DNA from: Phytophthora sp. 'mugwort'
Taxonomy: Eukaryota > Oomycota > Peronosporomycetes > Peronosporales > Peronosporaceae
Assembly: GCA_033558025.1 (NCBI GenBank)
Contig: JAUCEF010000005.1
Location: forward strand, 5,580,001 to 5,644,000
DNA length: 64,000 nt
Reading direction: 5' to 3'
Shown here: piece by piece, positions 1-64,000 of the stretch
Layout: each line of letters opens with the position of its first letter
How positions within the stretch are numbered: position 1 is the first letter of the stretch
Notes under the pieces: model-generated
Told to the model about the DNA's origin: nothing
The model's input: only the letters and a program-made list of their open reading frames with translations
Database searches by the model: none
Translations under genes and position numbers: made by a program

Positions 1-456
1 GGCTTCTAAGCCTGCGAAGTATCTTGTCGACTTGACGCACAGAGCGACCTGCGCAACCAGCTAACAATGACAACGACAACCACAGGAAACGAGAGGATGG
101 ACTACCCAACAGGTTGTTCCCGTTCAAGGAGTACTATCAGGTGCTCTTTGCTGAATTAAATAGTAGAATTTGGTTAGGATCATCAGCAAAAGTTGAGCGA
201 GCGAGGTGAGAGGCCCTTCCCCGCTGCTTGGTTCGGAGACGAGCGAGGCGGACGTCATCTCGGTCACTCTTAGGTGCGCGACGGATAGTTCATCCTCTTT
301 CTTATTTGGGGACGTTGAAGGTGTTGCTGAGTGCACAGTGCGTGCGGATGCAAACCAGCTTAGCGTAAGCAATAAACGTGTTCTTCAACAAATCCTGCGT
401 TGGTAAGGTGTCGTTCACTGTAAGATGCCGAGCGTCAGGAGCTTGAGTGTCCAAAC
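1..456. other. no supported gene
   Basis: Short open stretches occur on both strands but none shows a recognisable domain or a clear exon structure. The region lies just beyond the stop codon of the minus-strand NRBF2-like gene and may be its 3' flank plus the end of another transcription unit outside the window. Confidence 0.4.
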
Positions 457-2492
457 TCACAACGCTCGGCGATTTGGGTGAGCAGGAGGCCGATTAAACT
501 GGCGGGACGTGCTAGAACTGCTACTTGCCGACTCGCCTGACCTTGGAGTATAGTCGTGGAAACCGCTCTTCGTGAACGAGTTGCTGGGCCCGCTGAGACT
601 GGCACCACTATTCTGCACGAAGCTGCTCGAGCTGCTGAAGCTGCTAGCCTCATTGCTACCATCGCGACTTTGACTGAGTTGTTTTGCCTTCGCGCCTGCT
701 TTTAACGTCTTGTACCACTTGTCGTACTTGGCAATGCGATCGTCCTGCTCCGAAACAATGAATCAATTCCAATCATATTCAAATTACTACAAAACCTGCG
801 GCAACGAGCTCACCTTGATCCTCGCCTGTTCCATCAACTTGGCGATTTGCTCCTGCATCTTGGTTTTGCTTTCTAGCGACGAGTTGCCACTGATGTAACA
901 CGAACAGCAAAATTAGCGAGTAAAACAAAATTGACATAAGCGCCCTGGATCACGTACCCTTCTGCTCTGCCCGGCTGTGGTGAGGCTAAAACGCCACTAT
1001 TTCGCTGTCGTCGCCATTCTTCTAACGCTCTTTTGATCATAACAAGCTGAAAACAAATTTATCGTTAAAACAAATGACAATACCTTAAAGCGCGCATAAG
1101 CTTGTGAGAAGACACCTTCTGGTTGTAGTCCTTTTTAAACAGGTCCATGGACTCGCGAATCTCGCGGTTCTCAGCCTGTACGTTCGTCAATGCCTCGCAT
1201 TTCTAACATTTCATATCCTATCAGTCTTACGAGCAAACGGCGTTACCATGAAACACTAAAACAACAATGCCCAGCTTACCTTAACAAGCTTCGTATTCTC
1301 GCTGCTGAGTGTTTTCACTGTGTTCAATAGCCGAACGATCTCCAATTTCTGGTGCGAAACAGTTTCCTGCAAGCCCTCATAATCCCCTTGAACACTGATT
1401 GAGTCGTTTCCGCCGGGCGTAGAAGCTCTTCCGTCTTGGGATCGATACGGACTCGAGCCTTTTCCGTCCGTCGGTGTGCCTGACCTCCGCGCATCCAAAG
1501 GTGCTCTACCTACTAGCTGCTGTTCCATCAATCTGAACACGTCCAAACTGCATCAGCCTACAGAACTCAGCACGATACCCCCCATAAGGTACCAACCACA
1601 CCGTTGGCGCTGATTTCTCATCCTGGACGCCACCGCAGCTCTAAGTGTCGAACCTCCATCCACCGCAGTTGCCACCACCCCAATTGAAGTCCTAACAGCA
1701 CCACAGCCACGTTCATCAGCATTACCAGCATCCAACAGCCCCGTCCAGAGTCACTCAGCACCTCGTTTTCGCTGGCAGCAGACAAAACGAATCCCCCAAC
1801 GACGACGATAAATGTCGTGATGACATCAATAAGTTCTATACCACCACAAAGTCCACCCCACCACAACATTAGTATAACCCTCATGACTCTCCCTGTGCAT
1901 CTTTCCTTGCCTCACCTTGTCCGCCGAGTCGGGACTCGACAGTCCAATCTCATTCAGCCGTCTCCAGAGCTCCTCCATCTCCGCCGCCGCCACGTTCAGC
2001 TGCGTTTCCGCCCTCTGTGCCTCCTCCGGGTCGAGGGCCTCCACTTTAACCTCCGTCTCCTGTCCTGCGCCCAGCTCTCTCTTGTCAACACTATGGCGCT
2101 TCTCCGTTTCCTCGGCCTTCTCCTCTTCCGTCTCCACGGGTTTCGGGTTCCTTGCGCGAGCCACCTTCGCCCTGTACTCGTAGTTCTCGGCCAAGAGCAT
2201 TAGTGCGTCGATCGTGCGCTTGTCTGAGACGCGCTGCGCAGCCAGCAAGAACTTCTCGCTGGCCAAATGTCCCTCCTTCTCGGCCTGGACGTACTGTCAG
2301 GTAAAACAACGGTAGCGGGCGCAACTCAACGTTTGTTTTCCGTTGCATCTAAGTGTGAATTGTAGGACAGATGTCGGCAGTACGTACGTCATCGCGGCGA
2401 AGCGATTCTTCGGCGCGCACGGCATGGAAATGTGCCTGAACGGCGGGTGCCGAGCTCTCATACGCTTCTGATTCCACGGCCTTCCACCCCAT
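457..2492 (-). CDS. NRBF2/Atg38-like MIT and coiled-coil protein
   Basis: Probable homologue of NRBF2 (animals) / Atg38 (yeast), a regulatory subunit of the autophagy class III PI3-kinase complex I. Exons read by eye: 2492-2388 (ATG, 35 codons), 2293-1916, about 1546-1280, 1202-1084, 1029-958, 889-814 and 744-457 (TGA 459-457), with GT-AG introns mostly below 120 bases. The first two exons join in phase 0 and give an N-terminal three-helix MIT-like domain (from HFHAVRAEESL to about YEYRAKVARAR). Exon 2 continues into a charged region, exons 3-4 encode a heptad-rich coiled coil (QKLEIVRLLNTVKTL onward), and the last exon is a Ser-rich tail. The junction between exon 2 and exon 3 does not resolve in phase, so a small exon may be missing around 1560-1900. 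The family assignment rests on domain order and is an inference; another MIT-coiled-coil protein is possible. Confidence 0.6.
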
Positions 2493-3524
2493 GAGAAATC
2501 TTGAAGAGTATAGAGAGAGAAGAAGTGAGATGAAGAGGTGATTGGATAAAACGATGCGAATTGGACCAATGGAAGGGGGGATGGGTAGCAGGATGTATTA
2601 TAATTAAAAGACGAGATTATTGATTCTCGTAGTATCATTAATTTTGCAATTCTAATAAATTTCTGATACAAAAATACGTCTACAATCCGTGTCTGGGCAG
2701 TCTTGCAGGCAGCCTTTAAGCTCATTTTGACTTCTACAGTCTACCGACAACAGCACGTCTTACCCACAGCCCTCGTTATAAAGCACCGCTGGCTCCATGC
2801 CGCTCACCACCAAGGACATCTGCATCTCTGTTTTTTCCGAATAAATGGCTGACCGATGCCAGTAAACGATATACAGCAATATTTACCCCAATAGTATCTG
2901 AAGCGTCACCATCCACCTACAAGGTGGACGCCTTAGAAGCCGCGAGACGTCGGAACTCTGGAGATTCGTGTGGTAGACTCACGTTTTTCGTTGGCTCGAG
3001 TGGCTGGTGTTGGAGCGGCTACCCTTTCCTACGCTGAGCGGAAGCTGGCGCGGCTTAGTGCTAGCCTGTGCCCGTTTGCGAGGAGATAGGGGTCTGTTAG
3101 CCGCGTTTGGTTGCCACCAAGGCCGAAGCGAAAGTTGCTGCCTCGCTACACGAGATGTGACCTCGTATTGGATAGGTAGACTGACGAAGCCGCCACGTTT
3201 TTGCAGTGTACGATAACGGCACGACACCTGCATCACTGGCCTCGGATATCTACGACGACGGTCTTGATTGTATTAGCCGTGGATAAATCGTGGATAAAAG
3301 AGGAAGACCTCAGCGCAGACCTTCTTAATTCCGGCACTTCGCAAAATTTTCTGGCAATGTGCTGCAAATAAGATTTTCGGAGTGCCTAATATAACCATCC
3401 TTCAGTTTCGAAATATCAAGGGGAAACGATTTGCAGGCTCAAGCCGAGCGTCTCCAGCACGCCCCCCTCGCGCAAGACGCCGTTCCAGCCTGCCCATGAG
3501 CTCCAGTATGGCCTAGAAGTTGCC
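2493..3524. other. intergenic, no gene seen
   Basis: Contains the 5' flank of the NRBF2-like gene and a purine-rich stretch near 2505-2590. Open frames around 2980-3236 show no recognisable domain. Probably intergenic sequence grading into the hAT remnant that follows. Confidence 0.4.
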
Positions 3525-5560
3525 ATGAGAGACACCAAGGGTGCTGTCAGTTCCGTTCACTGTCTGTTCTGTCGATACTTTGGACGAGAGGAGTCGAACG
3601 GAAAGCGGAAGCGAACGCATAACTTCAAGTTTTACAAACTTCCTTTTCGACCACAGAATTATACAGGGCACAACGCTACTGCTCATGGCGTGAAGTGGGC
3701 ATCATATCCAGACTGAGTGATGAGGCGAAATCAAGTTTCTTTTCCTGTCTAACTAGACACAGCAATCAGTTGACGTCCCATTTCGAGGACGAGTCTTCCG
3801 TTTTGAGGTTTGAAGTTCCTGAGTCCATCGTGAATGACTCAATTGGAAAAATCTTTTTCAATTTGGAAGATGAAGATGTGTGTGTCCGTTGCAACCGCTC
3901 TTCGTGCATTTGGGAGAATGAATTGTGGGACGTACATCATTATCATTAAGACTCCCCTCCGATTCTCTCTCGCTATTCGACATCTTAGTATTGGATTATC
4001 GTTTCGTCAAACGGCTGGTGTTATCCAGCGGCACTACAAAGCAACGGGTAACCATAAGCTTTGTGGAATGACGGACAATTTGGCGAGCACGTACGCAAGG
4101 TATCTCGTAGCTTTCTCTCTTCACCGGATCGGTAATCTCATTGCATACCCAAGACATGTGGGCTTTTGCTGTTGCTTGCGATAAATCGACACACAACAAG
4201 CGGTCCTTCATGGACCAGCGCGTCCGGGTTGCGGTTCATGGCGTATTAATCAATCTACACTTGCTAGTAATCCCTATGTACGACCGCCACACTGCTAGGG
4301 TCCAATTTGAATTAATTGTGAAGGTGCTTGATGTTTCTTCTGATGGAGAGAATACAATGACTGGACGTCATGGTGGTGTTGTGACTTTACTCGAGAAAGA
4401 GGCAACTCATCCGATACTGCGAGTACGGTGTGTAGCACATCAGATGGATCTCGTGGTGAAATCAGCATATTCCATAGTTGATGGAGGGGATTTTGTAAGA
4501 AAAAAACGAAGGATTTAATCAGTCACCTTCGCAGACAAAAAAAAATGATTGGAGAAATGGGTAGTGTTGCCAAAAAATTGACTAACCGATGGCTCTACAT
4601 GAACAACGCGTTGGGTTGGATTCTCAATAACCGTATTGAACTTGGTTCTCATTTCGAGCAACATTCTTCTGATTCACCGTCTCCGACGTGGTGGATCAAT
4701 GCTGCATTCGTCTACGGCATCATTCTGTGATAAATGTGACTTTTACTAAAATCCAGGCCAAATATATTATTCTTTCCCAACAAACAACAGAAGTTGAGAT
4801 TTTAGAGGCTCGACTACGGAGTATTTTGTCTGTGCACCCGCGAATTGATGCTACCATTTCACATGGCATGAATGACGTTGTTTCCGAGAAGTATTGGCTC
4901 AAGGAGTACAATCTCAAGGAGCACAATATCAACTATTTGAGAGATCAAGGAACGTTTGTGAATATTACCTGGGTAATCTGTTACCGGAAGACAAGCGATT
5001 GACTCTCAAACAGCTAGGTAAATTTGTGGTGCACGTTATTGAAGGAATGGAGCTCGTACAAGCAGAAAGGGACAGTAACAATTAAACATCTGAAAATGTT
5101 GCCCCACCAGTAATGCCATCAGACCTGGTTTTAGTTCCCCCGCGTGATTTCGCCGATGATATATTGGGACCTCGTCGCGAGCAGTTGGCGAAGTTCTGAA
5201 ATCTCTCTCAGATTGAAGCTGTAGAATGCGAACATCGAGAGTTGTGTCGAACCAATCTGCTGGACGAGTCAGTGCAGACAGCAATTCAAAAAGAAGACTA
5301 TGAAACGAATTTCAACGACGGTTGGGACGCTCTCGAGAAGGCTGCAAAGCCGAAAACGTTCTCGTATCTCCGACAGTTTTGCTGTGGTTTAGCAACCGCA
5401 TTTGCCAACACGGCATCTGTCGAATCAGATTTCTCGATTATGAAGTGCGAATTGAACGACCGTCGCACATCGTTGACCTCCCTTCCATTAGAGGGAATTT
5501 TCAGGCTAAACAGCAGGACCAGCTCAACAATCTAGGTATACAGAAGTCGTAGTGTTAGTT
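3525..5560 (+). pseudogene. hAT transposase remnant (copy 1)
   Basis: Decayed hAT-family transposase. The start carries a BED-type zinc finger (VHCLFCRYFG, followed by basic residues and a TGHN...H...KWASY histidine half). The C-terminal end carries the hAT dimerisation region, with the order ATAFANTASVESDFSIMK, RRTSLTSLPLEGIF at about 5400-5510. Between them the frame is broken many times (near 3710, 3950, 4520, 4730, 5085), so no functional protein can be made. hAT transposases excise and insert DNA using an RNase H-like fold. I did not find terminal inverted repeats with confidence. Confidence 0.8.
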
Positions 5561-5654
5561 ATAAATCGGCACAGTGCCGGAAAATATATTCTGGATGTGT
5601 CAAATAAAGCTAATAGGACACACTCTGGCATTTGCCGGTATTAAGAAGGTTTGC

Positions 5655-5960
5655 CTCAGCGCTCGTAGCCTGTCCGACGTTATTTCCGACACGCTCACGC
5701 GGTATGACAAGCGTGGGATGTGGTAGTCGTCATGTGTCGGGGACAACGGCGCTGTGGATCAGTACATCAGTAATATAAACGGGCGGCATCCCGCTAGTCG
5801 TGTGTGCTAGCCAATCTCGCGGTCCAGGATTACCTTAAGTGCGACGAGCCGCTTCAGGCCAAGCATCATACGCTCATGGTCAAACTGCGTTCAATCAAGG
5901 GTGTGTGCTATTCCGACGTGTTATAACAAGCCGACTTCTTCGCAATGATGCACGACATAT
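5655..5960 (+). pseudogene. hAT transposase fragment (copy 2)
   Basis: A short central fragment of a second hAT transposase, heavily broken. Readable pieces include VISDTLTRYDKRGMW, then in the same frame after a stop CVGDNGAVDQYI, and in other frames VQDYLKCDEP and HHTLMVKLRSIKG. These correspond to the RNase H-fold segment of oomycete hAT proteins (the GDN motif followed by the L-x-VKD helix). It sits directly behind copy 1 but repeats a more N-terminal part of the protein, so it is a separate insertion or a rearranged duplicate. Confidence 0.55.
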
Positions 5961-7220
5961 GTTATGCTTCATCGCTACATCGATTTAGAGTCCACTCTCA
6001 ACTCACTGGGCCATGGGGTCCTTGTCGAATAAGCTGTGCAACCGTTGCTTCTTCGACAAAGAAGCAACGAACGAATAAATTGATCTGCAAATAGAGGCGC
6101 TCACGCTTTCGGTGGGGGGGGTGCGCGGCGTCCTTTCGACCTCGTCAGCAGAAATGTCCCTCCAACGCCCAGTCGTCTGGATTGCTAGCAAGCATCGTCA
6201 ACTATTTTGAGCTCGAATCGGGCATCGTGAAGCTCCAACGACTAATATAGCATGGCTGCCCCCGAGCGCCAAGCATGCGCTCCGTTCGGGGTCATCACCG
6301 CAGAAGTTTTCGTAGCGCCCTCATCAGTCGCCACTGCATTCACCAAACGCAAGACACCCAGGTGCTCGCAATATATCGACACGGCGTACGTCCGCCAACG
6401 TCCAGCCCATGCGAGCGCTTTTTTCTTAGCATGTTGTTGGTCTACCGATCTTCGCAAGCGTATAGATGCTTCGTGCTCGAGAATTTACTGTTTTTTTTAA
6501 GTACAGCCGCTTTTCTGAAACGAGTTGGTTGTCGAAATGATATGAAATGAGCAGCACCGGCGTAACTATAGTGTGAATTCAGTTATTATTCTAACGAGCT
6601 TGACCTTCTCCGTTAATATATAATTGCGAACTGGTGAACACTGATACGAGGACTTGTACGCAGCATTTACGACTAGCTTATATCAGAAGCTGGATCAGCT
6701 GAGCCGCGATGACACGAATCCGAGGTACGTATTTCAAAAACAATAAGAGATATCATGACCACAGAAGCAATTAGAGAGATACATACGAAGGAAGTGATGG
6801 AGAACGACGTACTAATAAGGCTTGTGCCAGAAGACGAGCTGCCTATACTTTATAAAGGAAATATAGCTCTATGGGCAATGTGGCGATACAAATTGAATAC
6901 CGATTTGCCTGGTTATATTATGCAAATATCGATCTTGCTTGGAGACACGTGGGCATCGACCATATCGATACATCCTCTCTGGTAGTTAGGATGGCACCAT
7001 TGTGACTTTTGTTAAATCTGTGTTGCATTTTTAAATCTGACCCAGTACCAGCGTGATATCAATACCGTCAACACATTCCTTGCGATAGAGCACTACATCA
7101 AGGTCATTCCTGAATTTCCATGTCCCAAAAATATTTGGTGGGGGACGCCAAAAACATAGAACTGGTGGTTAGGACAAAAAGAGCTACAGACCATTCATTC
7201 ACAGAAGTCGCTTTTGCAGC
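5961..7220. other. no recognised gene; probable transposon debris
   Basis: Several short open frames (for example 6252-6500 and 6755-6985 on the plus strand) have no recognisable domain. The stretch lies between two hAT remnants and is most simply explained as further decayed mobile-element sequence. Confidence 0.4.
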
Positions 7221-8480
7221 TTGCTCTTCGTCAGTTTGCAAGCGTCTTCTTTTTGGTCCAAGTTTCCTGCCTCGATGCCCTCAACCCCGCCACGGTCTCT
7301 CGCCACCGCACTCATAACCCCGAGGAAGGCGACTACCACCAGTGTTGGCTGTATTATCTGCGGCGAAAACAATCTCGTGGAACAGGGTACACGAACCCGG
7401 TGGAGCACCTCCTACGCTGCCACGCCAATATATGTACGAGGACGAGTACTGCTCCGTTCAGAGACACGAGGGAGTCTAGACGCGTTCGTGGAATGTGATG
7501 ACTTTTCTCATACCGTCTACCACTGGCTGGATTGGATCATCATGGAGAATCGTGAGCTAGCATGTGTGAGAAGATCAAGGCGCGGAATACCCACACCTGT
7601 GCCCCTTGAGCGTTACCACGCTGACATGTTTTCTCTGGAGGAATTCGTGCAAGGGTACGTGAACCAGCGCTTGACCGGTCAAAAACTCGCTTGGCAGTTG
7701 GCGCGTGGGTAGAAGATGGAAACTTAGTCGCAATAATCGCCATCACCCCTACGCAAGCATTTTTCTCTCGTTTTCCCCCTGTCAAACGAGTCAGTCATGA
7801 GTTCGGCCTCGATCATCGAGCTATTCTTTTACGTGCTTGACACGTACGAAGTTGATGCAGCCCACTAGCTGTGCTTCTACATTTGCGATCATGCGTCGGT
7901 GAATGCGGCCATCGCAAAAAGACGTGCTTTCCGATGATCAGATGTGCGAGCCATCGGATAAACTTGGCCATGCAAGCACTCATGAAGCGCACACTGACTT
8001 GATCGAGATAGTGCAGCCACTGATGACAATGATGAACACGATCAGGAATCAACACCATTTGCGAGAAAAAGGATCCTCTCATGCTATCTTAAGCCACGTG
8101 ACTCGATGGAGCAGTACGTTCGCGATGATAGACCGCTACTTCGCAATCTACAGCAAGTTGGACCGGGTCGATAAACAGCTGACAGACTTTTTCCCGATCC
8201 CACGGGAGAATGTCCGGCTCAAGGCGCTGCATGACGATCTGAAGAATCTGGACAGCATGAACAAGAAGCTACAGACCGCCAGTGTGTATTTGTTGGAGTG
8301 CGAATGCTTTCGACCACTTCGTGAACCATTATCCCTCCATTAGCACATGTCAGGACGAGCACGGCGTGCCGATCAGCACGCTAGCAGTCTATGTAGCAAG
8401 CCACCATGCGCGGGCTGCCTTGAACGGCCAGGATGCGCATGGCAGGCAGCCGCCGAAGGTACGTACCTGATGCGTACCTG
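7221..8480 (+). pseudogene. hAT transposase remnant (copy 3)
   Basis: Third hAT remnant, covering N-terminal and central parts. The first open segment (7221-7712) holds a zinc-finger-like cluster (CIICGENNL, followed by a C...H pattern in a neighbouring frame). The second (7903-8343) holds the central hAT region with VTRWSSTFAMIDRYF, the hallmark of the RNase H fold, then LKALHDDLKNLDSMNKKLQ. The frame is broken at about 7710, 7870 and 8340. No C-terminal dimerisation domain follows. It is not contiguous with copies 1 or 2. Confidence 0.7.
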
Positions 8481-9642
8481 CACAGAACAAATTTAGGAAA
8501 AAGGAAACGTTGCTTACATTTAGGTTAAGTATACAGAAAAGAAAAAGAAGCTGACCCAGTAAGGGAGCGCATGGAGAGCACGAGGTGCTTCCATGAGCGC
8601 ATGTGCATGTCGAAGCTAGCAAAAGAGAAACAAACAAATATAATCATTCCAAAACGTGCGTCGTTTCCCGCAAGTCCAAGCCTACCTGCTTCCTCCGCCG
8701 CACTGCAAGTGCATAGCCGCCCCGACATCTGGTAGCAGGAGGGAATCCGCGGCTATCACTATCGTCGTTGTCGTCCCGAAAGTGCTGTGGCCGTAAGTGG
8801 TTGTTCCTTGATTGGACACCCAGCTACACATTGCGTGTGGTCATAACTGTAATTTCAGTTTTTGGACAGCGAACGCCGATTGGTGCAAATTTGACCGAAG
8901 GCTGTTGTTAGTGCCTGAGGGCACTCTGACCCGGTTTTTGCATTGGCTCTTATTGAAATTGCTGATCTTGAACCTGCTCCGTTTGTAAGTCCCTATTTAG
9001 TAGGCGTAATTCTTGGCTGGCCGGTAAGTCGGGTGGATCTTGGCAACTTTTGCCCAGCACTCTCTAACAGTCTCGTTGTTTTGACCCGCTTGGGCTAGGT
9101 TATGACTCGAGCAAAACCGTCTGTTGTCCATCAGAAGGACAAGGAGGTTCCGTTACTAGTCGAGTTCTTGCGTTTGTCTGTCGGCGATCCCGATGCTACA
9201 AAGAAAGCGCGCACGGACCTCTACAAGTCGATAACCAAGTCTGATACTATAGGCTTTGGTCAAGCTCGTCAAACCACCCGGCTGTGAACGTGGCGCAGAT
9301 AAACGTCGCATTATGGATGTGCTAATCGACGCACAGACTCAACTTCATCGCGTCAACCACCTCGTCTCGACTGGAATCAAGCGTGTGCTGCGAGAAACCG
9401 AGGTGGGCGAAGAACCTCCGTACTCCAAGTGAAGCGACTCAACGCGTAAACGTGCTAAGCGCGTTCGCCAAGCACTAGAAGGTGGAATGACCTCACCGAA
9501 GGCATCCAAGAAGACCAGAACCGACAAAAACTAGTCGTTCGGAACCTTAGGAGTAGCATATCTATGCCTTATAAAAGTTCCCTTTTATCTCCCATTCAAC
9601 TTCAAGGTTTTCAAGAACTAATCAAGCCGAAAGGATCAAAGT
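8481..9642. other. no recognised gene
   Basis: A 61-codon open frame at 9102-9287 has no recognisable domain. The region directly before the Ty3 gag start (9540-9640) contains a TATAAAA-like stretch and could be the end of an LTR and leader, but I could not identify a matching LTR on the other side. Confidence 0.35.
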
Positions 9643-11165
9643 ATGGCGGATCCTGCACATCTTATACAGAGTATGATCGCTTCGATCCAGAAGCAAACCG
9701 AGCTCATTGAGACTCTCATGCACAGGAAACAGGTCTTTGAGCTCAAACTGGAAAGGGTAAAACTGCCTACGTGCAGCGGTACCATGAACGAGTCATTTGC
9801 TTTATACAAACAGCAGATTGACCAGTATTTTTAAGCTAAGAGTATCGCGTACAAGGAGGCAGCCCTGAAGAAAAGGATGTTGGCCGTGATTGCCGGAACG
9901 CTGAAGCATGGTGCTGCACACTGGTACATGGCCGAAATGGACACTTTTGCGAGTGTCGACGACTACGTTTTGGAGTTGGAAGCCTAGTTAGTACCCAAGG
10001 ACCTGCAGGAGCGTCTGCGAAAGCAGATGAACGACTTGAAAGAGCGCAGTTGCAAAGACTTGCCTGACTATATCAGCAAGTTTCGCGACTTAGTGACCCT
10101 AGTCACAAAGATGGAGGAACTGGACAAAATCAGTTATTTTTTACGCGGACTATCGTCCAGTGTACGTGAAGAGGTTCAATAACGACATTGCGAGACGCTT
10201 GCGAAAGCTGTAACAACAGCGTTAGACTATGATCGATCTCATCCTCACCACGGCCGTTCGGATGAAAAGATTGAGTGTCGAAGTACCGAGCGTACGAACG
10301 AAAACACACGAAAGATGGTGATGCAGCGGAGCCAATGGAAATTAATAGCTTGCATATGCCATCGCGAGATGAGTGCATACGCCGTAACCTGTGTTTCACG
10401 TGTGGAAGCGCTGCTCATAGGGCTAACCAATGTCCTATTTGATCGCAGCAGAAAGTCAGAAAACACCCACCGAGGTATAATCCTCGAATCAACGACGTGG
10501 TCGTGGGCAGGCAAGGATGAACATGGCAAATCAAAATGATGACAACCCTGATGACACCACGGAAACAGTTGTGATGGAGCCTTGAGGATGAGTGTAACGA
10601 ACATCCAAGAGCAATTGGTGATGCAAGAAAAGACCATAGAGTCCGTAAGTACTGAAGCTGAGAAAACTACACTTGCCATGACGGAAGAAATTGGTATGCG
10701 CGAATCGCTAGCAGTTGAAGTACCTGATATATGCGAATCACATTCAGATGAGCAGTTGGTATTGCATGGATCGCAACTGACAAGTACGTCAGATAACAGA
10801 AATGTTAATGCAGCGCAGCTTAGTAGAAGCGGGAATCTGTTTATCCGGAAAGGAAGAATCAACGGAAAGGACCCCCCCCCGAATTCTACTGGATACTGGT
10901 GCCAGTAGGAACATGATCAAGCTAGGTATCGCAACTACTGTGCTGACTTCGCGGAAGTTACAAGCAACAAGGTTCGATGGAACAATGACTGCTAGATAGG
11001 AAGTCCAGCATTTTCAAGTTACGTTAAGATGGACGGCTACGTATTTCCATCCATGGAGCTTGTAGAATGGCAGTTAGCAGAATCACACGAGGTGATCTTT
11101 GGTAAGCCCTGGTTCGCCCAGTGGGTGCCTTCCATAACCTACATAAAACGGTTTAGTAGTAGTCG
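9643..11165 (+). pseudogene. Ty3-type retrotransposon gag-protease remnant
   Basis: Remnant of a Ty3/Metaviridae-like element. The first part (9643-10200) is a retrotransposon gag domain, recognisable from the order HWYMAEMDTF, LVPKDLQERLRKQMNDLKE and SCKDLPDYISKFRDLV, interrupted by TAA near 9832, TAG near 9986 and TAA near 10180. A retroviral-type aspartic protease follows, with the active-site motif ILLDTGASRNMI near 10880-10920 in a shifted frame, and the downstream motif VIFGKPWFAQW near 11095-11130 typical of Ty3 proteases. Reverse transcriptase, RNase H and integrase are absent, so the element is truncated as well as mutated. Confidence 0.8.
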
Positions 11166-11832
11166 CTTTATACCCCTGTTTATCTATCCTTGATCGGCTT
11201 TTATCTCCTATTAAAAGGTCGCGTTTAAATCCGACGTCCAAAACCTCGACCGAATGTTTGCTCTGGCCTGTTGATTATGTCCGGCTTGCAGTTGGTCATA
11301 AGCAGTTAGTATGCCCCTGGGTCGACACAATTTTATGAACGACAAACCTTGCAAAATAATCTCTATAGCTAAGGAAACGAACAGGCGCGAACCCCCCTCA
11401 CACCGCAACTTCCTCTTCTCCCTTGAGCTTCGAGCACGGCGAACTTCCAGCACCGCGCACGTTTCGCCGTGTGTGTGGACGACTAGTGCTATGCGTGACC
11501 ACAGGCTTCTGTGTGTCCTGTCCGTGCTATCACAGAGACGTCGCCGCCTCGCATGAACTCTCGAGGATCTCATGCGTCGAGTTCATGAGGAGCAAATGCG
11601 CGAGGAGCGTGCCCGCATAGTGCGGATCCGGCATTGTTTGACTACACTAGCCCTTCCGAAGCCGGAGTTCGCCCCGTGGGTGTACGTGTGGTACTTCGGT
11701 ACTGACAAAAACATCATGACTGCCACGGGCCTCTGTAAGTGTGTGTGTGTGATGTGGATTTGTGTGATTCGAAATACTAACTGTGTAGCTCGTTTGGGGT
11801 GTTTGTAAGCGCTCTTTCTGCCTTCTCCTCGA
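11166..11832. other. no recognised gene
   Basis: Open frames on both strands have no clear domain. The last part (about 11570-11810) may be the N-terminal region of the Harbinger transposase that follows, since it reads as a basic helix (HEEQMREERARIVRIRH) in the plus strand. A short GT repeat lies near 11736. Confidence 0.35.
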
Positions 11833-12790
11833 GTGCTTCTCAAGGTTCTACATGACACCTCACTTCTCACCTACGGGCGACGGCCCCGCAGGCTGAAGCA
11901 CCACCACCAGGTTCTAGGCCTGCTCATGGCCTTCTACGTTGGCTCGATGGGTTATAAAACGCTGTGGTCCAATTTGGGTGTTCCACACGCTACCTTGAGC
12001 CGAGTGCTCACCGAAGCAGAGGATGCAATGAGCAAAGCTTTGGAAGGGTTCGCGCCTGCTCGGATAGTTTGGCCGACGCTGGCCCGCCAGAAAGTCTTTG
12101 GCTCGTCTTACCGCTGCCCGCGAGCCGCTGCTCCAGCTTACTTGGGGCTTCCTTGATGGGAAGAACTATCGGGTATGGATCGAGCTACAATTTTGTTCAA
12201 AGTACAGCCGCGCTAACGCTGCGATTTCTCTGTGTTTGACTGCGATGCTAGCAGATACATGAGCCGACAAAGAAGGACCTTCAGAATGCGCATTACAATG
12301 GATGGCTTCATACTGTCTATGTCACTGGCACGCTAGGTTTTGGCGCCTATGGGCTAATTGTGCGGGGCTAACACAATTGCCCGGGTAGCTGGAACGACTC
12401 AAACACGGGTTCGGTGTTTTGAGAGAGTCTGGCCGACTCAGAATTCAATCCCGACTCTCGATACGGAATCGTAGCCGACAGTGCATTCCCTTGCGGTGTG
12501 GATATGACAGGGACGGATCCTCACTCCGTTGAAGGATGGAGATCTGAATCGGCGTGTCCCGTCAGTTCGCGCCGTTGCACGGCGAAAGACTGACGCGACA
12601 ACCTCTATCCGCCAGGCAGCAGAATGGGGGATGGGAAGCGTTGAGAAGGTTTTCCACCGGTTAGTGCATCCTCTTCCGTTCGATCAGGCAAAACGTAAGC
12701 TCCGCCTCGATAACCTATCCCGTCTAGCAAACTTCCGTGTCCGCACCGTTGAAGTGAGTCAGATACGCACGACGTGGGTATACGGGAAAG
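11833..12790 (+). pseudogene. PIF/Harbinger DDE transposase remnant
   Basis: Decayed DDE endonuclease of the PIF/Harbinger (IS5-like) group. The N-terminal helix-turn-helix region is open (11833-12156: RRPRRLKHHHQVLGLL, WSNLGVPHATLSRVLTEAED). After a frameshift near 12150 the catalytic domain reads in pieces, including a DGKNYRVWIE segment, a SWNDSNTGSVF segment and RYGIVADSAFP, the motif that carries the second catalytic acidic residue in this family. Stops and shifts make it inactive. The coiled-coil reading frame on the opposite strand downstream may be the companion protein of the same element. Confidence 0.7.
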
Positions 12791-12899
12791 AAGATAACAT
12801 GTAGTACATTCACAAACGTTAGCTGTGACCGTTTCCCTTCCTTCATTTTGGTACTTCCTTTGCATGTGGGGGCGAACATCATCATCATCTGTTCATGCC

Positions 12900-14110
12900 G
12901 CTGACGTGCTTCACTCTGGTCCAACGCCAGTCTCTCTTCGAAGCGCCTCTTGTTCTCCCCCTTCTCGACCTCGCGCTTTGCCTCACGGGCGGCCTCGACC
13001 CGTCGCAGGGTCTTCTCTTAGCTCGCGCGCGGCCTCTAACTCAGCCATCCGATTTTTATCGGCGGCCTCAGCTTCCTCGCGGCGAATCTGTTCCCGTTCG
13101 GCTCGCTCTCGCTTTTCCTCCTCGATTCTTTCTTCTCTTTCTGTGCGACGACATCGTTCTTCAGTCTCCAACTTGCGATCGCTGTCTTTCTGAAAAAGCA
13201 GCAGCATTTTGCATCATTTTGCATCATGTCGTTACCAGCAAAGTTGAGGTTGCTGCCAACCTCTTCGATCTCGCGCTGCATTTCCTCCAAGCGCTGCTTT
13301 GCCCGAACTCTTTTGGCTTTTGCAAAGGAAGCGCGATTCGCCGACGGATCTGGAGAGCGTTTGCCGTTCTCGTTAAGTGCTGTCTGTGATTTGCTCAATG
13401 TTGTCGCGAGTCAACCGCAGGTCTTCTCCACCAAGGCGATTGCTGATGGTGTTCACGTTCCGATATTCGTCAGTCTCGCGCACGTCTGATCGCCGCGGGT
13501 CTCGTTGCAGTGCCGATTCGTCTGGTGTCGCGATGGCGGGAATCGTCTCTCGTCGTGGTCCGCGGCCGTCCAGCAGTACCACCCGAAGCAGCAACCGAGG
13601 AAGATGCAGTCTGGGGTGACTGTTTGGCTAGCACACCCGCGGTAGAAGTTGTTGCGCTATGGCGCAACTGACGATCGACACGGGGTGACGAACGTCGAGG
13701 TGCAGTCTGGGCTGCTTGTCCGTGTCTCGTAGGCGCCGATGGTGTGTGACAGTCGCCCGTAGTTGGGGGCAAGGCGATAGGGGGGGACCGCTTCTGCGTC
13801 GCCGGACTCCGCACCCGACTCGACCTCGTCGTTGTTTTCAGTATCTTCGTCAGACAGATTGTAGTCGTCTGTGAGAATTGCGTCGATGACATCTTGACAG
13901 GTTATCACGGACCCAGGAACGATCGCCATCGGAGTCGATGGAGACGAGTGGGCTTTAAGCCGCTGGCTTCATCTTGGGTCTCTGCGGATTCAACTTCTAC
14001 AGTCTGAAGCGATCCAGTTCCAGTATCGACATCGTCGTCTTCGACAGTTTCCTCGTCGCGATCGCGGTCAGTGTGAGCGAGAACGGAGCTGAAAAACTGC
14101 GCAAGGTGGG
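12900..14110 (-). pseudogene. acidic and coiled-coil protein, probably transposon companion
   Basis: On the minus strand, pieces in changing frames form an acidic N-terminal part (RDRDEETVEDDDVDTGTG near 14060-14000, then TDDYNLSDEDTENNDE near 13870-13830) and a C-terminal Glu/Arg-rich coiled coil (13207-12983, ERCRRTEREERIEEEKRERA). At least three frameshifts separate them. No domain is recognised. Its tail-to-tail position with the Harbinger transposase suggests the DNA-binding companion protein such elements carry, but this is an inference. Its upstream end abuts the viral block at about 14,110. Confidence 0.35.
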
Positions 14111-14317
14111 CTTCCTGCCTCGATAAACCGCAATTTTTTTATCGCTTACGGTGATCTCAAGTATGGCTGGCTCACCATCAGGTGTTTGCGTTGGGAGAAA
14201 GACATTATCTCCTAATACTACGATTTGATCAGCTCTCAAAAGGGTTGAACCTAAAACTTGACTCGGCTCATCATTGAGTAGATTAGTTCTTATTCCTTTA
14301 CTTGAATAGCAACCCAT
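13997..14317 (-). CDS. small PLV protein with N-myristoylation signal, C-terminus displaced
   Basis: The N-terminus MGCYSSKG fits the consensus for N-myristoylation at Gly2 (Ser at position 6) with a palmitoylatable Cys3, as in many membrane-anchored proteins of viruses and cells. The rest to about residue 70 is a mixed beta-type sequence with no family I recognise. From about residue 70 onward the frame runs into sequence shared, in another frame, with the acidic coiled-coil protein next door, so the natural C-terminus was probably lost at the viral junction near 14,110. It is the last gene on the left side of the viral block, 14 bases downstream of the small conserved protein at 14332-14604. 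Function is unknown; a membrane-associated virion or assembly role is an inference. Confidence 0.45.
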   Translation of the reverse strand: MGCYSSKGIRTNLLNDEPSQVLGSTLLRADQIVVLGDNVFLPTQTPDGEPAILEITVSDKKIAVYRGRKPTLRSFSAPFSLTLTAIATRKLSKTTMSILELDRFRL

Positions 14318-14331
14318 GATTCATGTATATC

Positions 14332-14604
14332 TCACCAAAGAATTTTTTTCGAGAACCAGTCGGCTGAATACGGGTGCTCGTTATCGATTGCCCCGTGCCT
14401 CTTATAGTACCTATTCCTGCGCTTTGCATCGTTGTGATCAAACGCGCTGTACGCCTTCAGCGGGGTTGCATATCTATATTGATCGTAAGGCTCACCATCG
14501 CTCCGAATACCTCCAAATGATACAACACGACCGTCGCTAAGCAGAGCGTCGTATTTCTTCAATCGTTTGTTTGATACTCTGAATCTGTAGCTTAATTCCT
14601 TCAT
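14332..14604 (-). CDS. small conserved protein of protist DNA viruses, unknown function
   Basis: A 90-residue basic protein, intact. It matches a small family I know from PLVs, virophage relatives and giant viruses: a KKYDALL...GRVVSFGG start, a central DHNDAKRRNRYYKRHG stretch, and an aromatic C-terminus ending SKKILW. The family resembles the one catalogued as DUF5754, although I cannot verify the accession here. No enzymatic motif is visible. Its start codon overlaps the end of the fibre gene by 4 bases (14601-14604), which supports co-transcription of the two genes leftward from the divergent promoter at 16.4 kb. Confidence 0.65.
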   Translation of the reverse strand: MKELSYRFRVSNKRLKKYDALLSDGRVVSFGGIRSDGEPYDQYRYATPLKAYSAFDHNDAKRRNRYYKRHGAIDNEHPYSADWFSKKILW

Positions 14605-16364
14605 GCTTGTTCTATACTACTCAGTCGAGTTTTTAAATCGGCTACTTCAGTCAATAGATGCTGGATCATCTTGAGGTTGTATGCCGCTATTCGACTATAA
14701 TCGACATTGAGCTGTTGTTTTGCTGGCTCAAGCGTTGGGCCCTCTTCTTCCTCGATATCATCACGATAAAATACACTAATCACATCAGTCAGATGAGCAG
14801 AGACTAAGTCCTGAGCAATTAAACCAACCTCTTGTCCTTGCCGATTCTCTGACTCAATCCATTCGTAAAGCTTGACCTCAACGCTATCGTAAAGTCTCTT
14901 GATTCGATCAAGAGGCGCAGGGGTGATATTTCTTTTTAAACGGCGATCCGAAGTCATCGCCATAGCAGTACAGCCAATGTAGCCCCCAAAATTAGCAGCG
15001 ACTGAATAAACGATCGGACCAAGTGCTGATTCGGTCACGCCAGAGTCTGTCTGTAGTCTATAAACTGTACTCGATCCAGCGCCGAAAGTGAAACTAACCG
15101 CATTGCTAACGGTTAGAGGAGATGAAGGCGTCGTTGTACCAAGTCCGAGTCGACCACCAGCTGTTAGAATCATTGTAGTCGCGTTTCCCGTTCCAAACCG
15201 AAGATCGTTAAGCTAATATTGCCTATCCAGCTTGCATTGGTTGTAGTACCGTTAGAGCCATTGTGCACCTCTATCTGGAATTCGCACGGGGTGATGTTGG
15301 ATCCAGCGAATCGACACATGCGAGTGTATGACCCATCGAGGTAATCAAACCCAGAGCCTTTAATCTCGGTATATGCGGTCGAGTTGTACGTATTGATCCC
15401 AAGCTCTGTCAGAGGCCCTACGGTCGTGATCGAGCTTTGATTACCGTAGCTCAAAAATCCCGCAAGCGTTCCCGCCGTAATAGTACCAGAAGCAGTGAGT
15501 GAGTTGATGCCAGTGATATTGCCAGTGGAGCCAGAAATGACCATTCTACTCAAATTTTGAGTAGTGAACATGGTTTGTAGTCGTTCCGAAGTAGGCAACC
15601 GAGTTCAGAAGATGATTCAGAACACAGTTGCTTGATCCGCAAGAAGAACTGAAGGTTTGTCCAGTGGTTGTACGACTTGATTGTATAGTACCCGTAGTTG
15701 AGATAGATCCTATGTTTATGATATTTCGTGATGATGATACCACCTGAGTGGATCCAATTGATAGCGAACCAAAATCGCCTGCCGTCCCTGAGACCAATGT
15801 CGTTCCATTGAAGGTTGATCCCGAAACGTACCCAAGACCAGTCATGTCCTTAGAAGCATTGAGTACTACTGCTCGCGATGCGGTTGCTGAACCTTGCGTA
15901 ATATTCAGATAGAGACTTTGGTCGAATGTTGTCCCTGAGAATCTCAGAGTAGGCAAATCGATGCCTATCCCGGAAGAGTCAAAGCTCATACCATAAATAT
16001 TTGTACATGAACGCGTAGAGTCGAGTACAAGAGCTTTACTTGCGGTAGCTGTTCCGGGAGCAATGCCAATCACATATGTCGGAGCACTCACTACAGCGGA
16101 TCCATTCATAATCAGATTAGTACAAGATAGCGTTCCAATGCCGCTGATATCATTATTAGTCCCTGGCACGAGGGAAATTCCTTGTGCAGCTACTCCGGGA
16201 ACGATCCCCGTGGTGTATGTCAGACGGTAGTCGTTCTTGCTGAGATATAGTGTTTGCGCATATTGATAGGTGAGATACCCACTGGCGTCTAACGATAGAT
16301 AGAATGCTGGATTGTAGATCGGTGATATAAATATTGGTTTAGGATATGCGAATCCGGAACTCAT
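14601..16364 (-). pseudogene. PLV tail-fibre-like protein with S74 chaperone domain, two frameshifts
   Basis: About 585 codons in three frames: 16364 to about 15570, about 15570 to about 15190, and about 15190 to 14601. The long first part is rich in Ser, Thr, Gly and short beta repeats (SGIGTLSC-, MTGLGYVSG- and INIGSIST-like units), typical of trimeric beta-helical fibres. Further on, GTGNATTMILTAGG followed by GLGTTTPSSPLTV resembles phage and algal-virus fibre shafts. The C-terminus is an intramolecular chaperone of endosialidase (peptidase S74): TSDRRLKRNI near 14930 holds the Ser-Asp self-cleavage site, followed by YEWIESENRQGQEVGLIAQ and a final coiled coil. Fibres with this domain mediate host attachment in many viruses. 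Both frameshifts leave the protein fold readable on each side, so decay is recent or partly sequencing error. Confidence 0.8.
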
Positions 16365-16410
16365 GTTTTTTGCCTCAATCTATATAGAAGAGGCGATTAA
16401 ACACACGATC
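16365..16410. promoter_or_regulatory. PLV bidirectional promoter between fibre and ATPase
   Basis: Only 46 bases separate the divergent starts of the fibre gene (minus, ATG at 16364-16362) and the ATPase gene (plus, ATG at 16411). The gap holds an AT-rich CTATATAGA element at about 16378-16386 that could act as a TATA box. This is inferred from position and composition only. Confidence 0.4.
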
Positions 16411-17097
16411 ATGAGTGCTATTCCAAACTATGGTGCTTCACTCCCGAAGAAGTTCAAATCTGCCGCTATGGGCGATATCCCAGTGCTCGACATAAAGAAG
16501 CTCTTTAGAATGGTTGTCCTTGGTCCCTCGTTCAGCGGGAAGAACACTCTCTGCATGTTCATTCTCAAGCATTCTCCTCATGTATTTGCTCATCTCACGA
16601 TTATTGCCCGTAATCCACACCAGGAACTATACGAATATCTCCGCGATAAGCTCGAAGATTTCATCACGTTTGCTGATCCGAATTCACCCCCCAAAGTTGA
16701 TCAGGTTCGTCATACACCCATGAGCTCCAATAAACCTGAGCTCGTTATCATCGACGACTATAGCAACGATAAGCTCCTTCAGAAGAACATCTTCTCTCAT
16801 TATATGACCAGAGGACGGCATTTCAAGTTGAGTACCATTTTCCTCTCCCACAGCTACTTTGCAACCGATAAGATGATAAGGTTGAACTCTGAGTATATAG
16901 CGATCCTCAAAGCTAATTCAAAGCGAGATTTACAGATGGTCGTCAGAGATTTCAATATCAAAGGAGTGGATGATCAATCGATTGTCTATTATTACAACAA
17001 AGCAACGGAAAGAAAAGGTCAGATGTTGCTCATCGACTCTGTGAAGGGGGAAATCAGATACAACTTCGATAAGCCAAGTTTATCGATGATCATATAG
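16411..17097 (+). CDS. PLV genome-packaging ATPase (FtsK/HerA type), intact
   Basis: A 228-residue P-loop ATPase that would pump viral DNA into preformed capsids. Walker A is GPSFSGKNT at residues 38-46, with Asn where Ser or Thr usually follows Lys and Thr one position later; Walker B is ELVIIDDY around residue 110. Downstream, RGRHFKLSTIFLSHSYF resembles the sensor/arginine region of A32-like packaging ATPases of PLVs and virophages. I chose the ATG at 16411 because the upstream in-frame residues lie in the divergent promoter and the family starts near the first conserved strand. The next gene starts five bases after the stop codon, indicating a compact viral operon. Unlike most of the neighbouring capsid genes, this one has no frameshift or stop. 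Confidence 0.85.
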   Translation: MSAIPNYGASLPKKFKSAAMGDIPVLDIKKLFRMVVLGPSFSGKNTLCMFILKHSPHVFAHLTIIARNPHQELYEYLRDKLEDFITFADPNSPPKVDQVRHTPMSSNKPELVIIDDYSNDKLLQKNIFSHYMTRGRHFKLSTIFLSHSYFATDKMIRLNSEYIAILKANSKRDLQMVVRDFNIKGVDDQSIVYYYNKATERKGQMLLIDSVKGEIRYNFDKPSLSMII

Positions 17098-17102
17098 TCG
17101 TC

Positions 17103-17969
17103 ATGGCAAGTTTCTTGAAAATTGATAGCACAAACCTCGTAGCAGACGGATACAAATCTACATGGAGATATCAGTTCCCTGGTTCGGCAGACGATTTCCG
17201 CGATGTTGTTTGTGCGATCCAATCAATTAGTCTATTCAACTCTGAGTACAACATCGATGCTATCCAATTCCAGAACACCATTTTCCAGGTTGAGGTTCCA
17301 ACGGCCGCAACCACTTCTACGCTCAGCATAAACCTTCAAGACGGATACTATAGCTACGATGATATTAACAGAAGCACTCAAACAGCTCTGGTCAATGCAG
17401 GAGCTTATCTCATCGATGCATCTGGAAACAATGTTTTCTACATCAAATTAACCGAGAACAGCGTATATTATGCAGCTCAGATCGATTTTTCACCGACGCC
17501 TTCGAGTCTTCCAGTTGGATACACGAGACCTGCTACTGGACTATACGCATCTGGAGGTACTGAATTGCCAACAACGACTCGCGTTCCGAGACTCATCATC
17601 AACAATGCCGCTTTTGGTTCGGTGCTTGGATTGACTACAGCTACATATCCTGCTACCTCGGCGACAGTGGCGAGTGCTCAACTATCAAATATTATTCCTC
17701 AGATCCATCCCACGAGTAGCTACATCGTTCGTTGTGATCTTATCAAAAATGAATACGTCGCATCTGGCGATATCCTGAGTGCTTTTGATAGAGGTGATGC
17801 TGGGATTGGTCAGCTCATTAATTACTAGCCTTCTCAATATGCATGGATGAATTGCCACAATGGTTCGCGTTCAACGATCACGATCAGTATCTATAATCAG
17901 AACGACCAGAAGGTGAAGTTCCGTGATACATCTGTTTCGATCATGCTGTTGCTTCGGCCAAAAAAATAG
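17103..17969 (+). pseudogene. PLV penton-like minor capsid protein, one in-frame stop
   Basis: Reads for 241 codons from MASFLKIDSTN, meets TAG at 17826-17828, and continues in the same frame for 46 more codons to TAG at 17967-17969. The tail after the stop (STITISIYNQNDQKVKFRD, ending SIMLLLRP) is the closing beta-strand pattern of jelly-roll capsid proteins in this virus group, so the true protein is about 288 residues and the TAG is a nonsense mutation, compatible with a C-to-T change of CAG. Early sequence (NSEYNIDAIQFQNTIFQVEV) matches the single-jelly-roll penton proteins encoded beside the ATPase in PLVs. In the virion it would form the fivefold vertices. Assignment as penton rests on size, position and strand pattern. 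Confidence 0.7.
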
Positions 17970-17998
17970 TCTAATCATAGTTTTTTTCTATGCTGAAA

Positions 17999-18722
17999 TC
18001 ACATTCTAAAGGATCCACCAGTCTTCTTCATCGATCGTAGCTTAGCCATGTGGTCCTTCGCCTCTTGCGAACCCTTAGCGAATCTCTTAGTCTTTGGTTA
18101 TGCCGTAGGCTTGGAAACTCCTATACCATAACGACGTCGAACCTCGCCACGAATCGTCTTGATCAAATCACTATGTTCTGGTTTGGTAGCCTTACTCAGA
18201 AGATACTTCTCGCCAGCATCCACAGCATCAGTAAGAACCCCCTTACGCTTTGTGTAAGCTCCCGCATCACTATCGCTGTCGCTGTCATAAACCCCGATAC
18301 CAGTCATAGAGCGGATAGCGGCTCTCGCTGGAATTGCGCCCTGTGGTGCTCCAAGAGCGGTTGCAAGAGCGGGAACAGCGGCGTCGGCAACACGAGACAA
18401 GATCCCAGAGTCTTTGGCAAACTTGAAAGCGGATTTTACTCCTCCCCATATCTTACTCCAAATGCTCGCTCCATGCATTCCTTTGCCTTCCATGTGCTTG
18501 AACGGACAGCCGATCTCTTTGTGAGTGAGTGATAGCTAAGCGAGTTCCTTTACCAGATTTATGTGCTCGAAGAGCTTTAGCGTAAGATTCAGGATGAAGG
18601 TGGAGCGTTGCACCAGACCCTTGCAACTCATCCTTAGTCAAGGACAGTGTGCATGTCTTGAATGCTCTCTTGAGCTTCGCTACTGGGATATCGGATGAAG
18701 CTGAGATTTCTTTGAGCATCAT
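17999..18722 (-). pseudogene. PLV pVI/pX-like cationic minor virion protein, broken
   Basis: Start at 18722 (MMLKEIS...). The N-terminal part has an HPESYAKALRAHKSGKGTRL motif, of a kind found in small basic proteins of PLVs and relatives. At 18521-18532 a gtga unit is present three times; the frame changes here, and removal of one copy would restore it, so a four-base duplication is the likely lesion. The second frame begins with an amphipathic segment (GASIWSKIWGGVKSAFKFAK) and an Ala-rich stretch, like the membrane-active helix of adenovirus pVI/pX-type proteins. TAA at 18098-18100 then interrupts a basic C-terminus (AKGSQEAKDHMAKLRSMKK) that ends at 17999. It converges on the penton gene with about 29 bases between stops. 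Role in endosomal membrane disruption or DNA condensation is inferred. Confidence 0.6.
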
Positions 18723-18751
18723 GGCTATATTCCTTGAGAGAAACACTGAAT

Positions 18752-19136
18752 TTAAATTAAAGAATCGTCAAATTCAGATCTCTGAATCGATTGAGTAGAA
18801 GCATCATATTTTTTGTTTACAATATAGCCATAGCATACACCATACCCCACAATAGTCCCCATAAGTACCTTAATATTGCTTGGGGTTGTATTTACCGATT
18901 CCATACTTGGTAGGTGCAGCTTCGCCCATTGAATCGAAGTACTCACCGCTATCGGCACAGGTCCAATGGCCTACGTCTCGATTAGGAGGTCTCAATAGGA
19001 TCAGATACGTACCTTTCTTCGAAATAGGTTTAACGATTTCATTCGACTCGTATATAGCATCCAGATGTACTCCAATTAAATCTGCAAGTTTAATGAGATC
19101 ATGGTCGCTGGTAATTGGTTTGATAAGATCTGACAT
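18752..19136 (-). pseudogene. PLV maturation cysteine protease (adenain/Ulp1 type), inactivated
   Basis: Starts MSDLIKPITSDHDLIKLADL, the usual opening of PLV capsid-maturation proteases. The catalytic His lies in RDVGHWTC, followed by GEYFDSMGEAAP, the acidic and post-acidic element of clan CE proteases. The frame stops at TAA (18872-18870) immediately before GTYGDYCGVWCMLW, which carries the catalytic Cys; family members have a Gln just before this point, so TAA probably replaces CAA, the oxyanion-hole Gln. A further slip in an A-run near 18810-18820 shifts the last 22 codons to their end at 18752. The starts of this gene and the MCP gene are divergent with only 18 bases between them. The encoded enzyme would cleave capsid precursors in the virion. 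Confidence 0.7.
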
Positions 19137-19154
19137 TATTTTTTATTTCGGCCG

Positions 19155-20903
19155 ATGTATATCAGACAGCATATAGAATCAACTATTAGCGAAACTCCCA
19201 ACTATCCGATCAGTACTTATACCAGAGTTCGCTCCAAAGCGACCCGGAGATCAAGGTATCTTCCGGCAAACGCGTTCCTTTCGTTATCGACCTTAACCAA
19301 GGATCATACCAGAACGGTGTTATCACTATCGATGCTACAGCCCAGCTGAATGGAAGTGAAGGCTTTGCTTATCTCCGTGATGCTTATATTATGCTTCCAT
19401 ACAAGGTCTCGATGAAGAATGGTGGTACTGCCCAGACACTTGCTGCCAATCGTTTCTGCGCTACACTCAAATGTGGCAACTGGAATGTTATTGACAGCAT
19501 GTCACTGGAATTGAATGGGAAAACGATTGTCTCAATGGCTGACTACAAGCTCTTTTGGAACAACGTACGAGCACAGACCGGATACAGCCCTCAGTATGTT
19601 GAAAAGCATGGAGCTGAATCGTTCCTGTACCCGGATGCTGCTCAATCCGTTTCATACAGTGCTGCCACATCATCAACTACTGGAGATGCTTCTCAAATAA
19701 CTCTGCATTCTCTTCCTCATTTGCCACTTCTGCCCCCTCTGGTGGTGCTACGGTTGCTAATGATGGTCTTGTCAGACGTCTATTGTCAATCCTCCTAACG
19801 CTGGAACTGACTTTACTTCAACGTGGCCTTCCCTTGGCGCGGCTGCGGCTTCAACGAACATTGCTAACCAAACTGCTCGCGGCGCCTTCGTCGCTGGAGT
19901 CGCCACAGCTAATGGAATAATGGGAACGTGGAACTAGATGCTCAAGGTGAAACTAACCGACCTCCACCCTATCTTCAAAGAGCTTGATTTGATGGCTAAC
20001 CCTCAGATCCGTCTTCGATTCCGTGTCAATCAGGGTACTTCTGTTGTCGCTGCTGATTCTGGTAAGGGCATGTCTCTAACGAGCACTACTCTTGCATCTG
20101 GTAATACCTGCCCCGTAATGGTCGCCGCTTCATCTACCGGTAATCCAATGGCCGGAGTCCTCGCTGCTTCTGCTGGATTCAGCATTGCATGGGGAGCTGT
20201 TGTCAATTCCCTCGAACCGACTATCGATGGTACCTACATACCATTCACCACATCCCGTCTATATGTGCCGTTTGTACATCTTGAGAACCCTCAGGCAATA
20301 ATCTCAAAGCCTGTTAAGAAGGTTCGATATAACGATTGCTACGCACAGTGGTTACAACCAGCGAGCTGGAATCGGCAAGCAATCAACTCAGTTTAATGCT
20401 GCGTTGATCTCCAACTATCGGCATCCATTAAGAATGCTAAATACGTCATTCTCCTCCCGTTCGCTGAGCAAACGAGTAGCTTTGCTTCTGCCGCTGTCCG
20501 GGAGTTCCAGAGTCCTTTTGACTCGGCTCCTTGGACGATACATCCTGGTTCGAGCATCCGCAACTTCAATGTTCGTATTGGTTCTCAGCAAGTATTTGAT
20601 ATCAGCCATGACTACGACTTCCACCACTTCACGAATGAAATCGCTAAGATTTCAGCGATCAATGGTGATCTTACACCTGAGTTGGTCAATCGCCTTCTTG
20701 ACTATCAGACATGGTCTCTGACTAACCGAGTTCTTGTCGCTGATGTTAACCGTCTAACTGACCGTGATGTTCCTACATCCATTCAGATCCAAGGAACAAA
20801 CGCCGGATGTCAAGGCTGTAATATGCTGGTCATAGTTGTATCCGAACAAGAACTAACCTACGATAGACTAACTGGAGAGATTTTAGACTTTACCACAGCT
20901 TAA
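19155..20903 (+). pseudogene. PLV major capsid protein (double jelly-roll), multiple lesions
   Basis: About 580 codons in changing frames. Recognisable blocks in order are SDPEIKVSSGKRVPFVIDL and SEGFAYLRDAYIMLPYKV (from about 19225), NVIDSMSLELNGKTIV, LTDLHPIFKELDLMANPQIR (19938 onward), IPFTTSRLYVPFVHLENP, and at the end YVILLPFAEQ, INGDLTPELVNRLLDYQ and GCQGCNMLVIVVSEQELTY. These are the conserved blocks of PLV major capsid proteins that build the hexon lattice. I see frameshifts near 19205-19220, 19690, 19770 and 20385 and a TAG at 19935-19937. The start at 19155 is uncertain because of the early shift. The gene converges on the ExoX-like gene with 14 bases between. Confidence 0.8.
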
Positions 20904-20917
20904 AAAAAACTAATATC

Positions 20918-21220
20918 TTAGTTCAATTTTGCTAATAGCTTGGGACATTTATCAATTACAAATTGAGTTTTTCGGAGCCAATCAATGTAATTTGGATCAA
21001 TTCGACTGATCTGTTTGAGGCTCTTACCTCGATATTTACCCCACGTCATCATATACGAATTATCATTGGTTAGAAACTTGGAGTGTAAGAATATTTTTAT
21101 CTCTTCGCTAATATTTTGACTGGGCTGGTTGAATACCCAGCGGCAATAGCCAGGATCAGAAGAATACACTTCTTCGATCAGTTGACCTTTGTATTTTCCA
21201 AAAGTTAATTTGTTCGACAT
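20918..21220 (-). CDS. PLV small protein with two ExoX C-terminal-like repeats
   Basis: A 100-residue intact protein made of two copies of one unit: LTFGKYKGQLIEEVYSSDPG then YCRWVFNQ, and MTWGKYRGKSLKQISRIDPN then YIDWLRKT. The pattern F/W-G-K-Y-K/R-G-x9-DP-x-Y-x2-W is that of the small domain at the C-terminus of exodeoxyribonuclease X-like proteins, also found alone in giant viruses and phages. No nuclease catalytic residues are present, so it is probably a DNA- or protein-binding module rather than an enzyme. I chose the ATG at 21220 (MSNKLTF) over in-frame codons further upstream because the repeat begins there. It is the rightmost viral gene. Confidence 0.65.
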   Translation of the reverse strand: MSNKLTFGKYKGQLIEEVYSSDPGYCRWVFNQPSQNISEEIKIFLHSKFLTNDNSYMMTWGKYRGKSLKQISRIDPNYIDWLRKTQFVIDKCPKLLAKLN

Positions 21221-22011
21221 GTTATTAGTTGGTCTATCTGTATACATACCCTCTTAATTTTTTTTTATAGAAATTTAATTAATTAGGAAGGTATATGGTG
21301 CTGAAGGAGCTTTAACCCTTCTCGGACCTATATAATATCAAATTGATGACCCTAACGTTCTGAGACTATTGATTGGCTGTCTGGTTAGAAACACCTCCTA
21401 GGTATTAAATTCATTAAACCTACTCTCGGCTAATAATTAAGGTGAGAATTACGGAAAATAAAAAACTGCCGGCGTAATGTGCTAGTACATACTACTTAGG
21501 CGGAAGCTGTCGTGTCTGCCCTCAACACGAAAGCTCTGCAGCACCTGCAGGCCCGGCCTCACCGAGCCTGGCTCAGACGACAATCGGTTATTCGGGCAGC
21601 CGGGCCTCTGGGCTCTTGGGTGGCCACGCGATGTAGATTACACTGTAAACAGCAACAGGCAGCGGGTCCGACCATGTGGCTGCTCCCAGCCACCGGGATC
21701 ACTCATCGGCCGTCTGGCCCAGACTCTGGGCTTTGGTTCTTCGTGCGGACAACACCTCGCGCATGTCGCCACCAAGTGAATCCTCCCAAAGACGGGAATT
21801 GATGACGGACAGCTCACTGGAACGTGCTTGCCTTCTTCCGACAGACGGACGGTTCTTGCTAAATCGTCGTTTATTCGTTGCTTTCACCCCTCCCCACACA
21901 AGCGTTGCATTAGATCCAACGTCCCTTATCTCTCTAATCTACGTGTTGTCATTCATTAATTATAATTCAACGCTATCCCTCAGCTTATCAGAGCGGTCGC
22001 TCACTGCGTGA
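21221..22011. other. viral edge and 5' flank of the membrane-F-box gene
   Basis: The first part (to about 21480) is AT-rich, like the viral block, with no gene. The second part is GC-richer. A plus-strand frame from about 21763 to TGA 22009-22011 is in phase with the large gene downstream but shows no recognisable domain and is probably leader sequence. Confidence 0.4.
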
Positions 22012-25000
22012 GTTGACATCTCCGCAACAAGCGCGCGACAGGAAACATTAACTCTGCCTGTCGGCTGCTCTCCTGCCAAGAGTCCACACACATCAAGGAC
22101 GACGTCAACGCGCGCATCCAAGTCGGCCACGGCGTCGGCAGCGACGCCGTGGCCCAAATTGAGAGACCGAAGCGCTCCCACCTACGAACTAGGCGACTTG
22201 CTACTCTCGACCTTGAAGCTGGCGCCCGAGCAGCCTTCAGAGCGACGCGCAACGCGCTCACAAAGCCGCGGCATTCTCGCACTGAACGGAGGCCTGGCAC
22301 TGGTGGCGTGGACCGCTCTGGCGCTCGAAGAGCTGCCGCCGCGCATTTACGACCTTGTGGGCGGCATCCTACTGGTCTCAAGCGCCGGCGGCTGCTACTT
22401 GAGTGTTTGCCACGTGCTGCGTGGCGTTCCAGGGACCAAACGTGTCGGCACGCTGCTTTTGGACCGCTCCAACCCGCGCTCGTGGCCCCGGGAGAAACGC
22501 CGACTAGTTCTCGAGGTCTGCACGTGGGTAGCGAGCGTGCTGTCGCTGTATGTAACTTCGCATTCCGGCTGGATTGCTATTGGAGCTGGCGCAATGGCTG
22601 CACCGGTGTTGGCCTTCGTTAGCGACTTGTTGGCGGCGTATTTGCACCTATTGGAGACGAGGTTGGACCCGCAGCAGATGACAGGCATTAGCGGCATGCT
22701 GTGGCTCAAGGTCGCGCTGTCTTACGTCTGTATGGGGTATATTATATCCGATACGGGGAGGAAGCTGCATGACTACGTTTTTGAGGACGAAGAAAGTGAA
22801 GATAAAGTGCAGCAGCAGTTCCAGTCGGTGGATCAACTCGTGTTCAACTACCTGCTGATCACGCTGGTTGGCGCCTCGCTCATCATTGCAAGTGAATTAT
22901 TGCTGCTGTGTGCACCGACCCGACGTGCTGGCATTGCGCTTCAGGGACGGATTGTGGACGCTCGAAAGAATTGGGAACTGCACTCGCTGCGATCTCTGCT
23001 TGAAGTAACGGGAACATTTGGCGCCACGACGCTGTTCTACAGCACAACGAAGGATATGCTGCTGTCGTTGCAACTTGGCACTTGCTGTGGTGTTCTGCTT
23101 ATCCTCAGTAGCGAGATGTTGGCCTTGGCTAGTCGGCCGCGGTTCGTAAGTCCGCCGAGCCCGCAGGCTGCTGTGGAGATGCCCGCTGACCACTGGGTGA
23201 AGCTCATTCCGGTGGTCGTGATGATGTTATACTTTTTCTTCCAAGTATACGCAGCGATTGTGCGTGCCGCAAGATTACCGTCGAGCTCATTGACGCTCAT
23301 GCTGTGGTTCGTCGCTGTAGCTGCTATCACACTGACTGGTCTCGCGTTATCCGGCAGAAAACCGTCTTTGAAGGAGCTGGCTCGCTTTGGAAGACGACAG
23401 GCAGCCAGGATTTGCGTTGGCACAATCACACTCATCGCGCCCAAGGTCTCGTATGGGGTGCCAGGAGTTTTATTCTCCTGTGTGTTATCAGCTTTCTGCA
23501 TTGCCTTTTCTCGAGATTGCTGGGATGATATTGAAGTGAACGAGGGAGCTCAACTGAAAGAGATCGCGTGCTCTCCGCTACAATCAGCAGACACCCTTTC
23601 AATCTCGAGTATAAGTAAGGGTTGTCCGAGTGGTGCGCCGCAATCGTGGTCTGCACGGGCTTTGAGCTTCGTGAAAGAACGATATCCTCGCTTTTACAAA
23701 AGGGTGAAATGGACGTTTGTGGGTATCATGGTGGTGTCGACACTTGATATGTGCTCGACGTTTCTCGCGGTGATTACCCAGGACAAGCTGTCGCTGTCTC
23801 TTTCACAGTATTCCGCAATCAATGTGGTGGTTTCGGCGTCAGCTGGATATCTGACGAGCCCAGCTCCGTACGAGTTGCATCCCGCGGTGCTGCTCCATAC
23901 TGGTGTGAAGCAGTTCAAGAACAAATGGGTCGTCTTTCCGCTCCACATGTTTGTCGAGACGCTGGTGTTTCTTGGCGTTTCCGTTGGTACTTTTGCAGCT
24001 TCCTCCACAGTTTTTAGCTCGCTCACTCTTGCGGCGCTTTCTGGAATTGTGGTATCTGTCGGAGGTCACTGGGTCTGCTCGTGTCTCCACCTGACGGTTG
24101 GAACGCACACGCGCATGCAGCTAACAGCAACATGCGCGCTGCTTTTTTGTTTGTTCCTGATCACCTATGCGTCGATGGTATCCTTGCTCTCCATCTACCA
24201 CTACTTCGACAGCATTGAGGCGGCATTCTGCCTTGCGTCATTTGCTGGGATTTTCTTTCTGGCTGCAAGCGAAATGTTTCTGATGTGGGAACCATCTCGT
24301 GAGGTGGGCTTGCTGTTGCAGTGCCGGGTTACAAACGCTAAAGAAAACTGGCAGCTGGAGCCACTGCGTTCTTTCTTGGAGCTTTTCACGTGGTTTGCAG
24401 TTATCTGTGGGTCGTTTGCTATGTACGATGATCTCCTGTTGGCACTTCAGCTCGGCACTTTTTCTGGAATTGCCGTCACCCTCTCGGGTGAGTATTTCCG
24501 AAAGAACCGGTCGAAATTAATTCCATGGGGATCAGGTCTACTTGCTGAAGGTGACGTGATTGCTACACCGATATCTTCAATTGGAGGATGTCCTTTTGAC
24601 AATGTTGCTGAGCCAAACCGTGCTCGCCCTCTTCCTGTGATGCTCTTGTTTGCATACATTGGGTCGGGCACTTTCCAGTGGATCTTTGAGAATATGCGTA
24701 GTCTTGAAGTCACGGTGCTTCTGGCAACCATTGCAGGAATCGCTTTCTTGTGTTTCGCCGACATGCTGGTGCTCTTCAAACCCACACGATGGGCTGGTGT
24801 GATCCTGCAGGACCGGTTCATCAACGCAATGCAAAACTGGCGTGAATATCCAGTGCGTTCTTTTGTCGAGTTCGGTTGCTTCATGGGTGTTATCTACGGT
24901 AGCTATGCAATTTATCATGACTTGGTCGTTGCAGTCCAAGTCGGTACTCTATCTGGAATGCTGGTGACGCTTAGTGGAGAACAACTTCGGAATTGCGCAC

Positions 25001-26619
25001 GGGCTATGCCGCTGAACGGTAAGTTGTGTGTTGCGTCTTTTTAGCCGGCTGTCACCCTAACTGGCATTCTTTAATGACGTTTTTTGGTATAATACAGAAG
25101 CCGAAAAAGAAGAGGTGGAGAAAACGCAAATCCTCCCCCTGCCTGTGATGAGTCTGCTGGGCCTTATTGGTGCTGTGGCTTTCAACATTATTTATACGCA
25201 TCTTCGCAGCATTGAGGTGGCCTTTGTCCTCGCCACCACGAGCGGCGTCATTTTTGCTCTGGTCGGTGACATGTTCGTCATCTGGAAACCTACACGCAAG
25301 GTCGGCATGATTCTTCAAGAGCGTTTATTGTACTTCAAACCGAATTTCTCCAGTCATACGGGGCGGTCATGGATGGAAGTAGCTTCGCTCTGTAGCGGCT
25401 GGTATCTATCGTATGTGTTTTTGTGGCCTGGGGATCTTCTCGTCGCCATCCAGTTTGGCACTACGACTGGAATAGTGACGTGTGTTTGTGGAGAGCTGAC
25501 GGTGGAATACCTTGCTGAAGCTGAACGTCGCTTGTTAGCAGGCATATCGGCCAAGTTGGTACAAGAGTAAGTGTTTTTTTCTCTTGAGTTTTCATGAATG
25601 ACACGGGGTACGGTTTAACCGGCTGTATTTTGCTTATACCACCCAGCCCCCAAAACGGCAGCACCTTCTTCAACCTTCCTTACGAAGTTCAGTTTGAAGT
25701 CGCACACTTTCTGACTGCTGAAGACCTTCTAGTGGCGCGAGCTACATGCCACAAGATCAACAGCATGCTGAAAGCCGAGTCTGCTCGCTTTTGGTTGCAT
25801 GCAAGCCTGAGGCGAACAATTCGAGACCACTCTAACCACCGAGGACGCTCTCGAGCTCATAGCATCAGTCATCGCATGGGAAACCGTGCCCGATCGCTCG
25901 TGTATGAAGCCATCACGCTTGTACTGCCCAAAATCGTCGGAGCCAGGCATGTAAAAGTTTGTTCTTGTCTAATGCTGGTGCGCATTGTATTCTGACTGGC
26001 TCAACTTGTGTATTTTCGATATTTTAGAGACCCGGCTCAAGTGCTTACGTCTAGCAATGAAGATAATCGCGCACTGAAATGGGTGTACCTGAACGCTGAC
26101 TGGATTCGGAAGCAGAACCTACCACCATTGCCCACAGAAGTCGAGGTCGCAGGCAGCGCGCTCATCTCGTAAGTTACCTGTGCCGTCATATTTGTTAATA
26201 TGGCTTCATTGTCTAAAATTTGCAATCTGTTTCGCGCAGATTATACGCTGGGGATATTGCTTTCGATGTATTCCGTCATATGCCCGATAAGGTATTGATG
26301 TTTTAGCATTTTTGGGTGAAGTAACTCGTTAACATTCCGTGCTTTTGTGTAGAGCTCTTTGGGGATTATCATCACGCGCAACGAAGACTTCTCTATCGAT
26401 CGCGTCGATGTGCCCCGTGGCGTTTTTGACACGATCCAACGGGACCCTTTCAGTTTCGTGGCTGCCGAGACCTTATCCACGTTAGAGGAGTTTTCGAGTT
26501 GGCATTTAACGGTGGTAGCCTTCGCTACCATGACTCTCATTTTCATCGGACAATTTTCTAGCGATCTCCTTCGCGAATACGTTCTGCCAGCTTCGTTCAC
26601 GTGGTGGGGCGTAAAATGA
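22012..26619 (+). CDS. multipass membrane protein with tandem repeats and C-terminal F-box
   Basis: Exons: open from 22012 to 25018, then 25098-25566, 25647-25946, 26028-26168, 26240-26291 and 26353-26619 (TGA). All junctions keep frame; the intron at 25947 uses a GC donor (GCCAG|gcatgt). The first 1,150 or so residues are hydrophobic and built of a repeat of roughly 110-190 residues. Its core reads P-T/S-R-x2-G-x2-LQ-x-R, then NW, R-S-x2-E, DLL/V-x-A-L/V-Q-x-GT-x-SG; clear copies begin near 22910, 24290, 24780 and 25285, with weaker ones near 22440 and 23900. An F-box follows (FFNLPYEVQFEVAHFL, LLVARATC) near 25670-25800, then a region ending in one more transmembrane helix (LTVVAFATMTLIFIGQF). 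F-boxes bind Skp1, so it may be a membrane-anchored SCF ubiquitin-ligase adaptor. No in-frame ATG occurs before 22594, so the true start is unresolved. Confidence 0.7.
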
Positions 26620-26721
26620 ACCAGCTCACAGTACAAGTACACAAAGTCACGACTAAGATTAATATTATCTTCCAAGTACTAAATTGTGCATCCGACCGCA
26701 AGACCTTTTTGCTCTGCATTA

Positions 26722-29700
26722 TCACTCCGACTCTGTATCTTCTTCTTTGATTTCGATATACTGCGGCTCCTGCTTCACTCGGTTGAAACGAAGTCGCAAT
26801 GGAACTCTTGCATCATCCTCGATATCGCTTCACTTTTTTGTTCTTCATCCGAGGAAGAGTGATCAATCACGATAATTTCTGGAGGAACCTTTGTCTTTTT
26901 CAGAGCAATTTGTGGAGCAGATACTGTACAAGGCGTCGCTGTTCTTTCTGGAGTAACTGGAGAGCTCGTTGTTGCTGGTGCTGCACGTTCCTTCGGAGGC
27001 TTTGGCGTAGTCGAGACGGTCGTCACGTTCCCCGATTCGGAAATGGTGTGTACCCCCTGTCGAATAATGGCTTCGTTTTCGTCCAAAACGGAGAAACGCA
27101 CTTCACCATCTTTTCCACCTACGTCATCAGCTAACATGCGCAAATTGTTGAGAAAATAGGAAAGCTTCATGTGCTGAAAATTGCTTTTGCCGGCGCTTGA
27201 CGCTTCCTGTACCTCTTCTCGCGTTGGTTGATATTGTCCGTTCTCTTTATCCTCGATCGATCGTTCTCGCTTCAAGATCTGCTGATTCATGGACGTCAAC
27301 TGGCATTCCACCGTTCCTTTCATCCATAGCTGCTCCACTACGACGAAATGTGTCGCCCCGATGCGGTGTGCTCGGCTGATAACTTGCTGCTCCACCGATT
27401 TTGTCCCAGATCTCTTCCAGGAGAAAATATGCGTGACAAAGGAGAGGTCCAATCCGTGAGATCCCAGGTTTGACAGATATAGGACGTATAAATCTGGGTT
27501 CGAGCGGATGCCTCCAAGTTTTCGATTCGCTGGCGGAGATTAATGAGAGTGATGAAATCGGCTGTCGGGATGTCTTGCTGCTTGAATTCAACCTTGGTGC
27601 GCCAAATACTCTCTCGCAATTGGGAGAAAATGATGACTTTGAGCTCATTCTCTTGTCCTCGTGAAGGTCGCTCGAATTCTTTTATCAACTCGCGAATCCG
27701 AGTCGCCATGTAAAAGATCTTGCTGGATTTGATCTTCCAGAAATCTCGCTTATAGTTCACAAGTCTGATTGCCTTCTTGTGGATAGCGCTGCTCGTTTTC
27801 GCTTCTCCTTCGTAAAAAATATTTTTTCTACGTTGATCATTGTCTTCAAGCGGTTCAGCGTGAACGCCAGGCTGCAGCTTTTTAAATCCTATGCGAGAAT
27901 ATAACTGATAGCATAGACAGCAGCTCGGTCCTGCCTCTCGGTATCGCTTCTCTGCACAGTCAGCGCAGCACATGTGACCGCACGGTAAAATCAACAGCAA
28001 ATGTAATTGCGATGACAATTGCTGCATTCTAGGGTGGCTTTGGTCGACGAGAGTCCATGTACATAGTCACCCTGTCGATCCGAGACTCACGCACTCCCGA
28101 TGCGCGCAGTTTTGCGATCGTTCTGGCTCGTCCCCGAGCTGAGATTTCGCCCGTTAGTGTTGGCTGCAGCTAGTTGAATCGTCCTCATCACACGGCTCGC
28201 CGCAAAAATTGCAGCACGGTTCAACCAAGCTCCTCCTTAATATCTTCGACACAATGCGCGCAACATAAATGCCCACACGGTAGAAGCATGAGAAATCGCC
28301 TTTCGAGTCCGCACTCGTTGGATTTGGTCGTCTTCTTTTGAAACACACTATTCAAGTACTCGACGACTGCAGACAGTCGTACTTCATTCACCCCGGCAGC
28401 ACTCAAAATACCCATGGTTTTCTTTATCTGCTTCTCTTCCAAAGTTCACTCAACCGCATACCCACCCAGAAACGCAAGTGTTAGGTCCCTTTCCACTTGT
28501 CCGGCACCTTGGCGGTTATTACGGTGCAAGAGGCTGTCTGGGTGTATATCGCCTGCCATACCCTGATGCTGGTCATTATTATTAGGAAGATCGATGGATG
28601 TGATCACGAGGCTTGTCTGCACATGCTCAGCGATAGCGTTATACAGCTTAAATTCACTTAGTGTTGGCTCAACGACAACCGTGTGACGGATGGGTGAGGA
28701 AGGATATCACGAATGGAGTCTTTCGTGTGCCTGATCATAATTCGGCTGAGAAGATGCTGGAGACGATAGAACCGACGATTTCATTATTCTCGAAAGGACG
28801 AGCGATTGCCTTTACCATGCGTGTCCGTCGGATCGACCGTACGGCTGACTACGTATGAAGACGAGAAGTCTATGGATGTATTGGAGGTCTGCCGACTGCA
28901 GAGTGTTTTGGTGATGGCGTTCCTGTCAGTATCCATCTCCTCTCTGCGCATAGCAGGCGTGACATTTGCATCAGCAGTGTGGGCACTCGACTGCCGAGCT
29001 TGTGGCCTTCATCCACGACGACGCGTAACCAATGAACCGAAAGTAGCGACGAAATCTCACCACGGATACTTGCATCAATGTATCGCTCGGGTTGGTCTTC
29101 AAAGCCGTATCTTGACGTACGCTGCTTCTCCATCGCTGACGGAGGGCGGTGAAGCTTCCACTCCTTGTCCATTCGAGAAAAAGACACAATCACCACATCA
29201 TACTTGGCCAGCTTGGTACTTTTCGGTAGTGTCTCTTTTAAGTTCTCTGCTCGATCGACATAAGTTTTCAGCCCTCAATGCTCTACATGCATATCAATCT
29301 GCTCTGCCCAGTGTTCCACCAGCGCATCTGGAGCCACAGTGAGGGATGCAGATGAACCCACCAAGTCTTCAGCTCGGAGCGAGCGACCACGAGAAGATGA
29401 TCGGAGCTCCACACTCGCTGTATTGGAGGTCGGTGCATCAACCCGGACGGGCATTTCAGTCGTTGATTGTCCTCGAGTAAGGAGAATCAGTGCCAGCAGT
29501 GTGATGGTTTTGCCAAGTCCAGGTTCATCGCAAAGCATACCACCACAGGCGTCATAGCTCGTCTCACTGAACTCTAGCTCTAGCTCCCGGTCCATGTCCC
29601 AATGCTTACTAGGGACACTGAACGGATGCAGCAAAAGTGTGTCCCATAGCACGGCGCGTTCCCGCTTCATCATCCAACTCAAGCCTCGTCGTCGATGCTC

Positions 29701-30556
29701 GTACAACCTCAAATCGAGTCCAGCAACATCCGCATTTCACAGATCCGTCGGCGCAGCCTCAATGCCAGCCATCAAACTGTGGAAAACATCAGGGAGATTC
29801 AACCTGCGATTCGGCGCGGGCTCACGTAGCTCTGGGCTCTCATCTTTTAACGAAACACTGCACTCCACAACGCTCGACGTCGGCGACGCTACTTCCTCGG
29901 GCGGTGGCGACGATGCTTCTATCGGCACTGGTGATTGAGGAGAGCAGGCACGCTTTTGATTCTCGCTAGTAGCCTGCGTATTGCTCGGTACGCGCGTCGA
30001 AGTTGACACCCTCCGAGCCGGGCCCGGGCTTGGCGTAGGTATCGGTACAGGTCTTGGTCTCTCGGGCGTCACCTGCGTCCTGACGTCTTCCACCGATGCA
30101 GCCTGCACCCCACACGTGACATTTGCTACGCTTTGCAGCTTCCAATTTGTCCTCCTCCGTCTCATTATCCTCACGGTTATGACTCTCTAAATGACACTTG
30201 ACAAACTCGAACTCCTCGAGCTTCGAGGCAGCTGCTACGTCATGCGTCCCCTCGATCTGTAGCCACAGTCTAGCGAAGCTCCATTCCGCCGGCTCGATCA
30301 CGTACGCCCCGTTAATATGCAGTACACCGCGACGCTTGAGGACCACCAGATTGCGCAGGAAGCTATCGAGCTTGCAGCGAGGACAGCCCTCGTCCATGTT
30401 GACACATTCGAGGTCTTTGGTAACCCCTTCGCGCTCTCAGAACACGAGCTGCACGTCCATGGAGGCAAACAGATCTAGCGACACCGGGAGGCTACCGGGC
30501 ACATCGCCCAGGTCGGCGAAGCGCGGCGCCAAGGGCTCCGTCTTCACCGTCGTCAT
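26722..30556 (-). pseudogene. SNF2/RAD5-like ATPase with RING-type clusters, degraded
   Basis: From ATG 30556 the sequence encodes an unrecognised N-terminal region, then the SNF2 helicase: RLYEHRRRGLSWMM, Walker A CDEPGLGKTITLLAL near 29530, DEGH box VVVDEGHKL near 29000, RRWILTGTPSP, and C-terminal motif EQQVISRAHRIGA near 27370. Two Cys/His clusters (LPCGHLCCAHCVED near 28260; LPCGHMCCADCAEKRYREAG near 27970) resemble RING fingers, as in RAD5/SHPRH-type enzymes. The tail holds EIIVIDHSSSDEE, a typical SUMO-interacting motif, and VKQEP before the stop at 26722. In-frame TGA codons lie at 30439, 29739 and 29277 (first base on this strand) and frameshifts near 30150, 28900, 28820, 28660 and 26800. 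Such ATPases remodel chromatin or stalled forks; this copy cannot be translated intact. Confidence 0.7.
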
Positions 30557-31941
30557 CGTTGTTGACAGACCAACGAGAAGTGAAGATATATGCGACATAG
30601 CCGGATATCTTGGCTGAGAATCCAACGACATGACATGGCTACAAACTCACAGTCAAATTGATTCCAAGCAACGCCGCTGCCGTTGCAAGCGGGAACCTAC
30701 TGCAGCGTACAGCTGAGCGTAGATCGTTGGCAAACGACGATGCATGCGATCTCACTTCAGAAATTGGAATTATAATACATGTAGTTGCCTATAAGGAGCG
30801 CGCATTGTGCTCTACACCCTGTTGTAATGTATACGATTGCTACGCACGTGACTCCGTCTATGGACTTGCACGCGAGCCACGACGAGACGGCCGAAATAGA
30901 GATGGCTCGCTGGCAATGAGCTGCATTACAACCGGATGGAAGTCACCCGATCGCACGAGTCGCAACGCGTTGCTGGATGTGCGATCGTAGCGCAGATCGG
31001 ATCAGGAACATGTGCGATGCGTGGCCGCGGTGGGCCTTCTAACGCTGCCCTGCAGCAGCAGTGGTTTCACTAGAGCAGTATTTACTAACTACTAGTTGGC
31101 AACACGGCTAATTGCAGGGACTTCGCGTATGGTCGAGAACTGGATGGCTGCGGAAGGGGCTGCATTAAGAGACTACCGTAGATAGAGAGGAAACGCTGCA
31201 GCTGACACTGCCAGCGTATCCAGCGTGGTCGTCGTATCTATCGATTCGCGGCGGAATCTTATCCTCAGCGACGACTGCCGGAAAAGAAACGGCTGGGTAC
31301 GTTGAAGTGCATCCGGAGGACCCAACAAGACGCTCGACAAAACCGGTCCCCCAGCCCTTGTGCGCAATCGACGTCGGCAGTGTCACAGCTGGTGCGCTCA
31401 AATTAACTTCGAGGGGAGGGGGTGCCGCTGCGCCAGGAGAACGTGCTGCGGCGCTCACTGCATCGCGATTGCAAGTTTGCAACGACGGGGGAAATCGTGC
31501 GCCACCTGGACTTAACCGTCAAGCGCCAGGGATAGAAAGATCGCGCTGATCACTCAGCAGCACAATATACAGCCTTGAGATTGGCCTCGGAGATATATCT
31601 TTCTGGGCTGCACCCGAGGCGGTCGTTACGCGGGAATCCGTAGATTCATTGCGCGCGATTTTCACGTTTGAAGCGACCACCTTCCATTGGTTAATAATCC
31701 TCGATGTCTCATATTTCTGCCACAGAACACGGAGAATTCAATACGGACATCGGGCGAGAGACCAGCGCGCAGCATACATTTTTCGAGTGAACATCTGAAT
31801 ACGTAGAGCAACCGCCGACTTGCAGTCGCGTCGCTGACGTCGTCATTCTGCCGTTTCCTCTGAAGTCAGTACCCACTGCGTATCCTCCGCTGCTCGCTGC
31901 CTCGTGCACCCGCAGCCCGCATCCCTGCCCTGCTCGCCGCC
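30557..31941. other. intergenic between divergent genes
   Basis: About 1.4 kb between the SNF2 pseudogene start (minus) and the B56-like gene start (plus). Open frames on both strands are short and without recognisable domains. It presumably holds the promoter of the B56-like gene. I see nothing else. Confidence 0.45.
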
Positions 31942-33759
31942 ATGTCCCCCGCCGCCGATATCTCGCCCGCGCCCCCGTCGCGCGTCCTCGAGGAGACGGA
32001 CTGGAAGCTGCAGCGCCAGCTCAAGCACCACCAGCGCGACGCCGGCCGTCGCTCGGCCGAGGGTCGCGCTGAGCCGCGCTTCAAGCACCACGCGCACCAC
32101 CACCACCGTGCGGACATCATGCGCCTTGAGAAGGACGCGTGGCTCCCCACGCCCACGAAAAGCGCGCACCGCAACATCCCGGAGCAGCTGCGGCACCCGA
32201 CCGCAACGAGTGGCACGCGCAATCAAGCTGCTCAGCTGAGCCGCTCCGGGCCGTCCGCGACCTCGTGGCCCCTCCCAATAACTTCCGCCGAGGAGATGGA
32301 TGAGGCCATGGACTCGCTGTCGCTCGCGTCATCGGCGCCATCTACGGCGTACGCAGGAAGATTGGACGAACACAGACGAGAGGCGCGCCCTATGACGCTC
32401 TTCGAGAGCGCGCGTATCTTCAACGAGTCGGGCCAATTGCTCAGCCACGACAACTTCGACGAGCGTGGATCGTCCCCTGAAATGATGATCGAGGGCACGC
32501 CCAAGCGCAAGTTCAAGCGTCGCGTGGGACGCCGCAAACATGAGAACAAGCGCTCCAATGTGGTGGACGCTCTCAACGCCGACGAAGTGGTGCTGGAGCT
32601 CATGTGTCTGCTGTTTCCCGATGTTGAAGTAACGCAGGAACTGAACATGCTGCTGCTCGGCGGTGCCCAGCACGAGGACGTCTTTCACTTTGATGAGGAC
32701 GACATTGTTGACATTCCGACAGCGACGAAGCCCAAGGGGGGCGTCCTGGACATCGATCTGCTCAAGTTTCAGGCCGCGCTCACGACCATGCTTTTCGGCT
32801 CGGACGGCTTGATACAGGAATTGCCAGCTCGCGGCACATCTGCAGAGGCTCTGCAGGAAATGTACTTCACGCCGCAATGGATTGCACACGAGATGTTAGC
32901 CATTGTGAAGCTGGACGTCCTTACCCAGTACGACCGGTTCGCGGTTATGAACGCGATCGTTCGCACGATACCGGACATGCGTCCGTGTGTTTTGGCCGCA
33001 GCAGCGTCGGCTTCGCTTGCGATCTTCCAGCACCAGGGTCTGGCGGAAATTAACCCGCGCGATTCCGGTAAGGATCTCGTCACCGTCAAGGGCATGATTG
33101 CATTTTTGAACGCAGCAATGGATGTCATTGAGCGGGACGCACGATACAACGCCGACGTGTTCGGCAACAATGACGACGAAATTCGTGAAGCCATCGGTGG
33201 GCTCTGCAGCCAGATCATGCGCGCGATCCGATTACTTGTTCGCAGCTCGCCTGGAGGCAGCGGCAACTCTGATGCCAACCGCAACCAACTCGAGAAATAT
33301 GCCGAGTGCAGCGACTCTGCCGAAGGGACGACGTACCGCGCCATGGGGGAGTTGGTGAACCGGATGGCCGCGTTCTCTCCAATGCACGGTGAAGAGTTTC
33401 TTCGCTGGATGTTGCTCAAGTGGCCGCAGCGGAACGTGCAGTTACAACTGTTCTTTGTGCGGTTCACAGCGGGTCTGCTCTCGCAGTTCATGCAACTTGG
33501 CCTCATGTTCCCCGCCGACGTCTTGCGCCGCGCCTTCACGCGCATCGAGGCTTCAATCCAGTCGACGCACTTCCTCGTGGCACAGGAGGCGTGCAACATG
33601 TGCGGAAACTTTCAGCTCATGAGCGTACACCTGTCCTGCGACCAGGCCCTGCGCGAGAAGATCGCGTCCGCGCTGCATGAAAACGCCATTTCCCACTGGA
33701 ACAAGCGCATCCGCGAGATCTCCGACGAGTGCTTCGATATGCTGTTGGACTTGGCATGA
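31942..33759 (+). CDS. helical-repeat protein with PP2A B56-like C-terminus
   Basis: Single-exon protein of 605 residues. The first 200 residues are low in hydrophobics, with a His-rich stretch (KHHAHHHHRAD) and a basic patch (TPKRKFKRRVGRRKHENKR, a likely nuclear localisation signal). From about residue 200 the sequence is all alpha-helical. The end aligns by eye with the last HEAT-like helices of PP2A regulatory subunit B56: LRWMLLKWPQRNVQLQLFF where B56 has its L-L-KYWP helix, STHFLVAQEACNMC where B56 has SSHFQVAERAL, and SHWNKRIREISDECFDML at the C-terminus. The central helices diverge strongly. B56 subunits target PP2A to substrates bearing LxxIxE motifs; I cannot judge whether the groove is kept. 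Remote homology only. Confidence 0.5.
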   Translation: MSPAADISPAPPSRVLEETDWKLQRQLKHHQRDAGRRSAEGRAEPRFKHHAHHHHRADIMRLEKDAWLPTPTKSAHRNIPEQLRHPTATSGTRNQAAQLSRSGPSATSWPLPITSAEEMDEAMDSLSLASSAPSTAYAGRLDEHRREARPMTLFESARIFNESGQLLSHDNFDERGSSPEMMIEGTPKRKFKRRVGRRKHENKRSNVVDALNADEVVLELMCLLFPDVEVTQELNMLLLGGAQHEDVFHFDEDDIVDIPTATKPKGGVLDIDLLKFQAALTTMLFGSDGLIQELPARGTSAEALQEMYFTPQWIAHEMLAIVKLDVLTQYDRFAVMNAIVRTIPDMRPCVLAAAASASLAIFQHQGLAEINPRDSGKDLVTVKGMIAFLNAAMDVIERDARYNADVFGNNDDEIREAIGGLCSQIMRAIRLLVRSSPGGSGNSDANRNQLEKYAECSDSAEGTTYRAMGELVNRMAAFSPMHGEEFLRWMLLKWPQRNVQLQLFFVRFTAGLLSQFMQLGLMFPADVLRRAFTRIEASIQSTHFLVAQEACNMCGNFQLMSVHLSCDQALREKIASALHENAISHWNKRIREISDECFDMLLDLA

Positions 33760-35194
33760 GCTCGAGGAGAGGAGAGGGACCGTCTTTTGAACAGAAGCAC
33801 ATTAGAAAAATTATAGAAACATAAAATTACGCACAGGCATAAAGCCTGTACCCAAGCGCTCAGCGCAAGTATGCTAACCATATCACAATAGAAATTACTA
33901 AATGTAACGTTGCTCTCTCGCTCTCGCATTCTTTCGCGCGCTTCATGGCACCAGTAAACCCAGCAGTTAACGCGGCAAAGCCTTGAATATATTTCATAGT
34001 GCGGCTTGAGTTACGTTATGACTTGGTACCGCTATTCAGGTACTAAATACAGTGTAGCTACGAACTCCATAATGGAGTGCTCAACTGGATTGCTGCTCAA
34101 GTCACTCATTAGCAACCACTGCGCGGAAACCAGCTGGGCATTAGACATCGCAACTCCAATGCGATTCGGTCGTGGAGCGTCAACGTAGTCGACGACTTGT
34201 GTGCTTACTGTCCAGCCACCTTGCCGGTTAGTTGGCGCTTGCTGCTGTACGAACTAAGTCCGACCTGACTTACTTCTCTACAGTAGTGTTGCCACGCTCG
34301 ACTAGCGACACCACCTGCCCACCCACCACGGCTGTCGTTGCTGCCACGCTGTCGTGTCACGACTGACACCCTGTTATCTCATTATGCGCCGCCATAATGG
34401 ACGGGTGCGTGGCAGCAGCAAGGCCAAAGTCTTCATGTTGAAGTGACGGAAAGCAAATCGGAAGCCGCTTTCGCGCCACGCTGGAATTATTTTTCTTTCA
34501 GGGGTAACTGTATGAGCCACCGGACGGCAGACATACAGTGATCGTTTAGGCATGTATTCAATCGTCTGCTGGTGCATTGAAGTTGCCTTTCCGAAGTGCC
34601 GTAAAAAGCGATACCGGATCCGTAAAAATGGCCATGTAAAAACTATTTTAGAAGACCCCTGCCAAAACGACAAAAGACACGATTCATCCGAAGCACACTG
34701 GATCAGGTTTGACAATCGCAAACCAGAGAACTTATACCTAGACGTACTTTGTCAGGCTCACGATATTCATCGCTATAATCAGTCTCTAACTTTTTACCAT
34801 TTCACGTTTGCCAGTCTCGGCTCCGCCCGAGCGACCGCTTCCTGCATCCATCTCCTCTCTCTCTGCAGCGATCACACCAAAGCGCCAGGCTCGACTCGCT
34901 GTCTGTGCACGCACTTGTCTTCACCCGAGGCAGGTGGACAGGCCGGCAGAGTAGCTGGTCGGCCAGCAGCAGGCAGGCAGGCAGCAAGGCAGCGCCGCCG
35001 ACGGACAACGCCAGAAACCGAGCTCTGTATCGCTCGCGATAGCCGCAGAGATCATTCAGCTGACGCGCTTCAACCAACCGATTAAGTACGCAGGGACCGC
35101 CGTCAGGGTGCAGAGGTAGCGGCTACAGACGGAGACTCTGGCTTGGCTCTCGGATATACGCGGCAAGTTCGTCGCTAAAAAGCAGAGATTTCGG
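33760..35194. other. intergenic; no gene seen
   Basis: Holds the 3' flank of the B56-like gene and the 5' region of the receptor kinase. The open frame at 34552-35085 has low-complexity Gly/Ala/Arg codons near its end and no domain. A CAGGCAG-type simple repeat lies near 34935-34990. Nothing else is supported. Confidence 0.45.
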
Positions 35195-38100
35195 ATGGAG
35201 CAGAGACATAGGAGGCCGGAGCAGATCCACAGGATGTGCAGGCCGGGCACGATATCCAGCAGGTTCAGGAGTTGGCTGGTCTACATGTTTGCCGTTTGGA
35301 TTACAGCAGCAGCAGCCGTGGCGCCGTCGCTCGCGCTGGTGCAGCAGACACAGGTCATCGCGCGGTGTCTCGACTGGGCCAACAACACGTGCGCATTCTC
35401 ACCATTGGAACCCGTGCACTTCGCCGGGCTCAATCTCACGCAACAAGTCGTGTGCAAGGTACTGTTGCGTAAGCGAAGGGATTTGAATCCAGTGGATCTC
35501 GCTCGTCGAGAAAAAAAAAAGAATGGTGAGCTCATTTGGTTTTGCTGATTTCGTGATATTGCAGGCAGATCTGTCGGTCGCCGTTAAGCAAATTGACTGG
35601 GAGTCGCCTGCTGGTGGACGCGGAGCCGTGGATAGTTTGGTCGTCAATGGCGTTGAGATGCTGCAGACACCCGTGCACCCGTGGCAGTCGTACCTGGTGG
35701 CAAACTATCCTCATTGCAATGATATGTTTAACATTTTTCCGCCCTGGGGGAATGGTATCATTGGTCCGGAAGGACGCAAGTCCATTATTCCGGAGATCAC
35801 CAGTGACGACTTGCCGATATCGATTCATTTTAGCTGGAAGGGTCCTCATGAAGCTTCTCCCGTATGTTCCATGGTTGGCGTCTCAATTGCCGGCTACGCG
35901 GAGATCGATATTTATCTCGAGGCGCAGGATAATTCAGGTAAGAAATTGAGTGCGCTTTTGACGTCGAATGCTGCGGCTTGGTTACGCCATTGCTGACCAT
36001 ATTTGTAATTTGTGTTGAAATAACGTTGAGTACAGTCTGTCCTGGGTGGGATGGCGCCTCGCTTACAGCTTGCTTCGGTAATGGCGAGTGCGGTTGTGCT
36101 GCAAACGATTTGACTCCACGGACCTGTTCGTGCGTGTACGAAGCACTTCCGAGCCGCGAAGGATCAGTGGTCATGAACTGACTAGTTTAATTCCTGTTTG
36201 ATATGAATTTACAGGAACGGATACGCTGCTCCTGATTGTCGAGATTGCGCAAGTGGTTTTTTTGGCGAGAAATGCAAGCGAACCTGTGAGCCGTGCCTCA
36301 ATGACGGCCACTGCGATTCGGGCTTGATGGGCACAGGTAAATGTATTTGTCCCGAAGGTTTTGACCCGGATACCCGATGCGCGACTTGCTTGCCTGGGTT
36401 TTTCGGAGAGAAATGTAAGCGGTGCCCAGATTGCAATTTTCCTCACGGAAATTGTGACGACGGCTTGATGGGAAGCGGCCGGTGCTCCTGTGCTGTAGGT
36501 TTTGACGCTGACAACAACTGCATGGAATGCATGAGCTCGTTTTTTGGGTCCACATGCCAGCCATGCAAACCGTGCGATGGTGGCAAATGCAACTACGGTC
36601 TACTTGGCGATGGTGAATGCGTTTGCTCGGAAGGTTTTTCGTCCGAGTCGCGGTGTCTTGAGTGTGATAGTGGCTTTTATGGACCATCGTGTACCCCATG
36701 CCGCACATGTAATAATCACGGCCGCTGCAATGACAGCAGCTCTGGTGACGGCACGTGTATTTGTGACGAAGGCTACACGCCCGAAAGTCGTTGTTCCCTT
36801 TGTGACGACGGCTGGGATTTTAACCCGATGACGATGTCGTGCCAGTGTGCCCCGCAGCACTTTGGAGTCCACTGCCGGTCGTGTCCGATCTGTGCTCCAC
36901 ACGGACATTGCAACTCAGGAGTCGATGGAGACGGGCGATGCATTTGTGACGTCGGATGGTCCGATTCTAACAACTGCGTGGGCTGTATGAGTGGTTACTA
37001 CGGCGAGACTTGCATTACTTGCCGTAAGTGCGGTGAAGGCCGTTGTGATGATGGACTGCACGGCTCAGGCAAGTGTAATTGCCACCGCGGCTGGGATTCT
37101 CGCACAGACTGCTACGACTGTGAGGAAGGATATTTTGGCGAAGATTGTCTACCATGCCCACATGACTGCGGGCATGGCACGTGCTCCAGTGGACTCAATG
37201 GAACTGGTGAGTGCAAATGCCACGAGGGTTTTAAACTCGAAGGGAAGCAGCCGTGCACCACATGCGCCGAGGGATACATCGGACCAACTTGCCAGTTGTG
37301 CCCGGGTTTCCTGGAAAGCGAAGTGGCTTGCAATGGACATGGTCAATGCGTCATTTCAGGCACGCAAGCTGTATGCTATTGCGATGCCCGATACGGTGGA
37401 GATGGTTGCGAGTCGTATGATTTTCCGTTTGCGATGGTGGCAATTCTGGGTACCATTGCTTTGTCGACGCTGGGCTTCTGCATGTGCACGATGCGTCGCC
37501 TGGCCCGCCAACCACACGCACTGCAGGGCCCGTTTTTAAATCGTGGGAACAGCTTCTCGCAGTCTGAGTACGTTGAGATTTCAGACATGGCGGATCTCGA
37601 ATACTTTGTCTCCAACGACACCCGCGATTGGTTAATCCCATTCGACTCGCTTTCTCTGCAATGCGAGGTGGGCAACGGTACATCTGGTCAAGTGTTCCGA
37701 AGCTTGTTACACAGTGGTGGTGGCAGCTCGGTGGTGGCTGTCAAGCGGTTGTACAGCCCTGTGACAGGCCAAGAGTACTTCCAGAGCTTCTTCCGACGCG
37801 AAGTCAGCATTTTGAGTCGCTTGCATCACCCAAACGTTGTACGGTTCTACGGCGTGAGCTACTACAATCGTGTGCTGTACATCGTGACGGACTTTTGCCC
37901 GAAATCGCTTAGTGCACTGATTGAGAACCCAGCGGCCAAAGGTCCTCTAGAGGAAGCTGTCTTCATGAAGGTGATTAACCAGATCGTTAGCGGCATGGGG
38001 TTCTTGCACAGCCGAAACGTGGTACATCGCGACCTAAAGCCAGCCAACGTGCTCATTTCGGAGACGGACGACGTGAACATTTGCGACTTTGGACTGTCAC

Positions 38101-38839
38101 GGCTTATCGAGCCTGATGCCACGACGATGACCGCAGAAGTTGGTACACCAAGTTATATGGCACCCGAGATGGCAACTATGGGTGGCATCCAGTGTTCTAC
38201 GAAAGGTGACGTGTATTCGTTTGGCATCCTGCTGTACTCGACCTGGTCTCGCAGTAAACCCTACGGTGATCAAGGCATGAACCCGTTCCAACTGGTACGT
38301 TTGAAGATGTTTTTCGCGCCGTAGTATTCTGGAGCTTGTAGAGAACGAAATACTCACGACGCTTTGTACCTTATTGTGCTTGCATGCAGATGACGGCAGT
38401 GGTAAATGGACTTCGTCCAGTGATTCCAATCAACTGTCCGCCGGCTCTAGCTCGCCTAATGCGGTCGTGCTGGCATCAGAACCCGGATATCCGTCCGTCA
38501 TTCCCAGAGATCAGCCAAATTCTAAAGGACCAATGGCTATTGTCCATGTACACCGAAGAGGAAGAGGAGTATTACTACCCAGATTCACCGATACGTGTGC
38601 CATCGTCGCAGCTCATGTCCGCTTCCTCGTCAGTCTCTACCATCCCGGCTGCTGCTGCTGGCTACCGCCGCGGCAGTAAGGACAACATCAACGCCATGTC
38701 GCCGTTTGCGTCACCTCGGCATGGCGGCGGCGCTGGCTATGGGACCTACCAGGAAGAAGACGAGGAAGAAAAAGAAGCAGAAGCCACCTCACCGCGTGAA
38801 GACGACCGCCTTTTGGATGAGGCAAAGCGGCCACGATAG
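35195..38839 (+). CDS. EGF-repeat transmembrane receptor-like TKL kinase
   Basis: Five exons read by eye: 35195-35458, 35565-35937, 36036-36135, 36215-38294 and 38390-38839 (TAG). Residues about 28-50 form a hydrophobic signal peptide or anchor (WLVYMFAVWITAAAAVAPSL). A novel-looking ectodomain of about 150 residues follows, then about nine Cys-rich EGF/laminin-EGF-like repeats (units of the form GxGxCxCxxGF...CxxCxxGFFGxxC) between 36040 and 37420. A single transmembrane helix (AMVAILGTIALSTLGFCMC) lies near 37430-37490. The cytoplasmic kinase has VAVKRL (ATP-binding Lys), VVHRDLKPANV (catalytic loop), CDFGLSRL (DFG) and YMAPEMA (APE), the last subdomain in the final exon, then an acidic tail. 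All catalytic residues are present. It fits the oomycete TKL family of surface-sensing kinases; ligand unknown. The donor of exon 3 could lie a few bases away. Confidence 0.8.
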
Positions 38840-38925
38840 ATTCTTATGACGACTAAATAGACTTGTGAACCACAGCAGGTTTCTTCACTTCCATGGTGGT
38901 GGTTGCTCGGGTATCAATATCCCAT

Positions 38926-39652
38926 CTATCGAAACAGACGACGCATCTTACGTCCCCGCGCTAGTGGTCGACGTTTGTAATACTTGCGGTGCGCCTCACG
39001 AAGGTGACGCGGGTGGATTGGCCCCGTCTCGCCGTTTTTCTCCATAATCCTGCGAGCTTCAGCAGTGATCTCTCCGACAAAGACCTTGGTCATGCCGGCC
39101 ATGACGATTGCCATGACGTTGGTCACGCTCGGCGCCTTCTTGTCCGTAGCTGAGCACTCGTGGATCGCCTGCGCCATGCACTGCAAATATAGGTAGTACC
39201 ACAACATTATCATCAGTGAACGTCAAATGACTATGGCACCATTGCAGCTGGATCTCGGTTACCCGCTTGATAGCTCCGCGCTCAAAGTGCGAGCGGCGGA
39301 ACTGCTCGTGGCGTCGGGCCTCGCCCTCGGGTAGACTTTGCACCATGCGCAGCATGGACGCGCTGTCCGAGAGCCCCACCTTTTCCTCGTCGCTATCCAC
39401 CTCGTCTTCCTCGTCCTCTTCGTCGTCTTCCTCATCGGCAGTGCTCTCCTGCGGATCGTCGTCCGTCGTCACGTCTCCGTGCCGCGCCATGAGCGACTTT
39501 CTCTCTTCCTCGAACTCCGTATCCTGCGACGCGCTGGGGACCTCCATATCGGTGTCCTCAACGTGCATCGAAGCCTCTATCGCTGCGTCATGTGAGTCGT
39601 CCGTGTCGGCAACGCGGCTACTGGCGGTGACGGTCATGTCAGCGTCTATCAT
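38926..39652 (-). CDS. TAF11: TFIID subunit TAF11
   Basis: Two exons, 39652-39263 and 39180-38926, joined in phase 0 across an 82-base GT-AG intron. The N-terminal third is acidic (runs of Asp/Glu near 39480-39400), as in many TAF11 proteins. The conserved C-terminal histone fold begins RRHEQFRRSHFERGAIKR and continues over the intron with VMAIVMAGMTKVFVGEITAEARRI and ETGPIHPRHLREAHRKY, which match the TAFII28 domain closely. In the nucleus it pairs with TAF13 and helps TFIID contact TBP and TFIIA. Length, about 215 residues, agrees with the family. It lies downstream of the receptor kinase, tail to tail, with 86 bases between the stop codons. Confidence 0.9.
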
Positions 39653-39965
39653 GGCGCTGTGGAGAAAGTTATGTTTGATGCACCCAAATATGGGTACACC
39701 ACACTATAGTTAGCTGGTCGAAAACTGAACTCCACCCGTCTTTGGCTTAACATGTGAAACGTGAAACGCGTTTTGTTGTGCTGCAGTGTTATCTATACGT
39801 ATGATGGCGATCGGTCCGGCAGGGTCCGAGTGGCCTTTTACTGTCCGACTACTGCAAGTTAGCGGCTTCACCTGTAAGAAATAAAATCATTGCTTGTTCA
39901 CCTCTTGACTCTTGACCGCCGCTCGAACTTTATTTCATGTTCGTGCACTTTACGCTGCCAAATCC

Positions 39966-41109
39966 TTAGGTTTGTTTTTCATCTGCCTTGCCGCCGCTGT
40001 GTTGCGGCGGCGTGGAGCTGTCGCGCAAATCGGACGCGCTGCTGGCGTGCTCATTGCTGTTTTCGTCCATTTCCCGCTGTTCTTTGCGCTTTGCGTACTC
40101 CAAAAGCCCCTTCATGATCTCCTGACGATGCTCCTCGATCTCCGTCATGCGTGTCAGGGCCACTTCTTCGCTGCGACGCATCTCCGTAGCTTCCAATGCA
40201 ATCGTCGCCGCGGCAGCAAGTATGGGTTCCGCGGCAGCCGCATCTGATGTTGCTTGAAGCTGCCCAAGGAGCTGCGCCAGGTTGCCGGCGAGCTTGTCGA
40301 CGGCCTTGGCCAATGCCGAGTCATGAATTTGTATCGGGTTGCGCTCAGTGCCTAGCATTGCTGGTTAGTCAAAAGAGTTACCACGGCGTCAGCTTAACAT
40401 GTAAAGGCGGCTTGGCTTACCTATGGCATCTTCCAGAGCAAGCGACGTTTGCCGGCGGCTACTCCGCTGGGTCTTTTCCACTTTCGTTGCTGTAGGCTCC
40501 ATGGGCGCCTCGGGTTCGTTTAACTGTTCTGTGGCGGCGGCCACGGCTAGTGTGTTCAATGCCTCGTGCCTAGGCTGCCAAGAATTTGCTGATGCTGACG
40601 ACGATGCAGTTGCTGCTGCTGGAAGAGACGGAGGCTCCGCCGTCGTCAGCCTCATTTTCTTCGCGGTGGAGACCGAGTACACGTCGCGCAACCTTTCCCA
40701 GTACTCTTTGTGAGCCGCTTCGCTCGCCGTTTGCAGGAGATCGACCTTTGCGTGGAAAGCCACCTCGGTCTCTCTATCCTTCCGTTTATCCGCTGACTTG
40801 GCGTAACTCTCTGGGTCCAAGCAAACGCCATCGATCTCCATTAAACGTGCGATGGACGCGCGGATCCGCGCGCCCCAGGTCCTATCTCCTCTGTTTCTGC
40901 TCACCGATTCCTGTGTCCGAGGTGTTGCTGCTGCTGCGGAGCTCTCGCAACTGCCTTCTTGTTGTGACGCTATCGGAGCGCGCGTTCTGTCCATCTAGGG
41001 CAGGTACACAGCAACGTTGTGTTAAACTGCGAGATCCCTATGGCTGCTGCTGGGCACCACCCACCTGGCCGTTGCGCCTCGGGGTGAAATTGGCCTTTGC
41101 GTCGTCCAT
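39966..41109 (-). CDS. unrecognised protein with helical C-terminus
   Basis: Three exons: 41109-41065 (ATG, 15 codons MDDAKANFTPRRNGQ), 40994-40421 and 40358-39966 (TAG); introns are 70 and 62 bases with good splice sites and frame is kept (phase 0, then phase 1). About 337 residues. The middle contains a moderately conserved-looking helical block (TWGARIRASIARLMEI, VDLLQTASEAAHKEYWERL). A Ser/Ala-rich linker follows, then an amphipathic helical region (DKLAGNLAQLLGQLQA, RMTEIEEHRQEIMKGLLEY) that may form a coiled coil. No known domain is recognised and no signal peptide or membrane segment is seen; nuclear or cytosolic location is likely. It lies in tandem upstream of TAF11. Confidence 0.6.
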
Positions 41110-42390
41110 AGTGGTGAACGGCTGCTGCTGTGGATCTGCACACAAAAGCGCAAAACAACGTCATTGCTTTGTACTTAGCTCTTTTCGATTGCGGCGACGC
41201 TAAAGAGGCACATCGCGGCGACTACAGTAGAGCTCGAAACTGCGCAAGCCTAGTCTTACGTGACTGCATAGCACGCATCAGCCCGCCTCGAGCAACGCTC
41301 GCATTGCGGCGGACGCTCTCGTCTCGTTCTTCGGCCTCTTGCCGCCACATTCTTACAGCAACGACAGGGTTCTTGGCGTATTGGCCCTCGTCCGGCTGTT
41401 CCGCTGCGTCTTTGCAACTGAGCGTGAGCACGGAAGACGCGGCAGTATCCACACAGCGCTCTGTGCGTGTGTGTGCGTGAAAGCTCGGCGTCGAGCGATC
41501 GGGTCCTGTTACAAACAACGGCGGGGCAAGTCCAGTGCTTCACACTTGAAGCTTTTAGCTCGAGACAAAACGATACAGTGTTCCAGTGAATAAAACCAGG
41601 CGAATTCCTTGCTGCAAAAAAATACGCGCGCCGATAGCAAACCCGGCAAAAAAATCCTATGGAACGCGTTCGCTGGCTTACGGCCGCTGCATAACAAACA
41701 AACACTCTGGCCATATTACCAATAAAAACTGTGAATGACCTGTTGCAGTCTTGGCCATGAAGCGCCATTGGCCAGGGCTATTTAAGATGGTCAATCGAGT
41801 GGATGAGGAGGATTCGCTAATCCAGAGAGTACATGTATTGATCTCCCTATCGGAGCTGATTACAATGTGCATTGCCGAGTGCCGACGTGAGGCTCCCCAT
41901 TGTGCAGACCGAAGAGTGGCGTGCAATTGCCGCATTGGCGGCTATTCCAGCTCGACAGTGGCCAGTGACTGCTGGCTACCTACCTGATGGTCGTGCACGC
42001 AGTTTGATGGCTGAAAAAAGATTTCTTAAGACGAACTCAGGATCGGGACTGATTTTGTGGTACCAGTCTATCCAATCTAGCTGGTAATGCCAGCCAGCCT
42101 GGCATCGTGCTTTCGATGCTTTGCACAACCCAAATTCGTGCAAGCCCTCGGGATCGCGAATATAGTAGCATGTGCCAACCAACTTTAGGGTTGGCAATCG
42201 CGGGCCGATAATGTTGTAGCAGGATTCGCGGCAGTATGTGTCCACACACAATGACCTTGCTAATCACTACCTGGTCTCAAACTGCCAATGAAAAAGGCAA
42301 CTTGAAGCGTCTTGCATTCGATCCGTCTCGCAATTGGTCGAAATTCAAACGACCGCCGCGATTGGCAGAAACCACGTCAATACATCTTCC
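41110..42390. other. intergenic; possible unknown element remnant
   Basis: No gene is supported. A minus-strand stretch at 41394-41222 (MWRQEAEERDESVRRN...) and a plus-strand stretch at 41872-42087 (EEWRAIAALAAI, PDGRARSLMAEKRFLKT) look protein-like but have no recognised family; the latter is broken by stops and may derive from a mobile element. Confidence 0.35.
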
Positions 42391-43780
42391 ATGACCGACT
42401 GGAACGCCGTCACGGAGGAGCTGCTGCGTACAGCCTCGAGCGTCGACGCTGACGTGCGGTTCCGGTCGCTAGTGCTGCAACAGCAGTGCGAGAGTCTCCA
42501 GGCCATTTGCCAATATATCTGCGACTTTGAAAAGTCGCTCGCCAAGAAGAAAACTACGCAGCAAGCTGAGACGGTGGCGGTTGAGCAGTCGATCGAGGAC
42601 GCCATCCGACACGCGCGCCAAGTTCGAGCGAAACTCGTTAAGAAATGCGACATGAACGATGAGGAGAAACAGACCGAGCCTTTGGGTGCCAAAGATCAGC
42701 AGCTGCAGAGTATTTTGGCCGTCGCAATGGCGACACGAACGGCTCAGCAGAGTTTAGAGACGCTAGAGCACAAGACGGAGCCCGTGACGAAAGCTCGAGT
42801 GGAATATCCACGCAAATTGAAGGCGTTGGAGACGCAGCTGGAGGAGTTGCATTTAAAGGAGAAAGAAAAGCCGACTCGCTTTGCGTTTTGTTGCAAGATG
42901 AATGAGCAATTGTCGCTAAGTCCGCAGAGGAGGCAACTCATTTTGCAGCAGCAGCAAAAGTTTGGGTCCGTTGGCAAGATGGATGCACCTGTTGCGCGCA
43001 TTCAGACGTCATTCCCGAAGCAACTGGCCAGACTTCGAGGCAGGTATCGGCTGCTGATGGAGTTCGTGCTCGAGAAGATCGAGGTGAAGTCGCCGCAGTT
43101 CCGGCAGGTGGCTGATACGCCTACATTCTCGTCGATTTTTCCGATTTATCACCGGTTAAAGCAGGTAAGACCGTTAGTTCGAAGGGCTACGTCGCCGTAA
43201 CTGGTGGACTTACCTACTCTTAATGCGGACGCAGGCGAAGAAGATGTTGCGGTTTCTAAACAGCGAGACCAGGGCATTGCTCGAGCGTCTGCCGCCTTCC
43301 CCACCGAAGCTCTCATCTGCTACAGCTGCTCACCGAGATGCGATGCTCGCAAGGATCCGCAGCAAGAAGCCGCGATCAGACGTCGGGGCTATCGACAACG
43401 AGGCGTTGGAAATCGCTGCCCAGAAGACCCAATCACACCTGTACGCAGACAAAAAAATGCTGGAGAAACTTCAGACCGCTTGGGCTGCACGTGCATCGCT
43501 TGCAGCCAGCGAGGACGGCCAATCTCACCGCCTCGACGACGTGTACTCGGCCACGGTCCGCGAGATTATCTTGACGGAGCTGTCGAACACAGTGCTGTGG
43601 ACGTTCAAGACGTACATCGCCGACACCGCCGAACAGCCCGATGCGTCGCAGGTAGAAACCGTCATGCGCCTCGTTCGGCTAGTCGACTCGGTCGCGCTCT
43701 CCCAGGGACGAACGTACCGCAGCGTCGTCGCCCCACACGAACCAGCAACGAGCCGAGGGAGTCCCAGCCAAAGCCGTTGA
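42391..43780 (+). CDS. coiled-coil protein, unrecognised
   Basis: Two exons, 42391-43164 and 43235-43780, joined in phase 0 across a 70-base intron (CAG|gtaaga ... gacgcag|GCG). About 439 residues. The start at 42391 (MTDWNAVTEELL) was chosen as the first ATG of the compact helical region; an in-frame codon further upstream is not ATG. The sequence is almost entirely helical with long heptad-rich stretches (QSLETLEHKTEPVTKAR, KLKALETQLEELHLKEKEK) and a second-exon region of mixed helices (NEALEIAAQKTQSHLYADKKMLEKL). The pattern resembles structural subunits of spindle, flagellar or kinetochore complexes, but I cannot assign it. The patatin lipase follows on the same strand 156 bases after its stop. 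Confidence 0.65.
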
Positions 43781-43936
43781 TGACAGTTGCATGTCATGCA
43801 TGTCATGGTCCATAGTATACAAAAAACAAGTTAGCGGCTGAACCGCTAGACAGGCCAACAAATTCAGTTTCGAAAGCGTCGAGCGTCTCGCATAGGCGAT
43901 CCAAGCAGAGCCCCGAGTCTCTCGCTGGCGGGCACG

Positions 43937-46078
43937 ATGCCGCCGATGAACAAGAAACGCAGTCTGGAGGATCTACAGCGAGCGCTGCGGGAGGAGGCGG
44001 AGTGGAAGGACTCGAACCGCTTCGCGCAGTTCGTGGCCAATGTGGTGGGCGGCATAGTCGTGGTGCTGGGCCTGGGCAGTTACCTGGCCGAGGCGCTGTT
44101 GGCACAGCTTGCCGACGCTCCCGCATATCTCGACGACTACGTTCAGCACTGCTACATCGTGGTGGCGGCTCTTGGGGACGAAATACTCGCGGAGTTCTGG
44201 ATGGTGGTGGAAAGTCTCCGACACACCAAGCTCGAGGACTTGTCGGATCCCCAGGTCGTCGCGGGGCCATTGGCAGTAGTAGCCATTGTCGGGACTGTCA
44301 TCTTGCTCGTACGCAAGTACAAGTGGGTGGGCTGGTTCTGCGGTCTGCAATTAGTGATCATCTTGCAGTGGATCGTCGCGCTGTATCAGATGGCGCGGAT
44401 CGTGCTTTCCCTCTCGCTTTATATCACCGTGAAAGTGATCAAGCAGGTTTTGTTGGCCGTGAGAAGCGTGTATGTGGGGCTCTTCCGCGTGCGTGACAAG
44501 CAGGCTGAGAGACTTCGCCGACTCATGAAGACTACCAAGAGTTATCGTGAGTGGAAGCAGATGGCGCAATATCTTGACGTGCTGGAAGGCAAGGACAACT
44601 GGAAGACTACGATTCGCGCGGAAGACACAGAGCACTGTGATTTTGAGCAGATGCGCTGCAATGTACAGACACTGACCCGTGCGCTTGACGCTGGCGATAA
44701 CATCAATGTGGACGAGTTACGCTATATCGTGGCCTCAGTGGTCATGCGCGATGAATTGGGTGTAGACTCGCCGAGTCTGCATTTAGAGTGTAACTCTGGT
44801 ACGAAGACGGCGATCACAAAATATAACGCGTTGGTAATTCGCGCGTTGGACACCCTCGCGGACGTGAGTGATGAACAATTCCCACACGCAGAAAAAGTTC
44901 GCTTCTTCCGGCGCATGAAACAGTCTTTTGGCTCGACGGCGCTGTGCTTGAGCGGTGGCGGCTCCATTGCGATGTATCACATGGGTGTCATACGCGCACT
45001 TCTTGAAGCTAATGTGCTACCGAATGTCATCTCGGGCTCCTCGGGTGGCTCTATCACTGCGGCATTTACTGCGTGCAGGACAAACGAAGAGTTGTTGAAC
45101 GAAGTTTTTGTGAGTGACATTTCGACACGTTACTTCTCGTTGGGCATCCGTTGGTTTCCGCCGCTTCTCGAGCAACTTGCACACTGCGTAAAGACTGGCT
45201 TCCTTGTGGCCTCGTCCGAGTTTGAGCGCACGACGGAGCACTACTACAGCGAGCCCATGAACGCTGGGGATAAAGTCATGTATTACACGTTCCAGGACGC
45301 CTTCCTAAAGACGGGTCGCCATGTGTGCATTACAGTCTCCGCGTCTGACATTACGGGCCACAAAGGGCCGAAGAAACTTCTGCTAAGCCATATCAACACC
45401 CCACACGTGCTGCTTTGGAGCGCTGTTGCAGTGTCGTGCTCTCTTCCTGGCATTATGAAGGGGAAGCAGCTTATGGCACGAGATTTCCAGGGCAATATCG
45501 TTCCATATGCGTCCCTGAACAAGGAGTGGGTGGACGGCAGTATTCAACATGACTTGCCCATGGAAACAATGGCCAGCGGATTCGACGTGACCAATTTCAT
45601 CGTCTCGCAAGTGAATCCTCACGTGGTACCGTTCGTCAGTGACGAGATCGACAAGCCAAGCAACAGCAAGAGCATCTTTCACAAGCTCGAGAGCGTTATT
45701 GCCGGGGATGTGCGTCACCGGCTGAAGATGCTCGCTTTTCTGGGCCTCTTCCCGAAGATCTACGGGCATCAGTTCAGCTCGTACTTCAAGCAAAACTTTT
45801 CAGGAAACGTGACCATTATCCCCGACTTCCGCTTCCTCGAATCGATCGGCATCAAAGCCATTCTAAATCCAACGGTGCAAGACATGACACATTACATTGA
45901 AGGTGGCCAGCGTGCAGTGTGGCCAAAGTTGGCGTACATTCGCCACCTTTGCAGCATCGAGAAGTGTCTCGATCATCACCTGGAGCAAATGCTCGGTGCC
46001 TCTGCCTATTCGTACAAGAATTGGCTGCACCCGAGCGCTAAAGGAGACATAGAAGACGTAAACAAGACGACTAAATAA
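43937..46078 (+). CDS. patatin-like triacylglycerol lipase (SDP1/TGL type)
   Basis: Single exon, 713 residues. Three hydrophobic segments near the N-terminus (FVANVVGGIVVVLGLG, AVVAIVGTVILLV and WFCGLQLVIILQWIVALY) anchor it to the ER or lipid droplets. The DUF3336-like region (WKQMAQYLDVLEGKDNWK, then LTRALDAGDNINVDELR) precedes the patatin domain, as in plant SUGAR-DEPENDENT1 and yeast Tgl3/4/5. The oxyanion loop is SGGGSIAMYHMG near 44950, the nucleophile elbow is GSSGGS near 45035-45050, and the catalytic Asp is in WVDGS near 45530. All catalytic residues are present. It should hydrolyse storage triacylglycerol, with acyltransferase or phospholipase activity also known in the family. Length and order agree with the family. 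Confidence 0.85.
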   Translation: MPPMNKKRSLEDLQRALREEAEWKDSNRFAQFVANVVGGIVVVLGLGSYLAEALLAQLADAPAYLDDYVQHCYIVVAALGDEILAEFWMVVESLRHTKLEDLSDPQVVAGPLAVVAIVGTVILLVRKYKWVGWFCGLQLVIILQWIVALYQMARIVLSLSLYITVKVIKQVLLAVRSVYVGLFRVRDKQAERLRRLMKTTKSYREWKQMAQYLDVLEGKDNWKTTIRAEDTEHCDFEQMRCNVQTLTRALDAGDNINVDELRYIVASVVMRDELGVDSPSLHLECNSGTKTAITKYNALVIRALDTLADVSDEQFPHAEKVRFFRRMKQSFGSTALCLSGGGSIAMYHMGVIRALLEANVLPNVISGSSGGSITAAFTACRTNEELLNEVFVSDISTRYFSLGIRWFPPLLEQLAHCVKTGFLVASSEFERTTEHYYSEPMNAGDKVMYYTFQDAFLKTGRHVCITVSASDITGHKGPKKLLLSHINTPHVLLWSAVAVSCSLPGIMKGKQLMARDFQGNIVPYASLNKEWVDGSIQHDLPMETMASGFDVTNFIVSQVNPHVVPFVSDEIDKPSNSKSIFHKLESVIAGDVRHRLKMLAFLGLFPKIYGHQFSSYFKQNFSGNVTIIPDFRFLESIGIKAILNPTVQDMTHYIEGGQRAVWPKLAYIRHLCSIEKCLDHHLEQMLGASAYSYKNWLHPSAKGDIEDVNKTTK

Positions 46079-46795
46079 CTAGCCGGGAACCATAAAGCTT
46101 TAGGCCAACATTTGAGTGCCTTACTGCGGATTTGCTAAATTCGCGATTTTTTTAGCTTAGACAATCCGGCTGTGAGAGCGTGTGTGAGACTAGAACAATG
46201 TCTTAAACGTCTTAGTGGCCATGTTACTACATTAACACGAATTCTATCGAGTTATGATCGACAAGCCTCACTTTCCTTTCAACTGCCACGGTCAGCAATA
46301 GACGAAGTTGCCATGTGTTTCTTACTGCTCATCCTGTAGTGCACTGCTGCCTTCGCCGTCGACGTGGCAAGAACCTGGAGGACGATGATGGCGACAGCTA
46401 CGAAGTGAACCGTGACGAACATGAAGCCACACAAGCCGCACCACCTCAAATCCTAGTTGTCCCAGTGTATTCAGTCCAACCAAGTTGGTGTTGAAGCAAC
46501 AGGGTAGTCAAGAATCATACAACGCGAGGTTATGTGGCACGAGCCGCCTCAAACATGACTTATTCTTTTCGCTTCACGATTCCTTCCCAGCTCTGCAGTG
46601 TGTAAATCTCATTATTAACGACTATGCTTATGTCAAAAAAGAAAAGAGAATTGATTAGGCTTAAGGCTTTGAATCTATGATACTGATGAGCTGGTCTTCG
46701 CTCGACAGGCGCATGCTCGAGTTGATTGGCCATGTTGTTTCACGACTTTTGTGTGTTGAGCGCACAGCTCAGTCGCATGTGGACAATGAACGGCT
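46079..46795. other. intergenic; no gene seen
   Basis: Between the lipase stop and a possible small minus-strand gene. No open frame with recognisable features. It contains no obvious repeat. Confidence 0.5.
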
Positions 46796-47068
46796 TCACA
46801 TCAAAATGTCCTTCGCCGTCACGGGCATCGCAGTCGTGTTCTGACTGATTGGCTGCCCGAATGGGGGTTCTTGCATCGTTGGCTGTAGCACGACTGTGAC
46901 GGGAGCGCTTGATGGGAGCGGGCAGTGCGGATGGTGGCGATTCCATCGGCGTTGGCGCCTACACTGGCGGCGGTGTTTGCGTCGGACCTCTCGCTCGTAA
47001 TCCTTCTGGCAGTTACCACTCTTGTAGCGCAGACGGCGCAGCAGACCAAAGAAAAGGATGATGACCAT
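46796..47068 (-). CDS. possible small membrane protein
   Basis: A 90-codon frame beginning with a hydrophobic segment (MVIILFFGLLRRL), followed by a strongly basic stretch (KDYEREVRRKHRRQCRRQRRWNR) and a Pro/Gln-rich tail ending in KDILM. This order, a short membrane anchor with a cationic cytosolic tail, is seen in small uncharacterised oomycete proteins. There is no family assignment and no splice evidence. It could also be a chance frame. Confidence 0.3.
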   Translation of the reverse strand: MVIILFFGLLRRLRYKSGNCQKDYEREVRRKHRRQCRRQRRWNRHHPHCPLPSSAPVTVVLQPTMQEPPFGQPISQNTTAMPVTAKDILM

Positions 47069-47185
47069 AGCAGATAGATTGCAAGGGTGATGAGAGGGTG
47101 AGTGGGGTAGTGGAAGGCAAAAGCCGAAGTGAGCGACATCGGTCTAAGTAAGTTAGAGACCTGAACTTTGATTAGAATGCAATAA

Positions 47186-47250
47186 GTGCTGTAATCAAGG
47201 ATGTGGTTGATTCACGCAAAAAAAATCAACCACTTCCTTGATTACAGCGC
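47186..47250. repeat. imperfect inverted repeat (27-base arms, 11-base loop)
   Basis: Left arm 47186-47212 and right arm 47224-47250 are complementary at 25 of 27 positions (core GTAATCAAGGA...GTGGTTGATT), separated by an A-rich loop of 11 bases. The RNA would form a stable hairpin. It lies just before the 5'-truncated LINE and could be a small MITE, a folded terminal repeat, or a transcription-stop structure. Confidence 0.8.
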
Positions 47251-47377
47251 TCGATGACGCGGAGACGTTGATACAATAGCAACAAGAACACTCTCCGCGG
47301 ATAGAAAATACAGCGGCAGTACCCAATTGAGCCTTGGTAATATCCAGCGCCGACCACGCTGATTTCCGTTGTAAAGC

Positions 47378-50300
47378 GTGCGACTGCTGCTCTGGGTGCT
47401 AAGATCCCAGCTCTTCCACTCGGCCATGCAGGGCATTCTGCACGACTTTCGCAATCGCTCCAACATGGGTGACCATTGCGTCATCGACTTTCGACTCGGA
47501 TCTGCTGTCTTTCGGCCGGCTAAGAGACCCCCCTGGCGCTGCCCAGAATGGGTCATTCAGCTTTCTGAAGCGCAGCAGTATTCCAAGAATCGCTGATCAA
47601 GTTGGCAGACATGTTCCATGCACCAACGGACTCCCACTACAACCCGGGCTGCCTACTCGACGAGCACAAGCGTCGCGACAACATCTTCCTGCACGAGTTA
47701 TTCAAATCCCGGAAGAATGCTCGCCAGCGCGAACTTGAGAAACTGCACCTGGAAATCAATGATCTGCAGCACCTCCAAGCGACGGAGCCTACCGATGATC
47801 AACGCCGGCGGCTGACTGAAAAGAGGGCACTTCTGGAGGTCGAGATGAAGGTGAAAGGGTTCTACGCATCGAAGAAGAAGTTTGCCTCCGACCTCCATGA
47901 TTCTGAACGAGGTACCAAGTACTTCTTCCGACCCCTCAGATCCTGCATAACACTCCGATTCCTGTCAATTCGCCGGAGGAGTTGGAAGTCATGTGCCAGG
48001 AGTTCAACCAGTTATGGTCCGGGATCTATCGTTCACCTTCAAGGGAGTTCCATCATGACAAGCCGAAATGGGATCGCATCAAGCTGGCCCAGATCCTTGA
48101 ACACACGACCAAGCATCTGACGCCGAAGCGAGCTGCCTATCTTGACAGTCCACTCACAGCAAATGACTTCTACTGGGCTATCAAGCATACGTCGTCGGGG
48201 AAGGCACCAGGACCCGATGGGTTACCCCTGGCCTTCTACCTAACTGATGTGCCGCTTTGGAGCCGTATCCTGGAGATTGTCTACACGGCTCAACTGGAGA
48301 AAGGCAGGATGTCCAAGTTCCAGCGTCGCGGCCAAGTCTGCTTGCTATACAAGAAGGGAGACCGTAAAGAGCCTGGGAACTACAGACACATTGCCCTCCT
48401 CAACGTCGATGCCAAGCTGGGCCCCAAGATACTGGCATACCGTCTGGGAACTGTCTTAGATAGTCTCCTATTCTCTGACCAGTATGGCTTCGTACCTGGG
48501 CGCGATATTCTTCATGCTCACCTGCGGCTTCAAGCACTCATGAAAGTGTATAAAGACGATAACGCGGTGGCTGGTGCTATCTTGCTTGACTCTGCCAAGG
48601 CCTTCGACAGCGTGGTGTGGGATGCTCTTGACATGATCCTCGCGCACTTCCGCTTCGGCGAAGTGTTTCGTCGCTGGGTACGCGTGATGTTTCCTGGGAC
48701 TTTGGTGGCGCTACTATTCAACGGTAGCCCACTTTCGCCCTTTGACTTAGGGAGAGGCGTGCGGCAAGGAGACCCTCTCTCCCCGGGTCTGTTCGTGCTT
48801 TACGCGGAACCTTCGCTGAACTTGATTCGCGCCAAAATGAAGGATGCTGGACTTCGGTGTGGAGACTCTTCGGTGGTCCATACAGGTATCAGCTTTGCTG
48901 ATGACTGCACTGGACTACTGAGGGACCTGCGGGATACTCAGCGTCTACTGGACTTGGTGGATCTCTTCTGTGAGGTATCGGGCATGGAACTGAACAAGAA
49001 CAAGACCTGGTGCTGCCGTCCCACCCCTGGAACAGTGAAACCGACAGCATCCGTGAGGCACTACAGCAATTGGGACTAAAGGTTGTTGGGAACAACGACT
49101 CGGCCAAACTGCTTGGTATATAGTACGGTCCCAAGCTCACAGACGTGGCACGGCTACAGCACATATTGGCGGACATGTAGACAAGGTTTTCGCTGTGGAA
49201 GTACCGGGCACGCACTCTGCGAGGACAAGTGGTCATCCTACAACAGATCATCTTGCCTGTTCTCTGGTACACAGCCAGTGTCTGCTACATACCTGAAACT
49301 GGTTTCCAAGACCAAGTCCAGGACATGATAGTACGGTTCATGAACCAGTCTTCTACGTCGAACATCGTGCCCCGAGCTTGGTGGACGTTGCCCATGCACA
49401 TGGGGCCTCGGCTTAACGCCTGTGAAAACGATGATCGAGGGACTCCAACTACACATGTTCTGCAAGCTGCTCCCGTACGCCAGTCACCGGATGATGTACC
49501 CTCATGGGCCGCCCCATTCATTGCGCTGTTTGACTCCGTGATGAAACCTTGGGGACGCGACTTTGCCATCCTGTACGCGCCGGTCTGGAACAGCCCTCAT
49601 CATGTGGTGTCTCGACGCTAAGACGATGGAGACCGCTTGGTTTGTGTTGGCACCATGTTCTCTTCCTTTGGAACACCAAACTGCGCCCCAAGATCACTCG
49701 CAACATGACCAAGTTTGACATGTTGACAATGCCGCTGCTGGACAATGTGGATATCACGACTGCAACCAAGACGCCCAAGACCCTGCGAGCCGCAAACCTG
49801 GGCATTGTCCAAGACCTTATTCGCTTAAAGGTTTATCGGATATCTGACTTGTTTGAGCTTAGTGGATACCCGCCTCAAGCCGCCAAGCTATCCCAAGTCA
49901 TCCGTGGGCATGGCCAGCCTGGGCGTGCTAATAGCGTGAGCTTCTGCGGGTCTTTCTTTAAGATTGACTCGCTGTTACGACCGTTGGCCAACATGCCCAT
50001 TGGACCCCGCCCCAAGCCACGCTACGGCTGCGCACTCCATACTTTGAGCTTCAGTGGCTAAGAAGTCGCTGATCTCACGGTGTCGCTAATACGCAAGCTC
50101 CTGGTTCAGTACAAGGTACCCGGCCTGCCAACGACTGCACTTGGCCTTGAACAAACATCTCCCGCAAATGTATGGGGCAGGGAACTAAAGATGAACAAGC
50201 ACGTACTACCAGTGAACGCGGACTTGCTGTACAGACTTCAGCACAACGCACTTTGGGTGGGCTTTAGGCTGCAGCACGTGCAAGGCGCTATGACTCGCTG

Positions 50301-50646
50301 CCATCATGGGTGTAGAGTCATTGAAACCGTCTCCCATCTCATTTGGTATTGTGACTTTGCGGCAGCCGTATGGGCGGAATGGCTTGATGTATTCCAGCAA
50401 TGGTTTGAGTCTCCCACCGAGTGGGCGACTGTGGTCTACTTCGCGGACATCATGCCTACGCCCCGAGCCAAAAAGGATATTGGTTACAACCTCTTTGCGG
50501 TCTTCCACATAATGAGAGTTGTGGTACTTCGCTGCCTATGGACGCACCACAATGACATCCGCTTCCACGAGTATGAATCAAGTCTCATCGGCGTCAAGGC
50601 TCGGGTGCGCGCCCTTATTGACCTTCATGTTGCTGCCTTATGGTAG
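47378..50646 (+). pseudogene. 5'-truncated LINE (non-LTR retrotransposon)
   Basis: Begins at the very end of the endonuclease domain (NMGDHCVIDFRL, PPWRCPEWVI), continues through a helical linker (47602-47930), and after a frameshift near 47930 enters the reverse transcriptase at 47982: GKAPGPDGLPLAFY, KKGDRKEPGNYRHIALLN, LDSAKAFDSVVWDALD (catalytic Asp), GVRQGDPLSPGLF and ISFADDCTGLL (FADD in place of YADD). The downstream part, in several frames, ends in a zinc-knuckle-like region with HLIWYCDFAAAVWAEW near 50340-50380, as in zf-RVT domains. Most of the endonuclease is missing and stops or frameshifts occur near 49078, 49120, 49620 and 50060, so it is inactive. Truncation at the 5' end is normal for LINE insertion. 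Confidence 0.85.
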
Positions 50647-50726
50647 GCAACCCAGGCGCAAGCAATAAGACAGTCCTCGCAGGTGAGTAGGCAACTACAC
50701 ACCTTATTGCAAGGACTGCCTGTGTC

Positions 50727-50942
50727 GGCACCCTTCGATGACAATGGCCCAAGCGACCACGAGGGAAGCCCGTCAGCGAGACTCCTTACTCGCGGACATG
50801 TTGAACACGACAGGGAAGAGACGTCCGGGGCGTTGGCTCCCTTCACGACTGCAGATCCAAGCGATCGCGGGGTGGAAACCCGTCAGCGGGGCTCCTTTCC
50901 CGCGGCCATGTTAAACCGTAGCCGGGAAGAGACGCCTGTGGC
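50727..50942. repeat. two-copy direct tandem repeat, 108-base period
   Basis: Units 50727-50834 and 50835-50942 are diverged but clearly alike: each has CGGCxCCCTTC at or near its start, then CCAAGCGA, CCCGTCAGCG, CGCGGxCATGTT and GGGAAGAGACG at the same spacing. They lie directly behind the LINE coding end and may be part of its 3' untranslated region or of the following SINE-like sequence. Confidence 0.7.
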
Positions 50943-51519
50943 CCGAAGGTAAGGCCACAAGCTCAAGGCTCCATCCTGATGTCTTACGATCCGCCGCCGG
51001 CGTGCTCGGCCATTACTGGCTTCAGTCTCCACCAATTTCACGCCCATACGCCAAGTTCCCGGCTCCATTTGCCGATCGCTTAGCGGACGTTGCCTAATGT
51101 CTGCTGTACCCGAAGGTGGTGTGGATTTTAGAACCCAGGCGGGGCCCCACATTGGCGGACAGGCGGGTGAAGAACGCGACACGCTACAGACACTTACGCG
51201 TGTTATGGCATGCATAACATCACTGGACTACTCTTTGGATCGAGGTCTAGAGCGGCGCCACACTCCCGAGCCGCGCGTACTACCAGGCCTACAAGCCCAT
51301 GAAACGACGACTGGGAGGCTTTGCCCCTCTAAACCACGACCCGCATATCTCCTACTGAAGGGCCCGGTCAAGCAGTCTCAAGAACTACCGGGTCTAACGT
51401 GCTTCCAGGCCCACAGCCCATGAGACGGCGCCCAGTAGCCCCCAAGACCACCAGTCCAGTCACAAGACCAGATATCCCAACCTTCGCGGCCAAACCCCAA
51501 CCGTCGTCCGAAAGGTCTG

Positions 51520-51590
51520 GTCGGCCCGGGGATTGAACCCTGACCGCTTCCGTCCGACACTGGATGCTTAACCAGCTGAGCTATCTGAGC
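51520..51590 (-). repeat. tRNA-derived SINE head (pol III A and B boxes)
   Basis: On the minus strand the sequence has a box A (TAGCTCAGCTGG, 51583-51572) and a box B (GGTTCAATCCC, about 51538-51528) about 35 bases apart, as in tRNA genes. The acceptor and anticodon stems do not pair and no normal anticodon loop can be drawn, so it is not a working tRNA but the tRNA-like head of a SINE whose body would extend toward lower coordinates. It lies between a LINE and a pogo remnant. Confidence 0.65.
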
Positions 51591-51877
51591 TCACTAGAAG
51601 TAGCTGGCTCACCACCACCTGGTTCGTCGGATTATACTTGGTTTTGTATAGATCCCATCGGAAAGGTCCTGCGAATGTCCAACTCGGCCCAGAGACATCT
51701 CGGGACGTCCACCAGTTTCCTCCTGGACACTAAAATGGGTCTTTCAGGGTACCCACTTTCGAGGAAATGGACCTTTTTGGACACCAATGGGATATTTCGT
51801 ACCCAATTTTTGGGTCCACATGACCCAAATCGGTCCCAAATAGCAAGTAGGGTGGCTAAGTAGGTTGCTTTCTAGCC
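51591..51877. other. non-coding, repeat-like
   Basis: Sequence between the SINE head and the pogo transposase remnant. It contains several variants of a TGGGTxC/GGACACxAATGGG-like motif (51720-51840) but no gene. It may include a terminal repeat of one of the neighbouring elements. Confidence 0.35.
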
Positions 51878-53320
51878 TTAAAGTGTAATGTATTTTTTGT
51901 TAACCAGGTCGGTTTTCGTGCCCATGGCGTTGCGCTCCTCTTTTTTGCGATTACGGTCCTCCACCTTCGCTCTTCTAGGCTGCGCTGCAGCTCGATTTTC
52001 GATACGGCGGGATGACTTGTCTTCAATAGTCATGGCATGCACCTCCAACTTTGCCCGCTTAGCCTCCTCGTCGCGCTGCCTCTTAACCACCTTTTCGTCT
52101 GCACGAGCATTAAATCGCGGTCATTGCGTCACTTGTGAGGAGAACACCAGTCGTTAAAGGGTCGCAAATGAATGTGCCCCTCTCCTTCTCCTTCGGATTA
52201 ATCATATTACGAGCGTGAAATGCGACGACATTGATCGCATCCAAAGTTAATCCTTGTCGCTGCAGCTCTTTCTTTGGAGTTCTGTGAGATTCAAATCAAA
52301 TTTAGCAGTGTCGATCATGGCATGTGCGGTAGTTTTTTTATGTGATTTGAGGAAAGCGAGCCAATCATTTTCTCCAGCATCGCATCGAGGTCAAACGGGT
52401 AAGTACCCGTATTGAGAAAAGACGAGCAGATGTTTCGATTCGGGAATGCTTTCAGAATAGGATCACGCGAGAGCGCTGTGATGTCGTTTTTCCGTTGGGA
52501 GTGCACCTCTGTTGATCGGTTTCAGCTGTAAGATTCCCACAGCCTGGTCGTAGTATCGATTCAAGTGTCCAAATACGCCGACATCGAGTTGTTGAAGAAA
52601 GTGAGATGTGTTCGACGGAACCAGGATCAGCTGTATGTTGTTGGCTCGAGCGAACTCCACGCTTGCTGAGAAAGATGCGAGTAAAGGCCGTCCATGAGCA
52701 ATACCTGGGGTCGTGCTGGACCAATTTGGCTGACGTACCAATTTAGCCAGTGGAAAAAAATGTTTCCGTTCACATTACAACTTTCCGAAGTCGTACAAGT
52801 CGCTCCAGTCACAGCTCCGTTAATCCACTCTAGCGTTTTGTATACATCACCGAAAATATTCATCGGAGATATCATTCCGCCGCTGCATTTATGCATCCCA
52901 TAATTGATACATTTTCACGGTCCTGTGGGCGTCTCGTGTTTGCCAGAAGGCCTCGAGGGCAGAGTACTCTCGCAGACTTCGCCGTCCCTTGAGGGCACAC
53001 ACCAGTCTCGTCACAGTTCCATATACATTCTGGCGGCACTCCACGTAAAATATACTCTTATCGCTCAGCATACGGTCGAACCACGTCTTGCGTTGAATTG
53101 TTAGGCGCTTACCATTTAGAATTTGTGGCATTCGAAATGAAACCTCGGACTTGTGTCTATTAACAAAGCGTTGCATCCATTAATCGATAGGAAAACCAGG
53201 AGGCACACCACCTTCTGGCTTACTCGCCAACTACTGGACGATATAACGTAGCTCAGGTTTCTCAATACAAAACTCCATCAGTGCCCTAGCTGACACCACC
53301 TCCAAAATGCCTTGCTCATG
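51878..53320 (-). pseudogene. pogo/Tc1-type DDE transposase remnant
   Basis: On the minus strand, an N-terminal CENP-B/pogo helix-turn-helix part (RFVNRHKSEVSFRMPQ near 53175-53130) is followed by the DDE domain in several frames: INGAVTGATCTTSESCNVNG, PQVLLMDGLYSHLSQQ (second catalytic Asp, near 52690), and ARANNIQLILVPSNTSHFLQQLDVGVFGHLNR (third acidic position, near 52640-52560). The end (52090-51878) is a basic, coiled tail (KRQRDEEAKRAKLEVH). Frameshifts near 52900, 52690, 52480 and elsewhere make it inactive. Terminal inverted repeats were not identified. Confidence 0.75.
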
Positions 53321-54671
53321 ACCCCGAGTCAGATACTTTGGGCCTCTTCACTTCGTTGCGTGCACTGCGACTATGCCGTGAAGTCGCCTCCTTAGTGCCT
53401 CTCTGTCTACGGCCTAAGAGTTCGCTGACTTCCGTATCGATCTCCCACGCAGCACTGCCCCCAGCGCCTCCTCCCATGGCGGGTCGTTTTCGCCCGTAGT
53501 AGAATAGCCACATCTTCTCTATTTCGCTCGCAAGACTGAATCTGAAATCGGGGGCGGGTTCAACAGATTTCCCTCTATCGGATGTTTAAGCTTACGGATA
53601 AATCCGGATAGAAAGACTGCCGAAACATCAGGCGAAAAATGAAATAGTTACAGCGTTATCTTGGGTTTTGTATGCAAAGGGTGTCTCGCTTTTTGTCGCG
53701 GCTCCAATTATGTCTGGCACGTATACTGTATACGAGTGCCAAGTGGCGTTGCTGTGTAGAACGGTATTGTACTGTGTGTGGCTCATTTAATTGAAGAATG
53801 ACGGCGTCCTCAACACGCCGAAGACCAAATGATTGGTCAGCAGAGCCCCGCTGCGCTACATGTGTACAGTACCTACACAGACAGACAGGTCGGCGAGCGT
53901 GGCGCGCTGCTGATCCAGAACTGCATGATGAAGCCAAGTCAAGTTCACCTGCAGACGAGGGGGGGCCACGAGACCCTAGACTCGTTGGATGACGTTCAAC
54001 GATTGTCTTGCAGACAAGATTGAGATCATTTCGCTAATAGCGCAGTGGCGGCGTCGCCGGCAACGCGTCCACTATATTCATGCGCGTGACTCCGGTCATT
54101 TCGGTTTTCTGCTTGGTCTCGCCTCGATTGTCAACACATCCAGACCGCACACTTGAAGGTAAATCCAGCCCGGCGGCAGCTGCAGCTGCGCTGTTCGAGT
54201 CGAGTTCGACACCACGTTCGACTCGATACGTGGTGTGTGGTGCCTGACGTGGTCACTCTGTCGTCAGCATGACCAGCTGATCCCGTGGCCACCTCAACCA
54301 GCATCCGTCCGTGACGCTGGAAGCGATCTTTTCCACGAGGATCGCCGCATCAAGCAGGGCCAAAGCTCTTGCAGAGGGCCCCGCTCAGCTTTGAAGGCCG
54401 CCGCCTCCGCACGATCTTCGCGGCGTTTCTCCCGCATGGCGTGCGAGGCGCCGGCTGCATGTTAGTGACGCCATCTCCGGTGTCCCTCCACTCGGCGCTA
54501 GAGACGGGTGGAAAGCCTCGACGTGATCGCATACCCGGCTGCCGTCAATGCATAGAGATGTCCCGGTTATCCGACGCGGCCTGGTCTCTAGCGGCTCATC
54601 GCCTCTGCTTGACGTTCGCCATGAGTACGCATTTCTCGTCTTGCCTTCGACCACGCGCGTAGCCATTCACG
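53321..54671. other. intergenic; no gene seen
   Basis: Open frames here (for example 53513-53316 minus and 54235-54465 plus) show no recognisable domain. The first may be a leftover of the pogo element. The second half is the 5' region of the methyltransferase gene. Confidence 0.45.
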
Positions 54672-55643
54672 ATGGAAAGCTCAGCTAATAGCTCCACATT
54701 TGTTTCGGAACCCGTCGACGCACCCCACGCTCACGCTCCGCCCTCTCCTCTTGCGTCTGGCAAGATGCAGAATGAGGACTTCGCCCAGTTCACCAGCTTC
54801 ATGGACGCCTGCCTGCGTGTCATTGAAGACGGCCGCGATGACCGTTTGATCCACGACCCGTTCGCGGAGCCATTGACACGCGAGATTGCACCGCAATTGG
54901 CGCCGCGCCTCAAGAAGTGGGAAGAGAAGCAGCCCCACCCTGAGGACTATGTCGCGCTGCGCAGCCGATACCTCGATGAGGCCCTTGCGCAACGGAACCC
55001 GAGCATCCGTCAGGTGGTACTGCTCGGTGCTGGTCTCGACACGCGTGTGTTCCGACTGGAATCTTTGATCGGATGCCACGTACTGGAAATCGACCAGAGC
55101 GCCGAGCTCTTTGAGCACAAGCGAGCAGTGCTAAAGGAGCTGGAGCCCAAGCTCCTCGTGGACCGCCACGACTGCATTGTCGCGGACCTCAATGCCTTCA
55201 ACTGGGAGGAAGGTTTGCTGTCGAGCGGATTCGACCCGGATATCCCGACGTTTTGGGCGCTGGAGGGGATCATGATGTACTTAACCCGAGCGAGTAACCT
55301 GGCACTGCTCAAGACCATCGACGTCCTGTCGACCCCGGGCAGTGAAGTGTGGGGCGATATGTCGGGCGTGGCATTGATGCGGGACGACGGGTTGGCCCTA
55401 TTCAAGGACGTGAATGAGCTCTACAAGAACGAGCTGGGCGAAGAGCTGTTTAAGCACGGCGAGGACGACGTCTTAGAGGGCGTATTCAGTGAATTGCCCT
55501 GGGAGATGGAGGTGCAAGCTGCACTAGTGGAGTACGGAATACACTTCGGACGCGAATGGACCCCCACACTCACGAGAACGGAGAAGCTGCCTGTGACGTA
55601 TAACTTTGTGCTAGCCAAGAAGCCATTCGCCGACCTGCCATAG
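54672..55643 (+). CDS. leucine-carboxyl-methyltransferase-like SAM methyltransferase
   Basis: Single exon, 323 residues. Class I SAM-dependent methyltransferase of the LCMT/PPM1 superfamily (also TIGR00027-type). The N-terminal part has the DPFAEPLTREIA element, then RSRYLDEAL before the SAM-binding motif I, VVLLGAGLDTRVFRL at about residues 116-130. The acidic ribose-binding position is in LEIDQSAELFEHK, and ALEGIMMYLT matches the family signature W-x-EG-x-x-x-YL. In true LCMT1 the substrate is the C-terminal Leu of PP2A catalytic subunit. This sequence is closer to the bacterial-type O-methyltransferase branch, where substrates are mostly unknown, so the substrate is not assigned. No signal peptide; cytosolic. 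Confidence 0.8.
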   Translation: MESSANSSTFVSEPVDAPHAHAPPSPLASGKMQNEDFAQFTSFMDACLRVIEDGRDDRLIHDPFAEPLTREIAPQLAPRLKKWEEKQPHPEDYVALRSRYLDEALAQRNPSIRQVVLLGAGLDTRVFRLESLIGCHVLEIDQSAELFEHKRAVLKELEPKLLVDRHDCIVADLNAFNWEEGLLSSGFDPDIPTFWALEGIMMYLTRASNLALLKTIDVLSTPGSEVWGDMSGVALMRDDGLALFKDVNELYKNELGEELFKHGEDDVLEGVFSELPWEMEVQAALVEYGIHFGREWTPTLTRTEKLPVTYNFVLAKKPFADLP

Positions 55644-55837
55644 CTTTGCAAAGACCTATATCTAAATGCGAAGAAGCGTATTAATGTATCACTAAATATG
55701 AGCTTTGGCATGCCACGGTCGGTCTCTGCTGTCGCCGAACTTCCGTTACGAAAAGGAGACTGGTCGACTCCCGGCGACTCTCTTTCTTCTAAGTGAGTGT
55801 TTGCCTCCATGCCAGCCTTGTGCCGGCGAACCAGCAA

Positions 55838-58800
55838 ATGACGCGGCGAAATCTGCAAAATGTTGTGCAATGGCGCGTCGCAGTGGCGTTTGCTGCCTTG
55901 TTACAGCTCCAAAGCGTTCCAGAGGTGACAGCTCAGACCACAGCTACGCTCGGCTACCCGGATCCACGCTACTCGACGACGCAAAGCTTGACAGCATTCT
56001 CGTGCACCGGCGGAGCTCGCAACTGCCCCGATGGCGGCCAGTATACTTCAGCTGGAGGGAACCTCACGTTGACCATCGTGGAAATGCGCAACTTGCCTGA
56101 TCTCGATGGCTTTGGACTAGCTGGTCTCGAGACCGATGCGTACGTCGAGGCACTCATCGGTGACAACGTACGTACGTCGGGTGTGGTGTGGAACTCGCTG
56201 AACCCGACGTGGCCGCCCTGTGCCGAGCCTGGCTGCACCGGAGAGGACGATCTCGCTCGAGACCTGAATTTCGGCTTCCGACCTGCCGGGACGGAGATCG
56301 TTCTTCGAGTATGGGACAAGGACAGCGGCTTCGAGTTCGGCGATGACCTTGTGGCTCAAGTCACCCTCAACGCCATTTACTGCTCATCTTTCACCGCCGT
56401 GAAGCAAAAAGTGCCGTGGAATGACACGTCGACATGGGCTATACCAGAGCAACCGATGTGTGTCGAAGAGCTCTGGATTCCTTTGAGTGACAGTGGAGAC
56501 TGCACCGATCAACACTCCACAAGGCCATGCATGCGTATCCGAATGACTGCTATTCCGTTCCAAGTGAGAGCTGACGAAATGTTCGTGTCCGGCGCCTTGG
56601 TCAATGGAGGAATGGGCGGCTACTTCCCTGATGAGGAATCCTGGCTCTATGGAAGAGTGTACTCGAGCTCCAACACCCGATTGCTCAGTTACTACCGTAT
56701 GGCGGAGTCGCAAGGCGGACTGCTGATCCGTTCGTTGAGTACGTCAAACAATGACAAAGGAGACACGTCAATGATCAGTACGTATGGCTATGCCCCGTAC
56801 GCGCGCGTGACGTTCAACTTTCCAGCCCAGCTCTTCGTGTTTCGTCGAGTCGACGATGAAGCTTCGTCACCGGAATGGCTCAATACGACTTTCGGGTGGG
56901 TCGAAACGCGAGAGTACGCTCAGCTCCTGGACGTCGCAGGCGACTTTAAGGCGGTGGCGCAGAATTTCACACCACATGCCATCAACAAATACGGAGACGC
57001 CGAAGGGCGAGGACTTGTCACGGGTGCCAACGTGGCTCTCAATTACACAGACACGACGTTGAGTATGTACTTCATTGTCGCTGTCCCGCACGAGTCTTTG
57101 GACGTCGTTCCTGCTGTCTACTCGAAGGAGTTCTCACGAGGGATTTTTCTCGAAGTTACAGCCCAGTATTGGACCACTTTCTCGTTCTTAGTGGTTCTTG
57201 TCGTACGATATTTGCAACGCATGCATTGGCGCATCGAACGTGTACAGTCCTTCCTGGCAGAGAAAGTGGCCAACCCGAATGAGCAGCTCTCAACTGCAGT
57301 AAGGGCCCAACCAAAAGTAGGAAATACGAAAGAGAAAGCTGGCGCTTCGCCCATGAAGAAGAAGGTGAAGAAGCCCGACATTGTGGCGCAACTCTTCTTT
57401 TGCTATGGAGACGGGGAAGACAACGCCCAGTTTCGACGTAACTTGTTCTACGCGACCTGGGCGGTGAATATTGTGATTGCTTCACCTGTGCTGATGCTGC
57501 TGTCATGGGGGGTGACGTCAATCATACTCGTGACACCGCCGGCTTTTGGCTTTGGAATTATTTTCCTGGGGATTGGGGCATTAGGAGGCATCTACGCTGC
57601 CGTTGTCTGGGTTCGCACGGGTTGGCGAATGACGAGACGGACGTTGTATCTCTTCGCAATGGCGTTTTTCGGTGCCTTTGTGTTCCTCTTCTCGGCGACG
57701 TTTGCAGACCCGAAAGTCTACGTCGGTGGTGAAGATTTGGACCTCTTCTCGCTCTCAGCCATCTTTCTCACGCTTAACATGATGCCGATCATCTGGCTCG
57801 CCTTCACTAACGACTCGAAGCTCTCGAAATCTCTTAAGCAGGTCATCGCAGTCGTGGGAGCTTCTAAGAGGGTCACTACACTGAAAAGTAAGTTCAAGAA
57901 CCTCGGTACGCTTGGACTCAAACTTGCCAATGCGAAAAGCCAAGCGCTAGAGCAACAAGCACCGACGATGGCCAAGCGAAAGCGGAAGGAATCAGCCTTT
58001 GCTGCCATTTTGGGTGAGTATTACACGGTGGAACAGTCTCTGCCTGGCTTAGAGTATGCAGATATCCTTAAAAGCGCATTCGTGACGCCTGCCTCCACGC
58101 GAAGACGCAGGAATCGTCGATACTACGGGTCTGCTTTGGTCACACTGGTGGTTTACTGCATCGTAGCGAGTGTGTGGACAGAATACGGGACTCAAGCTCT
58201 AGGGATCTCCATCACACTCGTACTAGTGGATCTGTGCGTCTATATGCTGCATCGAGGCAAGAGCGCGAACAACTGGTCTGCCGGCTACGTGGTGTTGCTG
58301 TTAAGTTCTGTCCGAGTATGTCTCGCAGTCACCTGCGGGAGGTACTGGATCCTCGGCCACGCCTTCCTGTACATGGTCTTTGGCACTGCACTTTGTCGTG
58401 AAATCATCGGTCGAAATCTGCCTCGAATGAACAAGCAAGAGGCCGGAGGCGTCACATTCTTCGGCCACGATCCGCACAAGGAACGACAGCAGCAATTGGA
58501 TGTAGGCACCACGCCCGAGTTTGTGCTCGGGTTCTTGTCCTTCTTTTATCTCTTTTTGTTGCTTGGAGTGGCCTTCGGCTCCGATGCGAATCAGACTGTC
58601 CGTGTACCAGTTTTGGGTCAGGAGTGGCCCTTGTGGATCTTTGGCGTACTAGCTTTCATTGTCGTCCTCTTCGTTGGACTCTCGCTTGCCACTTCGAGAG
58701 CATTTTTTCTTCAGAAAGAGCAGCTCTTGTCCGATTATGCCATGCATGTCTACCTGTTCGTCCGACCGTTGCGACTACCATTCATGCTGGCCGCTGCTTC

Positions 58801-61800
58801 GGAAGTGCTCGTTATCTGCTCAGGTCTGTTCGTGTATGCGTCGACCAAGTCAACCTTCATCCTCGTCTCCTCTTTCTTCGCGCCACTCATTCTCATGTTA
58901 TCGTTAGCGGTGCACGTGCAGTGGCAGAAGAACGACTATCGCCTCGTTGTTTGGCCACCTGAAGACGACGAGGAAGACGTGCTTGATGATGACGATGACG
59001 GTGGTTTTTTGGACGCTGAGGCAGCACTCGAGAAGGAAGCTGAGCTCATGCGCGAGAACTTTGTGCTTCCTCCGCTGAAAGGCAAAGGGAATAATCACGT
59101 GTTCGACAGTGCCGACGACACGTTTAAGATGCCCAATCTGCCGCCCAAGAGTTTGTTGGGACGTGTAGGAGGCAAAGCCGCTGGAATGACGAGTCCAACG
59201 AAGAAACTAGGACTTACACTTCCCGGGACAGGTAAGCCATCTCTGTACAGCAAGACTCCTGGCATGGCAAAGGCGTCAGAACTCCCTGCTATCACTGAAA
59301 ACGGAGCAAGCTCTCAACAGGTCAAGCTGCCTACACCCCTCGCAATTAAATCAACGACGTCAGTGCGCTTTGCATGGCTCAGAGACCTCATGGCCGGGAA
59401 GGTTGGTTGGCGAGCTTTCTTCTCGCGTAAAACGTGGCTGAAAAAATATAAAGAGGCAGGTAATCTCTCGCCAACAGCCAAGACGCTACTGAATCAAAAT
59501 GGTGCTGCCAACAGCGCCCTGGACGAGGATGACGAGGATGCTGCGCGTCCACTAGTCGATGATAATGCCGCGAGTAATGCTGTCTTGGTTCGTCGGAAAA
59601 CGCTGGCTCTGGGCGGCGATGGCGATATCGACTTCACGAAGATGACCTTATACCAGGCATACAAGCAAGGCTTCTTACTGCCACAGGACCACATGACTCT
59701 AGGATGTTTCTTCGTCCTGTTGTTTCTGATCATGCTCTACGGGATGGTCCTGACTGCCACAGAGAATCCTGCATGGCTGGGGCAGCTTATCTGGACGGGG
59801 GCTTATGTCCTAATGTTTACAATCTTCCCAACGATCAAGTTCTTCAAGACTGCGACGTTCACACGTGACATGACGTACTGCTTCGGGTTGAGTGCTGTCC
59901 TTGCCTGGCTGACTGGTTGTGTGCTTTTCTTTGCTGTGCTCCAAGCTGACGTGAACGTGGTGGAGTCTCTCGTTATTCTCTCGATTCTCGTGTTCTACCC
60001 CATTTTCTTGCTCTTTTCCGTCACAGTTTGTCGCTGGCAGGACGAGAACTGGGTTATCACTCGTCCTATTCGGCGTGTTGGTATGGCCTGCGTGGGTGCC
60101 ATCGTACTCTGGATTTTTGAAATGTACGTCTTCGGGAGTGTAGCATTTGGTGGCGTCTTAACCTTCTTGCTGGCGTTGTTTCTTTTCATCACGTACTATG
60201 TGGTGAAATGGGTCGAGAATGATCGGTATCTCGCTCCAGTATACCAGCGGCAGGCCAGCCTCCTCGTCTTCATTGCCACCATTGCTGCTATTATCGCGGC
60301 TCTCGTCTCAGGAATGAGCTTCTTCTCGTGTCTCTCGATCGTCTTCATGGTGCTTTTGCTGAAATACTCGCTGCAGTTTGTGGCTGGCTGGATCGTGGCC
60401 AAACGTTCGGCTGACGAGTCGGTCTTCTACTCGCCATATCTCTTCCCTGTCTTCTCCTACAACGCCTTCACCAACAACGTCGTGGACGAGACGCACAATG
60501 TGCTACCGCTCTATATGGTCTTCCTGCTGGCATTTTTGTGGGGCGTCGCTGGTGTCATGTTCTTTGATCCGTTAGATTTCGGCGTCGGACTGTGCAGCCT
60601 CGTGTTACTAGCGTTTGCTGGTGTCACTGCCCATCTGTGTGCTGTCACTCCTGTACAAATGGGTATTGCAGCCAAGTATGTGAACGAGATGATTCTCAAA
60701 GACGCCAGCGAGGCTGCTCAAGCTGTCTCAAGCCGTCGACGCCAACCTTTTACACTCGAATCACCTGAGTTTGTAGAGCAAGAGCGTCGAGAAAAGAAAG
60801 ACGAGCTCGAGTTCCAAGCCATTGCTTATGGTGGAGGTGCTGCCACCGCATTTGCGAGTCGAAAGAAAGGTTCTAAAGCGCCGGAGCCAAAGCTAGAAGA
60901 CCCAGTTCAAGTCGAGCCTCGACGTACGAGTGGGGATATCGCACTAGAAATTGAGGACGTCGATCGCCAATGCCGATACATTACGACGACTCATGGGCTC
61001 GAAGTGACTCGACCTGACGGACTTTTGTCGTGGCAAGAAGTGAAGGAGGATGTTTTCCAGCGTGGCATAGGCCCGTTTGGTTTCTTGTATGCACTCACCG
61101 TTCCTCCACGGATATTCCGGTTCTTACGATGGAAGTACTTCCCTTCGACGCTCAAGTGGCGAAAGGAGACGAAGAGTGACGTCCAACCCGATAGCCAAAC
61201 AGATAATCTTGAACGAGGTGATAGAACCCTCACCGTTTTCCATCCAAGTCACCAGATTGATACTACGCCAGCAACCCCGTCACGAGACCTGGTGGAGCTG
61301 TTGCTGCAGCTACGTGAGCTAGACGCTGCGTTAGATCGGGAGTTCTACGAAGAAACTCGGTGTGTGATCCACTTGCAGCTGTTGATGCTCACAGCTTCCG
61401 ATGCTCGATTAAGTCGGGAAAAAATCCTCTTCCAGAAGTTCTTACGGGAGAACCGCTTCAAGCTCATGTCGAACGGCATCAATCCTCCACCCAACGTCTT
61501 TCGTACGAGCTCATTCGCGTCGATTGATATTCCGTTGGTAGCTGTGTGGCTCCTTTCGCTTACTCCAGAAGCTCGTGTGAGATTCCATGCGCTCAAAGCA
61601 ACATTTAACGAAGAAATGGAGCGCACAGATGCGATCGTGGATGCCGAAGATCGTGCTGCCCTGGTCGCTCAGAAAGAACGGCAGAAATACTGGGCGCCAC
61701 GGGAAGCTGAACAATGTCGCCAACGCATGCAGGAGTTTTTGGCTCGTCGGCTTCGGCGTGAAAGCGAAGGTATCTTAACCGAGGAAGAAGAAAGCAAACC

Positions 61801-63745
61801 AGGGTACGAGGAGGGACTCGTGAATGCCAGAGAAGCGCTACTAGAGATCGAATCGGGTTACTCCTGTGTCCCAGGCGAGTATGGTCGATCTCTGCAGTTC
61901 ATGGATCGGGAATTCCCTCCCGATACGACGTCCCTCGCTGGGTGCTCTCACGAATCGGAGATTGCACCACAATGGAAGGTGTCGTCGGCCATCAATATTG
62001 CCTCAGGACTATTTGACGGAGGCACAGACCCTGATGATGTTCGTGTTGGCCGTCTTGACGATGCCTGGCTGCTCAGTGCTCTGAGTATTATGGCGGCGTC
62101 GGGAGGTGTTGACGACGGCAAAGTGGACCCGCTTCTCGACCGGCTTTTCGTGACCAAGCAGACTTCCCTCACAGGTGCCTACGCATTGCGTCTCTATCAA
62201 AACTGTCAATGGGAAACAGTCGTCGTGGATGACTATTTCCCAGTGCTCTATGACTCGGCCGAGCGTCAAGCTGCTGGATTGGACGCTGGAGACGACGCTG
62301 AGCTTTCAGTTAGCGCTGGAGCTGCATTCGCTCACAGTCGGGATTTTGAGGAACTGTGGGTTCCTTTGGTAGAGAAAGCGTTCGCAAAATACTACGGCGG
62401 GTATGCCGCACTGGAAGGCGGTTACGTGCACCATGCACTTCGCATTCTGTCAGGTTGCGAGTGTGACGAGGTTTTCTTGGCGCCAGCAGCGCGAGGGGCG
62501 TTGAAGAAAACGTTGTGGCAGCAGTTGAAGTTGTTTCGTAAGAACCGGTTCCTACTGGGCGCAGCTTCGCTGCCAAGCGAACATGCAGACCCGGCCCTCC
62601 GTGCATCCGGCTTGGTGTTTGACGCCTGCTATGTGATCTACGACGTCCGGGATGTGGACGGCGCGCAGCTTTTGCAACTGCGAAATCCACCAGGCGATCA
62701 TCAGGAATGGAAAGGCGACTGGAGCGATGCTTCGCGTCTTTGGACTCGTCGTCTGCGCAAGCGTCTGGGCGTACGGAAAGGCAACGATACTGGGGACGAT
62801 AACACGTTCTGGATGAGTTTCGACGACTTCTGTCACGCCTTCCGAGCGCTCTACGTGTGCCGGTACTACGACCCCGACAAATGGACCGTCAAGACGTTGG
62901 ATGCACGCTTCTCGCGCGAAGAAGCCACCTCCAGCGGACTCCCCACAAGACATAACCCCAATTGCACGGGGCTGGACAACAATCCCCACTTCTCCTTGCG
63001 CGTCTCGCGTCCGACAGAGGTCATCGTCACGGTCACGCAAGTGGACTCCCGTGGTATGGCGCCCGTGACCGTATTACCCATCGCAGTGTACATCGTGGCC
63101 CATCCAGACCAAAAGGATCGATCACGTCGTGTTACCGTTCTCAATCAAGACAACGTAGCAGCACACAGCGGCGTGCCGGCCCGCAGCCGTGAAGTACGGA
63201 TACAATGTGAGTTGGCTGCTCGCACGTACACCTTGTTGGTGGCTGTGTACGTGAGTGGCATGGAGGGTCCGTTCCGCGTGCACGTGCAGAGCAACTACCC
63301 CGTCGAGCTTCAGCAGATCTGGCCCGCAGCCTGGAAGACTGGCAATGGCACAATGGTCGCAGTACCACAGGGAACTCTCGTTGAACGGATGGCCGAGAAG
63401 ATGAAGCAGACTGTAGTCGAGTCAGCTGCAGGGGCGAAGATTGTGGCCAAGACGCAGGAGCTGGCCGACAAACTCGCAGCCGGTGCAGCCATCGTCGACA
63501 ATGCTATGCGAGACGAAGAGAGCATTCTGGAGGAGCAGCTCGCCAAGCAGCAGCAACAAGAGACGGAGGAGGCCGAGCGTGAAGAGGCACGTCTGACCGG
63601 CAAGAAGAAGAAGAAAGGCAAGACTGACCCTGATGCTCCGCAGTCGAGACCGTGGATAGAGCAATGGGACGAAGGCGCCGGCAAGCCGTTCTACTTCAAC
63701 AAGCAGACCGGGTTGTCGTCATGGGAGAAACCTGCCGACTTTTAA
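55838..63745 (+). CDS. DEK1-like multipass protein with C2, inactive calpain and WW domains
   Basis: One uninterrupted frame of 2,635 codons from ATG 55838; an earlier in-frame GTG at 55793 is less likely. Residues 1-32 form a signal peptide. A C2 domain spans about residues 72-180 (NLTLTIVEMRNLPDLDGFGL). A long polytopic region with many transmembrane segments fills about residues 420-1640, with cytosolic linkers (including an acidic EDDEEDVLDDDDDGG loop). The calpain-like domain spans about residues 2020-2370: GRLDDAWLLSAL where active calpains have G-D-C-W, GLVFDACYVIYDV where they have G-H-A-Y, and LRNPPGDHQEWKGDWSD with the Asn kept. Cys and His are both replaced by Ala, so protease activity is not expected. 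A calpain domain III/C2L follows (2382-2487), then a Lys/Glu coiled stretch and a C-terminal WW domain (WIEQWDEGAGKPFYFN). Plant DEK1 senses mechanical or positional cues at the plasma membrane. Confidence 0.85.
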   Translation: MTRRNLQNVVQWRVAVAFAALLQLQSVPEVTAQTTATLGYPDPRYSTTQSLTAFSCTGGARNCPDGGQYTSAGGNLTLTIVEMRNLPDLDGFGLAGLETDAYVEALIGDNVRTSGVVWNSLNPTWPPCAEPGCTGEDDLARDLNFGFRPAGTEIVLRVWDKDSGFEFGDDLVAQVTLNAIYCSSFTAVKQKVPWNDTSTWAIPEQPMCVEELWIPLSDSGDCTDQHSTRPCMRIRMTAIPFQVRADEMFVSGALVNGGMGGYFPDEESWLYGRVYSSSNTRLLSYYRMAESQGGLLIRSLSTSNNDKGDTSMISTYGYAPYARVTFNFPAQLFVFRRVDDEASSPEWLNTTFGWVETREYAQLLDVAGDFKAVAQNFTPHAINKYGDAEGRGLVTGANVALNYTDTTLSMYFIVAVPHESLDVVPAVYSKEFSRGIFLEVTAQYWTTFSFLVVLVVRYLQRMHWRIERVQSFLAEKVANPNEQLSTAVRAQPKVGNTKEKAGASPMKKKVKKPDIVAQLFFCYGDGEDNAQFRRNLFYATWAVNIVIASPVLMLLSWGVTSIILVTPPAFGFGIIFLGIGALGGIYAAVVWVRTGWRMTRRTLYLFAMAFFGAFVFLFSATFADPKVYVGGEDLDLFSLSAIFLTLNMMPIIWLAFTNDSKLSKSLKQVIAVVGASKRVTTLKSKFKNLGTLGLKLANAKSQALEQQAPTMAKRKRKESAFAAILGEYYTVEQSLPGLEYADILKSAFVTPASTRRRRNRRYYGSALVTLVVYCIVASVWTEYGTQALGISITLVLVDLCVYMLHRGKSANNWSAGYVVLLLSSVRVCLAVTCGRYWILGHAFLYMVFGTALCREIIGRNLPRMNKQEAGGVTFFGHDPHKERQQQLDVGTTPEFVLGFLSFFYLFLLLGVAFGSDANQTVRVPVLGQEWPLWIFGVLAFIVVLFVGLSLATSRAFFLQKEQLLSDYAMHVYLFVRPLRLPFMLAAASEVLVICSGLFVYASTKSTFILVSSFFAPLILMLSLAVHVQWQKNDYRLVVWPPEDDEEDVLDDDDDGGFLDAEAALEKEAELMRENFVLPPLKGKGNNHVFDSADDTFKMPNLPPKSLLGRVGGKAAGMTSPTKKLGLTLPGTGKPSLYSKTPGMAKASELPAITENGASSQQVKLPTPLAIKSTTSVRFAWLRDLMAGKVGWRAFFSRKTWLKKYKEAGNLSPTAKTLLNQNGAANSALDEDDEDAARPLVDDNAASNAVLVRRKTLALGGDGDIDFTKMTLYQAYKQGFLLPQDHMTLGCFFVLLFLIMLYGMVLTATENPAWLGQLIWTGAYVLMFTIFPTIKFFKTATFTRDMTYCFGLSAVLAWLTGCVLFFAVLQADVNVVESLVILSILVFYPIFLLFSVTVCRWQDENWVITRPIRRVGMACVGAIVLWIFEMYVFGSVAFGGVLTFLLALFLFITYYVVKWVENDRYLAPVYQRQASLLVFIATIAAIIAALVSGMSFFSCLSIVFMVLLLKYSLQFVAGWIVAKRSADESVFYSPYLFPVFSYNAFTNNVVDETHNVLPLYMVFLLAFLWGVAGVMFFDPLDFGVGLCSLVLLAFAGVTAHLCAVTPVQMGIAAKYVNEMILKDASEAAQAVSSRRRQPFTLESPEFVEQERREKKDELEFQAIAYGGGAATAFASRKKGSKAPEPKLEDPVQVEPRRTSGDIALEIEDVDRQCRYITTTHGLEVTRPDGLLSWQEVKEDVFQRGIGPFGFLYALTVPPRIFRFLRWKYFPSTLKWRKETKSDVQPDSQTDNLERGDRTLTVFHPSHQIDTTPATPSRDLVELLLQLRELDAALDREFYEETRCVIHLQLLMLTASDARLSREKILFQKFLRENRFKLMSNGINPPPNVFRTSSFASIDIPLVAVWLLSLTPEARVRFHALKATFNEEMERTDAIVDAEDRAALVAQKERQKYWAPREAEQCRQRMQEFLARRLRRESEGILTEEEESKPGYEEGLVNAREALLEIESGYSCVPGEYGRSLQFMDREFPPDTTSLAGCSHESEIAPQWKVSSAINIASGLFDGGTDPDDVRVGRLDDAWLLSALSIMAASGGVDDGKVDPLLDRLFVTKQTSLTGAYALRLYQNCQWETVVVDDYFPVLYDSAERQAAGLDAGDDAELSVSAGAAFAHSRDFEELWVPLVEKAFAKYYGGYAALEGGYVHHALRILSGCECDEVFLAPAARGALKKTLWQQLKLFRKNRFLLGAASLPSEHADPALRASGLVFDACYVIYDVRDVDGAQLLQLRNPPGDHQEWKGDWSDASRLWTRRLRKRLGVRKGNDTGDDNTFWMSFDDFCHAFRALYVCRYYDPDKWTVKTLDARFSREEATSSGLPTRHNPNCTGLDNNPHFSLRVSRPTEVIVTVTQVDSRGMAPVTVLPIAVYIVAHPDQKDRSRRVTVLNQDNVAAHSGVPARSREVRIQCELAARTYTLLVAVYVSGMEGPFRVHVQSNYPVELQQIWPAAWKTGNGTMVAVPQGTLVERMAEKMKQTVVESAAGAKIVAKTQELADKLAAGAAIVDNAMRDEESILEEQLAKQQQQETEEAEREEARLTGKKKKKGKTDPDAPQSRPWIEQWDEGAGKPFYFNKQTGLSSWEKPADF

Positions 63746-63839
63746 ATATGAGTACAAACTTCATATTATGGCTACAGATGTCACTCTTGCGAGGGCTTTC
63801 TTTTGAGGTTTCCTGTCACTCTAGATCCAGCTCGGCGCA

Positions 63840-64000
63840 ATGGACGCCCAGCGCGCGCTGCTGGACAGCCTCATGGGCTTCAACCGCGACGGCGACCGAC
63901 CGAACGAGGCTGCCATAAACTTCCACCACCCTAGAGTTTGCAAACCCTACTTGTGCGGCCTGTGCCCGCGCGACTTGTTTCAGAACACACGTCTGGATTT
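63840..64000 (+). CDS. LUC7-like splicing factor, 5' part only
   Basis: Starts MDAQRALLDSLMGFNRDGD and continues HPRVCKPYLCGLCPRDLFQNT to the window edge. This is the N-terminus of the LUC7 family, with the first CCCH-type zinc finger beginning at VCKPYLCGLCP. LUC7 is a U1 snRNP component that helps choose 5' splice sites in the nucleus. The frame runs open off the end of the window; 94 bases separate it from the DEK1-like stop codon. Confidence 0.9.
   Translation, partial: MDAQRALLDSLMGFNRDGDRPNEAAINFHHPRVCKPYLCGLCPRDLFQNTRLD

What the first reader, a model, noticed from the sequence alone, without database searches (positions are those of the whole stretch)
14110..21250. Endogenous polinton-like virus with a nearly complete virion-assembly gene set in an oomycete chromosome
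Seen: packaging ATPase, penton-like protein, double-jelly-roll MCP, adenain-type protease, pVI/pX-like protein and S74 fibre in about 7 kb of intron-less, AT-richer DNA. Known: this gene set defines PLVs and relatives of Polintons. Inference: a virus infecting oomycetes or their ancestors integrated here. All morphogenesis functions are represented while replication genes are absent, which is an unusual way for such an element to be preserved.
Basis: partly seen in the sequence, partly recalled or inferred. Interest (0 to 1): 0.9.

Follow-up and report, generated by a model that had tools for sequence, protein, structure and literature searches.

The report
Truncated virus fossil in oomycete chromosome
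The DNA is the decaying right half of a small DNA virus of a known type that has inserted itself many times into this Phytophthora-like genome; its missing half is present in sister copies, and many of these carry Crinkler-type effector genes, which may tie these viruses to how such genes spread.

Summary
Window 14120-21496 is the right-hand 7.4 kb of a polinton-like virus (PLV), most likely Gossevirus/GKS1. The MCP family folds as a double jelly-roll (best PDB match Sputnik MCP), the penton matches mavirus and adenovirus pentons, the ATPase is A32-like. The copy is decaying: MCP and fibre run through three frames, penton and protease contain stops. Replication genes are missing because the copy is truncated. 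Its right end is a viral terminus shared with TIR-bounded sisters of 8-26 kb (6-bp target duplications in 9 of 10 pairs) that carry pPolB and, where checked, an RVE integrase; its left end stops at 14119 against a truncated repeat. Oomycete Gosseviruses are published, so this is a new member of a known kind. The surprise lies in the missing half: of 25 TIR-bounded elements, 14 carry a Crinkler (CRN) hit and 8 a Uma2 nuclease hit within about 1 kb of one TIR, and 36 of 74 Crinkler hits in the genome are PLV-linked (shuffled mean 1.0, maximum 5). Published work notes Polinton/Maverick repeats flanking CRN genes; here many CRNs lie inside the element.

The parts
14120..21496 (.). right-hand part of an integrated polinton-like virus, most likely Gossevirus/GKS1 type (left half missing)
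   Evidence: 87% DNA match to C13:1038277-1045514 over window 14118-21263; terminus pattern at 21464-21496, 3 mismatches
14120..14317 (-). small ORF beginning MGCYSS (reads on past the breakpoint into the repeat)
   Evidence: ORF list; homologous in L018 92% and L015 62%
14332..14604 (-). DUF5754 small protein
   Evidence: Pfam PF19058 2.8e-7; L018 93%, L015 59%
14601..16364 (-). fibre protein with S74 domain, broken over three ORFs
   Evidence: ORFs 14601-15173, 15170-15598, 15546-16364; S74 5.5e-9; tblastn pieces in different frames
16363..17097 (+). A32-type packaging ATPase, open frame
   Evidence: Pox_A32 3.6e-9; 91% to a Phytophthora lilii protein; dN/dS 0.02-0.05 against 7 sister copies
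17103..17966 (+). penton (minor capsid) protein, one in-frame stop at 17826-17828
   Evidence: 83% over 288 of 288 residues of P0243; family model best matches mavirus penton, then adenovirus penton base; stop seen
   Evidence: found in L010, L012, L013, L015, L018; no credible family hit; label unproven
18813..19136 (-). cysteine protease remnant (adenain/Ulp1-like by resemblance) with in-frame stop
   Evidence: 75% to an L013 ORF over 120 residues; translation; no family hit
19187..20903 (+). double-jelly-roll major capsid protein, two frame changes (near 19687 and 19788)
   Evidence: tblastn of P0002 residues 4-572 of 572 in frames 2, 1, 3; family model best PDB match Sputnik MCP 2.7e-12; start extrapolated from the alignment
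20918..21247 (-). ExoX-like C-terminal domain protein (two stretches)
   Evidence: PF20600 4.6e-21; found in L010, L012, L014, L016, L019
21312..21496 (+). right terminal inverted repeat, ending ...TACTACT
   Evidence: 92% over 186 bp to the pPolB-side end of the 8.2-kb element on C4; pattern hit
11117..14119 (.). truncated repeat copy abutting the virus on the left (not part of it)
   Evidence: 90-91% to five fetched copies, four of which align up to 14119 and one to 14115; at least three share further sequence beyond that point that is missing here

Best explanation
Window 14120-21496 is the right half of an integrated PLV, most likely of the Gossevirus (GKS1) group, with Polinton gene layout in its relatives. 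Ancestor (inferred from sisters): a linear dsDNA genome of about 18-20 kb with TIRs of roughly 150-190 bp, replicated by protein-primed PolB, inserted by an RVE integrase with 6-bp target duplication, and packaged by the A32-type ATPase into a double-jelly-roll capsid with penton vertices and an S74 fibre. After insertion a rearrangement joined the element to a truncated repeat at 14119 and removed the left half (cargo slot, pPolB, integrase, two large ORFs). The rest is now decaying. Shown here: folds of the MCP and penton families; ATPase and S74 families; right terminus; TIRs and target duplications in sisters; pPolB and integrase in sisters; breaks in the window's genes. Inferred: replication and packaging mechanism (from the families), order of events, GKS1 membership.
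For: Pfam hits; MCP and penton structure matches; 87% DNA match to the C13:1038277 copy, which has integrase, ORF410 and ORF427 homologues to the left; terminus pattern with 101 hits in the genome and 0 in the reversed control; 25 inverted neighbours 8.2-26.4 kb apart among the 100 listed, 16 of them 17.2-19.7 kb; 6-bp target duplications in 9 of 10 pairs; pPolB family PF03175 with 12 hits, 11 over the cut-off, one in a 1336-residue open frame inside a TIR pair on C5, and the C13 sister's polymerase is 95% identical to the other part of that same frame; integrase rve 1.2e-8 in L032; no match to pPolB, integrase or the two large ORFs in the window; ATPase dN/dS 0.02-0.05 against seven sisters.
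Against: No named Gossevirus sequence was compared; membership rests on published statements about oomycete MCPs and a Sputnik-like MCP model and on the matching results here. Three scans of viral contigs found no confirmed relative. Protease and pVI labels have no profile support. One of ten TIR pairs (C18) showed no target duplication. Three of the seven ATPase sisters are near-identical C12 copies.
Confidence: 0.93

Rival explanations
1. A virion-gene cluster kept by the host for a function (for example as a defence or gene-transfer particle), which is why only morphogenesis genes remain.
For: ATPase frame is open and conserved; the virion genes are still recognisable.
Against: MCP and fibre lie in three frames each, penton and protease have stops. 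The low dN/dS is measured against sister elements, so it reflects selection in the replicating lineage. The missing genes are the left half of the element.
Confidence: 0.03
2. A complete element split by nested insertions, with the left half still present further left.
For: Two repeat copies (8363-11122 and 11117-14119) lie directly to the left.
Against: No match to pPolB, integrase, ORF410 or ORF427 anywhere in the 64-kb window. The repeat beside 14119 is itself truncated at the junction, so this is not a clean insertion. Sequence beyond the window's left edge was not examined.
Confidence: 0.04
3. A fragment of a giant virus or a Maveriviricetes virophage rather than a PLV.
For: MCP model best matches the Sputnik and mavirus MCPs, penton the mavirus penton.
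Against: Sequence relatives are a large family in Phytophthora genomes and metagenomes; sister elements have Polinton-type TIRs, 6-bp duplications, pPolB and, in two examined, RVE. A Sputnik-like MCP model is published for Gosseviruses.
Confidence: 0.03

Closest known systems
Gossevirus (GKS1) group PLVs integrated in oomycetes (Bellas & Sommaruga 2021, PMC7805220; Bellas et al. 2023, PMC10120064; passages seen)
   Same: Virophage-like core set including a cysteine protease, double-jelly-roll MCP with Sputnik-like model, oomycete hosts, TIRs with 5-7 bp target duplications in some, high copy number (up to 299 MCP copies in an oomycete genome).
   Different: This copy is a truncated, decaying right half. 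In this genome 22 of 25 TIR-bounded sisters carry a Crinkler or Uma2 hit beside one TIR. 'crinkler' has 0 occurrences in both papers in the listing, and 'effector' 0 in the main text of PMC7805220; supplements were not seen.
Polinton/Maverick elements of Phytophthora infestans (mentioned in PMC7805220)
   Same: pPolB and RVE integrase in sisters, TIRs, 6-bp duplications.
   Different: Window copy lacks pPolB and RVE.
Polinton/Maverick repeats next to CRN effector genes in P. sojae and P. agathidicida (PMC3726527, PMC9667082; passages seen)
   Same: Same association of CRN genes with these repeats.
   Different: There they are described as flanking or interspersed repeats; here CRN hits sit inside TIR- and TSD-bounded elements at a fixed place and orientation.
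Mavirus and Sputnik (Maveriviricetes virophages)
   Same: MCP and penton folds.
   Different: 9-12% sequence identity in the structural alignments.

Membership tests
Gossevirus/GKS1 PLV | double-jelly-roll MCP of the GKS1 type | tested here: inconclusive
   Double jelly-roll supported for the family (Sputnik MCP 2.7e-12; model pLDDT 70). GKS1 type is inferred from oomycete origin and published statements; no tree with named members was made.
Gossevirus/GKS1 PLV | penton, A32-type ATPase | tested here: met
   Penton fold; Pox_A32 3.6e-9.
Gossevirus/GKS1 PLV | virophage-like cysteine protease | tested here: inconclusive
   Conserved homologue with GHW and Cys motifs by sight but no family hit.
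Gossevirus/GKS1 PLV | TIRs and short target duplication at integrated copies | tested here: met
   Right TIR in the window; duplications of 6 bp in 9 of 10 sister pairs. The window copy's own duplication cannot be tested because its left end is lost.
Polinton/Maverick | protein-primed PolB | tested here: not met
   No match in the window. Present in sisters: PF03175, homologous frames in L032 and L054.
Polinton/Maverick | RVE integrase | tested here: not met
   No match in the window. Present in L032 (rve 1.2e-8) and beside the closest relative.
Maveriviricetes virophage | MCP clustering by sequence with virophage MCPs | not tested
   Only fold similarity was tested.
PLV element with Crinkler cargo (sister copies, not the window) | CRN gene inside TIR and target duplication | tested here: met
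   14 of 25 TIR pairs hold a CRN hit within 1 kb of one TIR (one of them known only); seven of the nine duplication-verified pairs are among them, the other two have Uma2.

The most novel reading that the evidence does not exclude
Crinkler genes in this oomycete are to a large part virus genes: these PLVs keep a cargo slot just inside the pPolB-side TIR that holds either a CRN gene or a Uma2-type nuclease gene, as a module used in conflict with competing viruses or the host. Secreted CRN effectors of Phytophthora would then have been recruited from, or are spread and reshuffled by, these viruses. Among the termini compared, the one nearest to the window's belongs to an element with such a CRN; the window copy has lost that end.
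Probability: 0.45. Interest if true: 0.85.

Novelty: new member of a known kind. Interest (0 to 1): 0.5.

Why it matters
The window copy itself is ordinary: oomycete genomes are known to hold up to hundreds of such viruses (PMC10120064). It matters as an entry point. Following its missing half shows that nearly half of the Crinkler-domain hits in this genome (36 of 74) lie in or beside PLVs, and that 14 of 25 elements whose two ends could be paired hold one at the same place. That turns the published co-location of CRN genes and Polinton/Maverick repeats into a testable statement about vehicle and perhaps origin of a major effector family, and it offers PLV-borne nuclease genes as candidates in virus-virus or virus-host conflict.

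Tried and rejected
Rejected: preserved virion-only element (gene breaks, truncation); element split cleanly by nested insertions (no left half in the window, repeat itself truncated at the junction); chance association of CRN and PLV (shuffles). Led nowhere: three scans of viral contigs with ATPase, MCP and the MCP alignment gave no confirmed relative; Pfam gave no polymerase hit on the separate polymerase pieces of L032 and PHROGs, given two of the three pieces, gave only endonuclease and anti-sigma-factor profiles on one and nothing on the other, so pPolB in that copy rests on its 95% identity to a C5 frame that does hit PF03175 and on motifs recalled from memory; the CRN protein found no solved structure; the S74 plus PLV literature search gave nothing useful; one slot ORF (L062) had no Pfam hit. 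The first dN/dS run had three copies in the wrong orientation; those values were discarded and redone. Limits of the CRN statistics: 100 of 101 terminus hits were listed and used; 122 of 156 ATPase matches were typed in; lengths of C1, C10, C16 and C25 were estimated; the C12 copies include segmental duplicates and are not independent (15 of the 25 Uma2 hits and 4 of the 25 paired elements are on C12); distances go by the low coordinate of each hit; which end is the pPolB side was not determined for the pair at C1:1782325, where neither pPolB nor ATPase was found.
Full report
WHAT IS THERE. The listed genes are present as ORFs or ORF pieces. MCP pieces and penton give no credible Pfam or PHROGs hit, so I modelled the families. 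An MCP alignment of 42 database relatives (42 of the 120 listed) gave a model of moderate confidence (pLDDT 70) whose best PDB matches are the Sputnik MCP (E 2.7e-12, probability 1.00) and the mavirus MCP, followed by NCLDV, Faustovirus and PRD1 double-jelly-roll capsids. A penton alignment of 41 relatives (41 of the 120 listed) gave a good model (pLDDT 92.9) matching the mavirus penton (1.9e-8) and adenovirus penton bases. Those relatives that bear a species name are nearly all Phytophthora, with a few from Plasmopara, Lagenidium and Thraustotheca; many others are unnamed metagenome proteins. The host is therefore probably Phytophthora or close to it; the species was not identified.

THE GENES ARE DECAYING. 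The MCP of a P. rubi element aligns to the window over residues 4-572 of 572, but in three frames. The penton has one in-frame stop, the protease one stop, and the fibre lies in three ORFs. The ATPase, ExoX-like, DUF5754 and pVI-like ORFs are open over the length compared.

BOUNDARIES. DNA search of 12001-24000 against the whole genome shows PLV matches starting at 14118 or later and repeat copies that cover the left part ending at 14119 or before. Right end: sister copies share a terminus ending ...TACTACT and then diverge; the window has it at 21464-21496, with 3 mismatches to the pattern. The pattern has 101 hits in the genome (56 forward, 45 reverse; up to 3 mismatches) and 0 for the reversed control. 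Of the 100 listed, 25 pairs of neighbours face outward and lie 8.2-26.4 kb apart, 16 of them 17.2-19.7 kb. Nine of ten pairs examined have 6-bp target duplications; the C18 pair does not. A further pair, C13:5041495-5061025, shows AACGCT on both sides by eye. The TIR is about 147 bp in C12 ends against the C13 left end and 186 bp at 92% between the window's right end and the opposite end of an 8.2-kb element on C4.

WHY REPLICATION GENES ARE MISSING. The 19.5-kb sister on C13 carries, left to right, a polymerase in several frames with an inserted HNH-like endonuclease (endonuclease VII profile 4e-9), an RVE integrase (1.2e-8), a GC-rich ORF with weak alpha/beta-hydrolase hits, two large ORFs, then fibre, ATPase, penton, pVI-like, protease, MCP, ExoX-like and right TIR. 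Its polymerase pieces give no Pfam polymerase hit themselves, but the first piece is 95% identical to part of a 1336-residue open frame in a TIR-bounded element on C5, and the same frame hits DNA_pol_B_2 (PF03175, 3.8e-8). The left-half genes (polymerase, integrase, two large ORFs) have no match in the window. The window's closest relative (C13:1038277, 87%) has homologues of the integrase and both large ORFs to its left. The C4 element with the similar TIR carries pPolB. At 14119 the neighbouring repeat is itself truncated: at least three of its other copies share further sequence beyond that point. So this is a breakpoint that removed the left half.

SELECTION. Against seven sister ATPases the window's ATPase has dN 0.03-0.06, dS 0.56 to 3.3 (saturated), ratio 0.02-0.05; three of the seven are near-identical C12 copies. 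The lineages diverged under purifying selection, as replicating elements do, rather than as dead duplicates.

COMPARISON WITH THE LITERATURE. From passages seen: Bellas & Sommaruga 2021 describe the Gossevirus group with 15 oomycete elements, virophage-like core genes, TIRs in seven of the integrated elements and 5-7 bp duplications in three, some with pPolB plus RVE (PMC7805220). Bellas et al. 2023 report up to 299 MCP copies in one oomycete genome, oomycete MCPs restricted to Gossevirus clusters (elsewhere 'almost always'), and a Sputnik-like MCP model (PMC10120064). The present element agrees with these in the features tested, except that the replication genes are lost and the protease and MCP group could not be settled. 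It is a new member of a known kind, and a damaged one.

THE SURPRISE OUTSIDE THE WINDOW. The 8.2-kb C4 element has an open 389-residue ORF with a Crinkler N-terminal domain (PF20147, 1.6e-13) between one TIR and pPolB. A family search finds 74 Crinkler hits in the genome. Of these, 17 lie within 1.5 kb of a listed PLV terminus (all 17 pointing inward from it), 23 have pPolB 0-6 kb downstream on the same strand, 27 have the PLV ATPase 8-20 kb downstream on the same strand, and 36 meet at least one of these; shuffled positions give means of 0.3, 0.2, 0.7 and 1.0 and maxima of 3, 3, 4 and 5 (1000 shuffles). The other 38 of 74 show no such link. I fetched the same place in nine further elements and listed ORFs in five of them: four have an ORF of about 295 residues of one family, three of which were tested and match Uma2, 'putative restriction endonuclease' (2.4e-12 to 4.9e-13), with a weak C2H2 finger; the fifth has an ORF without a hit. 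20 of 25 Uma2 hits of the genome lie within 1.5 kb of a PLV terminus (shuffled mean 0.4, maximum 3). Of the 25 TIR-bounded elements, 14 have a Crinkler hit, 8 a Uma2 hit and 3 neither; where pPolB was found in these 22 (21 of them) it lies towards the same end (coordinates). The nuclease nature of the Crinkler C-terminal part is recalled from the literature (REase-type C-termini are described in PMC5289972, passages) and was not shown here.

IS THAT KNOWN? Passages in PMC3726527 say that Polinton is the most abundant repeat in the 2-kb flanks of duplicated P. sojae CRN genes (63 genes), and that elements may carry gene copies inadvertently. PMC9667082 (passages) reports DNA/Maverick and Gypsy repeats between 13 clustered CRN genes in P. 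agathidicida. PMC8204020 (passages) reports four CRN members and many Polinton repeats on one P. parasitica contig with giant-virus genes. None of these passages places CRN genes inside PLV genomes. My searches for crinkler with polinton, Maverick, virophage and PLV terms showed no other paper doing so by title or abstract start, but searches listed only 25 of 166 and 15 of 293 papers, the library lacks many papers, and the 2016 'Transposons to toxins' paper is not held.

MECHANISM, MOST LIKELY. Integration by RVE integrase (6-bp duplications shown, enzyme inferred), protein-primed replication from TIRs (inferred from pPolB), capsid assembly as in mavirus and adenovirus relatives (inferred from folds), then truncation and decay in this copy (shown). 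For the cargo slot the evidence shows position and association only. Whether the virus uses the cargo, the host uses it, or both, is open.

Noticed in passing
L054:4342-5511 (C4:2921744-2922910): Open Crinkler-type ORF inside an 8.2-kb TIR- and TSD-bounded PLV derivative in which pPolB lies next to the protease region, apparently by internal deletion; Crinkler hits at the like place in 14 of 25 paired elements.
   Followed up: partly
L055, L056, L059, L061 (ends of PLVs on C2, C4, C5, C14): ORF of about 295 residues in the same subterminal slot, Uma2-type nuclease with a weak C2H2 finger (L055, L056, L061 tested against Pfam; L059 by sight), in the opposite orientation to the Crinkler genes.
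   Followed up: partly
C12:2332450-2526146: Evenly spaced PLV termini and genes suggesting tandem repeats of PLV-containing units, about 26.4 kb (ATPase at four places) and 29.3 kb (three places); one 29,336-base shift checked at 98-99.8% identity over 2.7 kb. Real amplification or assembly effect not resolved.
   Followed up: partly
L032:7942-8910: GC-rich (0.60-0.68) ORF with signal-like start (by sight) and weak alpha/beta-hydrolase/esterase hits inside a TIR-bounded PLV; possible captured host gene.
   Followed up: no
L032:3343-5394: HNH/endonuclease VII-like domain inserted within the polymerase region; by sight also in L054.
   Followed up: no
window 3307-5654, 8363-11122, 11117-14119: Three repeat families with copies elsewhere at about 79-95% identity; the last two overlap by six bases, suggesting a mosaic of truncated elements.
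   Followed up: partly
window 22159-25044: 961-codon open frame with several similar hydrophobic stretches, no Pfam match; perhaps a host membrane protein right of the virus.
   Followed up: no
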